Made by a program: the position numbers and the translations under genes. Below, piece by piece: positions 1 to 64,000 of a stretch of DNA of 64,000 bases; position 1 is the stretch's first letter, and each line of letters begins with the position of its first letter. Origin of the DNA: Eutreptiella sp. 'Long Island Sound 2002' (lineage: Eukaryota > Euglenozoa > Euglenophyceae > Eutreptiales > Eutreptiaceae); assembly GCA_964036045.1 (NCBI GenBank), contig OZ038381.1, positions 147,011,596 to 147,075,595 of the forward strand, given 5' to 3'. Under the pieces are notes generated by a model. The model saw nothing but the letters and a program-made list of their open reading frames with translations. It was not told the origin of the DNA and did not search any database.

Positions 1-2
1 GG

Positions 3-886
3 TTGTCACCTCCAAAGTCCTCCAATGTGAGGGCACAATGCGAACAACGCCATTTAAGTTTCGTGTGGCTAGCGCACAACACTTTCCCATCTCCTGTTAA
101 GAAACATTCCACCTCAACGGTCACGGTGGGGGTGGCAATCCCATTGCGTTGTAGCTCACCCACTTGGGCATCCAGTTGCCCCAGTTTGTCGGCTAGACGC
201 AAGGGGTCGGCATCATCTGATCAATCCAACGTAAACAACGTGGACCACAAACTAGGCCTCCCCGCGCTGCGTGTACTATCTGCTAAGTCAATGTACACGT
301 CCCCACGTGTGGCACTTGCCTTCCAAAAAAGGGTGGCATCCACACAAATGACAATACGAAACTTCGGAGGTACGCGGCCTTGGGGTTATTGCATGTAGTG
401 CAACTTCACGCGTTGCTCCACCACGGTCTGGAGGTTGAAGAGGGCCCCGCAACGAGCCCGTCCCACACTGGGCTTGAACACCACCGGCTTTGACCGGTAG
501 GGGATGAGGGCTTGGCGCACCCGTCGTAGGCCGGCCCTCCTACATGTCGTCGGGAGTTTGTCCGAATTGCGGAAAGAAACTTTCATCCTTCGGAACCGGC
601 CCACCAACAAAACTGCCTCCTGACTCTCGTCGCAATCCTCAAACTGCCCCTCTAGCCGAAGGGTGTGATGCCCTTTGATGTCCATGATGATCTTGGTGGG
701 TTCCCGCAAAAATGCCGTGTCGGCTTTCTCTAGCATGCGCAAGCGCCCATGGCGCCATCGGTGGAACAAAGTCCGACTACGTGCCAAGTGAAGCTCGGCC
801 ACACTAGAGCACAAGGTGTCAAGAATGTCACAAAGGCTGCCGGAGGCGATTTTCCTGTCAACAAACAATGCAGCACCATGCAGCAC
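3..886 (-). pseudogene. Decayed transposase-like ORF (unknown family)
   Basis: Reading the minus strand from 886 leftwards gives 166 codons open to about 386. The same frame then continues to the window edge across a TAG near 395 and a second stop near 225. The downstream part reads like a catalytic core, with the motif VDATLFWKASATRGDVYID followed by a TVEVECFLTGDGKVLCA stretch and a CSHC pair. Asp-containing motifs of this kind are typical of transposon proteins, but I do not recognise the family. The gene runs off the left edge, so its end is not visible. The two stops suggest a pseudogene. It may be the distal part of the same broken minus-strand gene set as the fragments at 1455-4140. 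Confidence 0.35.
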
Positions 887-943
887 GCAACGAAACCCAT
901 AACTGTCTCACGCACTCTGTTCAGGACAGGTCAATAGGATTGG

Positions 944-1130
944 GGTCATGACAAGGGTGTCTCTCAAGACAAGTTACCCAGACAGGTACTAAGTTAGGGG
1001 GGTTGTCGCTGGACAAACCCATGTCTTAGTACATGTCTTGGTGACCTGTCGCCGGACAGCCCCCCTATCTTAGTACCTGTCTTGGTAACCAGTCTTGCGA
1101 CGTACCCGTGTCCTAACCCCTGTCTCCGTG
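944..1130. repeat. CTGTC/GACAG-rich degenerate repeat, cluster 1
   Basis: Irregular iterations of GACAGG, CCTGTC and CTTAGTAC-type words, with CTGTC on one strand and GACAG on the other. Similar clusters lie at 2395-2640 and 4140-4310. On the minus strand many iterations read CGACAG or CTGTCTTG, which resembles repeated splice-acceptor-like words. The three clusters separate protein-like stretches of one minus-strand region, so they could be introns; that is inference. Confidence 0.55.
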
Positions 1131-1454
1131 TGGTGTCGTGCTATCCCATCACCTTCATTCTTAACCCCCCCCCCTGCATTACGGTGGCATACACCCTTCG
1201 TGCATTGTGATCACGGCAAGCATCAGTGCTGCGGACATTCCATTGCATGGCGCATGGATTGTCATCCCGTGCTTCACTACCACATTGCAACTCGCGTTCA
1301 GTTCATATTGCTTCTATGGTCTTTAAAAGAAACTAAGCACCGTGGCACATCGAATTTTGTTGTCGGCTGACCGTCAGACCACCTCAGCAACAAAAAGAAA
1401 AAAATGTATATCGGGCTCACACACGTGAGCCCCGTGACGACCAGGTGATACGAT

Positions 1455-2060
1455 TTAAATTGAAACTCGGGCGCAAACATTAAACCTGCTGCACACTCTG
1501 CGCAACTCATGTAAACTGCGATGGATGCATTGACACACACACCCCCAAGTGCACGGAGAGGGTTGGTGAACTCCCTGTATCATAAAGAGCCTGCCAGGAC
1601 ACCCAGATAGGGGGTGACGGCAAAGTGTTCCTAGGGGGAAGGGGACAGTGCCAATGCTCAAAAAACCCAAAAGGGACAACCCTGCATCGGAGTGGATTGG
1701 CCTTATTGGGACTGTGACTGCCATGGACTGATACAGTTCCCGCCACTGTGCTGTCATCTCCTTCTGTGCATCAAGTTGCGTGTTCAGGGTCTCCACCAGG
1801 CTCTGTCCTTGAGCCACGCGGCCTTTGAGCTCCACCCGCAGAGCCATCTCCTGGTTGACTTGCACCGTGAGGTCCGAGACCTCTACCTGGGCCTTCGCGC
1901 TGCTTGAGCTCTTCCTTCAAAGGGCCTACCACCTCCTGCTGCTGGTCCTACTGCTTCCGGCGCTCCTCAAAAAGTGCCTCCTTAAGGGCAGTCTACTGAG
2001 TTGTGCACCGCACCACTGCTCCGAGCGTACCAGTTCCGTCCCAGGCAGAGCTATTGGCCG
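1455..2060 (-). pseudogene. Coiled-coil protein fragment, frameshifted
   Basis: On the minus strand two overlapping frames together give a heptad-rich segment. One reads KEALFEERRKQ, then QQQEVVGPLKEELKQ (about 1990-1895). The next frame reads VQVNQEMALRVELKGRVAQ, LVETLNTQLDAQKEMTAQW (about 1870-1735). The change of frame near 1900 and a stop inside the first part show that the stretch is broken or spliced. Glu, Gln, Leu and Lys dominate, as expected of a coiled coil. No family is recognised. It lies between CTGTC clusters 1 and 2 and has the same orientation as the other fragments here. Confidence 0.35.
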
Positions 2061-2394
2061 CAATGGGCATCTTCACGGCCCACGGCTTGAAAAGGCCCTC
2101 GTTGTCGCAAAAGTATATGTCGCCCCCTTCGAGTCCCAGGCGGCATCCGACGGTGTCCGGACCACTGTACTGCCCGGTACCAGGTCCGTGGTCTCCTCGC
2201 CCAACGTGAGCGGGAATTCCCGCGAAGGGGCGGCTTGCGGCGCCCCATCCTTCTACCCCACATCCTTCTGCCCCGCGTCCTTATCCCCCTCATCCTTGTT
2301 GCGGACGAACGGACGAAACAGCGAACTCTGGGGGCGACAGGGGTTGTTACGTCCATGGCCGGAAAGACATCCACTGAGACCTAAAGTGAAAGAG

Positions 2395-2640
2395 CACGTA
2401 AAGACAAGGGGGCGCGACAGGGACTGCGACAGGCAACTGTCGTACGACACGGACTTGGGATGGGGCACTAGACAGGGGGGCTGTCGTGAGACGGGGCATG
2501 AAGACAGGGTACAAGACAGGGTGTGTCTTCGGACAGGGGGGGCTGTCGGTAGGGCTGTCGTGGTGGGCTGTCGCGGGACAGGGGGCTGTCGTGATGCCTG
2601 TCGTAGGCGGCTGTCGCAACACACGGATCGCAAACCAAAT
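2395..2640. repeat. CTGTC/GACAG-rich degenerate repeat, cluster 2
   Basis: About 240 bp with more than a dozen GACAGG/CTGTCG words spaced 8-25 bp apart, in the same style as clusters at 944-1130 and 4140-4310. On the minus strand it follows a possible donor (GTTTGCGATCC near 2635) and precedes a possible acceptor (CTTTCACTTTAG near 2385). An intron is therefore plausible but unproven. Confidence 0.55.
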
Positions 2641-3480
2641 TAGCAAACGCGCGTCGTGCGCAGCGTGGGAGTTTTCTAGGTAGTGCACCTGCTGGCACGC
2701 ACACGTCCAGTACACTGCATCCTCCGTGTCGCTGTGTTCGCTACCACACTGGGCCTTGTTCCCCTTCTTTGGTGTTGCAACCTTGGAAACCCTTGAGAAT
2801 TATTTGTCCCCTGGGGTGATCCAGCCATAGTACCGCGCCATACCATAATCCAAGAGAGGTGTTTGCGGGGGAACAAGCGTGCACCACAAAACACGACCGT
2901 GTGTGGCTGAGAACTGCGGATCAGGCGGAGACCGAACACCAAAGCCCCCAAACTTTACGCTGCAAAGGATGATACCCACGCCCGGGGGACGTGAACGGTG
3001 GCGAGAACCCGTGGAAATGATGGAGTTGCCATGGCAAAACTGACGCAACGGAGAATGCTCAGGGCTGGGTGCAGTGTCCCCGATGCTCCGCACTTCCGTG
3101 ACTGCCCGAGGCATGTCATCCATCGTGAGGTACAAGTGGGTATTCTCGTCGAACAACATGAAGAAGCTTGCCGTACCGGGTAGAAGCGGGGTGTTGGTGA
3201 CCGTCTTCGCCTTGAATTCCAAGTGCCAACCTGGGTTGGTGCAGCACGCTGCACAACATGTACCAGCCTGGGAGCAGCTCCGGCACACCAGCTCTTCTTG
3301 ACACAGCGTGCAAGGGGACCTTTTGCTGAGGCTTTGCTTCTTGTTGCGTCCCGTGCATGATGCAACTTGACCAAGATTGTCAGGCGGAGGGGCAATGGTG
3401 CAATCAAGGGGCGGCAAAACTGGATATCCGGCACGGTGGGTCACACGATGTGTTCCAAAGACCATAACAATGAGGACCAA
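2640..3480 (-). pseudogene. Cysteine-rich protein fragment of a degenerate element
   Basis: A minus-strand frame of 226 codons (3480-2800), extended after one stop to about 2640. Its N-terminal part has a cysteine cluster (CTLCQEELVCRSCSQAG followed by CCAACC) that could bind zinc. A hydrophobic beta-like stretch follows (FFMLFDENTHLYLTMDD), then HGRVLWCTLVPPQTPLLDYG. The continuation after the stop keeps the same character (WTCACQQVHYLENSHAAHD). No family is recognised. It is collinear with the fragment upstream at 3484-4140 and probably belonged to the same gene. Confidence 0.35.
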
Positions 3481-3483
3481 CGA

Positions 3484-4140
3484 CTAATACATACCGCTGC
3501 GCTTCCCGGGAAGGCGAACAATGCAGTCCGATGGGCAAATCAAGGACTCGCCGGCAACCGTGGGGAATGACAACGTGTTCCATTGTTGCGGCAAACCTCC
3601 AGAACGGGATGGGACGAAGTACCCGTTTGTTGTATTGTCCGCCGCATGTGACCCGACAACCAGAGTGTAGGACATGAGGAAGATCCCGTCGTCGAGAACA
3701 AGGCGTCTTTGAACTGCACGATGAACCAGCCCCAGTGATTCATTGGGAACGCGCACCAATTTGATGAACAAAAGGTGGAGCTTCTTTTGGGCACCCGCAA
3801 AAGACGTTCGCACCCTGTCAAGTTGCTGCATGGAAAACCGCGAACTTGTGGTAAAGGAGCCATGTAACCATGGGAAAGACTTGTCACTTCCTCTGCCGAA
3901 AGACCAGGTACGTACTCAAGGTACAGATCCTGATGACGGGGCTTCCATGCGGGAAGCATCTTGACATCCGCCATTGCACCATCACATTGCACCTGCATAC
4001 TCTCCCTTGCGAGGATGTACTGCGTGGGCATTTTGGCGGCATGGACCACTGCTGCCCCCGTTTTGCCCCCCAGACTGCCAATCCACCCCTTGGCAAGGTT
4101 GTCCAGTTTTGGCATTGCAAAGAGGACACAGGTGCTAATA
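3484..4140 (-). pseudogene. Unrecognised protein fragment, one frameshift
   Basis: The first minus-strand frame (about 4140-3820) reads AMPKLDNLAKGWIGSLGG through YLEYVPGLSAEEVTSLSHG. The second (3831-3484) continues with FAGAQKKLHLLFIKLVRVP, NESLGLVHRAVQRRLVLDD and a closing VRLPGKRSGMY. The frames overlap at about 3825, so a single indel separates them. The composition is normal for a globular protein. It is probably the upstream part of the gene whose Cys-rich piece follows at 3480. Function unknown. Confidence 0.35.
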
Positions 4141-4310
4141 CAAGACAGGTTCCGTACACAGGTTTCAAGACATGGGGTTGTCCGTAGGCAAGGGGTGCAG
4201 ACAGGCTTCAAGACAGGCGGATGTCGTAAGACAGGTGGCACAACACAGGGGGGGCTGTCGTCGGAGAGACCCCGTGTCTTGTGCAAAGACAGGGGCTGAC
4301 GTGAAAAAAA
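4140..4310. repeat. CTGTC/GACAG-rich degenerate repeat, cluster 3
   Basis: Repeated AAGACAGG, CAGACAGG and GGCTGTCGTC words, matching the two clusters to the left. It lies just upstream, in minus-strand sense, of the protein-like stretch that begins near 4140. Confidence 0.55.
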
Positions 4311-6961
4311 AAAGTTGGCCAAAACGCAAGCGCAAAACGCAACCACTTGAATATCCGGGCTAATTTCACCTTCTTGACCGCAGAGAAACCCCAAGAACAT
4401 GCAGAGGTGTGGGGTGTGGAGTGCCTAAAATGTGCTACGAGCACGGGGCTGTCGGCCTCATCCTGTCTGCCCGCACCTCATCCCGTACTACTTAAGAGCC
4501 GCTAACTGTGATACTTACACAATAATCACGTTGGCACCATTGTACATCAGGATACAAGGGCAACACAACACAAAAGCATAGAAAAATGTAACAACAGACC
4601 ACATGTAGAATAAGATTCAAAGTGACATACTGCTAGATGTCACGCAACACGGGGTCACAAAGGGACATTATAAAGGTTTGGGCTCTGCAGAGCCGGGCCA
4701 ACACAGAAACCCTAATATGCACCCTATAAGTACCAAGAATATGAATGCTGGCCTCTGCAGAGCCCAGATTGTTGGAAGATCCTAATATAGGCGTGGTTTT
4801 GGAATTTCCATCTTGATGATGTCGTGGCTGGTGTAGCACGTGTCTTTGATCATTGCCCAAAAGTCATGTATGCAGGCATTGCATCATTGATTCCTGTTCT
4901 TGCTAACCGGATGGGGGACAACATTTAGAATGACTATGTTAGAGCGACAGGAAAGGTATACCACTTCACCCCGCAGCATGTCGCGCGGCAACTTGACCAC
5001 TGTGTACATCAGCCAATTGCTGCAACGTGGGTTGGCACAGAGGGAATAACTTGTAGCCTGGGCTCTGCAACCCCATAAATCTAAAATGTGTAACATTGGG
5101 GCCTAAAATGACTTACAAAACTAGTCCGGGCTTTGCACAACCTAGCATGATGCAGAAATGCAAATTCGCACCCCTATTTTAGCAAATGCAAAAAACCACC
5201 TATCACCCCCTTTTTTGCTAAAACAATAGGGGGCACTATGGGCCACCTAGGATTAGGTCATGCAAATGCATCTTACAGTGAGTAAACGGTGGAATCATCT
5301 AAGTTGGACCCAGTGATCGACGACGTCAGTGTTTTCCTCAATCAGTGCTGCCTGACGCTTTCGCATCGTTCAGGGAGGTGCTTCTGACGGCCATAGTGGA
5401 TGCCAACATGGGGAAGGGATTCGATGGCTGAAATCAATCACAACAAGTACATGCAGGCCTTCGGCTTTTGATGTCTCGGCTGTCACCATCCCTTAAAAAC
5501 CAACCGTCCCCAAAAATAATAGGATGGAACGCAACTTGTGCGCTGCTCGTGCTAGTCAACATCCAACCAACAAATCGCACAGCATTTGTGAAGTCCGCAT
5601 ATGTGCTCCCGTCCCACGGAACCCAATCGGTCAACAAGTTTTGTGGCAGTGGCCAAAGGCTTTTGGCAGGTGCAAAGGTCCCTACGTCGTGTGATGGTTT
5701 TCATGAGTTGATTGACCTCAAGTCAATGCACCATATTAAAGCTGAGATTGCATGGTTAGCAAACAGTAGGGTTCTCTTCAGGGTTGTTCTTAAAGAGCTG
5801 GTGGATACACTGCCACAACACACGTCACATGCTCCGTCATTTAGAGACAAGGGGACAATTTTTGGAGGAGTGTGCAAAAGGGCGCTCACAGGGGTCTTTC
5901 TCAAACGGCTATAGCACAAACATTCCTCTGGTTGCCTACACTAGCCCAGGTTTACCTGTGACGCAGGGACTCCCTAGAATGTTTCTAATGCGACCTCCTG
6001 CTCAGGCTATTTTCCATGAGAACAACACTAGGGGGAACCGAGACTAGGACTTTTGTAGGTCTATGTCATGCACGTGGTCACACACCTCACCTTGCCAAAG
6101 CACCTCGGCCTCGTGAGACCACTTGGGCCACAGAGCAAACAACTAGTTGCCCCATGAATGCCAATCGCCGACCCTCACGACCAAGACAGGGACCGCCCAG
6201 GTGGCCTGGCTGGAAGTAAGAAGCATACACAAGAAGATGAGGGGAAAAGTGCAAGCACCTGCGCCGCTAGATGATGAGTAAAGATTGCGTTGGACCTCCT
6301 TTATGTCCTTACCGTTGAGCTTCGCGGCCAGCACCAGTCCCCGGCGTCGGGTGATTTATGGACATACTTGTCACCTTATAAGGTTATGCAAATATAAGTT
6401 ATAAGTATAAGTATATACTACCGCATATACTTATAAGTTATAAGTTATATGTTTATAACTTTATAGGGTTTATTATACTTGTTACTTGCATGGACACGTC
6501 GCTGCGGGGTCACCCAGATTGACTTCAACGTCCTTCACCTAAAGAGAGAAAAGCAAAAAAAGTGTTCTAGTGATGTTTTGGCGACGTTCTGATGGCTTCA
6601 CTGTCGCAACTTGGAACACCACTAGAACAAGACCCTAGAACGTAGAAGGAAACAACTCTCGGGGATGAGGTCACACAGTTTTTTTGCCCTGTTAACCGCT
6701 AAGACAGGCGGGGGAAAGAGATACCCGCGCTCGCGTGTCCCACGTCTTCTTCAGGACAGCCATGCCTTGCCGCAACTGCGTAGACAGGGTGCCTTCCCTC
6801 TCCGCGGGGACCTCACACACTATGTTGTGCTGATGATGTTCCGTGTGCATCTCATACATCACTGAAGGGACACCACATAAGGATAGGGTCAAAATTGGGA
6901 CGTAGCTATGGTGGTTAGCTCATATGTGACCCGGTACAACCCCTCCTTGACGTTCGTGACC
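4311..6961. other. Mostly non-coding spacer
   Basis: I see no convincing gene. Near 4676-4800 a block with GGCTCTGCAGAGCC and CCTAATAT is repeated about 80 bp later, with a diverged third copy at 5060-5130. A plus-strand frame of 148 codons at 5468-5914 is open, but I recognise no motif in it and do not call it a gene. An AT-rich run occupies 6376-6480. Confidence 0.5.
6376..6480. repeat. AT-rich ATAAGTTATAAG run
   Basis: A low-complexity stretch of overlapping ATAAGT, TATAAG and TATACTTATAA words, much more AT-rich than its surroundings. No other function is visible. Confidence 0.7.
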
Positions 6962-7049
6962 CAATACAGCCGAATGGAAAGTACACATTTGGGCAGTTTG
7001 ACAAAATTCTAAAATCGATTTGTATTGTCCGTAACTTGTGCTAGCTTTT

Positions 7050-7343
7050 CTACAATAAGCCGTGTGAGTAAACCCTTGATTTTGGATTGGCCTTGCGGAT
7101 GGCGAACCTTTGCTGGTGAATCCGGAAGGGACTATTGCCAATGATTCCACCTTGAGGTGAAATGGTAGACCACATAGCGAAAATGAATCTAAGTGCAGGA
7201 CACCGCCGGAATGCGTTTTTGCGGTTTGGCTTTACTCGTTTCATGAACGTCGGGACTGTAGCATTTCTTGACTCAGCTTGGAGGGGTGATGTCCTCAACT
7301 TTTTTTTTTGCAGTTTGGGAGTCGAGACCCAACTTTGTGCCAC
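7050..7343 (-). pseudogene. Conserved ORF remnant in left arm
   Basis: A minus-strand stretch of 97 codons including KRVKPNRKNAFRRCPALRF and GGIIGNSPFRIHQQRFA. The mirrored copy at 26095-26379 (plus) encodes the same segment with several substitutions but no frame break across this part. That is mild evidence that it once was protein. No family is recognised. Confidence 0.35.
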
Positions 7344-7639
7344 ACGAACATTGTGTAGGCAAACAAAGCCCTACGCTGGATAAAAGGCGCGGGGGCTTAG
7401 GATCCTTCAAGGGCTTCCTAGCTAAGAGGTGCATAATGCAATTGAGGCTTAGGGCAGGCCGAAGGAGCCCCCCTTTTCAAACTCCCCTCGGGCCATTTTT
7501 TTTCTTGAGGGTGGTGCGCGGACAGCCATTGTTCCGCCTATTTTGGACCGGGATTTTTGATGCATTTTTGTGAAGACAAAAATGCACCAATCGCCAAGCA
7601 CTCCACGGGGGCACAATCGTACTTTCACGTATGTTCGGC

Positions 7640-8190
7640 TAAAACAGCCTCTCAGGCCCAACCCCTCTCGTCAATGTGTGCAGCCGGATGTAGGGGTTGT
7701 CCCACGACACCAAAAGGTTTCCATGTACCGCAGAAAACAACCGTGTCGCCATCAGAAACCATGTGACCAATGTGGGAAGCTGGAAGAGTTCTTTTGGGGC
7801 GCTTCTTGTCACCCAAAGAATACATGTGTGCCCACATTGGTTCGTCACAACCGAAAAGCATCATTTCTTCAATCTCAACTGGTGTCGTTCATTTGTGGAG
7901 GAAGTAGTCCACCCCAAGGCACACCTTGTGTAACGCAATCCAGCATTTGCCGCAGCCACCACTCTCTGTCTGCTGCCCGGGGAATTTCCGTGTGCTATTT
8001 TTGCACACGTTGTTGTATGCATCCGCACCTTTGCAACACAATGCCCCAGCGCCGAAGATTGCTTCTGTGCCCAACCACCTGCACAACTACATTTTATGAA
8101 TGTTTGCATGTGTTGTACTATTCGATTCGTTGCATTTTGTCCATTGCACTTTGCCCAAAGCATGTGGTCCAAGATTAGACAAGCATCCAA
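7640..8190 (-). pseudogene. Decayed unknown protein, left-arm copy
   Basis: The minus-strand frame reads CGKCWIALHKVCLGVDYFLHK, a stop, then VEIEEMMLFGCDEPMWAHMY, SLGDKKRPKRTLPASHIGHM and VSDGDTVVFCGTWKPFG. The right-arm copy (25192-25653, plus) has the same stop at the same place. The lesion therefore predates the duplication, or this is an exon boundary. I prefer this strand to the overlapping plus-strand frame at 7570-8178 because its composition is more protein-like. Function unknown. Confidence 0.35.
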
Positions 8191-8371
8191 CCTCTATTTT
8201 CTGTGGGGGGAGGGGGTAATTGCAGCATTTGTATATCGTCCGTTTGTGACTGATGCATGCGTTGCATTGTTTTTCGTGTTCGTCCCTTTTTCGGTGTGCG
8301 GATGTGTCAAAGGCTTGTCGTTGTCATTTGGGCCTTCGTAGCATGTTGTGTGGCATTACAGCCACCCTCGG

Positions 8372-8546
8372 CTCAGTGTACGCATTCCAATTTTTAGTCA
8401 CCCATCTTCAGCAGTGCTGTTATTTCTTGTTCGGAGCAATGATTCTATGTCTTTTCAAGGGTGAGACACGACATTCCCCGTTACATTGGTATTTTCTTCT
8501 TGTGCGAAGTGCTTCTTTTTAGTGTTATTCCTTTACTACATCAATG
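8372..8546. repeat. Segment flipped relative to its partner arm
   Basis: A ~175-bp segment from CTCAGTGTACGCATTCC to ACATCAATGATG. It matches 24763-24937 in the same orientation, although everything around it is in inverted orientation between the arms. GTACGCAT near the start and ATGCGTAC near the end form a short inverted repeat bounding it. Confidence 0.75.
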
Positions 8547-9053
8547 ATGCGTACGTCCAAAGATACCTTCCACTAGGGTTATGCATTTTGAAATGTGGTC
8601 ATTCGTGTTCAGTTTTCTTAGATCACCATGCGTGCTAAACCGACTTGGGCGGGCAACTGATTACCCACCTTGTCCATTGGGAGGGTGCTCTAAGCCTTCA
8701 TAATGGGGTTCTTATTTGGGGGCTCTTGTTCGAATGGGCAGTCGCCTCCCCACACGCTCGGCACCCATTTTGGTCCAACGTTCTTGTGTCTAATGCAGCT
8801 TGATCTTGGTGTAGCAGGAGCCAATCACTTTGGAGGCCTCTGCCGTCCTCCCCCCAGATGAGTGGTATGTATTGATCCCAAATCTACTTGCACCCAAATT
8901 AGCATTGCGTATGTTTTCCAATGTGTACACCCGTTAGGGGTTGAAGTACACGGCGGTCATTGGGTTGCCGTTGGCTGACCCAATTACTCGCCAAGAGAGG
9001 GCTTTGCTGCAGCGGTTCCAAGACCTATTAGCCCCAGTGAGTCTCAGCCCCCG

Positions 9054-9900
9054 GTGAGCACATCCGACCCGAGGGCCAAAGGCATCATCTGGCCGTGGGT
9101 ATCGTGGCTTTGCTACGTTGCGAGCCAACCCCGATTGTGCCATGTGATTGATCAGTCCTTCCCCTTGACATTCATTGTGAGGGGGGTTGGCTATCCATGC
9201 GCTACGGGGCAGTGCTCCCAACCCAGCGTGTGCATCGTCAACATGGGCCTCTTGGGATGCATCCCTGCTTGCGTGTAGGTCATCAACCTTGCCATCTCCG
9301 GGCACAAACAAATTGCCACCTTGGCAACCCTTTGGGAAGCCGGAATCAAGGTGCGTTTCGTTGCAGCCACCATCTTTCCAGTTGTAGTCAACACAATTCT
9401 TCTTGCAGTGTTCTAGTCGTGTTCAACCCATCTGTTTTTGAACTCCCATTATAACGATTTGCTTCCAACGATTTGCCTTTGTTTTTTCAGGAAATCAAGC
9501 TCGTTGTGGGCACCAAACACCTAGCCTCCACCCCCCATGAGCACCCGCTTGACGTTCGGCTAGGTGGCAACTCGCCATGGTTGTGTCGCATCATTGGGAT
9601 TTCACCCGCCTCACAACTTGGGTCACTGTACAATGTGGCCTTTTGGGACGCCAATGGCCGCGTTTGACGAGGGAAGCATGTAGTCCGGACTACCCGATTG
9701 GATTGTGCCCAATGGGTGTTCTTCTTATTGCAGACACTATCCCTCAAGGCACTTGTTTGCTCCGTGGACCTAGTAGTTGTCATCGTGTGCTGCCGGGTTG
9801 TCAGGTGCATTTTGCCTCGATGCATTGCATTCGGGCGGCTGCAAATGGCCAAAATTGAGCGATTGGCCAATGACCGGCTTCCACCGGGCGCAATCTAGGG
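9054..9900 (+). pseudogene. Transposase-like relic, copy 1 (left arm)
   Basis: Plus-strand frames read IDQSFPLTFIVRGVGYPC, then VINLAISGHKQIATLATLWE, then IIGISPASQLGSLYNVAFWD with the ending ANGRV. Stops and frame changes interrupt the series. The same order recurs with diverged sequence at 11420-12470 (copy 2). The right arm carries the mirrored copy at 23459-24268 on the minus strand. The conserved alternation suggests a transposon protein, but I cannot place the family. Confidence 0.4.
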
Positions 9901-10139
9901 AAGGATGCTTCCCATGTTGGTGGGAAGACCTCTTGTCCCTTTGCTCTGTAGTCGGACTTCGCCGTGGTATTGGTTGTGGCACCAGATGAGGCACTCTACA
10001 AGGCGGTTGTTCATATGGCCGCACGACCTTTGCCACAGTTATCAAGTGGGTTGGTGTCCCTAATGCCCGGTTGCAGCAGCTACCTTGTGGGAGCATTGTG
10101 CGCCCCCGTCTGTGGCCCACTACCTCCTTTTTTTTTTAC

Positions 10140-10430
10140 GACGATGTAGACCGCCTGTTGGGGGAAACACGGCATTTGGGCATGGCAATAGTCTCCAACG
10201 ACATCGTTGAGAGCCTCAATGCATCCGTAAAGCAAGCCTTTATGGAGACACACCGCCCGTGCTGGTGGCAAGCAAAAGGCAACCGGGCAAAGTGCATGTG
10301 GGCGCACCGAGGCCTCTACGAACTCGGACGTCAACACCCTTGGGGCAAGTGCTGCAGTGGCTTTTTCTGTTCTTCTGCATTATTTCCACCAACAAGATGC
10401 TGTCTGCCATGTTGCTTGTGGTCTTAGGGC
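10140..10430 (+). pseudogene. Transposase-like C-terminal fragment
   Basis: A plus-strand open stretch reading DDVDRLLGETRHLGMAIVSN followed by DIVESLNASVKQAFMETH. The D-I-x-x-S-x-N-x-x-x-K pattern resembles the DIPQSINHFSKHA segment on the minus strand near 12960-12890, which is followed there by a Gly-rich tract. The two are probably paralogous ends of one transposase family. This part of the left arm is missing from the right arm. Confidence 0.35.
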
Positions 10431-10689
10431 TACCCTAAAGTCCACATCCCATTGTGCACCCCCCTTCCTAAAATCTCTCTTGTCCCCTACCCCCCAACGT
10501 GGCTAGCCCCGTCACCGGCGATATGCTAGTCATTTTAATGGCCCGGTTTAGGGCCACACCGAACATGCAATTTGGTCATGTTGTTGTGTGCCGTGCCCTT
10601 GCGTTCATAGCATGCCAAGTCATTCTGTGCATCCTATTGTTATGTTTGTTTGTGCATTAGGGCATTCCATACCATGTGTGTGAATGTGT

Positions 10690-11040
10690 GTATCATTTGT
10701 GTGTCGTGTGCACCATAGCATGCCATGGCCGCGAGTCGCCTTCCCAATGCATGATAGCATGCCATGGCCGCGAGTGTCCTTACGTATCCATCATGGAACG
10801 CCATAGCCATCATTGGCCTTTTTTGTGCATCATCGCATGCTATGACGGCAAAGGGCCTTTGCGTCAAGCGCATCAAGGGGCTTGGCGGTTGCGCACAGCG
10901 GCGGAGGTTTCCCCGGGGTCAGGAGAGCCAAGCCCCCATGGTTGGCCCTGACCCCGCTATGTTTGTACCTTGAGGAGATAGCCAAGTCCCAAGCATTGGC
11001 CCCACCCCGCCATTTTTATACCCTAAGGGGATATGCAAGC
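10690..11040. repeat. Two short tandem repeats in left arm
   Basis: GCATGCCATGGCCGCGAGT-type units recur about every 48 bp between 10715 and 10850. A second ~67-bp unit containing GGCC, CCCCGC and TACCCTAAGGGGATA-like words occupies 10905-11040. The second unit has more copies in the mirrored right arm (23340-23530). Confidence 0.6.
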
Positions 11041-11419
11041 CCCTAAGTTGCCAGTTGTCATGCCATGTGCGTGCCGTGCACATTTTGCGCGCGAAACGTC
11101 CTATTCAGTTGTGTTGTTCTGGCAGAGTAGATAAATACTAGAACAATATAATTTGTACCCGAAAGTGCCATTTTGGTCGTTACCCCGCCGTGCATCTTTG
11201 CTATTGCCTATGGTGCATTGTTCCATGTCCCCCTCTCTCACGCTTAGATTTTGATATTGCATCCTAATGAAACGTACCTCCACTAGCCCTCTTGCTCCAT
11301 CATCAACCTGGGAGGACCCCTCCCTATTGTCTAAGGCACTACGGGAAGTGAGTGGGGCTACCAACATCAAGGATGACCAGGTGGGCCACTACTTGGCTAC
11401 GTGGGCACTATAGTGCCCC

Positions 11420-12470
11420 TTGGCACGGCTGCAATTCAATAAGGCCGTCCAAAACGTCAACACCGCCCCCTCCCCCCAAAATGCGGGTGCGGGAAGCAAG
11501 GTCGCTGTTGAGGCATACACCGCCGCCTTACTCCTTCCCCTCTCCATGTGTCACCTAGCACTCAACTTGCAGGCCCCCAAGTCTTGGTGGGGCATTCTTT
11601 CGGAGCTCTACACCCACCACAACTTGGAGTACCACCGCACTGTCCCGATTCGCCCCTACGCCCAGCCCATTGGACTGCGAAGGCCGTGGGAAGGAGTGGG
11701 TCGGCTCGGTGGAACTGGTTGAACCAGTTGCCACAGGGTTGCCCAAAGCCACATGGAACTCATGGTTCATCCCCTCATGGGTCAAATACATCTCTCGTGG
11801 CCGGGTATGGGGAGGTCAATAAACTACTCCTACCCGTTTACATTCATTGTCCGCGGGGATGCCCACCCCGTCGCTGCATGGGGGCGATAGGACCCAACTC
11901 ACCATCTCCATGGCAAATTTTGACGGCTTGGCACGCTCCCCCGCGGGTCTCGGGGTGTTGAGCATGGCCAATCGTGATGACAAGGCCATTGCCACCCTTG
12001 GGGAGGTGTGGAACAGACATTGGGAAGTCTTCCTCTCGGCTATTGCTCATCGCGCGTTCTAGTTTGGCTATAGTGTGCCTTGGACAACGTTGGCTAGAAC
12101 ACTAGAACGCTTGGGCTAGAACGAAACCAACCACCACCAATGTCCCTTGTCTTGGTGACTCAAGAGATCATCGACACCGGCCTCGTCCAATGGGGTGCCG
12201 CCAAGGAGGAGGGCAAGGTGATCTTTGGGGCCAACCATGGACAAGGAGGGTGATTAGGGTGTCCACATGCCCCCAACTGGCCTCCACGTTCAACGAAGGG
12301 ATATGGAATGCCCAAAAGAAGGCTTGGCAGGGGGGGTGTATCCCATGGACTAGGCAGGGCAATGAGGCTCATGATACGGCCTTCCTCCTTGGAATGCCTT
12401 CTTTTCAAGCCGCCGGTTCTAGTATGCAACCAATTTGGCCCGTGCATGCGTGGTCTTGTGCATTTGGTAC
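11420..12470 (+). pseudogene. Transposase-like relic, copy 2 (left arm)
   Basis: Plus-strand frames contain RLQFNKAVQNVNTA, LSMCHLALNLQAPKSWWG, and YSYPFTFIVRGDAHP. They continue with MANRDDKAIATLGEVW and ASTFNEGIWNAQKKAW. These align in order with LTFIVRG, GHKQIATLATLWE and GSLYNVAFWDA of copy 1 at 9054-9900, so the two are paralogues in tandem. Frame changes and stops occur throughout. The mirrored copy lies at 13400-14360 (minus). Confidence 0.4.
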
Positions 12471-12835
12471 CTGACGTTGGCCATGGGCCATTTGCTAGGA
12501 GAGTTTGTTCACCGGGAGGCTAGGGAGGTTGCGCCTTCGGTCCATCAAGAGCTGCACGTGCTCCTGTTCGAGAGGCGGGCAGGGTGGATTTTCTATGGGT
12601 CGGCCTGCCCGGATTGGGGAAGAAACGGCCAGCTGCTCCAAGTTGTGCAGGATATTGCTAGGTCCCTTGGCATTGGGCCGAGCTAGGACAACTACAAGGC
12701 CGTCGCGAAAATGTGGGGCCTCTTGCATGGCCTCTATTGTACATACCCAAGCCTTGAACACTTGAGCTGCCGGGGAGTGGCACAGGATTTCCGCCGGCAC
12801 TGGACGGCTGGGACTGCATCATGGTATCTAACCTG

Positions 12836-13051
12836 GCCTCCCTAGCGATAGCGGACCGTTATAGCTCAACACCTTGTCTACCTCATCACCCTGAAGAGCC
12901 CCCCCCCCCCCCCCTCCCCGGTTGCTATGCTTGTTGTGGGCGTGTTTCGAAAAATGGTTAATGCTTTGCGGAATATCCCCATAATACATGGCCAACACAA
13001 AAGGCGGAATTTTTTGCAACAGGGCATCTACATCACACTCAAGGCTTACCA
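12836..13051. other. Spacer at the centre of the giant inverted repeat
   Basis: About 216 bp between the two arms, containing a run of about 16 C residues (12899-12914). Its minus strand encodes YYGDIPQSINHFSKHAHNKH followed by a Gly tract from the homopolymer, the end of a transposase-like frame that begins near 13295. Confidence 0.6.
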
Positions 13052-14683
13052 GATACCATGATGCATTCGAAACGGTGCAGTGACGGCGGAAATCCTGAGC
13101 CACTACCTGGCAGCTCAAGGGTTCAAGGCTTGGGTATGTACAATAGAGTGCCTTCCAGAGGTCCCACACTTTCGCGACGGCCTTGTACTTGTCCCAGCCC
13201 GCCCTAATGCCAAGGGACTTCGCAGTATCGTGCACAACTTGGAAAGACTGACCGTTTCTTCCCCATCCGGGCGGGCCGACCCATAGGGAATCCACCCTGC
13301 CCGCCTCTGCTATAGGAGCACGTGCTGCTCCTCACGGACCAAAGGCGCAACCTCCCTAGCCTCCCGGTCAACAAACTCTCCTAGCAAACGGCCCACGGCC
13401 AACGTCAGGTGCCGAATGCACAATACCACGCACACACGGGCCAAACGCAGGATTGGTTGCATACTACAACCGGCGGCTTGCAAAGAAGGGATCCCAAGGA
13501 GGAAGGCCGTATCATGAGCCTCATTGCCCTCCCTAGTCCGTGGGATACACCTCGCCTGCCAAGCCTTCTTTTGGGCTTCCATCTCCCTTCGTTGGACGTG
13601 GAGGCCAATTGAGGGCATGTGGACACCCTAATCACCGTCCTTGTCCATGGTTGGTCCGCCCAAAAAATCACCTTGCCCTCCTCCTTGGCGGCACCCCATT
13701 GGACGAGGCCGGTGTCGATGATCTCTGGAGTCACCAAAACAAGGGACATTGGTGGTGGCTGGTTTCGTTCTAGCCCAAGCGTTCTAGTGTTCTAGCCAAC
13801 GGTGTCCCAGGCAATCTATAGCCAAACTAGAACGCGCGATGAGCAATAGCCGAGAGGAAGACCTCCCCAAGGGTGGCAATGGCCTTGTCATCACGATTGC
13901 CCATGCTCAACACCCCGAGACCCGCGGGGGGGTGTGCCAAGCCGTGAAAATTTGCCATGGAGATGGTGAGTTGGGTCCAATCGCCCCCATGCAGGGACGG
14001 GGTGGGCATCCCCGCGGACGATGAATGTCAACGGGTAGGAGTAGTTTATTGATTCAACCAGTTCCACCGAGCCGACCCACTCCTTCCCACGGCCTTCGCA
14101 GTCCAATGGGCCGGGTGTAGGGGCGAATGGGGACAGTGCGGTGGTACTCCAAGTTGTGGTGGGTGTAGAGCTCCAAAAGAGTCCTCCACCAAGACTTGGG
14201 GGCCCGCAAGTTGAGCACTAGCTGGCACATGGAGAGGGGAAGGAGCAAGGCGGCGGTGTATGCCTCAACAGCGACCTTGCTTCCCGCACCCGCATTTTGG
14301 GGGGAGGAGGCGGTGTTGACGTTTTGGACGGCCTTATTGAATTGCAACAGTGCCAAGGGGCACTATAGTGCCCACGCGGCCAAGTAGTGGCCCACCTGGT
14401 CATCCTTGAGGTTGGTAGGCCCACTCCATTCCCGTAGTGCCTTAGACAATAGGGAGGGGTCCTCCCGTGTTGAGGATGGTGCAAGAGGGGTAGTGGAGGC
14501 ACGTTTCATTAGGATGCAATATCAAAATCTAAGCGTGAGAGAGGGGGACATGGAACAATGCACCATAGGCAATAGCAAATATGCACGGCGGGGTAACGAA
14601 CAAAATGGCACGTTCGGGTACAAATTATATTGTTCTAGTATTTATCTAATCTAGCCTAGAACGCCGACACGATGTCGTTCTAG
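13052..14683. repeat. Right arm of the giant inverted repeat, inner part
   Basis: Reverse-complement match to 11100-12835. It breaks off at about 14683 and resumes at 23258, where the ~8.6-kb Mutator-like insertion ends. The left arm therefore represents the uninterrupted state. The minus strand carries mirrored relics of copy 2 (for example FNKAVQNVNTASSPQNAG at 14356-14054). Confidence 0.85.
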
Positions 14684-14685
14684 GC
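14654..14685. repeat. Short hairpin GCCTAGAACG...CGTTCTAGGC
   Basis: Perfect 10-bp inverted repeat with a 12-nt spacer, at the point where the right arm stops matching the left arm. The word TTCTAG is frequent in this neighbourhood. Confidence 0.6.
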
Positions 14686-14939
14686 CAGAACAAGATTGGG
14701 TCTTCTAGTGTATACCTAGGGCCGTCCCTTCACTCCCCATCTTCGCATTCGAATGCATGGGCAAGGGGGGTTGATCCCCCGTGACACAACGACCCTTCAT
14801 GTTGTTGTTGTTGTTGCTGTTCTTTTTGACGTGCGGGCCCGGTGCACATGCGCCCAGCGTTGATCTACGGATGACGATGGGGCTGTCGAAGCGCACACAA
14901 AGCTAGTAAATCATTTTGAGGGCCGGGCTTCTAGGCAGC

Positions 14940-15125
14940 GAAAAATGTAAGTCGTGTACAAAAAAACCGCATGGTCGTGTAATTTTTTTTTGCTGTAAAT
15001 GCGTGTAATTTTTTTTTGCTGCAAGTCGTGTGAATTATAAAAAAAAATGAATTTTTTAATTTTTGCGGTAAGTCGTGTAATTTTTTTTTTGCGGTAGGTC
15101 GTGTAACTTATAAAAAAAAATGAAA
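14940..15125. repeat. Left subterminal repeats of the Mutator-like element
   Basis: Six or so iterations of a ~28-bp unit of the type GTCGTGTAATTTTTTTTTGC followed by GGTAA or TGTAAAT. The same unit recurs at 22760-23095. Confidence 0.7.
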
Positions 15126-15299
15126 AAATGAAAGAAATCCAAGCTTTGCAATACATGCGCAATATGTACAGCTGCCGCTTCCGTACGGCACCCCATAGCG
15201 ACCTTAACGATGGGACGCAGAGTCCACAAAGCACATAGTACTATGCGTGGCCACCCATTAGTTGGGACTCGGCCAATATAACATAGTTTCACATGTTGT

Positions 15300-15440
15300 C
15301 ATTGGCACTAGACTCAAAATCAGGCCCAAGAGGAGAGTCCTGACAGAGCCATGGCCAACATCCAGTGTGCCTGCACTGGGAACAAAATCAGGCTCAAGAA
15401 AAAGAGTTCCGACAGGGCCATGGCCAACGCTAGTGCCACC
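15300..15440. repeat. Two-copy ~73-bp tandem repeat
   Basis: The block with AAAATCAGGCCCAAGAGGAG and GACAGAGCCATGGCCAAC is repeated with AAAATCAGGCTCAAGAAAAA and GACAGGGCCATGGCCAAC. Confidence 0.6.
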
Positions 15441-15552
15441 ATTTTAGGCCACCAAGGCACTGGCATGGGGCCAATATTATAGCAATCTTATACGCTCCAC
15501 CATTGGTACACCAAACGGCGGAGGAAAATATAGCCCACAAAACATGCACCCG

Positions 15553-16689
15553 CTACAAGTAGTTGCAGAATGCACACTTGTAGATCAAGTCCGTTTCTGT
15601 GTTAGCGGACTTGGGCTTTGCAACAGCATTGGGGTTAAGCTGACAAACGGCGCGCAACTGTTTCACTACCTGCTTGCACAGGTCATCAATGAAAAGCTGG
15701 TCACGCTCCAGCTGGCCAGATGCATCTGCTGGGTAGCCATCCGGCACCTTGCGCCACTCTCCACGGATGAGGACCTTGGGACGGGTGTCCTCCTCCTCGG
15801 TGGGAGTGGCCACGGAAGGTTGCGGCCTGGCCTCCGGGCTGTCCACGCTCTGCTCGGCGGAGGCCTCCTTGCCTTCGAGTGGGCTGGGGCTGGCCTGAAC
15901 ACTGTCCTCCTTAGCCAAAGATGCACCTTCAACTTGGGTGCTAGGGGGGGACTCGAGAGGGCCATAAAGCTCGGTCACGCCCTCCACATCATCACCGGGC
16001 GCTTGAACGAGCCGCACAGCACGATCAGCATTAACAATGCTGAGCACATAGTCCACAAAACCGGCACCCATTGGGACAAGGGGCAGATTGGAAAAAGTAC
16101 CCCGGTGCTCCACCACCTGCTTCGCGATGTTCAAGCTTTGAAAACCACAAGACCAACCGTCCGTTTGGAATCCCAAGGCGCGGTGCTTGGTGGTTCGCGA
16201 AGATTTCTTCAAGGCCGGCAAGAAAGGACGGATCAAATGAGTGGAGCTTAGGGGTTCCCAAACCCAAACAGTGAAAAGCTCCAACCGGACACGACAATTG
16301 AAGGCACACACAAACCAGTGCAACCCTTCCTTGTCATTGGAATTAACCACAAAAATGTGGCGGCGGCACCACCTCATGTTGGTCATTCTTTCGCCGGATT
16401 CAACTATCTGCATGTACTTGGAGAGTCTCTTGATATATAGAACCGCGAGAATCCACGCACGTGGTTCATCGATTTCATTGTGGCAGACCTCTTGGTTCAA
16501 CCAACAGAGGATATCCTTGTCGGTCAACCAATCTCCCACCCCCAAAGGGGTTGTTTCGCTCGGAACGGTGCTCCGAGTACGCCTTTGGGGATTGGGAGGG
16601 TCGATAGGGGGTGCCTTGGGCAAGACCTTCTTTCCCTTCGCCTTGTTCTTTGGCAGAGGGGCCGTAGGGGGAGGCGCAAAGAGGTCCAC
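15553..16689 (-). CDS. C48-family (Ulp1/SUMO-protease-like) domain of the Mutator-like element
   Basis: 378 codons. The first ~45 residues are Pro/Lys-rich. A papain-like C48 core follows at about residues 60-240: GLHWFVCAFNC (His124), VWVWEPLSS (Glu145 where Asp is usual) and GFQTDGWSCGFQ (Gln175, Cys181). That order His-acid-Gln-Cys is the Ulp1 signature. Residues 240-340 are acidic and low complexity. A short conserved-looking tail ends in YKCAFCNYL. C48 domains are known passengers of several plant and algal Mutator-like and other transposons; their role there is unclear. Upstream, the frame leads through HLIDSEVDLF into the Cys-rich stretch at 16697-17242 if one indel in an A6 run is allowed. 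It may therefore be the C-terminal part of one polyprotein rather than a separate gene. Confidence 0.75.
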   Translation of the reverse strand: MDLFAPPPTAPLPKNKAKGKKVLPKAPPIDPPNPQRRTRSTVPSETTPLGVGDWLTDKDILCWLNQEVCHNEIDEPRAWILAVLYIKRLSKYMQIVESGERMTNMRWCRRHIFVVNSNDKEGLHWFVCAFNCRVRLELFTVWVWEPLSSTHLIRPFLPALKKSSRTTKHRALGFQTDGWSCGFQSLNIAKQVVEHRGTFSNLPLVPMGAGFVDYVLSIVNADRAVRLVQAPGDDVEGVTELYGPLESPPSTQVEGASLAKEDSVQASPSPLEGKEASAEQSVDSPEARPQPSVATPTEEEDTRPKVLIRGEWRKVPDGYPADASGQLERDQLFIDDLCKQVVKQLRAVCQLNPNAVAKPKSANTETDLIYKCAFCNYL

Positions 16690-16696
16690 CTCTGAA

Positions 16697-17242
16697 TCAA
16701 TCAGATGACTGGACCTCTTTTTTCTTCACCTCCTTACCTGGGGGAGAAGCCAAAAGAGGATTAGAAAGGACGTACAACTCCTCGTCACCGGACACGGGCT
16801 CCCTGGGGAGGGTGTCGGTCAAAACCTCCTCAACGCCTACCTCCGGACACCACTTTTGAAAGAGCCACTTGTCCGTGTTGGGGTGGGCCCTTCCACGAAT
16901 TGGACACTCCAAAGTGTGAAGGCAAAAGCCACACCCCTCACAATGCATGCACCACACGTACACGGTCTTGTGACATTGGCCACACACATAAGGTGGCCGA
17001 AAGAGATTAAGGCAATGCCAAGTTCTCCGATGCACCGCCATGGGTGCAGCAACGGTAGTAGACGTAGACTCATCGGCATTGGGTGCGTTCAGAGCAAGCG
17101 TGGAGACATTAGCGTCGCTATCGGTATCGCTACCGGCCACCACCTTCTTGCGGCGTTTTGCAAGTGCCTTTCTCTTTTGGGATGCAAGTTTTTCGGACTG
17201 GCGGGTGCGAACCTTTGTTGATGGCTCCGCACGCGCAGTCAC
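16697..17242 (-). CDS. Cys/His-rich (probable zinc-binding) region of the Mutator-like element
   Basis: 181 codons. The N-terminal half is basic (KLASQKRKALAKRRKKV) with an acidic patch (GSDTDSD). The central CGQCHKTVYVWCMHCEGCGF, followed by CLHTLEC, has the spacing of a treble-clef or ribbon-type zinc site. It ends in EVKKKEVQSSD just before the protease frame. No ATG fits well and the frame is open further upstream, so I read it as an internal part of the transposon protein. The break before the protease sits in an A6 run and could be a sequencing indel. Confidence 0.55.
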   Translation of the reverse strand: MTARAEPSTKVRTRQSEKLASQKRKALAKRRKKVVAGSDTDSDANVSTLALNAPNADESTSTTVAAPMAVHRRTWHCLNLFRPPYVCGQCHKTVYVWCMHCEGCGFCLHTLECPIRGRAHPNTDKWLFQKWCPEVGVEEVLTDTLPREPVSGDEELYVLSNPLLASPPGKEVKKKEVQSSD

Positions 17243-17296
17243 CTTGCGCTCAATACGGCCGAACTTAAAAGGGCGTTGGGCAACAAACTCCCAAGA

Positions 17297-17570
17297 CTAT
17301 TGAGAGGGTACCTTAAAATTCGGTTCTTTTACGAAGAGCCACAGCAACACACCCTCACACATCGCAAACGTGCAATAGTTTGCACAAGTACAACCATCTG
17401 CTGTCACGCGGTGGATGCGGAGAAAGGCTACAAACACCTCCCACGTAATTGAGGTCCCTTCCTCTGTCTTACGCAATGTGGCTTTCCATTCAGCCATGGC
17501 AGCACCATCAATGGGTCGATACTCCTTAATGGGTTGTCCGTTCAAGCCTCGTTTTTTTTAAGCAATCTCC
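17297..17570 (-). CDS. SWIM-like zinc finger of the Mutator-like transposase
   Basis: Reads KRGLNGQPIKEYRPIDGAA and then CTCANYCTFAMCEGVLLWLF. SWIM fingers are CxC-x(n)-CxH; here CTC and a later C are present, but the final His is Gly. SWIM domains normally follow the catalytic core of Mutator transposases, which is the position here. The frame joins the transposase ORF if one base is gained or lost in the A8 run near 17560. It ends at a TGA at 17297 before the Cys-rich region, either a real stop, an exon end or decay. Confidence 0.55.
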
Positions 17571-18474
17571 TTGGTAAAAAAAAAAGGGCGTCGCCATCGT
17601 TGAAAAATGAACCTGCCATCTGCAGTGCTTGGCTCTCTTGCCACATCCACGGCTCGGGTTGTGGGGCACGTCCAGAAAAGGCAAAGGGGCGGCTAGTCCA
17701 TTGCTTGGCAATCTTGGGCAATGTGACTTGCAAGAATTCCACCAACGTGGACCTTCGATGGTCGGTGACCACCTTCAGCTTATGTGCATGCGGCTCGGAA
17801 GGGGTGGCCGCAGGAATGCCGGCAGGTGAGTCCCCAACTGCCCAGTTCGACCGCAGGTCCACATATTGCTCCTTGATATGTGCCAAGTGTTCTGGACGGG
17901 TAGAAGGACGCTTGGTCAAGGCATTCCACCCGGCATTCTTAATCTTGGGAGACCAACTACACCGTATTGTCTGGAGGCATTGATACAGTGCAAGACGCTC
18001 TTTCTTGGAAGCAGCCCCGGGTAGGCTCTGGGACAGAGCTATTTTGAAGTTTCGGAAGACGTGGTACACACATTGCAACCATGCTACCAAGGCACGCCAC
18101 ACTTTGTGAGCAAAACCCCCCATTGCAGGTGCACCATCACTTGTAACATATTGGACAAGCCATTTCCAGCAAGGGAACAATGCGTCCACTTTTCTTCGCA
18201 TGGTTTTACAAAAGTAGCGGACAGAGAACTTATTTTCTGACACGGCTACTGCGATGCCCAATATAGCCACCTTGTGCGACGCCGTCAGGGTGCACATCAA
18301 AAGAATGTGATTCTTCTCGCCTGTCCCATCAATTGCCAACCAAACAGCCGGGCCAGAACGCTCTGCCTCAATTGCTTGCAACCGGGCATTGCGTAGCCAT
18401 CGCAATGTGCTGAACACCATGCACATCTTTTTTGGTGTTTGGTCAGGGGGGGGGGGGACATGCAAGTTTTGCAC
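17542..18474 (-). CDS. Mutator-like (MULE) transposase catalytic region
   Basis: 310 codons, probably an internal exon; the first ~16 residues (codons 1-16) may be intronic, because AAAAAAG before ATGTGCATGG at 18426 resembles an acceptor. Diagnostic features: VWLAIDGTGEKNHIL (Asp49), VTSDGAPAMGGFAHKVW (Asp113) and CVYHVFRNFK (Cys135, His138), the DGT / SDG / CxxH order of the MULE DDE domain. A Glu candidate lies downstream but I cannot fix it. It would cut and paste the element by binding its terminal repeats in the nucleus. The N-terminal half is probably encoded at 19508-20740, across an interval of inverted ~82-bp repeats. The frame change at 17560 (A8) leads into the SWIM finger. Confidence 0.75.
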   Translation of the reverse strand: MQNLHVPPPPDQTPKKMCMVFSTLRWLRNARLQAIEAERSGPAVWLAIDGTGEKNHILLMCTLTASHKVAILGIAVAVSENKFSVRYFCKTMRRKVDALFPCWKWLVQYVTSDGAPAMGGFAHKVWRALVAWLQCVYHVFRNFKIALSQSLPGAASKKERLALYQCLQTIRCSWSPKIKNAGWNALTKRPSTRPEHLAHIKEQYVDLRSNWAVGDSPAGIPAATPSEPHAHKLKVVTDHRRSTLVEFLQVTLPKIAKQWTSRPFAFSGRAPQPEPWMWQESQALQMAGSFFNDGDALFFLPRRLLKKNEA

Positions 18475-19550
18475 ATTGGGGTGTTAACCAAATTTTTCAA
18501 CCCCCTCGAAAAAAACGGTAGTTTGGGGGTTTTTTGCACATTTCAAACCTGCTCGCTGAAAAAAGGGACAGTTTTTATATTGAACAAAAACCAAGGCAAT
18601 AAAGCACCGCGTGACCGTCACTGGAATGTATAATTTTTGTACTCATGCTTGGCACAGGTCCCAGGGCCACAATTTTTGCACCCTGCAGCACCTGCTGTCA
18701 TACCAAGATTTTTTAATTTTTAGTCTGATGCTTACCACAGGTCTCGGAGTCCCAATTTTTGCTCCCTGCAACCCCTACTGTTGTACCAAGAATTTTGAAT
18801 TTTTAGTCTGATGTGTGGCTGTTGCTCAAAAAGTTCCCTTGTGGCGTCACTCCACGGCTAATCCAGGCACGTGCCTGGACCTTGTGACCCAAGCTGGGGT
18901 GTTTCCGCCATGCAACAGGGCTTGAGTCATGCAACAAAGTACTTCGGGGACGGATTTTTTTGCGGTAGGTAAGTTTTTGGCGCACCGGCGGGAATGTACG
19001 CCTTCACTGCCTTATGTCTTGCGCTGCTTGGCCGCAACACTTGGTTCGCATAAGCCTTGTTGGCAAATGAGCCCTTTGCAAAGGATATCACCGAGTTGGA
19101 TGCTCAACACCTCCGAAGAATGTCGTTGTGTCATGAGAAAAACTGAGGACATGTTGCGAAGAGACGAAGACGATGGACATAGGCAAAGACAGAAATTGGG
19201 ACCCTGGGACCTGTGGCAAGAATCAGACTTAAAATCAAAAATTGATGGTGTGACAGCGCGGGCTGCGGGGTGCAAAATTGGGACCCTGGGACCTTTAGCA
19301 AGCATCAGCCTAAAAACTAAAAATTCTTGGTATGACAGCAGGGGCTGCAAGGTGCAAAAATTGGGACTCTGAGACCTCTGGCAAGCATCAAACAAAAACT
19401 AAAAATTGCTGGTGTGACAGCAGGGGCTGCGGGGTGCACAAATTGGGACACGGGGACCCGTGGCAAGCAGGGAGAAATCAACAAAACTCAAATGTGCGAA
19501 ACGGGTGTTAACCAAGTTTTTCAGCCCCTTCGAAAAAACAGGGTAGTTTG
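18466..19550. repeat. Repeat-filled interval splitting the MULE gene
   Basis: A ~60-bp sequence (GTGTTAACCAA, then TTTTTCA, CCCC, TCGAAAAAA and TAGTTTGG) occurs at 18478-18530 and again, in the same orientation, at 19505-19548. Between the copies lie ~82-bp repeats containing AAATTGGGAC and CTGCGGGGTGCAA: two copies in one orientation (18640-18812) and four in the other (19190-19470). The gene sequence on either side is collinear. This looks like an insertion or a duplicated intron. Confidence 0.65.
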
Positions 19551-20740
19551 GCCAAACTATACCCTCTGTCCAGAATTAGCATGTCGCTCCCCCCCTGTGT
19601 TTGGTATGGGTGACCGAGCAATATGAGTGTGTCATCATCACTCGACTCACGAGGGAAACCGGAAAGGATGCTATGCAACTGCGCTCGTGTCACTTTCGAA
19701 CCAGTGCCATGCAGCTTGCGGCGCACGTTAGCAATGAAATTGGATATCATCCCGGATAAGCGCTCCGGGTAATGTTCAATGCAACGATTCTTATCATGCA
19801 GCCGCGGAACAATCTGCTGAACCCTCAAATTCGTTTTAAAGTATGCCTCCAGAATGATTTCCCTTACACCATCACCCAACCAGTTGCCAAAAATTGGCAC
19901 CTTGCCGTCCCAGTTGTGGTAGCAACATGCATCACCATGTGTGTCCCCCTGCGTTGACTGCCAAAAAGGAACGTCATTAGGAGACGTGGACTCCACATAC
20001 AGCACATGTACCGTGGCAGGCCACTTCGGCACATGGTCACTTCCCGGCTTTGCCTGGTTTGTGGCACACCACAACACGACATGCGTCTGGGACGACGCAT
20101 GTCGGCGACGAAAGCCCTTTTCGCGCCAGGACGCCATGGCTTCCGGGAGTGTGGTGTGCCGACCTGCAAGGGTAGGCGTTGGGGAATCAAGCGCGTCTTC
20201 CTCCACCGAGGACGTTTCTGCAGTCCCCTGCGGTGGCTTGAAAGTCAACCCATAGTAAACTTGGGCACCTCCCTCCGTACCCTTTTTGAAGCCTTGGGGT
20301 TCCAGAAAGAGAGTGATGTCGCTTCTTCGGGCACGGAAGTGTCGCAAAGCATGGTCCAAGGTAGGCTTTTTTTTCACCCCATTCGTGGTTGACCTGGTAC
20401 AATCAAAAAACTTGTCAAGCCAAGCCTCCAATTCTGCTCTTTTGTTGTTATCCGTGTTATCCACACGTTGTGTCTTCCACACGATTTCGCGATATATACC
20501 CACAATACCTGTACCAGGGATATGCATTTGATCGGGAACAGCACCGATGGTGTGTAAATGGTTGCCATACTGTGCACTCTTGAGCCCGGGGACTGCATTG
20601 CGCATTGCATCCAACGGTGGTTTTGATTGGACCACGTCGCAATGGTCCGCAGCGACATCGACATTGTCATCGATCCACTTTTTGAAAGGCTTGCATGGCG
20701 ATATACGAAGGCACGACAAAGATAGGACGGGACAGCCCAC
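19508..20740 (-). CDS. N-terminal half of the Mutator-like transposase
   Basis: 410 codons on the minus strand, open upstream to about 20775, where a TAG (TTGTAG) may be part of a splice acceptor. Motifs include KKWIDDNVDVAADHCDVVQS, VPDQMHIPGTGIVGIYREIV and YHNWDGKVPIFGNWLGDGVR. The order suits the pre-catalytic region of a long MULE protein. It ends FFEGAEKLG-stop inside the sequence that is duplicated at 18478-18530, where the same words occur again with the same stop. The stop is therefore probably intronic and the protein continues into the catalytic region at 18426. No start codon is identified. Confidence 0.55.
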   Translation of the reverse strand: MGCPVLSLSCLRISPCKPFKKWIDDNVDVAADHCDVVQSKPPLDAMRNAVPGLKSAQYGNHLHTIGAVPDQMHIPGTGIVGIYREIVWKTQRVDNTDNNKRAELEAWLDKFFDCTRSTTNGVKKKPTLDHALRHFRARRSDITLFLEPQGFKKGTEGGAQVYYGLTFKPPQGTAETSSVEEDALDSPTPTLAGRHTTLPEAMASWREKGFRRRHASSQTHVVLWCATNQAKPGSDHVPKWPATVHVLYVESTSPNDVPFWQSTQGDTHGDACCYHNWDGKVPIFGNWLGDGVREIILEAYFKTNLRVQQIVPRLHDKNRCIEHYPERLSGMISNFIANVRRKLHGTGSKVTRAQLHSILSGFPRESSDDDTLILLGHPYQTQGGSDMLILDRGYSLAKLPCFFEGAEKLG

Positions 20741-21369
20741 TGGACAATCTGAGGGTCGAAAAAAGATACGCTTGTAGGAAGACTACAAGCTCTATTGGGC
20801 TTTGCATTTGTCACATGCAAAAGGGCACGTTACCCTGATGTATATATAGACTTTCTGGGTGGTATTTCGCTTAGCCCGCTTTACAAGGGGGGTGGGCATC
20901 GCGACTCCACACTGATGAGGAGCCCCAGGAGTCCCCGGTCATCAGTTTTTTCTTTTTCCCCCTCTCCGGCTGGAATATTGAAAATGCACACAACTGCCGG
21001 TTGGGGGTGGTGGCAAGTGCGTACGTATGGCCATAGCAACTTGAGGTGGTGGCCTTGGACCACACAGCGCCAGGCTACAAGCACCTCTCCCCACTTACAC
21101 CACACATTCAAAGCACAAGGTTCACCCCCGAACCGACATTGTTGGTTTGCAATGGAGACGTATTAGCCACAGCTCAGCCAAAAAGAGTGTTTTGCTGTGT
21201 TACCGGGTGGCGGGTGGTGCGGCCTCACACTCGGACCCAAAATTTGTCTCGTTGGAAAAATTGCCACCCATACCCCCCTTGGGGGTATGATGCGGGGGGC
21301 GGCCAATACCGTGTCACGGCCACCCCCCACTAGCACGCATGCACATTGGGTTGCCCACGTGAGCTTCCA

Positions 21370-21660
21370 AACTACATACATGCAACAAAAAACAAAGGCA
21401 ACACTCCTTTCGGTTATCCAAGCCCCACGGTATGTGCACCAGCAGACGGAAAAAATAGAAACGGATCGGAAAGTGCACTTACATGAGGGGAATTCATGAT
21501 GGAAACAGGACCTACGTACGTACAACACAAAACAAAAGGAACGGTCCTTGGGATATCCACGTCCCACGATATGTGCACCAAAAAAACAAAAAAAAATAGA
21601 AACGGATCGTAAGGTGCACTTACATGAGGGGAATTCATGATGGAAACATGACGGGGTGGC
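21370..21660. repeat. Two-copy ~140-bp tandem repeat
   Basis: The block from ACAAAACAAAAGG through ATGTGCACCA, GAAACGGATCG, GTGCACTTACATGAGGGG and TTCATGATGGAAACA is present twice in direct orientation. Confidence 0.75.
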
Positions 21661-22069
21661 CCATTGTGCACATGCACATATTACACACTAGCAAAGAGGA
21701 AATGTCACACACAAAAGAGGGGGGACAACCAGCCGGAGGCTGAAGGTAACCCACAGAATGCCCAATTGGCATAGCAGCCCAAAATAGGAAATGCACTTTC
21801 ATTGTCGGTCCCCCACATGCATTGCACCATATCATGGGTTTGTGGCTCTTCACCGTTGAATGACGAATAAGCTCCTTCGTCAGCTCAAGGGTAGAGAGTC
21901 CCAAACAGCCAAGCAATAGTACATTGCATGTGTATTCATAGGGTATCATGCGTGCCCACGAAACTCATTGTTGCCGATGTCTTCGTGTATGCCCCGGTGC
22001 CATTCGCAGAGCATTCCTTGAAGGACACTGTTGCATACATGAAGGGCAAAAACAAAGGGGGACAAAATT

Positions 22070-22715
22070 CAGAGCGGGGGGCAGAATCAGAAGTGGCCCA
22101 CAAGTGGGCAACGTGGCTACATCACCCCTGCCGCCTAGGGGGTCCCCACCGCTTCATAGCAGGGGGCAGAATCAGAAGTGGCCCACAAGTGGGCAAGGTG
22201 GCTACATCACCCCTGCCGCCTAGGGGGTCCCCTCCACTTCAGAGCGGGGGGCAGAATCAGAAGTGGCCACAAGTGGGAAAGGTGGCTACATCACCCCTCC
22301 CGCCTAGGGGGTCCCCACCGCTTCAGAGCGCGGGGCAGAATCAGAAGTGGCCCACAAGTGGGCAAGGTGGCTACATCACCCCTGCCGCCTAGGGGGTCCC
22401 CACAGCTTCAGAGCGGGGGGCAGAATCACAAGTGGCCCACAAGTGGGCAAGGTGGCTACGTCACCCCTGCCGCCTTGGGGGTCCCCACCGCTTCAGAGCG
22501 GGGGGCAGAATCAGAAGTAGCCCACAAGTGGGCAAGGTGGCTACATCACCCCTGCCGCCTAGGGGGTCCCCACCGCTTCAGAGCGGGGGGCAGAATTAGA
22601 AGTGGCCCACAACTGGGCAAGGTGGCTACATCACCCCTGCCGCCTCGGGGGTCCCCTCCGCTTCAGAGCGGGGGACAAAAACAGAAGTGGCCCAGAGGTG
22701 GGCACATTGCCTATA
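22070..22715. repeat. 85-bp minisatellite, eight copies
   Basis: Units starting GCAGAATCAGAAGTGGCCCA recur at 22081, 22166, 22251, 22335, 22420, 22505, 22590 and about 22674. They are almost identical. The long plus-strand open frames here result from the repeat not containing stops and are not called as genes. Confidence 0.9.
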
Positions 22716-22759
22716 GGCAAGCATTTTCAATAAAATTGGTAATTCTTCCTTTGTGGTAA

Positions 22760-23095
22760 GGTCGTTTAATTTTTGATTTTTTGTGGTAAACGCGTGTAGG
22801 AAAAAATCGTCACATCGTGTAATTTTTTTTTTGCGGTAAGTCGTGTAAGTTTTTTGCCGCTGTAAATGCGTGTAACAAAAAAACCGTCACGTCGTGTAAT
22901 TTTGTTTTTACTGTAAGTCGTGTAGTTTTTTTTTCGCTGTAAACGCGTGTAACAAAAAAACCGTCACGTCGTGTCATTTATTTTTTACTGCAAGTCGTGT
23001 AAGCCGGCTTACACGACTTAGAGCAAAAAAAAATACACGACCAAACGGTTTTTTTGTTACGCGCATTTACAGCAAAAAAAAAATTACACGAATCA
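22760..23095. repeat. Right subterminal repeats of the Mutator-like element
   Basis: Iterations of GTCGTGTAATTTTTTTTTGC, GTAAATGCGTGTAACAAAAA and AACCGTCACGTCGTGT. The orientation flips at the dyad GTGTAAGCCGGCTTACAC (about 22997-23014), and the last ~80 bp are the inverse of the left end. Confidence 0.75.
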
Positions 23096-23339
23096 CAGCA
23101 TACACTTCTCGGTGAGGCCCGCGGGTGGCACTGCTAAACCCTGCGGCAGGAGGGTGCTGGCGGCTGAGCCCAAAAATTGTTCCGGCGGCGGCCGGTAGGT
23201 TGTTCCGATGACGTTCTGGCGGCATTCCATTGGCCTCTAAAACGTTGCTAGCACGTTGCCGGAACAACACAATTGAATAGCACGTTTTGCGCGCACAATG
23301 TGCACGGCACGCACATGGCATGACAATTGGCAACTTAGG

Positions 23340-23530
23340 GGCTTGCATATCCCCTTAGGGTATAAAAATGGCGACGTGGGGCCAATGTTGGGGACTTGGC
23401 TATCTCCTCAAGGCACAAAAATAGCGGGGTCAGGGCCAACCATGGGGGCTTGGCTCTCCTATCCCCTCAAGGCACAAAAATAGCGAAATAGGGCTAACGT
23501 TGCGCGCCTGGCTATCCCCCCAAGGCATAA
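23340..23530. repeat. ~65-bp tandem repeat, three to four copies
   Basis: Units with GGCTATCTCCTCAAGGCACA and AAAATAGCG alternate. Fewer copies exist at the mirrored position in the left arm (10905-11040). Confidence 0.65.
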
Positions 23531-24268
23531 ACGACCCCCCGCCGCTGTGCGCAACCGCCTGGCCCTTTTATGCGCTTGGGGCAAACGACAAGTGTCTGCA
23601 ATAAGAAGAACGCCCACTGGGTACGATCGGGTAGTCCGGACTACATGTTTCCCTCGTAAAATGCGGCCATCGGCGTCCCAAAAGGCCACATTGTATAGTG
23701 ACCCAAGTTGTGAGGCGGGTGAAATCCCAATGATGCGACAACCATGGCGAGTTGCCACCTAGCCAAACATCAAGCGGGTGCTCAGGGGGGGTGTAGGCTA
23801 GGTGTTTGGTGCCCACAACGAGCTTGATTTCCTGAAAAAACAAAGGCAAATCGTTGGAAGCAAATTGTTATAATGGGCGTCCAAAAACAGATGGGTTGAA
23901 CACGACTAGAACACCGCAAGAAGAATTATGTTGACTACCACTAGAAAGATGGTGGCTGCAACGAAACGCACCTTGATTCTGGCTTCCCAAAGGGTTGCCA
24001 AGGTGGCAATTTGTTTGTGCCCGGAGATGGCAAGGTTGATGACCTACACGCAAGCAGGGATGCATCCCAAGAGGCCCATGTTGACGATGCACACGCTGGG
24101 TTGGGAGCACTCCTCCGTAGCGCATGGATAGCCAACCCCCCTGACAATGAATGTCAAGGGGAAGGACTGATCAATCACATGGCACGATGTAGGTTGGCTC
24201 GCAACGTAGCAAAGCCACGATACCCACGGCCAGATGATGCCTTTGGCCCTCGGGTCGGATGTGCTCAC
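23459..24268 (-). pseudogene. Transposase-like relic, right-arm mirror of copy 1
   Basis: Minus-strand frames include IDQSFPLTFIVRGVGYPC and IIGISPASQLGSLYNVAFWD, then ADGRILRGKHVVRTTRSYPV and GVLLIADT. The last stretch is intact here, whereas the left arm has a stop after ANGRV. The two arms therefore decayed separately after duplication. Confidence 0.4.
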
Positions 24269-24762
24269 CGGGGGCTGAGACTGACTGGGGCTAATAGGTC
24301 TTGGAACCGCTGCAGCAAAGCCCTCTCTTGGCGAGTAATTGGGTCAGCCAACAACAACCCAATGAGCACCGTGTACTTCAACCCCTGAAGGGTGTACACC
24401 TCGGAAAACATACGCAATGCTGGTTTGGGTGCAAGTAGATTTGGGATCAATACATAACACTCATCTAGGGGGAGGACGGCAAAGGCCTACTAAGTGATTA
24501 GCTCCTGGTGCACCTCTCAAACACAAGAAAGTTGGGCCAAAATGGGTGCCGAGCGTGTGGGGAGGCAACTGCCCATTCGAACAAGAGCCCCCAAATGAGG
24601 ACCCCATTATGAAGGCTTAGAGCACCCTCCCAATGGACAAGGTGGGTAATCAGTTGCCCGACCAAGTCGATTTAGCACACATGGTGATCTAAGAAAAATG
24701 AACACGAATGACCACATTTCAAAATGCATAACCCTAGTGGAAGGTATCTTTGGACGTACGCT

Positions 24763-24937
24763 CAGTGTACGCATTCCAATTTTTAGTCACCCATCTTCAG
24801 CAGTGCTGTTATTTCTTGTTCGGAGCAATGATTCTATGTCTTTTGAAGGGTGACACTCGACATTTCCCGTTACATTAGTATTTTCTTCTTGTGCGAAGTG
24901 CTTCATTTTACTGTTATTCCTTTACTACACCAATGAT
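24763..24937. repeat. Partner of the flipped segment at 8372-8546
   Basis: CTCAGTGTACGCATTCC to ACACCAATGATG, same orientation as in the left arm. The left flank (TTTGGACGTACG) and right flank (GCTGTAATGCCACACAAC) are both in the inverted orientation expected of the arm. Confidence 0.75.
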
Positions 24938-25191
24938 GGCTGTAATGCCACACAACATGCTGCGAAGGCCCAAATGACAACCACAAGCCTTTGACACATC
25001 CGCACACCGACAAAGGGACGAACACGAAAAACAATGCAACGTATGCATCAGTCACAAACGGACGATATACAAATGCTGCAATTACCCCCTACCCCCACAG
25101 AAAATAGAGGTTGGATGGTTGTCTAATCTTGGACCACATGCTATGGGCAAAGTGCAATGGACAAAATGCAACGAATTGAATAGTACAACAC

Positions 25192-25653
25192 ATGCAAACA
25201 CTCATAAAATGTAGTTGTGCGGGTGGTTGGGCACAGAAGCAATCTTCGGCGCTAGGGCATTGTGCCGCAAAGGTCCGGATGCATACAACAAGTCCACGGT
25301 GCAAAAATAGCACACGGAAATCCCCCGGGGAGCAGATAGAGAGTGGCGGGTGCGGCAAATGCTGGATTACGGTACACAAGGTGCGCCTTGGGGTGGACTA
25401 CTTCCTCCACAAATGAACGGCACCAGTTGAGATTGAAGAAATGATGCTTTTAGGTTGTGACGAACCAATGTGGGCACGCATGTATTCTTTGGGTGACAAG
25501 AAGCGCCGCAAAAGAACTCTTCCAGCTTCCCACATTGGTCACATGGTTTCTGATGGCGACACGATTGTTGTTTGTGATACATGGAAACCTTTTGGTGTCG
25601 TGGGACAACCCCCCCATCCGGCAGCACACATTGACGAGAGGGTTTGGGCATGA
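25192..25653 (+). pseudogene. Decayed unknown protein, right-arm copy
   Basis: Plus-strand mirror of 7640-8190: CGKCWITVHKVRLGVDYFLHK, a stop, then VEIEEMMLLGCDEPMWARMY, SLGDKKRRKRTLPASHIGHM and VSDGDTIVVCDTWKPFG. The shared stop predates the duplication. Other plus-strand pieces follow (25699-25887, 26095-26379), so a longer broken gene may run rightwards. Confidence 0.35.
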
Positions 25654-26094
25654 GAGGCTGTTTTAGCCGAACATACGTGAAAGTACGATTGTGCCCCTGT
25701 GGAGTGCTTGGCGATTGGTGCATTTTTGTCTTCACAAAAATGCATCAAAAATCGCGGTCCAAAACAGGCCGAACAATGGCTTTCCAGGCACCAGTCGCAA
25801 GAAAACAGAGGACCCGAGGGGAGTTTGAAAAGGGGGACTCCTTCGGCCTGCCCTAAGCCTTCATGGCATTATGCACCTCTTAGCTAGGAAGCCCTCGAAG
25901 GATCCTAAGCCCCCGCGCCTTTTACCCAGCGTAGGGCTTTGTTTGCCTACACAATGTTGGTGTGGCACAAAGTTGGGTCTCCACTCCCAAGGTGCAAAAA
26001 AAAAAAAGAAAAACCAACCGGGCTTCTGGGATACAAAGCCTGTCGAGGAACTTACCCCTAAGCTGAGTGAAGAAACGCTACAGTCCTGACGTCC

Positions 26095-26379
26095 ATGAAA
26101 GGAGTAAAGCAAAACCGCAAGACTGCATTCCGGCGGTGTCCTGCACTTAGATTCACGTTTTCTGTGTGGTCTCCCATTTCATCTGAAGGTGGAATCGTTG
26201 GCAACAACCCAATCCGGATTCACCTGCAAAGGTTCGCCATCTGCAAAAGCCAATCCAAAATCAACGGTTTGCTCACACGGCTGATTGTAAAAAAGCTAGC
26301 ACAAGTTACAGACAATTGTACAAATCGATTTCAGAATTTTGCCAAATTGCCCAAATGTGTACTTTGCATTCGGCTGTAA
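26095..26379 (+). pseudogene. Conserved ORF remnant in right arm
   Basis: Mirror of 7050-7343: KGVKQNRKTAFRRCPALRF and GGIVGNNPIRIHLQRFA. It ends where the inverted repeat ends. Confidence 0.35.
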
Positions 26380-26707
26380 TATCCTCCGATTGAGAGGCCG
26401 GAACCACCAGCTCGGCGCATACCTAGCATACCATCCACCCACCGATGTCTTTATCAAGGGGATGGAAGCCGCATTGACACGACAGGCAACAAATGGTCCC
26501 GAACACACTCCCATCGGTTTCCTTCAATCTCATTTCAACGATGACCAACGGCTGCATAAGACCAACCGTGTTGTACCGCGCGACTCTTTGAAAAGTTTTG
26601 TGCTGGTGTGGCTTGCATGGCTGCCTAGCAATGATGACGACTTGTTGAGTTGGGGGAGGTGGGTTGTGGACACCGAGTGCATGACGTTCGACTCAAACGA
26701 CGAGTAG
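26339..26707 (+). pseudogene. Unrecognised ORF fragment just outside the inverted repeat
   Basis: A plus-strand frame of 122 codons beginning inside the arm and running on: RNHQLGAYLAYHPPTDVFIK, MEAALTRQATNGPEHTPIGF and SFVLVWLAWLPSNDDDLLSW. The composition is protein-like. No family is recognised and no intact start is evident; it may be an exon of the broken gene that runs rightwards. Confidence 0.35.
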
Positions 26708-27189
26708 GCCGCGCAAGAGGAGTCTGAGCCGTAAAAAAGAAAAGAACTGCTATCAATGTGCCTGGTTGCCACAAAAAAAAAGAAGGATGGGCCCCGAAGG
26801 TGAAAGATATAACCGCACAACTTTGTGCGGTACCTAAACGACCCCGTGAACGCCACCGCTTGTGTTTGCCGAGACTTTTGGCAAAATGAATGAGGAGATG
26901 GCCACACTTATGGTAAAAGCAACCGGACAAGAAAGCCTTGGGGTGCGGGTCAACCTAGAAGACACGCACAACATCCTTTCGTGACACTAGCGCCCCCTTT
27001 GTTATGCAATGCGGAGAACATAAGGCATAAGTTGATTGAGGTGCCACCGAATGCACAATTAGCGACGAATATTTGTGGCGGGACATTAGCACAAACATAA
27101 TAAAAAATAGGCCCCCGGGTCAAAACTATGCATTGAAAATGGCGAAATGGATCAACGAACTGCTTTCTTGAAAAATCATTTTGAAAGGG

Positions 27190-27930
27190 CTCTTCAGACA
27201 ACCTTCGCACAAGCACTTTACAAAGTCAGCCGGTATGACCATACACGAGCAGGTGGATTGCATGCACATCAAGCCTACGTCCACCTTGCCTTACTACTCC
27301 ACCACAAAAGAGCACTGCATGAAATGCGCTTCTGTGATGGCCGGCCGCAGCCCTTCAACGACGCAAGTGAAGATGAATCCAAAGAAACTGTAAACAACCA
27401 ATGACATCGATGTGGCGACACCTGGGACGACACGCACGAAACACCGGCCGCTGTCATTCGAGGCATTGCTCAAGAAGGCGACTCCCAAAAGGCAAGCAAA
27501 GGGCAAGCGCGAGTTCACACGTCACGCAAGAACGTGACACATAGTCAAAAGGAAAGCAAAAGGTAACGATGACTTCACGCGGCCGGGCTGCATCTACGAA
27601 TGTGACAATCAAGATTGCATTCCACGGTTTCGGCCTCTGGTTGACTTTGGCCATGAGATGGAGTCAAAATGCGGCTCACAAGATGACTTTGATGGTGATT
27701 TTCCATGGATGCACTTGATTGAAAGAAGCTAGCCCGATGATTTGCCTTGGCAACAAAAAACTCCTCCCTAGAACCGCCGTCCCAAGAAAAGGGCACAAGG
27801 AAGCCACCATCCTGACGGCGACATGGGCGAAAAGCCAAGAAGAGAAGTAAAAAGCTGTGTTTTTGGTGTCACCAATGTTCACCACTCCCCTCTCTATGGA
27901 CAGACCCAATGAGCATGGCCATTGACAAGT
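27190..27930 (+). pseudogene. Unrecognised protein-like stretch with stops
   Basis: The plus-strand frame gives MTIHEQVDCMHIKPTSTLPY, HCMKCASVMAG, then after a stop RPLSFEALLKKATPKRQAK and later CIYECDNQDCIPRFRPLVDF and GHEMESKCGSQDDFDGDFPW. Single stops separate the pieces. Acidic and basic blocks and two Cys pairs are visible. Function unknown; probably the decayed 3' part of the fragments before it. Confidence 0.3.
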
Positions 27931-28175
27931 TCAAAAGACTCGTCCATCTGTGAAGTCATCGTGTACACTTCACTTTCACCTAGTGACTAAGCACATGGCT
28001 CTGTGGGCAAGAGTGATACTTGCTGCTGTGATCATGTGCGCAATCACCTTTGTTATGTACTACATTTATACATAGTATAGCATACTAGGCGTGCACATGG
28101 GGGCCATGAGCCAATCTACAACTTCCTTTGATCTGCCTACGGGTGGGTAGGCTTTCAACGGCGGCGGGGGGGGGG

Positions 28176-28494
28176 GGGGGTCAACAGAGCCCCCTCCCCA
28201 ACAAAGGGTCAATTGACGCCCTCGCGCAAATCCTACCAAAACTCACCCGGGGCCCCGGAGGTGGCCCGGATCCGAAATGCGGCAAAAAAGAAATGGTACT
28301 TTTGGAATTAGCGCGAGGGGGTTTCGAAAAGTCATCAATTGTCATATATTTGGTGGTGGAGGGGGGGGGGGGTGGACCATTTTCAATGGTCAAAAAAATT
28401 GTCGGTGCCAAACTTCATAATCAACGATTAATGGCCTTGTCCAATGAGCCCTTTTCCCACCTCCCCCCTTTTTTTGGGGGCTCTGTTGACCCCC
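28176..28494. mobile_element. MITE-like element with 19-bp terminal inverted repeats
   Basis: GGGGGTCAACAGAGCCCCC at 28176-28194 is the exact reverse complement of 28476-28494. The 319-bp interior has no coding capacity and contains a second G run (about 28360-28371). G/C runs outside the ends hide any target duplication. This is the structure of a non-autonomous DNA transposon. Confidence 0.75.
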
Positions 28495-29039
28495 ACCTCC
28501 CTAGTTGAAAACCCACCAGCCCTAGCTCTGTTTTCTATTGTCCATGGAGGTTTGTGCACCCTTAGTCCTTGGGAACTGGGAAGCAATGCTCCCGCCCAAG
28601 GCATGCTCCTCAATGTGTTCTTTGAGCTTTTGTTTCCTCGGACGAAGAGCCTCGTACAGACTTGTTTGCGGTCCAGTGTGTGGTACAGTCATATCCGTGC
28701 TGACCTTGGAGGCCAGGCAAATGGAATGCGGTAAGGGGAAGGGGCTTCTGAACAAGCAGTGCGGCCCCAGAAACTAAATGTGTCCTTGGACTCTCTGCCA
28801 CAAGATACAATGAGTTCTTGTCCTCTATTTGCATGCCCTTTGTGCATGATTCTCCAAATATTTGTTTCAAAAAATTCAATGTCAAAGACTCATTTTGAAA
28901 GCAATAGTTCGATTTCAAAATCAACTCTGTTCCTAACATCATTGTAAAATGTCAATAAGGTTGAAAAGCCGAGGTAGGGCAAGTGAGAATGTGCAAACAA
29001 GATGAAAGGGTTGTTTGTGACAAGGTTGTTGGTGAAAAA
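28495..29039. other. Non-coding spacer
   Basis: I see no gene, repeat or other structure in this stretch, which ends at the outer transposon. Confidence 0.5.
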
Positions 29040-29068
29040 TGCCACTTAGGCTGCTGAGAGCGCCCACC
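29040..29068. repeat. Left end of outer transposon: TSD TGCCA plus TIR
   Basis: TGCCA at 29040-29044 directly precedes CTTAGGCTGCTGAGA. The matching right end is at 45042-45070. Confidence 0.8.
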
Positions 29069-29564
29069 GCCGGATGTTCACGATGGACGCCAGAAGGGCT
29101 GTTGCCCAAACGGGAGAGCTGTGCTGTTGAACGGCAAAAGCTGTACTGTTTTCGGAAGTGCTAAACCCAGAAAAGTAAAACAGTTGCAAACAAGTATCAA
29201 AATTATGGAAAACACAACCACTGTGCAACCCTGGAAGCAGTACAAGTACCAGCGAAATCATGCATCATTTTGGCTATTTCTAATGAGACGCACCAGTTTT
29301 GTTTGTTTTAAACTATAGAAAGCAAATCCACCGGCGAAAAGATTTTGCTTCCAAAAGTGCAATGACACAAGGGAGTGCAGAATGCGAATACAAGGAATGC
29401 GTGGCAGGGACAGGTGTGATACACAGGGCAAAGAGACACAAAGCAACACAGCAGCGGACGATACCGTGAAAGTGTAGCAACCACTACCTTTCGTGGTCTT
29501 GAGTATGGATACTAACCGTCAGACAGCGGTAATATTACATGGTTAAATCAGCAGAATGGCAAAT

Positions 29565-29659
29565 CCCAGCGCATTTGCGCTGAAAAAATCTGAAACGGCT
29601 AATATGATACCCGAAAACTGCTATTTGGTAAAATCTCAGCGCAAATGCGCTGAGTTTTT
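29565..29659. repeat. Two CTCAGCGC-type palindromes, left side of outer element
   Basis: CCCAGCGCATTTGCGCTGA at 29565-29583 and CTCAGCGCAAATGCGCTGAG at about 29635-29654. Both lie between the left end of the outer element and the 3' end of gene G1. Confidence 0.8.
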
Positions 29660-30014
29660 TGGAATCAGCAAAACGCGGTCTGAGAACCTGTCTCTAGACG
29701 CCCGGTACATGGCGTGCAAAAGTATCCCACGAGGGACATGCACCAGTAAAAGTACTGTGGCTGGTCCGACAAACACGGACGACATAAAATGCAACCCAAC
29801 TCTTGGCAGCCTCTGGTCTGCTCCACCATGTGTCACACGTTGGCATGCATGCACCATGCTTGCATGGAAAAGAACTCTAACACGAAGTGTCGGACATTAG
29901 AAGGGATGTACAAAGAGCGTGGTTACTGTGTACAGCAACTCACGCAACATCGATGATGCACAACCGCGACAGCGGTAAAAAATATACAGCAGAAAACATT
30001 TTGAGTACCCGTGC

Positions 30015-30880
30015 CTACTTCTTCTTGCCTTTCTTCAACGCGCTGCCTCTGAAGGCGGCCGCACTGAAGGCCTCCATGGGCGACCGCTTCTTTGCGTTGG
30101 TCCCGGCTTCCAGCGCAGCAACGTCTGTCTTTGCCTTCGCTTCTTTTTCTGCTTCCGCCTTCTCCTTGTTTTTCGCTTCCCTCTCCTCCTTGTCCTGCTT
30201 CTTCTTCGCCTCTGTCTCGGCCTTTTCCGTCTCCTTCTTCTTGCGCTCCTTCTCTTTCTCCTCCGCCTTCTTCTTTTTCATCTCCTCTTTTTCCTCCTTC
30301 TTCGACATCTCGCGTCGTTGCTTGGGTGGCTCCGCACTGGTAGCCGTGGGGCCTTGGGGCCTTCACCTTCAGGGGCCTCATCGTCCGTGTCGTCGTTCAG
30401 TTCGGCTTCCTCTGCGGCATCAACATCTACAACGTAGTCGGTGGGGAATGCATCGTTGATGTTAATCAAGATGTTGCGCCACATCATCGGAGGCCTCGTG
30501 TCTTCCGTTCGCAATTGCGCCTGCAGATTTGAGCAGCTCTCGGACAGGTCGACCTTGGTGCGCGCATCGCCGATCACACCCCAGCACCAACTCAATCCAA
30601 CCGGCATCTGGCAAAAGATGGCGGCCAGGCTTCGGCAGTCCTCCGACACCCAGTTAACCCAGCGCATCGCCTTCTCCTGCGGCTCATCGTCCCCGGGGTT
30701 GCTCATGAGCGTAAACACGTAACCCGCAGCCTCCAGCGGCAGCCCGTCGTTACCAGCGCCTGGGTGGCAGATGAATCTCGGTACGTACGCATGAGTGGTG
30801 AAGTGTACTCTTCTACTTGGCACGCGCTTCTTTACAAACACACAGTATTGCAGGGGGTTGCGATGGTACAGGGATTCGCA
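30015..30880 (-). CDS. Gene G1 of outer transposon, 3' part
   Basis: Continuation of 41141-39061 after the nested element. Removing the nested element and one 5-bp duplicate joins the two sides in the same frame (NGC-NT before, CESLYHRNP after), and the frame stays open for a further ~180 codons: VPRFICHPGAGNDGLPLEAA, MRWVNWVSEDC, then an acidic stretch. One extra base near 30350 (in GGCCCCAAGGCCCC) moves the frame into a Lys/Glu/Ala-rich C-terminus (SKKEEKEEMKKKKAEEKEKE) that ends KKRSPMEAFSAAAFRGSALK plus a basic tail. The C-terminus aligns with that of G2 (KKTGVGLAAFSMNLSAA). In G2 an intron lies where the frame change occurs here, but no splice restores the frame in this copy. Interrupted and probably inactive. 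Confidence 0.65.
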
Positions 30881-30904
30881 CGTATCTTAGACGGCCTAAA
30901 ACGT
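30881..30904. repeat. Left end of nested transposon: TSD CGTAT plus TIR
   Basis: CGTAT at 30881-30885 followed by CTTAGACGGCCTAAAACG. The opposite end is at 39042-39065. Confidence 0.8.
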
Positions 30905-32035
30905 ATTTGACCCCGAAAACCACAACCCCACTTCTTCTGAAAAAGGGTGTCCGAAAAAACGTTCAAATAACATGTATTTTTTCCCTCAAAAATATCAACC
31001 AAAAATGGAGAAACAAAACATGCTTTCACAGGCAACTAAGTCATATTTGCAGGCGCGATAAATTGAAACCCTGTACACAAAAAATCGTTGAAAAGGGGTG
31101 TTTTGTTGCAAAAACAGGAAACACCGCACATATACATGGTTTTCAAGACCAAACGCCATCAGTCCGAGATGCAGGTAAGAAATTTCGTCTTCATTCACCG
31201 TGATTCATCGTGACGAGAGGATACAGAAAAGGATATGCAGGTGGGTACATCCACTAATAGTAAATTTATAAAACAATTATTTCCAAGCGAAATTTCGAAT
31301 GGAAATTTGAAACCAGGACTATATTGGTGGATGATGGATAACAGAGCAGGGAATTACCTATTTCAAACGTGTAACGATTCAGACAGCCAATTGAACGTCG
31401 CAGGTCGATGGTGTGTATAGATACCTTAAGTGATAGTGAGAAATAAAAAACACTTTTATCGTGAGACTGAAAGGCACGCGTTATTCTAATTGAAGGGAAT
31501 GTTTCACAATCTCATTCGCATACAGACATCATAAATTCCATTCGAAATTTCGCTTGGAAATTGCATATGACGATTTCTTCCCGAGTTTATTAGCTACTGT
31601 GACTGTACTTCACTAACGACCGATACAGAAATCAATTTGTGAATTAGGTACCATGTCTGTTCACCTGTGCAAGATAATATGCAATAGATGGGAGCAAATC
31701 AGTGAACACAGGAAAACGCAAAGAGCAGCAATTACTGTATGACATCTGCACGTTCAATTTGTGTGCGACACCAGAGCGCGTACGTGGGTAGGACATCGTA
31801 CGCACGCAAATGAATGTGAGGACATCATGAATTGTAATTGATAATATCAAAGGTGATACGTTAAGAAATGGAGAATTGAAGAATGCATTATACACAAGGA
31901 AAGCAAAAACACGACCAGACTCGGCAAATGTGAGTTACAATGCTGCTATGCTACACTGAGAGTTGTCGGTGCTTTCCAGTATCCTCGAAGGAAACGGAGC
32001 ATAAATTGAAAGTCCGTTAAACAGAGAATACAGAT

Positions 32036-35000
32036 TTACTCCTTCGCGCGGCTGCGCTGTGCGGCCGACAAATTCATTGAGAAGGCCGCCAACCCGACAC
32101 CAGTCTTCTTTGCCTATAAACATACAAACAAAAAGCAGTGAATGTATAATGTTGGTGTGCAATGTAAGATTCCAAGCGAAATTTCGAATGGAATCGTCTG
32201 AAAAAACCAAAATGTTATGTAGCCAAACGAAATTTCGAATGCATACGATATAATGTCGGATACAATAGCAATAGACCGATATACCTTCTTAGCCTTCTCC
32301 TTCTCTTTCCGTTGTTCCTCAGCAGCACGCTTCTTTGTTTCGGCTTCCTCTTTTTTCTTCCGTGCGGCCTCCTGCTTCGCCAGCTTTGCATCTTCTTTCT
32401 CCTTCCTCTCGCGTTCCTTTTTGGCTTTCTCCTCATCCTTAGATTTCTTTGCTGCTTCTGCGACTTCCTTTTGTTTCTTTGAAATGTTCGGATCGTGTGA
32501 CGCCTTGGGCTTTGCTGCTGGCTTCTTTGGCGAAGTGTCTTCCTCTTCCTCCTTGTCCTCTGCAACATGCAAATGAAGATAGTACAATAGACGCAAACGA
32601 CTATGCAGAAGCCACTGGGAAGGGGAATACCTTCGGACTCCTCTTCTTCGTCACTTTCCTCGGATGGATGTCCTGTCATCGGGCGTTGTGCAATGACGGC
32701 CCAAGGAATGTTCTCCATACTGTCCTCCTCTGGTACTGTAACGGCCAATTCATCTGTCAGTTGCTTCACCGAAGTTGCAAGCGAAAGCAACGCCACGCTA
32801 ACAGGATGGTGTAGTCAAACGAACATCTGGGCAGCAAGCAGTGAACTCGACGAGCTCAGCAGTATCCAAAGAGGCCCGGATGACGCGGAATCCCTCGGAA
32901 CATTCCCAGTGCAGAACAGGTTCATCAACAATCCAAACACGTAGATTGAAAGCCCAACAGCGGCTGGATCCCGGACGGTGAAATACTTGGGTAATGATGT
33001 CTGTACAATATAAGGAACATGAAGGACAATGCACTTATTGTGCAGTTGCAACAGGGGAAAGAGACATACCTCTAAATGTTTGTGTCCTAGAATCGCCACC
33101 ACAGACTCCGTCATCTTATATTTCTTTGTGATCATGCCGGTGTTGTACACCGTGATGTTGTATACATGCGGGTCGACAAATTCCTCATCTGACTTGATGA
33201 AGCCAAGTACATTGTAAACGTCCTTCCTGGCACCGTGTACTACAAGAGGAGTCTCGTTCGACAGCGTAGTGTAAATCAAGGAATTCAAACCTCCGGTCCA
33301 ATTCTTAGGTACATCACACACCGCAATCCGGAACTCCAACGTCGAAACATCAGCATGAATGACAGCTCCTGGAGCGCCGTCGAGGACAAAGATGATGTCA
33401 TCGGACTGCGATTCCGTCGCGCCGGGCAGGACAATCCGACTGGGTCGGGACCCTTCAACGGTTGTGATCTACAAAGAAGGCAAGTAATAATATTACGATG
33501 TAAGATACACGATGTACGATAGTGCGCTCTAACCTATTCGAAATTTCGAATGGAAAAAGTATATTTCCATTCGAAATTTCAAATGGAAAAAGACGTCCAT
33601 TCGAAATTTCGAATGGAAATATACGACGACACGCAAATTAGGCAAACACCTGAGGCTTCAATGTAGGGCTCTTCAACGTGTGTACCAGCGCTGCATGGTC
33701 CTCATCGGACCACAGTTTGGACTTCGCAATGACGTGCCACGGGGGCATAGGTTCATTCTCAGTTGGTTGCCATGTGGACTTCGGTCGAACCGCCAAGTCC
33801 CCGATACTCTTCGATGTCCGTAATGTTCTAAGAACACGCTCCCACTGCACACGCGTCCGACAACCGCGTGTACAGCCGTGCCCGGGTGCTGAAAATGCCA
33901 CAAATACAGCCTCTCTTGTTTCAGATCCTTGCATTTCTTCTGCATCAGGGTCGGCGACTTGCCGTACGGCAAGGACTGTACAAAGGGTATGGCGTTTCGG
34001 GATTAGTCACACTTCAAAACGCTACACAAAGAAATAAAACAAACCTGCATATATTTCAGCAATTCATCGAGTTCATCATTGTACAGGCCTTCGTTTGCCT
34101 TGAAGTGGAAGAACACCGGGGCCGTTGCCTCTGACGCGCACAACGAGGCGATGAAATTCACAACCGGTTGTCCACCGCGACGGACTACTTTTGCAATTGG
34201 TCCCCAAGCTTTTACGGCAGTTGCCTGCGGGGTAAAGTAAATGTAATGTAACGGTTCCAGGCGAAATTTTGAATGGAAATTATGAATACGATACATGCAC
34301 ACAGATACATATCCCCGAACTGGTGTCACATGTGTAACCGGACTTCGACGGCATCATGGCAACCATGTGAGAGTGATCAATGTCAGGGAAACATTTTTGA
34401 TCTCGAAGGATAAGTTCCATCCTTTGACGCAGTGTATGCGGAGCTGTGCCTCCTTGCCTTGTATTGTGTTTCCCTGCCAGTATTTCACGTACATTGAGCG
34501 GAGTACCAGCCTTCAATCTTGATTCTCGGAATATGTTGCACCATGATGGGATTGGCACGCCTGAGTGCTCGTGCTCCAGTGCAATCTCCCCGGTGACCTC
34601 GTAGGCGTGTTGGCCGCCCAAAAAAATGACCTTTCCAGCTTCCGGATATGTCAGAATGTCAATCCTCTCCTTCTCGGAAGGCGGTGCCCCGTCGAAGCTC
34701 CTGCGGACATGCTCTTTCTGGTCCATCGTGATGGTCCACGTTTGCCCACATGCTGCAAATCCGCCAACATTGTCGACAATCAGCTGCTTGCGATGAATTT
34801 CACCAACGTATTCAATGTAGTCGTCGGAGTTCACAGTATCCGGGTCAACGTACTGGTGCTTCTCAACTGAAAGTAAAACATACAGCAGTAGTCGCAGAAC
34901 AGATGCATACATCACAGTATTGGCGAAAGGTGCACACCTTTTTTCTTTGCTTTTGAAGGTGCTGACTGTGTGGCCGAGGTTGGTGCACGTTCTGCAGGTG

Positions 35001-35139
35001 GATCAGGGCTCTTTTCCTTCGTTGGACTTGTCTCCGTCACTTCGAGAATCTCGTCATCGCTGGATTCTTTTCCTTCCGTTTTGGGCACTGCCTGAGAGGC
35101 CCTTACCGCTTTGCCCTCGTGCGTGTCCGAGTCGCTCAT
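32036..35139 (-). CDS. Gene G2 of nested transposon (nine exons; ParB/DGQHR-like motif)
   Basis: Best exon model (minus): 35139-34938, 34866-34295, 34224-34045, 33977-33650, 33468-33066, 33000-32821, 32753-32631, 32559-32285, 32113-32036. All junctions are GT-AG and the phases agree, except for one unresolved frame change inside 33977-33650. Introns are 65-180 bp. Order of parts: acidic Ser/Lys-rich N-terminus from ATG 35139; VIFLGGQHAYEVTGEIA followed by GTPLNVREILAGKHN; a middle domain with LYLWHFQHP; DVSTLEFRIAVCDVPKNW; VWIVDEPVLHWECSEGFRV; and a Lys/Glu coiled coil ending LAAFSMNLSAAQRSRAKE. GGQHA resembles the GQHR motif of ParB/DGQHR proteins, so DNA binding or nucleotide use is possible; this is inference from a short motif. 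Paralogue of G1. Confidence 0.65.
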
Positions 35140-35910
35140 CAGACAATGAAACACTGTCCCGCAGATACAAAAAACAAGAAAAACCGAAAATATTGAGACC
35201 GGAAACAAAACGGTACTTCTTTTGTATGATCGCAATACGTATGAATGCAACGCAAAGAATTCGAATGCCATGGACCATCAGCAGAATTACCTATTGACAC
35301 GTTAGCTGAAGTTTTGTTGTTTATCGGGTTTTTTCCATTCGAAATTTCAAATGGAACACCTTCCGTTCGGATTGGTGACATCGGATGGCACACACGTTCG
35401 AGTTGACGATTTTATAATGCATGGTGAACGTGTGTATGTAGCGCTTGGGCAATCTGGACATTATTGGAATTTTTCCATTCGAAATTTCGATTGGAATTTC
35501 TGCAACTCAGATTGGAAATAGTCGAAGCAGGGCACTTCGTATACACAAGGGTAGCACGCAGAAGCACAGCAAAGAAACATCAAAGTCCGATTTTAAATTA
35601 TGAAAAGCATTTGTTTTCCGTAGGTAGGAGCCGGAGAATCTATTACACAACAGTGGAATTGTGTTGCCTTCAGTGACACTCACCTTCGTCAGCAATCACC
35701 CTGTGTGCAGATAGCATGCTTGTCCCTGTTGTTTCAGCATATGTCGTACAGCACGTGCGCAAGGCGTACACAGGCAAACATCTCTGTCCATTCGAAATTT
35801 CGTTTGGCCCAGATACAATGCACGAAAAGCCAATCAGAACATGGTACTCTGCGTCCGAGTCAATTTGCAGTCTCCAGGCCATCGTCCATCTCAGGGGGTA
35901 GGGGTTCTGC

Positions 35911-38084
35911 TTATGCCATAATAGGTAGGTCGTCATCTGCGGTCATCTCCTCTTCCTCATCGTCCGAAGGCAGGGGATCGTAAATGGAGGGGTCAGGCCT
36001 GCCTAGTGCATGTGGTTCCCTGTGTTGTGGTCGATCAGGTGGATCAGGTGGAGGAGGAGCTTCCGGTAACTATCTCGTGTGCCGTGCAACGTATGGTGCA
36101 ACCCGCGCTGGAGGTATGACACGCCGAATTGGGCCCACACGTCTTAGTATTTGTCCCAATTGGTAATGATACCTGTCCACTTCTCGTGTTGTCGTGCGGG
36201 GAACACCAGCGTGCGTCAATGTACCGACAGGCAAACGGGAGGTTGTACTGGCAACGATTAGCTTCACTCAGTGTCGTAGACACTGAACATACATCTCTTT
36301 GTTTGCTGTGATGTAGGGAGCTGATCGCCAATCATAGTCCCACTGGGGTTTTGGGGTCACAGTCTTTGCTGAGTGCCACTCAACAAAGAACTGATCCTGG
36401 GAACCAGCAGTTCTGTAGAATCGCTTGACGTTGGTGAGCAGGAAATCTATGAATCGTTGAGGCAGAATCTCACGAGCATGTGGGCTAACCTCTTTAGGTA
36501 AAGGGAGGGCAATGAATAAGGTTGTTCAGACCTGTGAGGTCATTCACTTGTGGATTGTTGTGCATGCTGCGTGTGTATGCACTCAACCTAGCTTCACATG
36601 GCTCCTCGACGTGTAAGACTCCGGGGCACCTCCAGTTCCATTTTGGGGAACAGAGCAGAGCAAGGGAAATGCTTTGCACATATTCGACCTTTGTTGACTC
36701 TGTACCACATAAACTAACGAGTACGGCGAGACTGTACTGCAGGACGGAATGTGCATGGTGACCGGTCTCCAAATCCCTACCCTCCCAATTCGATTTTCTA
36801 AGAGTGTTGCCAATGATGAAGATTGCAGGTGCATACCGACTCAATAGCCTAACCAGACCGCGAATCTTATGGAGTGTCGCGGCATTGCTCACAGACAAAG
36901 GCCTCCGCATCTTTTCCAATGCTTTTAACATTTCGGTGAGAATGTCCTTCACCCTTGGCCACACCAGAACACAACCCCCAATCACTTTTTCCATGTACTG
37001 AACACCACGGTTAGCGGGATCATCTCCTGTCATGTGGGGAATGGAACTGAGCAATTGACTTATTATCGGAAAAAACTTTCTCCAAATTAGTGTCAGAGTG
37101 TACTTGTATGGATGCCCAGCACCATAGAGAAGGGGGACATCCTTCAGCCAAAAGCGAACATTGCATGTATGATAGTCTCGCCCATACAGAAAGCGCATTA
37201 TGCGCCCGTAGATCTTCATGTCTACCAAAAGCGGCATTGTGTGTCCCGTGCGCTGCTGAATCTTCCGCATCTCCGTGAGCAACTGAAAAAGCTCAGCATG
37301 TGTTCCAGACCTGCTTTCCGATACAGCCAGTGGCTTGCACCGTAGAGGTTTAAAAACTGGGCGCACAATGTCTAACGGAATACGCAAAAACTCTCGTTTA
37401 ATGTTGCGCAACGTGAAGCGAATGCCCTGCAACAAATTTGGGACAGATTGCTGCACCAGTGTAGCGGTACTGTTCACCGATAATCGCACAGCCGCAATAT
37501 GCTTATGTCCTACGAACATTGGCAACCGTCTTCTGGTAAGCACAACCATGATTACTGATAGGTCTGCGCTGACATTGCTTCTCATAGGGTTCGTCAGGAA
37601 CTGGCGAGAAAACATATTGTCTGCCCACATCGCATGCTGTGTGTGTCCCAGCTCCTCCCATCTCTGCAGTGTCATGTCCTCAGCCCGTTTTTCCAATGAC
37701 GGCAGATGACTCTGTGCCATTCCAGCAGCTGACAGAACCCTTCTTGCCGCCTTGCTTTTTGACAGTGAAAACTCTGTTGTACGCTTCGCGCACGGCAATG
37801 AGCGAACGTGAAAGCACCTCCAAATCATAAACAGTGTTTTGGAAAAATGTGTTCAGCCATCGTGGACACTCACCCGTCAGTCCTTGCTTTACTTGCACCA
37901 TCGTCTGGGGGTTCCGTGTCCTGTAATCTGCACGCAGCGCAAGGCAGAATTCGACAAAGGGCAGAGTGACACCACCGGCATCTGCGTCTCTGAGAATTTG
38001 CTTCCCGTCACTGAAATGCCTGCACCGAAGCATTTTGCGTACTTCAGAGGCATGCAGAGATGACTCCGGTGTGCCACGGGTCAT
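35911..38084 (-). pseudogene. Gene E2 of nested transposon, candidate transposase, broken
   Basis: Starts at ATG 38084 (MTRGTPESSLHASEV). The frame changes at an A5 run near 37757, then 444 codons run to a stop at 36494. Homology continues in other frames (HAREILPQRFIDFLLTN; a Pro/Arg-rich region) to an acidic tail, DPLPSDDEEEMTADDD, with stop at 35911. The total span (2.17 kb) equals E1 (2.09 kb). Motifs shared with E1 in order: MWADN (E1 MWMDN), GHTMPLLVDMKIY (E1 GHTMHLLIDCAIHY), PLLYGAGHPYKYT (E1 PLNFGVWHAYKS), HVEEPCEARLS (E1 HVEENNEANLS). The conserved Asp, Asp, His and Glu suggest a DDE-type transposase. At least two lesions indicate inactivity, unless the A5 break is a sequencing error. 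Confidence 0.6.
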
Positions 38085-39041
38085 GAAACAAAGAAAAAAC
38101 TGGTACAGAAGACTAATAGGCACAGTATTGAAACAGCAATATCAAGTCTGAATATCCACCTGTAAACGAGAGTACAACAATTCACCCAATATCAACACAA
38201 CATTGTGTACATTTCCAATATTCCATTCAAAATTTCGAATGGAATATTTTCAATTGTTCGAGTTTTGTTGGAGAAATGTAATCCACGTGCTATCCAATTG
38301 AATCCAGATCATAAAATTTCCATTCGAAATTCCGAATGGAATATTCAAATTCCCTATATTTGTCTTTCTTCGACGACCTGTACATCATTTTCTTTTTTCC
38401 ATTCGAAATTTTGAATGGAAATTTCATTTATCATGAAAGTTCTTCTGCACTGTCATATTCCTTCTATGACAATTTCCACTCGAAATTTCGAATGGAAATT
38501 TATCTCCATGGTCTATGTTGCAATCGATTCTGCTAATGCGGATTGTTCATGCGATGTAACAGAAACATATCATTCACATTGACCCATTGTGTGCACGCTT
38601 TCCATTCTAAATTTCGAATGGAAATTCCAATTTTAACATGCAATTGTACTACTTCATTACTATTATGCTGCCTGTACAATTTCCCATGCGACATTTTTCT
38701 TTGGTTCGCCCAAGGGACATTAAAAAGGTCTTTCTACAGATGTGTACTACTGAAAAACATCAGTTATCTTTGTATGTAAGTGTCCTTACTAAAGTGCCGA
38801 CATCCATGTACATCTTTTACACAAGTACACAGGTTCCGAAGCTTTGTTCTACTTCTTTGAAATCATATTGGTTCTTTGGAGTATTACTAGGTCGGAATGT
38901 TTCATATCTGTTACGGATATGTGCGTATATCATGTTTTTTTCGATTCCACTTTTTACGTCCGAAAAAACAGCTGAAAACACCCTGTTTCGTTTCTTTCCG
39001 TTTTCGTCAAGATTTTCTATTTTTTGGCCTGCTTTTAACCA

Positions 39042-39065
39042 TCGATTTGGGCCGTCTAAGTGTAT
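39042..39065. repeat. Right end of nested transposon: TIR plus TSD TGTAT
   Basis: CGATTTGGGCCGTCTAAG (39043-39060) followed by TGTAT (39061-39065); it mirrors 30881-30904. Confidence 0.8.
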
Positions 39066-41141
39066 TGCAGCCATTCCACACCTGCTGAGATATTGAGCCC
39101 GTGTGGATCACGGTCAGGCACATCTCGTCCACGAGGTAGGGGGTCCCCTTCGTTGCCTTGCCGTAGCAGGTGAGATCTAGGCTCATTAGTGGCGCATCCC
39201 CCCCGTGAGTGCTGGTGATGATGTTCTTGAGCGCATACATGTCGCTTCTATGCCCGTACCACACAAGGGGGATGCCCCTCATCAAAGTGCCTGCGAGGAA
39301 CTGCGGGAGGCGATATGACCAGTAGCGCGGCACCTCGAAAATCGAGAGGTTCATAGGCAGAGCGCTGATTTCCGCAGGCACGGCGACGCCCGCTGATCCA
39401 TCGTACAAGAGGAGTTTCCCCTCACAATAGTCTTTTGGGACGTCAACCTGCGCAACCCCGCCTTCAGCCTTCGATACTTGGGGTATCATGACCGGCTTCG
39501 CCAACATCTCGCAGAGGGATACCAGCATCTCCTTGTCGGAGGTCCACAGCTGTGCTGCTTGCACTGCAGCATACTACGGAAACGGCTCCGACGGGGTCCA
39601 TTCCCAGCTCTTGTGCGGTGTGATGGTTGCAGCAGTCACTGGACGGCAATATTGCCGTGCCCCTGTCATCTCCAGGTCCGTCTCTGAGAAGCGAAAGAAG
39701 GAATGCAATGCACACATCGACAGATCGAGTTGAGCACGGCTGTGAATTTGAACTGCGGATGCATGCCGGGGACAGCAGTGGTGTACGCAGTGCGCAAGGG
39801 GCAGACGCATACTTCTGCTTGGATGGATTCGATGCTGTGACGGATGGTAAAAGTGCCAGTACCAGAACTGCTGAATGCGCACCGTCTTGATAAACTTCGT
39901 GATCCCGGCCACCGTACACTTCGGTGTGGCACAATAGGTGGCCACTTTCTGCAGATTCTCCGGTATCAAGATGGCACAGTACTTGAATGTGGACATCGTC
40001 ACCGGGATCTTGCGCTGCAGCAGGCTGTACAGGGATTGCACGAAGCTGGCGCCGCAGACCTGCACCATTGATGCCAGAGGCCTGAGTTGCTTCGCTACTG
40101 CCTCCTGCGAGTAGATGTGCACAATGGAAGGCGAGCCACAATGTCGTAGCAGCAAGGAGCTCGAAGAAGAACAAAAGCGAGGCACAAATAGGGAACAGTC
40201 AAAGGAAGAATGCATACCGTGGGTCCTGACTTGGCAGCAAAACCGCTCTGGACAATGATGTCTTCGAGGATCTCACCGAGGGAACGAGTGAGATCCGGAT
40301 CGTCATCAAACAATGTTTGCATCAGGCGGCGGACCTCATGGAGATTGTTCATGCTGCCACCGTGTTGAGTGCGATTATGGATACCCGCAAACGCCGACGA
40401 ACTTGTACTGTGGTATTGAAACGGACGATGTCCATGTCGTAATGGGTGACGTGGTTCGGGGCCGTTTTCATCTGCTCGGCGTATGACTTGGCAATCTCGT
40501 CGTTAGCCTCCTTTGCATGCTGTCCTCCAATACACCAGGTACTCCCAGCTGCAAGAAACGTGAAGGCACATCTGGACACAGAAAGCGGGCCACAACTGTA
40601 CACAAGTACCACACGAACACAGCGTTCACACACCTTGATCGTCCCAGCAGAGAAGTACGAGGCGCTCCTTTGGAGGAGTAGCCAGCAAATCGGTCTTCAC
40701 CCCCGTGACCCGTTCTGGGTCAATGTGCCTGGTCTGCCCCATTGTGCATGTCCGATCAATCTTCACGGACGCCGACGGCTGGTTCACTCTCCGCTCCACA
40801 ATGAACTCAACCAACGCCAACTTCGCCATTCGTGCGCCACAATCCTTTGGACGAGTCTTCACAGGCGGATTTGGTGCATCCCCATATTTCTTCTTCTTGT
40901 CCTTTACTTTCTTCGGCGAACCCGTGAGCTGCTCCTGCACCGGTCCAGGCTTCCCAGCGGTTGTGGGCTTCTTGTCTCCGGCGGCGGAATCGGATCCATC
41001 GTCAGACTTATCGTCGGCCTCCGAGGGTTTTGGCCCGGCGTCATTGTCTACGTCAGAATTCCCGCTGACATCGGAATCTTCAGTCTTGGAGCCCTTGGCT
41101 GGTTCGTCGTCCGAACTATCATTGCCGTCGTCCTTTGCCAT
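39061..41141 (-). CDS. Gene G1 of outer transposon, 5' part (ParB/DGQHR-like motif)
   Basis: Exons (minus): 41141-40634, 40548-40385, 40334-40218, 40104-39813, 39683-39061, all with GT-AG junctions and agreeing phases. The exon then meets the nested transposon and resumes at 30880. It begins MAKDDGNDSSDDEPAKGSK, an acidic low-complexity region to about residue 95, then IDPERVTGVKTDLLATPPKE, WCIGGQHAKEANDEIAKSYA, FWYWHFYHPSQHR and LPMNLSIFEVPRYWSYRLPQ. Each aligns with the same-position segment of G2 (GGQHAYEVTGEIA; LYLWHFQHP; STLEFRIAVCDVPKNW). The 50-bp intron 40384-40335 is the shortest inferred. One in-frame TAG (39576-39574, between EPFP and YAAVQ) breaks an otherwise open reading, so this copy is probably dead as well as interrupted. 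Confidence 0.65.
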
Positions 41142-41735
41142 AGAGTGCAGGCACTGGTAAACCAAGGCAAAAGAGGGCATAGAATGCAGTACAACAAACG
41201 AGAATGGTTTTGCACAGCACTACACAACCCCGTGACCCAAAACGGTACATCGACAGCTGAAGCTAAGGCTCTTGTGGTTCAACAGGTGCACTAGCAGTAG
41301 GGAACAGCCTTCTATGAAGACAAATGTGTGGCACAAGGTGCACTGCAGATGGTGAAAATCTGCCAAAACAGGCAGAATTATCAGCAGAAGAAAGCATAAA
41401 AAGGATAATGACATGTGCGGACGTGCACGGTTGAAGAAAAGTAGTTAAACACATTGAACTCATGTGCACGGTGCTCAGTGTAACTGGTACGTGGCATCGG
41501 AGTGGCAATTACCAGCAGAGCACGGGGAACGTATCATCCTGTAGGGAACTTAGGTGTGTAGTCCCACACCGGGTGTACGCACGTTCTAACCCACCTTGTA
41601 TGACGTCTCTTTAGTGCTGTGAAGGGCCATGGGAGGGTTCAAACAACAGGCAGAGGACAGCAGCGGCTTTTTGGCAGGTCTGCGAAATACCATCGCTGAA
41701 AGCGAGTTAAAAAACGCGATATTCCACAGAAAGAA

Positions 41736-41760
41736 AAATCTCGGCGCATTTGCGCTGAAA
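41736..41760. repeat. CTCGGCGC-type palindrome between E1 and G1
   Basis: TCGGCGCATTTGCGCTGA inside AAATC...AAA, in the E1-G1 spacer of the outer element. The rest of the spacer (41142-42069) holds nothing else that I recognise. Confidence 0.8.
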
Positions 41761-42069
41761 ATATACATTCTAGCTGTTCTCGTGTGTCAAATCACTGTTT
41801 TGTTTTCTCGGCTGTGACGTGTGCACGCGCTGCACAGCGGAGGTACCCGTAGCCGGTGCCCGCAGGATCGCACGTACTGTGTGCGTCGTATTTCACGTTC
41901 ACCCAACGGAAAAACATGTTCAACCCGACGTGCGGTATTTCTAACGACCCGGACGGTCCAGTCTTTCATTCGAGCGTCATGAGCACACAACCGCGAAGCA
42001 AAACACGCAGGACACCAGGCCGACGGCACGCTGAAGAATCGCACTAAACGTCGCACAGTACTTCGTACT

Positions 42070-44163
42070 TTAATCATCGTCCTCGTTGTCGACATCAATC
42101 GGATCCGGATCCGGATCATGATCTAATGGTTCATTGGGGCGGTGAGCAGCTGGTATGCGCAATGCATCTGGCACAGGGCCGGGTACATCTTCAGGAGCAT
42201 TATGTGCCCGTGCACGTGCAACAGGCTCAAGGCGTATACGCAGTCCAACTAGTGCCGCTCTAGTCTCTCTAAGGTTAGCAGGTCCCTTGTGGGACACGTT
42301 CTGCTGCAAAAATTGGAGAACATCAGCATTCGGGGCCCGTCCAGGGCACAACGTGCGGGTGAACCGTCGCAAGAGAGCACACAGGGCAGGTTGAGTGGGC
42401 ACTTCCGTGAGGAAGCTGGCCGGGTAGACATAACTATGGTCATCCTCTTCGGTGATGGCTGACGTTTTCCCGCCAGACCAGGAAATTTTTTTCCAGGGGC
42501 GTGACCCACATGCATTGAACATTGCAATGAGTCCGTTGTACACTGCAGCAACAAGTGTCCGTGGGACGAAGTGGGTCGTTTTTTCTGCTACATCACTGCG
42601 ACGCGGAAGGGTGCGAAACAGGGTGTTCGCATCCTCCAATGCATACATCGCAGGATGCTTTTTACATCGCTTCACCAAGCGCGACAGGTTAGCCTCGTTG
42701 TTTTCTTCTACATGAGCAGCAGCGGGCAGATCCGTCCGGTGCTGCTGCCAAAGGAGAAGTGCAATGCTGATTGTGCGGACATAGTCTACACCATTTGCAG
42801 CACCACGCGACATGGCGAGCAACATCAGGAGGCAACGGCGGAGAATGGTGTGTGCGAGGTGTCCGCTGCCTGCCTGTCTCCCTGTCCAGGTGCATTCCCT
42901 AACAAGCTGTCCAACAATGAACAAACCATGCACATATTCGTCTAGCAGCAGACGCAGTCCCTCAAGCGTTCGAATACCCGTTTTTGTGACATCGTCATGC
43001 GGTTGGGCCCTACCTCGTAACAACACAAGCTTTCGTGCTATCAGTGGGGACAGAATATGCCGGTTCAACAGAAGTGCCGCAACGGTGGACTCAAGTGTGG
43101 CCAAACGGGGATGATTGCGCATCTGTAGGCCAGCTCCGCCACGCGGATGCAGGATGTATGTCAGTAGAGGAAGGAACTGCCTATACGTGATGTTCATTAC
43201 GCTTTTGTACGCGTGCCACACACCAAAGTTCAAAGGCACAGCCCCAAGCCACTGATGCGGATTGTACGTGACTGTGTGACGCGAATACGGAAGTTTTGCC
43301 ACACTGTAATGGATCGCACAATCTATGAGCAGGTGCATCGTATGCCCTGTGTGCTGTTGTGTGTCCCTCACTAATATGAGCAGCTGCACCAATTCGGCGG
43401 ACGTGCCGCATTTCAGCTCAGAGATAAGCATCGGCTGCCAGTGCAAACGCTTCCGACGGTTCCGTGCAATGTCCAGCGGCACACGTATCCATGTTCGTGC
43501 AACAGCTTGTCCGTTCACCGCTCCAATAGCATCTGAAAAACCGGCACATTGCTGCCGGATCCCCTGCGCGGTCGCATGAATGTTCTGCACCAAGTCGTCC
43601 AACGTGCGGTGACCGGTAAAGGGTCGTATATCGATGATGTGCAGCAGTGCGATGACTGTGACGTTCTTTGACACATCCGGTTCTGTAGGGTGTACCGTAA
43701 ATTGCGCGTGGTACCAATTGTCCATCCACATAACTGTGGCATGGTTCTTGATGCTGTCCCACAGACGTGCAGCGGCTCGGTCTGACTGACTACGCATGGA
43801 CGGCAGGGTGTGGCGCACGAGCCCGGTAGCTGATAGTTGCCGTTTGTCGCGTCTATTGAGGGAGAGAGAGGTCCGCTCGCGTAAGCGCTTTCGAGGCGCA
43901 GCGATATGCCGCAGCTGCACGTAAAGATGCCAAACCTGCTTGCAAAACATTTTGTACCAGCGCGGTCTTGGTCGTGCAGCACGGGCGGCACACAGCTGCG
44001 TCATCTTGCGGCGCGTTTTCCGGTTCAACCGCAAGGCAAGGGCCCACTCGATGAAGAGAAAGGTCGGTCCATTGCTGAGAGCCGATGCAACGATAGCATC
44101 GCCGTTGGGCCACTCATGCTCTGTGACCAGAGCTGAAACGCCGGCGGCATTAAGAGACGGCAT
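42070..44163 (-). CDS. Gene E1 of outer transposon, 697-aa candidate DDE transposase
   Basis: A single uninterrupted frame from ATG 44163 to TAA at 42070, no introns. The basic N-terminal third (KRLRERTSLSLNRRDKRQ) could bind DNA. Candidate catalytic motifs shared with E2: VMWMDNW (Asp148), GHTMHLLIDCAIHY (Asp281), PLNFGVWHAYKS (His317) and HVEENNEANLSRL (Glu486-490). A conserved LLDEYVHGLFIVGQLVRECT helix lies between the last two. It ends in an Asp-rich tail (DHDPDPDPIDVDNEDDD). The spacing (about 130 then 205 residues) is compatible with a DDE fold carrying an insertion before Glu, but this rests on motif conservation between only two copies. It is the only intact large gene of the outer element and lies next to its right end, upstream of G1. 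I recognise no named superfamily. Confidence 0.65.
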   Translation of the reverse strand: MPSLNAAGVSALVTEHEWPNGDAIVASALSNGPTFLFIEWALALRLNRKTRRKMTQLCAARAARPRPRWYKMFCKQVWHLYVQLRHIAAPRKRLRERTSLSLNRRDKRQLSATGLVRHTLPSMRSQSDRAAARLWDSIKNHATVMWMDNWYHAQFTVHPTEPDVSKNVTVIALLHIIDIRPFTGHRTLDDLVQNIHATAQGIRQQCAGFSDAIGAVNGQAVARTWIRVPLDIARNRRKRLHWQPMLISELKCGTSAELVQLLILVRDTQQHTGHTMHLLIDCAIHYSVAKLPYSRHTVTYNPHQWLGAVPLNFGVWHAYKSVMNITYRQFLPLLTYILHPRGGAGLQMRNHPRLATLESTVAALLLNRHILSPLIARKLVLLRGRAQPHDDVTKTGIRTLEGLRLLLDEYVHGLFIVGQLVRECTWTGRQAGSGHLAHTILRRCLLMLLAMSRGAANGVDYVRTISIALLLWQQHRTDLPAAAHVEENNEANLSRLVKRCKKHPAMYALEDANTLFRTLPRRSDVAEKTTHFVPRTLVAAVYNGLIAMFNACGSRPWKKISWSGGKTSAITEEDDHSYVYPASFLTEVPTQPALCALLRRFTRTLCPGRAPNADVLQFLQQNVSHKGPANLRETRAALVGLRIRLEPVARARAHNAPEDVPGPVPDALRIPAAHRPNEPLDHDPDPDPIDVDNEDDD

Positions 44164-44281
44164 AACATTGCCTGTTCATTACAGTAGGAACAACCAAGAA
44201 CAGCGCAGGCATGGGTAACGGCAAAGGCTGTCCTTTGCAGATAAAACGAGGCCCTGAAAACCAGTTTTGACTTCGCCGAAA

Positions 44282-44564
44282 AAATCTCAGCGCATTTGTG
44301 ATGAGATTTCATAAAAGTGCAATTTTACATGATCATATTACCTGTCATCCGCTGCTGATTGTTTCTTATCTGCCCGTAGATTTCCTACAATCAAAATGAC
44401 AACGTTCAGGAAATCTCAGCGCATTTGCGCTGAGATTTCCTGAACGTTCTACTTAGGGTACACATATTGCTGACACAGTGTCTTCCGATTTCACCGCCCA
44501 CATACATGCCTGTGCAACCAGTTTTTGCAATTTAAAAAAATCTCAGCGCATTTGCGCTGAAAAA
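44282..44564. repeat. Three CTCAGCGC-type palindromes, including a 48-bp dyad
   Basis: Copies at 44282-44309 (one arm altered), 44401-44448 and 44536-44564. The middle one is the largest: arms of 23 bp (AACGTTCAGGAAATC then TCAGCGCA) around TT, perfectly matched. All lie upstream of gene E1 between its start and the right end of the outer element. Confidence 0.9.
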
Positions 44565-45041
44565 TCACTGTTTAGCTGTTATCGCCTGTGATATTTCCCT
44601 TTTTGGTTTCTTTACCGCCAGTGCACTGCCTTTTCCGTTCCTTTTGTTCTTTTCCCTTCTTGTGTACGGCAATGGCCTCTATCCTGTCTGTGCATACCTC
44701 CTCACAGATGTTCTCTTCCGGACTTGTTCATGTTTTCTGCATGTTTCCCCTACTGGTATCCCTTCTTTGTAATCACATTGTTCCGCGGCTCTTCATCACA
44801 TCCCTTCTTCCCTTCTCCTCTTGCACGTGCACAAGCATCATAACAGCAATTGGCCTTTTACGTAGTACAATTTGTTCTTCGGGACAGTACTTCGGGTTAC
44901 CCGCAAAATCACCTTGTTTTTTCCCATTCCTCCTTGGCATGCTACAACTCTTTCACTAGTTTGTTCATTTTTGTGCCCATTTTCTCTGACAACCGCCTCC
45001 GTGGTTTTTGTCTCAAAGGTGCTTTACAGAGGGTCCAATTT

Positions 45042-45070
45042 GGTGGGTAGTCTCAGCAGTCTAAGTGCCA
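45042..45070. repeat. Right end of outer transposon: TIR plus TSD TGCCA
   Basis: GGTGGG..TCTCAGCAGTCTAAG ends at 45065 and is followed by TGCCA (45066-45070), identical to 29040-29044. Confidence 0.8.
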
Positions 45071-45204
45071 GGGAAGCATAAAAAACGAACAGTGTTTATT
45101 GCACAAAATTAAGGTTAGAGGTATAATCCAGATTACACCTCTAAAGGTGTAATCCACGACCAAGTACAAAAAATTGCAACAGATTGCAAGGGGCGGGGGT
45201 TGAA

Positions 45205-45875
45205 AAAGAACCTGCAAACACTTGTAAATATCACCGCGGGGGGTCTAGTCCCCTGTACAGGTGCTGCAATGATGTGTACAAGGGTGTAGAGCCTTCTATA
45301 TATCACCGCACAGGGTGTACTCCCCTGTACAAGTGCTGCGATGATATGTACAAGGGTATAGCCCCTTGTATACATCACCGCAGGGGGTGTACTCCTGTGT
45401 ACAAATGCTGCGATGATAGATAAAAGGGTGGAGACCCTTCCATGTATCACCGCAGGGGGTGTACTCCCCTGTAGCAGTGCTGCAATGATATGTACAAGGG
45501 TGTAGACCCCTTTGTATATATCACTGCCTGCAGGACGTCGACTCCCCTGTACAAATGCTGCGATGATATGTAGAAGGGTGTAGACCCCTTGTATATATCA
45601 CCGATGGGGGTCTAGTCCCCTGTACAAGTGCGGCGATGACATGTACAAGGGTGTAGACCCCTTTTATATATCAGCATAGGGGGTCTAGTCCCCTGTACAA
45701 GTGGTGCGATGATATATACAGAAGGGTGTAGAGCCTTCTATATATCACCGCACGGGGTCTACTCCCCTGTAAGAGTTCTGGGATGACACATACAAGGGTG
45801 TAGACATCACTGCAAGTGGTGTGCTCCCATGTACAAATGCTGCGATGATAGATAAAAGGGTGTAGACCCTTCTGG
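45205..45875. repeat. ~73-bp minisatellite, about nine copies
   Basis: Units with ATATCACCGCA, GGGTGTACTCCCCTGTACAA, GTGCTGCGATGATATGTACA and AGGGTGTAGACCC. The word GATGAT or GATGTG recurs at about 45270, 45340, 45412, 45485, 45562, 45635, 45709, 45783 and 45845. Confidence 0.9.
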
Positions 45876-45888
45876 TAATCTAGGCTCT

Positions 45889-45943
45889 AATTACCCCCAA
45901 AGGTGAATCCGGGCTCTTGGATTCACCTTTGGGGGTGATTACA
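45889..45943. repeat. Long hairpin next to the minisatellite
   Basis: ATTACCCCCAAAGGTGAATCC, 8 nt, then GGATTCACCTTTGGGGGTGATT: arms of about 21-23 bp with one mismatch. A smaller dyad (AGAGGTATAATCCAGATTACACCTCT style) lies on the other side of the array near 45116-45142. Confidence 0.75.
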
Positions 45944-45944
45944 T

Positions 45945-46829
45945 GTATTGCACCAGCCCATGGCTGCGCCCCGCAGGGTCCCAGCAAGGCATTTGGCCAT
46001 GCTCCGACAAGGTTAATGGTGTGGGGCATTGAGAGGATTGTAAGGGGTGTGGGCATGTGCAACTGAGAACAGACCTTCATAGGGGCCGTACGTTTCGGTT
46101 GCTCCCGGGTGAATGCTCGCGGCGCTTTAACTCGGCAATCCATTGAAGAGTCTGCGGAAAGGCGAAGTGCACAAAGCGCGCCCTTGCAGCGGGTGTGATG
46201 GTGAGAGCGAGCGCAGCACGACAGAGGGCCGTCACTGGCGCGCGTGGTCTGTGCAAAGGCTAGTTCAGCAAGGTATCAGGGCTGAGAATGGGAAATTTCT
46301 GCCCATCTGAGGGGCATTGTAGGCTCGGGGCTGGGAGAAGAGTACTCTGCCTTGCTATGACCATGATTCGTGTCATTGGTGACTAGAGATAGACTGCATG
46401 GTCAACGGTGTGAAAGAAAACAGCAGCGGTCCATGAGTCTAGAACATCCTGTGGTAGGTGGTGGCAGGCATCAAAACTTGCCGCAAAGGCCGCGCCAACC
46501 ACTTTGCTCACCACCGCAGATGACTGATGCCGCACCAGCAGCAGCAGTATTACAAAATCCGCTCAATCAAAACTTGATCATCACGTCTACTTCGATCTTC
46601 AGGTCCGTCGGATCGTTACCTCTGATCATCCATTTGACAACTCAGTCCACTAAATGATCACTTGAGGGTCAAACTACTTGAAGTTCGAATTCATGATCAC
46701 TTGGTCGTCAAAGAAATGGAGATTGCATTGGCATCAGGCGTGACTGGCGGGGCACCAGCTTTGCTGCGGGGGCTGTTGGGGGTGCACTCATATTATTGGT
46801 ATTACGATCAACTGTGCTAGAACTGATAA
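45945..46829. other. No gene seen
   Basis: Nothing recognisable apart from a cluster of TGATCA words (46570-46705). No supported coding region. Confidence 0.45.
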
Positions 46830-47280
46830 ACCCCCCCCAAAAAATTCAGTACACACCCCCAATTTAGTACCCCCCCCAATATTAGCACCCCCCCTGGCCC
46901 TATTAAGCGGTCTCCCAAAATTACTACCCCCTTGAGCCTCCCACGCAAACGGAACATGAACTAATTGAGGGCATACTTTTCAGAACTGCAAACGTCATTT
47001 GAAGAATGAAGTCAGTTTCATTTGCGTCTATGTATTGGAAACACCAGCAAAGGCATGGGCCACAGCTGCAGAAGATGCTGCATTAGCTCCATCAGCCCCT
47101 GTAACACACACACCTTCAAAATGTTCATGCGGATCAAACTTACAGTCATGCAGAGAGTGGAGGCTGTGACACATACTAGCCCAAAATTAGTACCCCCCAA
47201 AAATTAGTACCCCCCGACCTTATTGAGCATTCTGTCGAAATTAGTACCCTAGGGCACTAAATTTGGGGTAGGGGGGGTTA
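46829..47280. repeat. Paired AAATTAGTACCCCCC clusters
   Basis: AATTTAGTACCCCCC-type words occur at 46829-46932 and again, in the same orientation, at 47178-47280. Each cluster includes a CCTATTAAGC or CTTATTGAGC block. They enclose ~245 bp without a recognisable gene. Confidence 0.6.
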
Positions 47281-47611
47281 TGGTGGATAAAGGCAGGTCA
47301 AACAAACAGGCGTGCGCGCGCACACACACAAGAATGCAAACGCCCGAAAGACCTGCAAGCAGACTTGCCTCATACTCGCCACTCCAAACACATGCGCACA
47401 CAAACACACACAGATGCACACGCAGAAGCAAAATCACCCGCACTTACTGCATGGAAGGGGGCGGATGCAACGTGCCCCCCATCCTGAATCACTACCAGGA
47501 GGTGCGTGGCACATTGTTACGCTCCCACCATTGCTACATGAGCATGGGGGGCAGGATGCCAACCACCCTCCATTACTGCATGAAAGGCGCGTTGGAGGTG
47601 GCCACTCACCC

Positions 47612-48554
47612 CGGAAAACTGCTTGCGGGTCACCACACAGCGGAATCCACCAGAATGAGCGCGGATATGCAGACCTTTGTGGTGGGCATTTGCCGCGAGG
47701 CTCTCAAGCTTCTGTTCCAGCTCAGGGGCAGCCTGCCCAGACTGCCGATGCTGCGTGGGGTGCACCTGCACGGGCACGTGCACCCAACCTGGTGCCACCC
47801 CCGGCCCCACCTTTGCCGCGTCCACCCACATCGACTGCGCAATCACAGGGGGCGGCATCCCCACAAACTGCAGCCCAAGGCTGGACGAGGACTCCTCCAT
47901 ATGCCCGGCCCGCCCCGCATGACCTGCATGCTCCCCTGCACTAGTCCCGCTGGCCGCGTCCGCCCGCATCACGTCCTCGGCCTCGCCCGGCCCGGACCCC
48001 TCCCCCTCGTCCCCCTCCTCCTCTTCCAACGCCGCTAGGGGAGCACCGGAGCCGCGGGCCTCTGGGTCTCTTCCCACGTTCCGCGCCCCGATGCCATGTC
48101 CCTCCTCCTGCGCACTGTACCGGGGAAGGTCCGGACGGGCAGGCCCCTGTGTGGGCGCGGCAGCGGCATTGAGCACTGTTGTCGGGGCCACCGTAGGCTC
48201 AATGTGGGCCGAGTGCAGAAGGGGGTGGGTGTGTGCGCTGGCGAAGCCTCTGGGCCCATGCTCCGTGCCCGTGAGCGCCACGCCGGGGCTGCGACTGCGG
48301 CGTAGGACAATTGGATGGTGCGGCGGGCTGCCGATGGCCACAGGGCCGGGTTGGGTGGGAGGGGCCTGGACGAAAGAGAGCTGCAGGGCAGGCAGAGGCC
48401 AGGGAGCGGGATGCAAGCGACCTTTGGCAGGTTGTGCAGGGTCCCCAGGGACGGGGGCTGGAGAACCGGCGTCGCTGGCGGGTGGGGGGAGGATGAGGGG
48501 CGGCGGCGGGTGGTCGTCGACAGTGGACTGGAACGTGTCGATGCACGGCGACTG
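47612..48554 (-). CDS. Probable exon of an unknown Pro/Ala-rich protein
   Basis: Minus-strand open stretch bounded by a good acceptor (a C/T-rich run with TTCCATGTCGCAG before GAGTCAGTCG, near 48555) and a good donor (TTTTCCGGG followed by GTGAGTGG, near 47612). The frame encodes a Pro-rich first half (HPPPPLILPPPASDAGSPAP), an acidic middle (LAALEEEEGDEGEGSGPGEA) and a more ordered end (APELEQKLESLAANAHHKGL, FRCVVTRKQFSG). I recognise no domain. Flanking exons were not found. Low complexity makes a false frame possible, but both splice signals agree with the same frame. Confidence 0.45.
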
Positions 48555-49059
48555 ACTCCTGCGACATGGAATGCAGAGGGCAGGGATTTTTTTTGAATAA
48601 AAAAGCGGGTGCAGGGAATGGTTCGGCAGGTGCGCAGCTTCCGTACCCCGAAAATCCCACTGAAATTGCATTTTCTCACTATTTGTGCAGCGGGGCGAGT
48701 GACTGGGCCCAGGCTCACCCCTCTCCACATCATATGAATCGCCCACGATGACAAAAGTGCAACCAAAAATGCGCAAATGGGATATCTTCGCATATTCCCT
48801 CCCCTCTCCGGAGTGGTAACCCCCAAAGAAAGAAAATGCCAATGAAGAAACATTCGACAGCAGTGCAATGACATTGAAAAACACGTGGATCGCAGAAAGG
48901 CCCCCAACTCTGCAAATCCGTGTGCAGAGGAGTCCCCAGTCTCATGGTGCCAACAGATGGCCGTTGCACCCAAGTGACACGCATCACCCCACCTCCACCC
49001 AAGCCTCACAAAAACACCCGCCACAGGCCATTTTGGCGGGTGGCGGGTTGGTATATGCA

Positions 49060-49140
49060 ACAGGTCTATTTTTTGGTGTTTTTTGGTGTTTTTTGGTGTT
49101 TTTTTGATGTTTTTTGGTGTTTTTTGGTTGTTTTTTGGCT
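49060..49140. repeat. (GTGTTTTTTG)n run left of the hAT-like gene
   Basis: Seven near-perfect GTGTTTTTTG units. The reverse-complement run (CACCAAAAAA type) lies at 52838-52935, so the two flank the hAT-like gene as an inverted pair. Confidence 0.75.
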
Positions 49141-49585
49141 ACTTGTTGTGCCCATTTGCCCCCAAAAAGGATTTTTTCCATGGTTTGTTGGGGGTTGGGG
49201 GGTGGGTAGGCTTGGGGGCAGTGGACATCACACTATTGGATGGGTGGATTCTTTTGGTTTTTTCTGGAAATTTGGGTGTTTTTTGGTTTTTTGGACAGCA
49301 CAAGATGCTGCAGCAGGCCCATGTTTGGTGTCCTGTTTGTCCTGGTGCATTGGATGTAGTTCCTGAATGGTTGTTTTTTATTTCAACCTGCCTTTTGCAA
49401 TTCTGTAATTCATATACCAAACCCTCCGGCCCTGCACGAGACTACAACAACATGCACTGAACAAATCATAACGTCGAGCCTTCTCATTATGTAAACACGG
49501 TTTACATCAGCGCACTTGCGCATCGATGACGGCGTCCATTGGGCTAGCTCCAGGCCATGCTCCCGTTCTTGATTGCTGTCAGTAT

Positions 49586-52380
49586 TCAGAAATCAGGTGG
49601 CCACTCGCTCCCCTCCCGCTCTCGCACCTCAGCACTGTCGTGCTCCTGCCCCAGGCAAAAATTTGCCTCCCCCCCCAACTCCTCGCTATCGCTAATAGGT
49701 TGCGGGTCAGTTTTGCTATCGCCAATAGGTTGCGGGTTAGTTTTGCGTCTCTTCACAACTGGCTGCGGACGATGGTCTTGATAGTCCGCTGATTGAACGT
49801 CCTCTCCGTCCATGTCTGCAGATTGATTCTGATCTTCACACAGGTCTGCAGACACACGGAAGGAACAGTCAGAAACTCGTCTGGCACTGCCTGCCTCTGG
49901 GCCGGGGCACGATACACACAGTGCAAACAGACGGGCACACACTGTGAGCAATGTTTCTAGCTGGTTTTTTCTGTCGAAGTATTGCAGGCCAGCTCAGCCA
50001 CCAGGTGCTGTTTTTTCTGGGGGGGGGGGGGGGCAGTGGGTGCACAAACCTTGTGAGACTTCGTTCCCGACACCGCCATGATCGTGATGCTGAGATTGTT
50101 CACCTGGCACGCTTTGGCTGTGAGCTGCGCATACATCTGCAAACAACCAGGCACACACAGTGACACAGTGACGCTGGTTTTTTCTTTCGAAGTGTTGCAG
50201 GCCAGCTCAGCCACCAGGTGCTGTTTTTTCTGGGGGGGGGGGGGGGCAGTGGGTGAACAAACCTTGCGATACTTGGCCTGCCGCAGCGCCATGTTCTTGA
50301 TTCTGGCTGTGACCTGCGCATACATCTGCAGACAACCAGGCACGCACAGTGACACAGTGACGCTGTTTTTTCTGTCTAAGCATTGCAGGCCAGCTCAGCC
50401 ACCAGGCGCGATACACTGAGGTACTGATTTTTCTAGGGGGGGGGGGGGGCAGTGGGTGAACAAACCTTGCGACACTTGGCCTGCCGCAGCGCCATGTTCT
50501 TGAACCTGGCTGTGACCTGTGCGTACATCTGCAGACAACCAGGCACGCACAGTGACATAGTGACGCTGTTTTTTCCGTCTAAGCATTGCAGGCCAGCTCA
50601 GCCACCAGGCGCGATACACTGAGATACTGATTTTTCTGGGGGGGGGGGGTGGGGGGCAGTGGGTGAACAAACCTTGCGATACTTGGCCTGCCGCGGCGCC
50701 ATGTTCTTGATTCTGGCTGAGCAGGGCCTCTTGGTGCTCCCGATCGTCCCTGGTTGCAGGGCGCAGCGCAAAAAGCGCGCACACCATTGCGGGGTACGTG
50801 CGGATGAGGGAGCGGACGGCTCTGGCGGCGAAGGCGGCCCACCGGCGTTGACGTAGGACGCCAAACTTTAGCAGGGTCGTGCGCAGTGCATCGCACATGG
50901 TGCGCAGGACCCCAAGACGGGCAGGAGCATGGTTCCAGTGCAAGGCAATAGCCTGCATCCCGTCGGCAACGATATCCAGGAAACGATAATCACCAGCAGC
51001 CATAGCATCACGGAAGGCTAGGTCTGCTCTATGGCAATTCGCATGGAAGGGCACCACGACACTGAAGCCGAGCAATTCAGTTTGCAGCGACCTCAAGCGT
51101 CCGAAGACGCCGGTGTTCGCGCCCTGCATGACGTCGGCTCCATCTGCACAGTACCAAAATAGGCGAGCAACCCATTCCTCAACGGGAGCACCCGCCCGGA
51201 GGAGTGCGCGCTTGTATGAAGCCACAATGGCACCGGCGTCCCCGCTCTTAAGATACTCACATCCTAGGTACGAGGTGGTCACCACACCATTCCGGACAGT
51301 GCGCGTGTACAACACCTCCTTCTTACGTGCACCCCTGTCCGTGCAGGAGTCCGATGCCAATCCGAAGAATTGGCTGGCCATGATGGCAGCACCCTCGTCT
51401 GCGCGGTATGGGGCAGCAATGGCATGCAGAATGGTGACGGACGCGGTCTGTCCGTGATATGAGGGAGTGATGGAGCCCCCTGTCAAAGTGACAAGCTCAG
51501 CATCCCCGGGAAGATCATTAAAGGCACCATCTCGCTTTGCGATGCGGTACACGGCAGCGAAAAGACCGCATATGCAGGACTGTACTGGGCTGGGAAGAGC
51601 ACCAACCACAGAGGATGATGCCCCAGCACTATTCCAAAGTGCCAAGGACTTAGCGTGTAATCCACACTTGGGGTGGTCCTTGACAGTTGATAACCGCAAG
51701 CATGAATTGCCGTCCACCCATGACTGGCGTACACCCTGTTGAGGGTATTCTCGGCACGCTGCACACCACATTAAGCCATTCTCGTGACACAACCATGGGC
51801 GACCTTCACACCACTTTGGCTTAAATTTCCGAACTTTAGGCTGTGGAGGCGGTGGTGCAAGCCTTGGAGCAGAGCACACATGGCAAACTGCTTCCAACAG
51901 CACAGCAGTGGAACATCGCTGGTGGACACGTCGCTTGCACTGTTTGCAAGTGCGCATAATGCCGGCTGACGGTGAATCACAGACGCGGCATACACAACAT
52001 AGGCACTTGCCATGTTGTGTGCAGATCTCATGGGCGTCCTTTTGGCACAGCGTGCAACGCACGAGTGCACCATGCAACTTCTCGTCACAACAGGCACATG
52101 GAGCCGAGATGGTAGAGAAGTAGGACGTCAGCGCTGTTGGCCTCAATTGAGCGGGTGCGTCCTCGGGGACCCGTGGCGGTGCTTCCCCGGGGTCTTTGTT
52201 TGTGAATTCCCAGCCATCACGTGTCTTTTGCTTTTCAGCAGCACGTGTGACTTGCGTACGGTATATCTTCAGTCCGTGCGCCGTTGTGAGGTAATCCGTA
52301 GCTTCAGTAGCACTGGAATACCGCGTCCATTGTCCGCCGGTGGGGCGCAGCCAAACGGGGAGGCTGCGAGGGTTCGACAT
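49586..52380 (-). CDS. hAT-like transposase-derived gene with PHD-like fingers (five exons)
   Basis: Exons (minus): 52380-50673, 50528-50466, 50325-50263, 50136-50050, 49845-49586; all GT-AG, all in phase 1, total 726 codons with no stop until 49586. Residues 95-170: two Cys/His clusters resembling PHD/RING fingers (CACCDEKLHGALVRCTLC; CRVCDSPSAG). Residues 186-245: KFKPKWCEGRPWLCHENGLM with later Cys and His, the TTF/ZNF862-type finger that precedes hAT-like cores. Residues 338-460: FFGLASDSCTDRG (Asp344/348), YCADGADVMQGANTGVFGRL (Asp413) and VPFHANCHRADLAF, as in DUF4371-type hAT proteins. The hAT C-terminal dimerisation region is absent; instead there are 21-29-residue repeats (DVCAGHSQNQEHGAAAGQVS) and an acidic tail. 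A full open frame over five exons suggests a maintained gene, perhaps a domesticated or regulatory derivative. Confidence 0.7.
50040..50740. repeat. Tandem exon-intron units of the hAT-like gene
   Basis: A ~190-205 bp unit is repeated: acceptor TCTGCAG, a 63-bp exon (87 bp in the last copy), donor GTTTGTTCACCCACTGCC, then a run of 14-18 C, and CAGCACCTGGTGGCTGAGCT or its variant. The end of the large first exon carries the same sequence. The exons encode DVRTGHSQVQEHGAAAGQVS, DVCAGHSQNQEHGAAAGQVS and a diverged 29-residue version. Confidence 0.85.
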
Positions 52381-52587
52381 GGTGTCTATGAGAGAAAAGA
52401 ATGAGGGTGGAATGTGTAAGCTAATACCATATTGATTCGTGCTAGAGCTTTACATCTGAAGTCGGTTCGTAACTTTTGTGATTTCGTACACCAATGCACA
52501 CATGCACAACCCATGCCCATCCTCTTCGTTTGCATTCCATGCCCATATCCGCAAGCCTATACCGTCCCACTCTCTTCAAACCATGCC

Positions 52588-52929
52588 ATGTCCCGAGCAC
52601 CTATAAAGGTACCTAATGAACTTGAAACAATTGTGTCATCCACACCTGATCCTATCGGGGTACCTGATGAACCTGAAACAATTGTGTCATCCACACCTGA
52701 TCCTATCGGGGTACCTGATGAAAATGTGGGGATCGAAGTGCGTTGCGCAAAACGCGTGCAGCGGGTAGATTATGCAAAGACAAAAATCAAAAGATGTGGT
52801 ATTGGAGTGCCACGAAATGTGGTCACATGTGCTAAAACACACCAACAAACACCAAAAAACACCGGAAAAAACACCACAAAAACACCAAAAAAACACCGAA
52901 AAACACCGAAAAACACCAGAAAACACTGA
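52588..52929 (+). other. Open frame with 51-bp repeats
   Basis: A plus-strand frame reads PNELETIVSSTPDPIGV, PDEPETIVSSTPDPIGV and PDENVGIEVRCAKRV, because a 51-bp unit (GAAACAATTGTGTCATCCAC then ACCTGATCCTATCGGGGTA) occurs twice. It then runs into the CACCAAAAAA array. The direction is opposite to the neighbouring hAT-like gene. I cannot tell whether it is expressed. Confidence 0.3.
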
Positions 52930-52935
52930 AAAACG
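52838..52935. repeat. (CACCAAAAAA)n run right of the hAT-like gene
   Basis: About nine ACACCAAAAA-type units, the inverted counterpart of 49060-49140. Confidence 0.75.
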
Positions 52936-53007
52936 TGGATTTTGGCCAAAAAACGGCGTTTTTTGCCATATGACAGGTGGCGCGACGGGTAATTAAGGGA
53001 GACTTGC

Positions 53008-53932
53008 CTCCACCACAACAATAGTACCGTGGAGCACAAATTGCATAGATTGTTGGTTGCAGTAAGTGCTTGCAAAACCCGTGCGGACGGGGCCTCCTCT
53101 GAGTGGAACATTGGCAACTGCACTTAGCCCAGACCGAGCCTCTGGGTACTGGTTCGGGGCCGACCCTTGCACTGCTACAAGCAGGCAACAGGGGCCGCCG
53201 ACCCCTGGTCAAGTATTGGAGGGTTTCAATCAAGAAATAGAAGCCCCACGCCCTGAAAAACCAGCGGTGTATCCGAACCATCCCAACGAATACACCCCCC
53301 TGCCATCATTGGCAATCTGATTTCCAATGCACTTGGGATCTTGAGTTAGACGTGTGTACTAGGCATTCCATGCCTGCAATATTGGCCTCGCCATTTACAT
53401 GTGTGGGTCAGATCCCCCACTGCCCAGGGCACATGCATGGGCCAATATCCTCGTTGCCAACGCTGCATGTTTGGGTCGAGAGGCCAGGTGGCTGAGACAC
53501 TTGTGTGGTCAACACCTCAAGCGCCGAGGACACATGTCAGGTCTCGGGTACCCAGGGAACATATCCATATCAAAATCCAGGTGCCTGTGAAAGGGGCAAC
53601 TGACATTGCCGCCTGTTTGAGGCCCTGTCCCAGCCCAACCCCCCCCCCCTCCCAAATTTTGTTCTCCCTTGAATTGCCAAAACGCCTTTTGCCTTTTTCC
53701 CATACTCATCCCCAACTGGAGATTTATGTCTTCGGGGAATCCACGCCCTCATTTATCCCCACTTGGCGTGTGGTGTCACCACCAGCTTAGTTGCTCACCC
53801 CTCAGCAGGGATTGCACCCCTGAGCACTGGTCCCAAATGATGGCTGTCAGGTTCCAAGGCCGAGCGGACTTGGACAAGCCCCATGGACCAGGACCCAGCG
53901 CAAATGAGCAAGATGCACTGTCAGTGCCTAGG
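53008..53932. repeat. ~0.93-kb block, first copy
   Basis: Nearly identical to 59386-60313. Both begin CCTCCACCAC and end GTCAGTGCCTAGG. Short open frames inside (for example 53066-53320) are shared, but I see no protein family. The 79 bp at 53854-53932 are the empty SINE target site. Confidence 0.9.
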
Positions 53933-55388
53933 CATATCAATGTGGTATGAAGGGTAAACATTATGAGCACACAGGGCTGTACGAAGAGAGGGACATGAAT
54001 CCAAGCTGCCTGGGGTGGCTAACACACAAAGACACACGCGTTGGAGAACCACAAAACAAGAACGGAGCAAGAAAACTGGTGAAGAAACACGTGTAAGCCG
54101 TGTCTGGAAGGGTTCTTCCAGCCCTCTGCAAGTCTGACCGGAGACAAGCAGCGGGCAGTAAGCAACCGACAGCAGGTGACTGGTGATCAGGGCCAGCTGC
54201 AACTTGGGTTTACCAAGGTGTCTCTCTCCATCAGCGAGCACCTTGGTGTGACGTCTTACTGTCATCGCTCACTTCTACGGGAGGCCGGCCGTTGCACCAA
54301 GGGTCCAGTCACAGAGCAGCAGGTCTCACATGCCAGCACAGATCAGTCACCGTGCAAGCAAGAGATGTATGTATGCATGTATTGCATGCAACCATCCAAT
54401 CACGCCTAAACAAAGGCATAAGACTAGGGTGCCTCAGTGTGGGAGCCCAGTCCTTCACCTAGCGTATTAACGGGTTGGACCACCGCGCACCTCCTTGAGC
54501 AGCCACTGGTGCGGGCTGCAGGGCACTCATACCTGTGTGCTGCCTGCCACGAGCTTCAGAGATATGGCAACTCAGCATCACCGGCGTATATAGACTCATG
54601 CTCACAAGCACACAGAGATACACAGACCTACTGAATACTACTTGCTGGCCTATGTCCATTAGCTGGTATGCATCCGGTTGGTGTCCAGCTTTCCGAGGGT
54701 GGGGTTTGCTAGACTCATAGGGTTGGCGCAGGCCAGCATACGCTCGAGATTCCGAACCACTGGGTGCTGCCTGCCATGGACTTCACGGGAATGGCAACTC
54801 AGCCCTGCTAGTTCATAAATATGTATGCATGTATGTTTGCATCTTTGTATGTTGATGTGTTCGTGTGAAAGCAAACGGACTGCTAAACGGTCAGTTGACT
54901 GGCAATAGCACGATCACACACACGTTGGAGAACCACAAAACAAGAACGGCGCAAGAAATGTGGTGAACACACATGTGTAAGCCGTGTCCGGAAGGGTTCT
55001 TCCAGCCCTCTGCAGGTCTGACCTGCAACAAGCAGCCAGCGGTCAGCAACCGAGGGAAGGCGACTGGTGATCACGGCCAGCTGCAACTTGGGTTTACCAA
55101 GGTGTCTCTCTCCATCAGCGAGCACCTTGGTGTGACGTCTTACTGTCATCGCTCACTTCTACGGGAGGCCGGCCGTTGCACCAAGGGTCCAGTCACAGAG
55201 CAGCGGGTCTCACATGCCAGCACAGATCAGTCACCGTGCAAGCAAGAGATGTATGTATGCATGTATCGGATGCAACCATCCAACCACGCCTAATCAAAGG
55301 CATAGGATCAGAGTGCATCAGTGTGGGAGCCCAATCCTTCACCTAGCGTATTAACGGGTTGGACCACCGCGCACCTCCTTGAGCAGCC
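53933..55388. repeat. ~885-bp satellite units, first array
   Basis: Landmarks TGGTGATCAGGGCCAGCTGC at 54181 and 55065 (884 bp apart). Each unit also holds GCGTATTAACGGGTTGGACC and two related halves around CTGCCTGCCA...ATGGCAACTCAG. The second unit is cut at about 55388, where extremely GC-rich DNA begins. Confidence 0.85.
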
Positions 55389-58300
55389 AGTGGTGCGGGG
55401 CAGGCGGGGCAGGGTGCCGGCCACGGGAGCGCGGAGCGGGGGAAAGGAGGCGACAGGGGGAGTGCCCAGGGACAAACGCAGGGGGCAGGCCTAGGCGCAC
55501 GCGGCAAGGAGCGAGGGCGAAAGCGCGGGCAAGGTACCGAGGCCAGCGACAGCGAAGGGGGACAGAGCGCGGGTAGCGGGCGGCACGACGCGGGACAAGG
55601 AGCGGGGAAAGGGCAAAGGCACGGGAAGGACACGCAGGGGCGCGAGCAGGGCGCCAAGGCGGGCGGCCACGGAGCGCGTGGAGTGGAGCGGGGCGCGGTC
55701 AGCGAGCGTGGGCGCAGCCAAGGGCATGGACACGGGCACGGGAAGGATACGGGCGCCGGCAGTGCAGGCCAAGGCGCAGGTGACAGGGGGCGGGACCCAC
55801 GGCGCGCATAGGGGGACAAAGGTGTGGGGGCCGGGAAGGGACCCAAGGGCAAGGGCAAGGGCGCCGTGGGCCCCCGGGGAAAGACAGGACGGGGCACGGG
55901 AGCCACGGGGGGAGGGCGGAGCGAAGGGAGGGGGACGGGGGGCGTGGCGCCCCCGCAGCCGGACGTGCAGCCGGTGCGGTGCATCCCCCCCGGCATCCAA
56001 CAAATGCCGGCGCACCACACCCACCACCACCACCACCACCACGCCCACCTCTACAACATCGACCCGGACGCCGGAGACCTCATCGTCCCCCAACCCCCCC
56101 GACCTCAGCACCAGCCAGCCCCCCCTGCACCGAGGGCGGAGCCGGCGCGGATGGCCGCTGCCTCGGCGGCGGGGGGGCGGGGCGCGGCGCCGGCGCCGCA
56201 GGCACAGGGGCCGCAGGGGGAGCCGGCGCGGGGGGCAGAGGGGGCCCGGCCCTGGGACCGGGACTGGAACACGGTCCCAGACCCCCTGGGGGGTGAGGCC
56301 CTCCCCCTGGTGGTGGAGGTGTACGGGTGGCTGAGCTGGGCCTGCTCGGTGACCACCAGGGGGATGAGGAACCGGCCTTTCGATGCCGTGCTCCTCCGGA
56401 GGGACGGGGGGAACCGGGAGGTGCCCCCGGGGGGATGGGCGGCCCCAGAGGACCACGAGAGGGTCCTCCGGGCGGTGATTCGGGCGGCGTGGCCCGACAA
56501 GGAGCCGACGTGGCCGGCTTTCCTGGAGGGGGGGGCGGTGCTGCGCATCACGGATGCGGATGCCAACAATTGGCTCCCCCGGGCTTTGCGCAACGCCCTC
56601 ACCCACTGGCGCTACCGCCGGCGGAACCCGCCACCGCCGCAGCCCCAGCCCCCATACAAGCGACGACGTAGGTGACGGCCGCGCCCCGTCGGCCCAGGCG
56701 ATGGGCGCGAGGGGGTGGGAAGGGGACAGTGCCGCGGGACGCCCCCCCCAGCGGAGCCGGGCCCCCCGACCCACACCCCCCGCACCGTGCGGCGCGGCGG
56801 AGGGGCGCGCGCCGCCTCCAGTGGGAGGGAGGACGGGGGCAACGAGCGCGAGGGGAGGCCCACTGCCCCGCAGCCCGCTAACCACTGACCGCTGACCCGA
56901 ACCGCCGCCCCCAGCACTCACCGGCCCTCCCCCCCCCCACCGCCCCCCGGCCAGCCGGCACCGCGCGGCGAGAGCGAGGAGAGCAGGGTGCCCGAGCGAG
57001 GGCCTGCACAAGGGTGTGGCACCCAAAGGGTGGAGGGGGGCGGGGGAAGAGTGCGCCCCCCCCAGTCGGCGACTGGCCAGCCAGGACCGGAACCACGAGG
57101 CTGCCCCCCCGCGGCCGTCGGGGGGCGGCGCCAGGAGACCAGGGGGGGACTGCGGGGAACGCCCCCTCCCCCACCCCTCTCCCCCCCCCCCCGGCCCGTG
57201 GGCGGCCGGAGGCCGGCCGGAGAGACGGCGGCCCCGCACCCCCCCGGGGGGGGCGCGGCACCAAGGGGGGGGACGCCACAGCCACGGCGAGCGCAGCCGC
57301 GCGCCAAGCGCCCCCAGCCCACCGCCCGCTCACTCCCGCATTACCCGCTGCCGACCGGCGGCTCTACGCCGGCGCCGCGGGCCGCAACGGAACGGCGGCA
57401 CCCAGGAATGCGCAGACGAAGCGGCCCGCCTTGGTGCCCGCCTGGGGAAGGCGGGGGAGCAGACCGCGGCGAAGAGACCTCTCCCCCCCCCCCCCCCCCC
57501 GCCACACTGACCCACCGGCGGCCGACCAGGCCGCGCCCGGCACCCACGGCCGCCCGGCAACCCCGGCTGAACGGGTATACCCAGGGGGGCCGCACCGGGG
57601 AAGAAGGGGGACAGGGACGGGGGCCACGGGCCACCCCCCCCCAGGCAGGGGGGTGGGGAACAGCGGCGCGGCCCCCCCTCCCCTCTTCCCCCACTCCCCC
57701 CCCCGGCCTGCGGGCCACGGGGGCGCCGGCCCTCCACCCCCCCCGAGGCCGAGGGGACGTCCCCCCTCCCCCAGAAGGGACTGCGACGCCCGGGGGGGAC
57801 GCAGCTAGACCCGCACGCCGCGCGCCCCCGCGCCCCCCACCGCCTGCACCCGCGGGGGTCGCGACAGGCGGGCGAACCCGCACCAGCGCGCAAGAACGAC
57901 ACACGGGCCACGCCCGGGGCTGCCCCACGACCCCGACCGAACGCGTACACCTGGGGTGGATGCGCCGGCGACGAAGGGGGGACTGGGCAGAGGGCCGCAG
58001 GCCGCCCCCCCTAGAGAGGGAGGTGGGGAGCCATGGCGCGACCCCCCCCCCTGTCCCCCCACCCCCCCGACCGACCCGCAAGACACGGGGCTCCGGCCCC
58101 CCACCCCCTCCGAGGCAGAGGGGATGATCCCCCCTCCCCCCGGCAGGACCGCGGCGCCCGGGAGGGAGGCCGGAGCAGGGCCCGCCTCCACGCCCTAGCC
58201 GCCTGCTCCCGCAAGAACCGCGATGGACAAGCGAACCCGCGCCAACACACAGGGGCGCCACACGGACCGCGCCCGGAGACAGCAAGCGAGCACGAACCGG

Positions 58301-59385
58301 AGCGGTATGGGGGCCACGCCCTCCATGCCCAGAGCGACACCAAGGACACCCGCTTTGTTGCCTGCCTAGGGAAGGCAGAGGGACGGACCGAGGCAAGGCG
58401 ACCCCCCGCCCCGCTGGCCCCCCCGGCCGCACAGTCGGGGAGAACGGCGCACAGGCCCCCCCCCCCCCCCCCACCCCGGCCCCCGGCGCTGGAACGCCCC
58501 AAACGCGCAGACCCACCCCACGGGGAGCACACAGCCCCAAGCCCGGTAGGGGGGAAACGGGACCCCCCCCCCCCAAACAAACCAAACGGGGCACGGGACG
58601 GGGCAGGACACACGGAGGGGCACGGATCGCGTGAAACGGCCCTACCAGCGCCCAGCACCGGGACCGCGAGAGGTGCGCGCGCCACACCAACCAGGGGAGG
58701 GGGGGGGGGCGCGGACGCCGCGGGAGCGCGAGCGCACACACACACAAAGGACACGCTGGGAAAACCAGAAGGGCAACCGGACCGAGCACGCGGAACGCAC
58801 AGACCGCATGGAATGGCGTACCAGCGAGCGAGGATGAGGGACACCCGAACGGGACGGCCCGCCACACATAGCGCAGGAAACGCGGGGCGGGAAGGGGGAA
58901 ACGGGGAGGACACGAGGCCAGGCACCGGCCCGAGCCCCCCGAACCGGCCGCGAGCGCCGCGCACACACGACCAGGGCACTGCACCCGCCAAGGCAGTAGT
59001 GGCGCACCATGCCACGCACCAGCCCCAAGGCTAGGCAGCCTCCGCGCCGGCCCGCGGGGGTCCTACTAGCGACAAGCCAGTAGCACGGGCCCGGCGGCGC
59101 CGGCACCCCGGGCGACCACGCATCAAGAAGGCGACGCGGTGGGTAAGCGCCTGCAGCTACGGCTGCTAAGTGATGCACTGACCGGGGAGTGGCGAAACGG
59201 GGAAGCCGGGGAGGGACAGGGCTCCGAGCCCCGTGAACCCGGGGGACTCCGCCACCGGGCAGGAGGTGTGTCATGAAGGGCCCCCCACTAGATCCCGGTG
59301 GGGAGGATATCACCTGGCCCGACCAGGTGGCCCCCCGGGGCCGAAAAACGTCTAGTACCCGCAAAATCAAACCTCAAACCTCAAA
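55389..59385. other. ~4-kb extremely GC-rich segment
   Basis: Base composition changes abruptly at 55389, and ordinary composition returns at about 59350. Many G or C runs of 8-18 bases. Blocks recur imperfectly, for example around 57575-57800 and 57945-58165 (CGCCGG, CCACCCCC, GAGGCCGAGGGGA and GGACTGCGACGCCCGGG-like words). The right end carries three TCAAACC units just before the 0.93-kb block, like the simple-repeat tail of a non-LTR element. Nearly every frame is open because stops are rare, so most long frames mean nothing. Confidence 0.6.
55824..56675 (+). CDS. Possible protein in the GC-rich segment
   Basis: 283 codons. The first half is Gly/Pro/Ala-rich with HHTHHHHHHHAH. The second half looks globular: RPWDRDWNTVPDPLGGEALP, VEVYGWLSWACSVTTRGMRN, RPFDAVLLRRDGG, VLRAVIRAAWPDKEPTWPAF, NNWLPRALRNALTHWRYRRR, ending YKRRRR. 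Trp, Asp and Asn residues that GC pressure would not favour are frequent here, so I prefer this frame to overlapping ones. It could be a retroelement ORF1-like or capsid-like protein, but I have no motif to support that. Confidence 0.35.
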   Translation: MGAGKGPKGKGKGAVGPRGKTGRGTGATGGGRSEGRGTGGVAPPQPDVQPVRCIPPGIQQMPAHHTHHHHHHHAHLYNIDPDAGDLIVPQPPRPQHQPAPPAPRAEPARMAAASAAGGRGAAPAPQAQGPQGEPARGAEGARPWDRDWNTVPDPLGGEALPLVVEVYGWLSWACSVTTRGMRNRPFDAVLLRRDGGNREVPPGGWAAPEDHERVLRAVIRAAWPDKEPTWPAFLEGGAVLRITDADANNWLPRALRNALTHWRYRRRNPPPPQPQPPYKRRRR

Positions 59386-60313
59386 CCTCCACCACGACAA
59401 TAGTACCGTGGAGCACAAATTGCATAGATTGTTGGTTGCAGTAAGTGCTTGCAAAACCCGTGCGGACGGGGCCTCCTCTGAGTGGAAGATTGGCAACTGC
59501 ACTTAGCCCAGACCGAGCCTCTGGGTACTGGTTCGGGGCCGACCCTTGCACTGCTACAAGCAGGCAACAGGGGCCGCCGACCCCTGGTCAAGTATTGGAG
59601 GGTTTCAATCAAGAAATAGAAGCCCCACGCCCTGAAAAACCAGCGGTGTATCCGAACCATCCCAACGAATACACCCCCCTGCCATCATTGGCAATCTGAT
59701 TTCCAATGCACTTGGGATCTTGAGTTAGACGTGTGTACTAGGCATTCCATGCCTGCAATATTGGCCTCGCCATTTACATGTGTGAGTCAGATCCCCCACT
59801 GCCCAGGGCACATGCATGGGCCAATATCCTCGTTGCCAACGCTGCATGTTTGGGTCGAGAGCCTAGGTGGCTGAGACACTTGTTTGGTCAACACCTCAAG
59901 CGCCGAGGACACATGTCAGGTCTCGGGTACCCAGGGAACATATCCAGATCAAAATCCAGGTGCCTGTGAAAGGGGCAACTGACATTGCCGCCTGTTTGAG
60001 GCCCTGTCCCAGCCCAACCCCCCCCCCTCCTCCCAAATTTTGTTCTCCCTTGGATGGCCAAAACGCCTTCTGCCTTTTTCCCATACTCATCCCCAACTGG
60101 AGATTTATGTCTTCGGGGAATCCACGCCCTCATTTATCCCCACTTGGCGTGTGGTGTCACCACCAGCTTAGTTGCTCACCCCTCAGCAGGGATTGCACCT
60201 CTGAGCACTGGTCCCAAATGATGGCTGTCGGGTTCCAAGGCCGAGCGGACTTGGACAAGCCCCATGGACCAGGACCCAGCGCAAATGAGCAAGATGCACT
60301 GTCAGTGCCTAGG
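59386..60313. repeat. ~0.93-kb block, second copy
   Basis: Copy of 53008-53932 with scattered substitutions. It ends in the first copy of the 79-bp duplication (60235-60313) beside the SINE. Confidence 0.9.
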
Positions 60314-60589
60314 TAAAGGTAAAGGTAAGTTGCTCGGGCGATCTCCGAACTCCAGCGTATCAGTGATCCCTACCTGTCCCTCGCAGCATCCCTTCCGGCT
60401 CGCGGGGTCACCGACACCCTAGCGCCTAGGACACTGCGTTCCGCCCCCACCGGGGTTCGAACCGACGCTGCATCCCTTCCGGCTCGCGGGGCCACTGGCA
60501 CCCTAGCGCCTAGGACAATGCGTTTGGCCTCCACCGGGATTCGAACCGAGCACCTTTAGTTCAGGCGTCACGTGCATGACCGCTGAACT
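60314..60589 (-). mobile_element. tRNA-derived SINE with 79-bp target duplication
   Basis: On the minus strand it starts AGTTCAGCGGTCATGCACGT (A-box-like, D-arm style) and has GGTTCGAATCCCGG (B box, 60534-60547) about 45 nt later. A second GGTTCGAACCCCGG follows (60451-60463), because an 84-bp unit is duplicated (60387-60470 and 60471-60554). The 3' end is a simple repeat, TTACCTTTACCTTTA. Flanks 60235-60313 and 60590-60668 are identical 79-bp direct repeats. The related locus at 53854-53932 has one copy and no SINE. Confidence 0.85.
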
Positions 60590-60668
60590 CCAAGGCCGAG
60601 CGGACTTGGACAAGCCCCATGGACCAGGACCCAGCGCAAATGAGCAAGATGCACTGTCAGTGCCTAGG
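60590..60668. repeat. Second copy of the 79-bp target duplication
   Basis: Identical to 60235-60313, beginning CCAAGGCCGAGCGGACTTGG and ending CAGTGCCTAGG. Confidence 0.95.
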
Positions 60669-63600
60669 CATATCAATGTGGTATGCAGGGTACACATCAT
60701 GAGCACACACGGCTGTACGAAGAGAGGGACATGAATCCAAGCTGCCTGGGATGGCTAACACAAAAAAATCACACGCGTTGGAGGACCACAAAACAAGAAC
60801 GGAGCAAGAAAACTGGTGAAGAAACACGTGTAAGCCGTGTCTGGAAGGGTTCTTCCAGCCCTCTGCAAGTCTGACCGGAGACAAGCAGCGGGCAGTAAGC
60901 AACCGACAGCAGGTGACTGGTGATCAGGGCCAGCTGCAACTTGGGTTTACCAAGGTGTCTCTCTCCATCAGCGAGCACCTTGGTGTGACGTCTTACTGTC
61001 ATCGCTCACTTCTACGGGAGGCCGGCCGTTGCACCAAGGGTCCAGTCACAAAACAGCAGGTCTCACATGCCAGAACAGATCAGTCACCGTGCAAGCAAGA
61101 GATGTATGTATGCATGTATTGGATGCAACCATCCAATCAGGCCTAAACAAAGGCATAGGACCAGAGTGCCTCAGTGTGGGAGCCCAGTCCTTCACCTAGC
61201 GTATTAACGGGTTGGACCACCGCGCACCTCCTTGAGCAGCCACTGGTGCGGGCTGCAGGGCACTCACACCTGTGTGCTGCCTGCCACAAGCTTCAGAGAT
61301 ATGGCAACTCAGCATCACCGGCGTATATAGACTCATGCTCACAAGCACACAGAGATACACAGACCTACTGAATACTACTTGCTGGCCTATGTCCATTAGC
61401 TGGTATGCATCCGGTTGGTGTCCAGCTTTCCGAGGGTGGGGTTTGCTAGACTCATAGGGTCGGCGCAGGCCAGCATACGCTCGAGATTCCGAACCACTGG
61501 GTGCTGCCTGCCATGGACTTCACGGGAATGGCAACTCAGCCCTGCTAGTTCATAAATATGTAAGCATGTATGTTTGCATCTTTGTATGTTGATGTGTTTG
61601 TGTGAAAGCAACGGACTGCTAAACGGTCAGTTGACTGGCAATAGCACGATCACACACACGTTGGAGAACCACAAAACAAGAACGGCGCAAGAAATGTGGT
61701 GAAGAAACATGTGTAAGCCTTGTCCGGAAAGGTTCTTCCAGCCCTCTGCAGGTCTGACCTGCAACAAGCAGCCAGCGGTCAGCAACCGAGGGAAGGCGAC
61801 TGGTGATCAGGGCCAGCTGCAACTTGGGTTTACCAAGGTGTCTCTCTCCATCAGCGAGCACCTTGGTGTGACGTCTTACTGTCATCGCTCACTTCTACGG
61901 GAGGCCGGCCGTTGCACCAAGGGTCCAGTCACAGAGCAGCGGGTCTCACATGCCAGCACAGATCAGTCACTGTGCAAGCAAGAGATGTATGTATGCATGT
62001 ATTGGATGCAACCATCCAACCACGCCTAAACAAAGGCATAGGATCAGAGTGCATTAGTGTGGGAGCCCAGCCCTTCACCTAGCGTATTAACGGGTTGGAC
62101 CACCGCGCACCTCCTTGAGCAGCCACTGGTGCGGGCTCCAAGGCACTCATACCTATGTAGTGCCTGCCACCAGCTTCACAAAAATGGCAACTCACCATCA
62201 CCGGCATATATAGACACATGCTCACAAGCACACAGACAGACACACACACACACCTACTAAATACTACTTGCCGGCCTGTGTCCGTTAGCTGGTATGCATC
62301 CAGTTTGTGTCCAACTTTCCGAGGGCGGGGTTTGCTAGACTCATAGGGTTGGCGCAAGCTAGCATGTGGTGGAAAATGTGAATCAGTGGGTGCTGTCTGC
62401 CATGGACTTCACGGGAATGGCAACTCAGCCTTGCTCGTTCATAAATATGTATGCATGTATGTTTGCATCTTTGTATGTTTGTGTGTTTGTGTGAACGCAA
62501 CGGACTGCTAAACGGTCAGTTGACTTCCAGCAGCAGGATCACACACACGTTGGAGAACCACAAAACAAGAACGGAGCAAGAAAACTGGTGAAGAAACATG
62601 TGTAAGCCGTGTTCGGAAAGGTTCTTCCAGCCCTCTGCAGGTTTGACCTGCAACAAGCAGCAAGCGGTAAGCAACCGACAACAAGTGACTGGTGATCAGG
62701 GACAGTTGCAACTTGGGTTTACCGTGGGTTTCTCTCTCCATCAGCGAGCACCTTGGTGTGACGTCTTACTGTCATTGCTCACTTCTATGGGAGGCCGGCC
62801 GTTGCACCAAGGGTCCAGTCACAGAACAACAAGTCTCACATGCCAGCACAGATCAGTCACCGTGCAAGCAAGAGATGTATGTATGCATGTATTGCATGCA
62901 ACCATCCAATCACGCCTAAACAAAGGCATAGGACTAGAGTGCCTCAGTGTGGGAGCCCATTCCTTCACCTAGCGTATTAACGGGTTGGACCACCGCGCAC
63001 CTCCTTGAGCAGCCACTGGTGCGGGCTCCAAGGCACTCATACCTATGTGCTGTTTGCCACCAGCTTCACAGAAATGGCAACTCAGCATCACCGGCATATA
63101 TAGACACATCCTCACAAGCACACAGACACACACACACACCTATTGAATACTACTTGCTGGCTTGTGTCCGTTAGCTGGTATGCATCCGGTTTGTGTCCAG
63201 CTTTCCGAGGGCAGGGTTTGCGAGACTCATAGGGTCGGCGCAAGCCTGCATGCGCTGGAAATTGTGAATCAGTGGGTGCTGCCTGCCATGAAATTCACGG
63301 GAATGGCAACTCAGCCCTGTTCGTTCATAAATATGCATGCATGTATGTTTGCATCTTTGTATGTTTGTCGGTTTGTGTGAACGCAACGGACTGCTAACCG
63401 GTCAGTCGACTGCCAACAGCAGGATCACACACACGTTGGAGAACCACAAAACAAGAACGGAGCAAGAAAAGTGGTTCCGAAACATGTGTAAGCCGTGTTC
63501 GGAAGGGTTCTTCCAGCCCTTTGCAGGTCTGACTTGCGACAAGCAGCAACCAGTAAGCAACCGACAACAGGTGATTGGTGGTCAAGGTGAGTTGCAACTT

Positions 63601-64000
63601 GGGTTTACCGAGTTATCTCTCTCCATCAGCGAGCACCTTCGTGTGACGTCTTACTGTCATCGCTCATTTCTACGGGAAGCCACCCGTTGCACCAAGGGTC
63701 CAGTCACAGAACAGCAGGTCTCACATGCCAGCAGAGATCAGTCACGGTGCAAGCAAGAGATGTATGTATGCATGTATCGCATGCGGCCCTCTAACGGCGC
63801 CCAAACAAAGGCACAAGATCACACTGCCTCAGTGTGGGACCCCGGTCCTTCACCAGTCACTGGTGCGGGCTGAAGGGCACTCATACCTATGTACTGCTTG
63901 GCACCAGCTTCACAGAAATGGCAACTTAGCATCACCGGCGTATATAGACACATGCTCACAAGCGCACAGACATACACACACACCTACTGAATACTACTTG
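60669..64000. repeat. ~885-bp satellite units, second array (runs off the window)
   Basis: The landmark TGGTGATCAGGG (or a close variant) occurs at 60918, 61801, 62690 and 63576: spacings 883, 889 and 886 bp. Copies differ by a few percent and short indels. The last copy lacks the GTATTAACGGGTTGG segment (about 63850). Short open frames recur in every unit, but nothing suggests a protein. Confidence 0.9.

What the first reader, a model, noticed from the sequence alone, without database searches (positions are those of the whole stretch)
29040..45070. Two related transposons of an apparently undescribed family, one inside the other
Both have CTTAG...CTAAG inverted ends and 5-bp target duplications (TGCCA/TGCCA outer; CGTAT/TGTAT inner), similar lengths (~7.8 and 8.2 kb) and the same two-gene cassette in the same order. 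Ends, duplications and gene content agree independently. I know no named superfamily with this combination, though I cannot search.
Basis: partly seen in the sequence, partly recalled or inferred. Interest (0 to 1): 0.95.

Follow-up and report, generated by a model that had tools for sequence, protein, structure and literature searches.

The report
New two-gene transposon group in Euglena
Two jumping DNA elements, one inserted inside the other, belong to a multi-family group in an alga that appears to be Euglena gracilis; their ends, target duplications and sister copies are clear, but their proteins match no known transposon family in the libraries that could be searched.

Summary
The outer element is 29045-45065 (7,841 bp without the insert), the inner 30886-39060 (8,175 bp). 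The window's own 2.28-Gb genome holds 28 pairs of outer-type ends. Of 16 fetched copies with both ends, 12 have perfect 5-bp target duplications, 2 have 6-bp ones and 2 have none. Fifteen other copies are empty at the inner's site and carry one TGTAT, proving a 5-bp duplication there; the CGTAT/TGTAT mismatch is a later change. Both elements, and a third family (B), carry the same two genes. Gene 1 is under purifying selection and has invariant D148, D281 and E486/487/490: probably a DDE-type transposase, but no fold was obtained. Gene 2 is probably an accessory DNA-binding protein. No convincing Pfam, NCBIfam, PHROGs or PDB match appeared, and no relative was found in viral or prokaryotic contigs. 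Ends, motifs and duplication length together fit none of the superfamilies tested. Repbase and Dfam were out of reach, so 'new superfamily' is plausible but unproven. The host is Euglena gracilis or close kin.

The parts
29045..45065 (-). Outer transposon (family A), genes on the minus strand; 7,841 bp without the insert
   Evidence: Ends coincide with 16 other genomic copies; paired terminal repeats genome-wide
29040..29044 (.). Left target duplication TGCCA of the outer element
45066..45070 (.). Right target duplication TGCCA of the outer element
30886..39060 (-). Inner transposon (family C), inserted in gene 2 of the outer element
   Evidence: 15 of 16 other outer copies are empty at this exact site
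30881..30885 (.). Left target duplication of the inner element, CGTAT (ancestral TGTAT, later changed)
39061..39065 (.). Right target duplication of the inner element, TGTAT
42070..44163 (-). Outer gene 1, 697 aa, one open frame: probable DDE-type transposase
   Evidence: 65 matches in own genome; dN/dS 0.22-0.28 in the eight most diverged pairs; invariant acidic residues
40626..41180 (-). Outer gene 2, N-terminal segment (acidic start, then GQTRHID)
   Evidence: Same segment of copy L014 matches family B at 50% over 64 aa, E = 2e-16
40388..40552 (-). Outer gene 2, second coding segment (GGQHA motif); the frame of this copy changes just after it
   Evidence: in copy L014 E = 1e-26 to family B
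39574..40215 (-). Outer gene 2, third coding segment (WYWHFYHP motif)
   Evidence: In copy L014 42% over 101 aa to family B, E = 1e-23
39066..39564 (-). Outer gene 2, fourth coding segment, part before the inner insertion
   Evidence: Matches inner element, E = 8e-9
30281..30886 (-). Outer gene 2, fourth coding segment, part beyond the inner insertion
   Evidence: Open across the junction when read without the insert
30015..30308 (-). Outer gene 2, lysine-rich tail
   Evidence: similar tails seen in the inner and family B
36494..37828 (-). Inner gene 1, larger part (444 aa)
   Evidence: 30% identical to outer gene 1, E = 7e-55; other genomic matches at 81-94%
37680..38123 (-). Inner gene 1, N-terminal part in another frame (the copy is broken here)
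   Evidence: E = 8e-5 to outer gene 1 N-terminus
34397..34849 (-). Inner gene 2, GQTW...LGGQHA segment
   Evidence: 27% identical to the family B segment; E = 9e-6
32818..33468 (-). Inner gene 2, later segment (VPKNW ... GARKDVY)
   Evidence: E = 8e-9 to the outer segment
32117..32650 (-). Inner gene 2, lysine-rich tail
44541..44562 (.). Family A palindrome (TCTCAGCGCAAATGCGCTGAGA type), site 1 of 6
44414..44435 (.). Family A palindrome, site 2
44285..44306 (.). Family A palindrome, site 3
41739..41760 (.). Family A palindrome, site 4 (between the genes)
29634..29655 (.). Family A palindrome, site 5
29564..29585 (.). Family A palindrome, site 6, 70 bp from site 5
33596..33617 (.). Perfect copy of the inner element's own palindrome (TCCATTCGAAATTTCGAATGGA), one of 16 sites

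Best explanation
Two cut-and-paste (class II, terminal-inverted-repeat) DNA transposons of one superfamily-level group that none of the searched libraries holds. An older copy of one family (A) sits at 29045-45065 and was later hit by a member of a second family (C). Likely working: the gene 1 protein is a DDE-type transposase that pairs the CTTAG...CTAAG ends and inserts them at staggered cuts 5 bp (sometimes 6 bp) apart in A/T-rich targets; the host fills the gaps. The gene 2 protein is an accessory DNA-binding protein that recognises the family-specific palindromes and helps bring the ends together or controls the element's expression. Shown: element nature, exact ends, 5-bp duplication, empty sites for the inner, multi-copy spread, two-gene order, coding constraint on gene 1, palindromes. 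Inferred: DDE chemistry, cut-and-paste excision, the role of gene 2 and of the palindromes.
For: Ends coincide in 17 aligned elements, window included, L013's first bases apart. Of 16 fetched copies with both ends, 12 perfect 5-bp and 2 6-bp duplications. 15 of 16 paralogous empty sites for the inner. 65 terminal matches against 2 in the control, 28 left/right pairs, including short derivatives of 313 and 2,366 bp, as expected of internally deleted copies. Gene 1: mean dN 0.019 and dS 0.064 over 136 pairs, ratio 0.22-0.28 in the eight most diverged pairs and 0.77-3.3 in the five least diverged, the pattern of a gene kept by selection between jumps. D148, D281, E486, E487, E490 are among nine acidic positions invariant in the four aligned sequences of families A, B and C. 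Duplicated bases are 62 of 82 A/T against 47% expected from the window's composition, p = 2e-7. Palindromes: 6 in A, 16 in C, 23 in the part of B held, mean 0 in 20 shuffles each, none inside gene 1 of A, B or C.
Against: No library match and no reliable fold support a DDE enzyme: AlphaFold with two sequences gave pLDDT 34. L009 has no target duplication and L013 an altered end. Family B's right end was not reached, so its duplication is untested; for family C only the window's insertion was examined. Excision was not observed. Family A2 (L027) keeps only 2 degraded palindromes. Not compared with Repbase or Dfam.
Confidence: 0.8

Rival explanations
1. A highly diverged lineage of a known superfamily (most plausibly the CACTA/Mirage/Chapaev/Transib clade, which includes 5-bp duplications, or a 5-bp hAT), too far for the profile searches used.
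For: CMCT elements make 2-5 bp duplications and hAT5 makes 5-bp ones (passages of PMC12730594). The second-D, long insert, E spacing of gene 1 resembles such enzymes (recalled). RAG-like elements also pair two genes with 5-bp duplications (recalled).
Against: Ends are CTTAG..CTAAG, not CA..TG. The C(2)C motif is absent from all 4 sequences of A1, and H(3-4)H is absent from 3 of 4; in the fourth it is not conserved. No Pfam family up to E = 1 for gene 1 of the outer or of family B; for the inner's part only GXWXG at E = 0.044, under its cut-off.
Confidence: 0.25
2. Gene 2 is the transposase and gene 1 the helper.
For: Gene 2 is also conserved across A, B and C and neither gene is identified.
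Against: Gene 1 is one long open frame, better conserved across families than gene 2, with invariant acidic residues in catalytic-like contexts. Gene 2 ends in a lysine-rich tail, more like a DNA-binding helper (inference).
Confidence: 0.1
3. Remnants of large virus-like elements (Polinton-like or endogenous giant virus) rather than simple transposons.
For: 5-6 bp duplications and more than one gene; giant viral insertions are reported in Euglena gracilis (PMC12455990, passages).
Against: No polymerase, capsid, ATPase or integrase match in the proteins scanned with Pfam or PHROGs; two genes in 7.8 kb; no relative confirmed in viral contigs, by searches limited to short peptide patterns.
Confidence: 0.03

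Closest known systems
CACTA/Mirage/Chapaev/Transib (CMCT) clade, including Plavaka, ESTA and Transib/RAG-like
   Same: Terminal inverted repeats, 2-5 bp duplications, large transposase with a long stretch before the last acidic residue; some encode a second protein; CACTA has repeated subterminal sites (last three points recalled)
   Different: Termini CTTAG..CTAAG rather than CA..TG; no conserved C(2)C or H(3-4)H motif; no profile match
KDZ (Kyakuja, Dileera, Zisupton)
   Same: Large TIR transposons, some with accessory genes
   Different: Zisupton makes 8-bp duplications; no KDZ profile match
hAT, including hAT5
   Same: hAT5 makes 5-bp duplications
   Different: No hAT profile match; second gene and palindromes; termini differ from hAT ends as I recall them
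Sola1-1_Ec32 of Ectocarpus, with a ParB-like/methyltransferase accessory protein (PMC12477816, passages)
   Same: A DNA transposon with an accessory protein of a DNA-binding kind; gene 2 here has a 'GGQH' stretch that recalls ParB
   Different: A ParB relation of gene 2 was tested and not supported; no methyltransferase match; Sola1 makes 4-bp duplications (recalled)

Membership tests
Class II TIR DNA transposon | Inverted terminal repeats at exact ends of many copies | tested here: met
Class II TIR DNA transposon | Fixed-length target duplication and empty site | tested here: met
   12 of 16 perfect 5 bp, 2 of 16 6 bp; 15 empty sites for the inner
Class II TIR DNA transposon | DDE/RNase H transposase | tested here: inconclusive
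   Invariant D148, D281, E486/487/490; fold failed; no profile match
CMCT (CACTA/Transib/Plavaka) | CA..TG termini in most cases | tested here: not met
   CTTAG..CTAAG; definition from passages of PMC12730594
CMCT (CACTA/Transib/Plavaka) | C(2)C and H(3-4)H between second D and E | tested here: not met
   CxxC absent in 4 of 4; Hx3-4H absent in 3 of 4, not conserved in the fourth
CMCT (CACTA/Transib/Plavaka) | 2-5 bp duplications | tested here: met
   (5 bp in 12 of 16, 6 bp in 2)
hAT | hAT profile | tested here: not met
   No hAT family in Pfam scans of gene 1; the duplication length alone would allow hAT5
KDZ | 8-bp duplications (Zisupton) and KDZ profile | tested here: not met
Mutator (MULE) | 8-11 bp duplications (recalled), MULE profile | tested here: not met
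Polinton/Maverick | Protein-primed polymerase B, integrase, capsid genes (recalled) | tested here: not met
   No such match among the proteins scanned
ParB (for gene 2) | ParB N-terminal profile | tested here: not met
   hmmscan none at E <= 10; PDB only unrelated chains at E >= 0.27; hhalign probability 0.1% with shallow profiles
Any Repbase/Dfam family | Consensus or transposase match | not testable with these tools
   Databases not available; large protein search switched off

The most novel reading that the evidence does not exclude
A new superfamily of eukaryotic cut-and-paste transposons, expanded in euglenids into at least five families, in which a second gene encodes a self-recognition protein that binds family-specific 20-22-bp palindromes spread through the element: a self-marking system that evolves with each family (analogous to, not homologous with, ParB-parS), used to gather or mark the element's own DNA.
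Probability: 0.15. Interest if true: 0.82.

Novelty: new variant of a known kind. Interest (0 to 1): 0.6.

Why it matters
Euglenozoa are a deep eukaryotic branch, and the published Euglena gracilis annotation leaves 32.73% of its repeats unclassified (PMC11252322, passages). A multi-family transposon group with an unidentified transposase and an accessory gene may explain part of that, would add to transposase diversity, and might supply a gene-delivery tool for an alga of industrial interest. The family-specific palindromes make a clear test of how an element recognises its own DNA.

Tried and rejected
Gene 2 as a ParB relative: a motif resemblance that I recalled; not claimed, because hmmscan, the PDB profile search and hhalign against three ParB sequences gave nothing. 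The profiles were shallow, so a distant relation is not excluded.

Structure prediction: two jobs, both useless (pLDDT 34.2, 33.8), so no fold search was run.

Relatives elsewhere: viral contigs for gene 1 and gene 2 and genome contigs for both: 26-40 stretches matched a short peptide pattern in each scan and none was confirmed. Only viruses, bacteria and archaea are held there, so relatives in other eukaryotes are untested.

Counts of family B and C ends, and of gene 2, in the genome: the tool stayed busy (last attempts; gene 2), so none were obtained.

The right end of family B was not found in the 10.4 kb held.

Papers: in searches I saw only the rows listed (titles and starts of abstracts), up to 20 each, of up to 520 papers. 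None of those rows described a CTTAG-ended, 5-bp group or one in Euglena. The single listed paper with the letters CTTAG (PMC4522978) has it as the target duplication of a fungal LTR element (passage). The library is open-licence only.

Full report
Setting. The window lies in a 2.28-Gb eukaryotic genome of 2,205 contigs. The host is very probably Euglena gracilis or close kin. The 26-base Euglena spliced leader (sequence recalled) occurs 4,707 times there with at most 1 mismatch, against 0 for the control. Light-harvesting protein matches lie in tandem in open frames of up to 6,122 residues, the polyprotein layout known from euglenids and some dinoflagellates (the last point recalled). The size fits the 2.37-Gb E. 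gracilis assembly of PMC11252322 (abstract and passages), whose largest chromosome is 121.4 Mb; G000 has contigs of up to 201 Mb, so it is another assembly.

Observation. The outer element is 29045-45065 and measures 7,841 bp once the inner element (30886-39060, 8,175 bp) and one duplication are left out. The outer's ends agree at 20 of the first 24 bases, the inner's at 16 of the first 18.

Genome-wide test. Gene 1 of the outer gave 65 matches (64 of 7,898 candidates scored): 33 rows at 85-100% identity (family A; some are pieces of one copy), two at 76% (A2), one fragment at 78%, and 29 at 35-37% (B-like; the 6 that I fetched share 95-96% DNA identity). Of 20 fetched A-type regions 16 show both ends at the window's boundaries, with the first bases altered in L013. 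Duplications: 12 perfect at 5 bp, 2 at 6 bp, none in L009 and L013. The terminal pattern, 1 mismatch allowed, gave 65 places against 2 for the backwards control. Pairing left-type with right-type ends gives 28 pairs and 9 leftovers. After one correction by hand (C14, from L019) 16 pairs are 7,663-7,853 bp. The rest are the window's own 16,021 bp, one of 9,963 bp, eight shorter forms from 6,998 down to 313 bp, and two pairs of 88-111 kb that may not be single elements.

Empty sites. The inner element's target is a place inside gene 2 of the outer. In 15 of 16 other A copies that place is uninterrupted and reads a single TGTAT (L023 is deleted there). The inner therefore duplicated TGTAT, and the CGTAT on its left is a later change. 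For the outer insertion itself no empty site was looked for.

Relation between the elements. Inner and outer share no DNA similarity beyond chance. Their gene 1 proteins match at 30% (E = 7e-55) and gene 2 at 23% over 183 aa (E = 8e-9). A (copy L014) and B (L031) match at 37% (E = 3e-122) in gene 1 and in four colinear gene 2 segments (E from 2e-16 to 1e-26). B and C match in both genes as well (gene 2 E = 9e-6). With the inner's gene 1 as query the genome gave 96 matches (95 of 6,797 candidates scored): the inner's own family at 81-94%, and rows at 30-40% that include places in neither A nor B. So further groups exist, judged by identity level only; their DNA could not be fetched. The inner's gene 1 is broken into two frames. 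Gene 2 of the window's outer copy changes frame at a place where 12 of 16 other copies do not; in the other 4 the short pattern was not found.

Age and constraint. Seventeen A elements (window included) are 0.90-0.99 identical, the nearest pair 0.993. Over all 136 pairs gene 1 has mean dN 0.019 and mean dS 0.064; the eight most diverged pairs have ratios of 0.22-0.28; the five least diverged 0.77-3.3 on very few changes. This is the pattern of a gene selected between transpositions and neutral after insertion. Seven of the 17 gene 1 copies have in-frame stops and an eighth (L024) lacks 170 codons, so many are dead.

Proteins. For gene 1 only chance-level hits appeared in Pfam (GXWXG, E = 0.044, inner), PHROGs (E = 0.26) and NCBIfam (E = 0.95), and no PDB chain matched. 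Gene 2 stretches matched nothing in Pfam or NCBIfam, apart from chance-level hits (BKRF4 and VIR_N in Pfam), and only unrelated PDB chains at E 0.27 and above. Nine acidic positions are invariant in the four aligned gene 1 proteins (two of them family A; the inner's covers only 444 residues): D148, D231, E249, E257, D281, E358, E486, E487, E490. D148 and D281 end hydrophobic stretches (VMWMD, HLLID), as catalytic aspartates of RNase H-like transposases do, and HVEE..EA is the best place for the glutamate; this is inference. CMCT motifs were not met. Both AlphaFold jobs failed.

Palindromes. Each of the three families carries its own near-perfect palindrome in many copies. A: TCTCAGCGCAAATGCGCTGAGA, 6 sites at matching places in 15 of 17 elements (5 in L017 and L024). 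C: TCCATTCGAAATTTCGAATGGA, 16 sites in the one element held. B: CTGGGCTCTGCAGAGCCCAG, 23 sites in the 10.4 kb of L032/L035, and 18-20 in each of the six 10-kb B regions scanned alone. The mean was 0 in 20 shuffles each (up to 4 mismatches, 5 for C). None lies inside gene 1 of A, B or C, nor in gene 2 of A; for gene 2 of B and C this was not tested. In B ten pairs stand 69-70 bp apart, and one pair in A 70 bp apart; B's spacers are partly related to each other, so some pairs are copies of a unit rather than independent. A2, an older broken family, keeps 2 degraded sites, near two of A's positions, which weakens any claim that the palindromes are required. Sites that change between families while repeated layout is kept are what one expects of recognition sequences evolving with their own binding protein; gene 2, with its lysine-rich tail, is the natural candidate. 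That is a hypothesis.

Known families. See the membership table. Passages of PMC12730594 give CMCT termini and duplications, Zisupton at 8 bp and hAT5 at 5 bp. Passages of PMC12477816 describe an algal Sola1 element with a ParB-like/methyltransferase protein. Passages of PMC12455990 say that transposases/recombinases abound in the E. gracilis genome. In the search listings I found no description of this group, but Repbase, Dfam and closed journals were not searched.

Verdict. The finding is right in observation and, as far as could be tested, in interpretation: two nested transposons of a multi-family group with no match to a named superfamily in the libraries searched. I file it as a new variant of a known kind (TIR DNA transposon), with a fair chance that it is a new superfamily.

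Noticed in passing
L032/L035 (family B); window 29564-29655: Family-specific palindromes stand in pairs 69-70 bp apart in family B (ten pairs) and once in family A, with ATATTA-like sequence near the middle of several spacers.
   Followed up: partly
L027 1133 and 9080 (G000:C15): A related family (A2, 76% identical gene 1) is repeated head to tail with a period of 7,947 bp, flank included; its right end was not seen.
   Followed up: partly
window 45221-45873: A 72-bp tandem repeat array (about 8 copies) starts about 150 bp to the right of the outer element.
   Followed up: no
window 6965-15118 and 18479-26378: Several long inverted and direct repeats, the longest at 89-95% identity, probably other mobile elements.
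   Followed up: no
window 50398-52449 (-): A 684-residue open frame with a weak C17orf113-type zinc finger match (PF25431, E = 3.6e-5, below the curated cut-off), possibly another transposon gene.
   Followed up: no
G000:C15:4351095-4351407: A 313-bp pair of family A ends: a probable miniature non-autonomous derivative; its sequence could not be fetched.
   Followed up: partly
window 53007-64000: Large tandem or nested duplications, many at 82-98% identity, fill the right end of the window.
   Followed up: no
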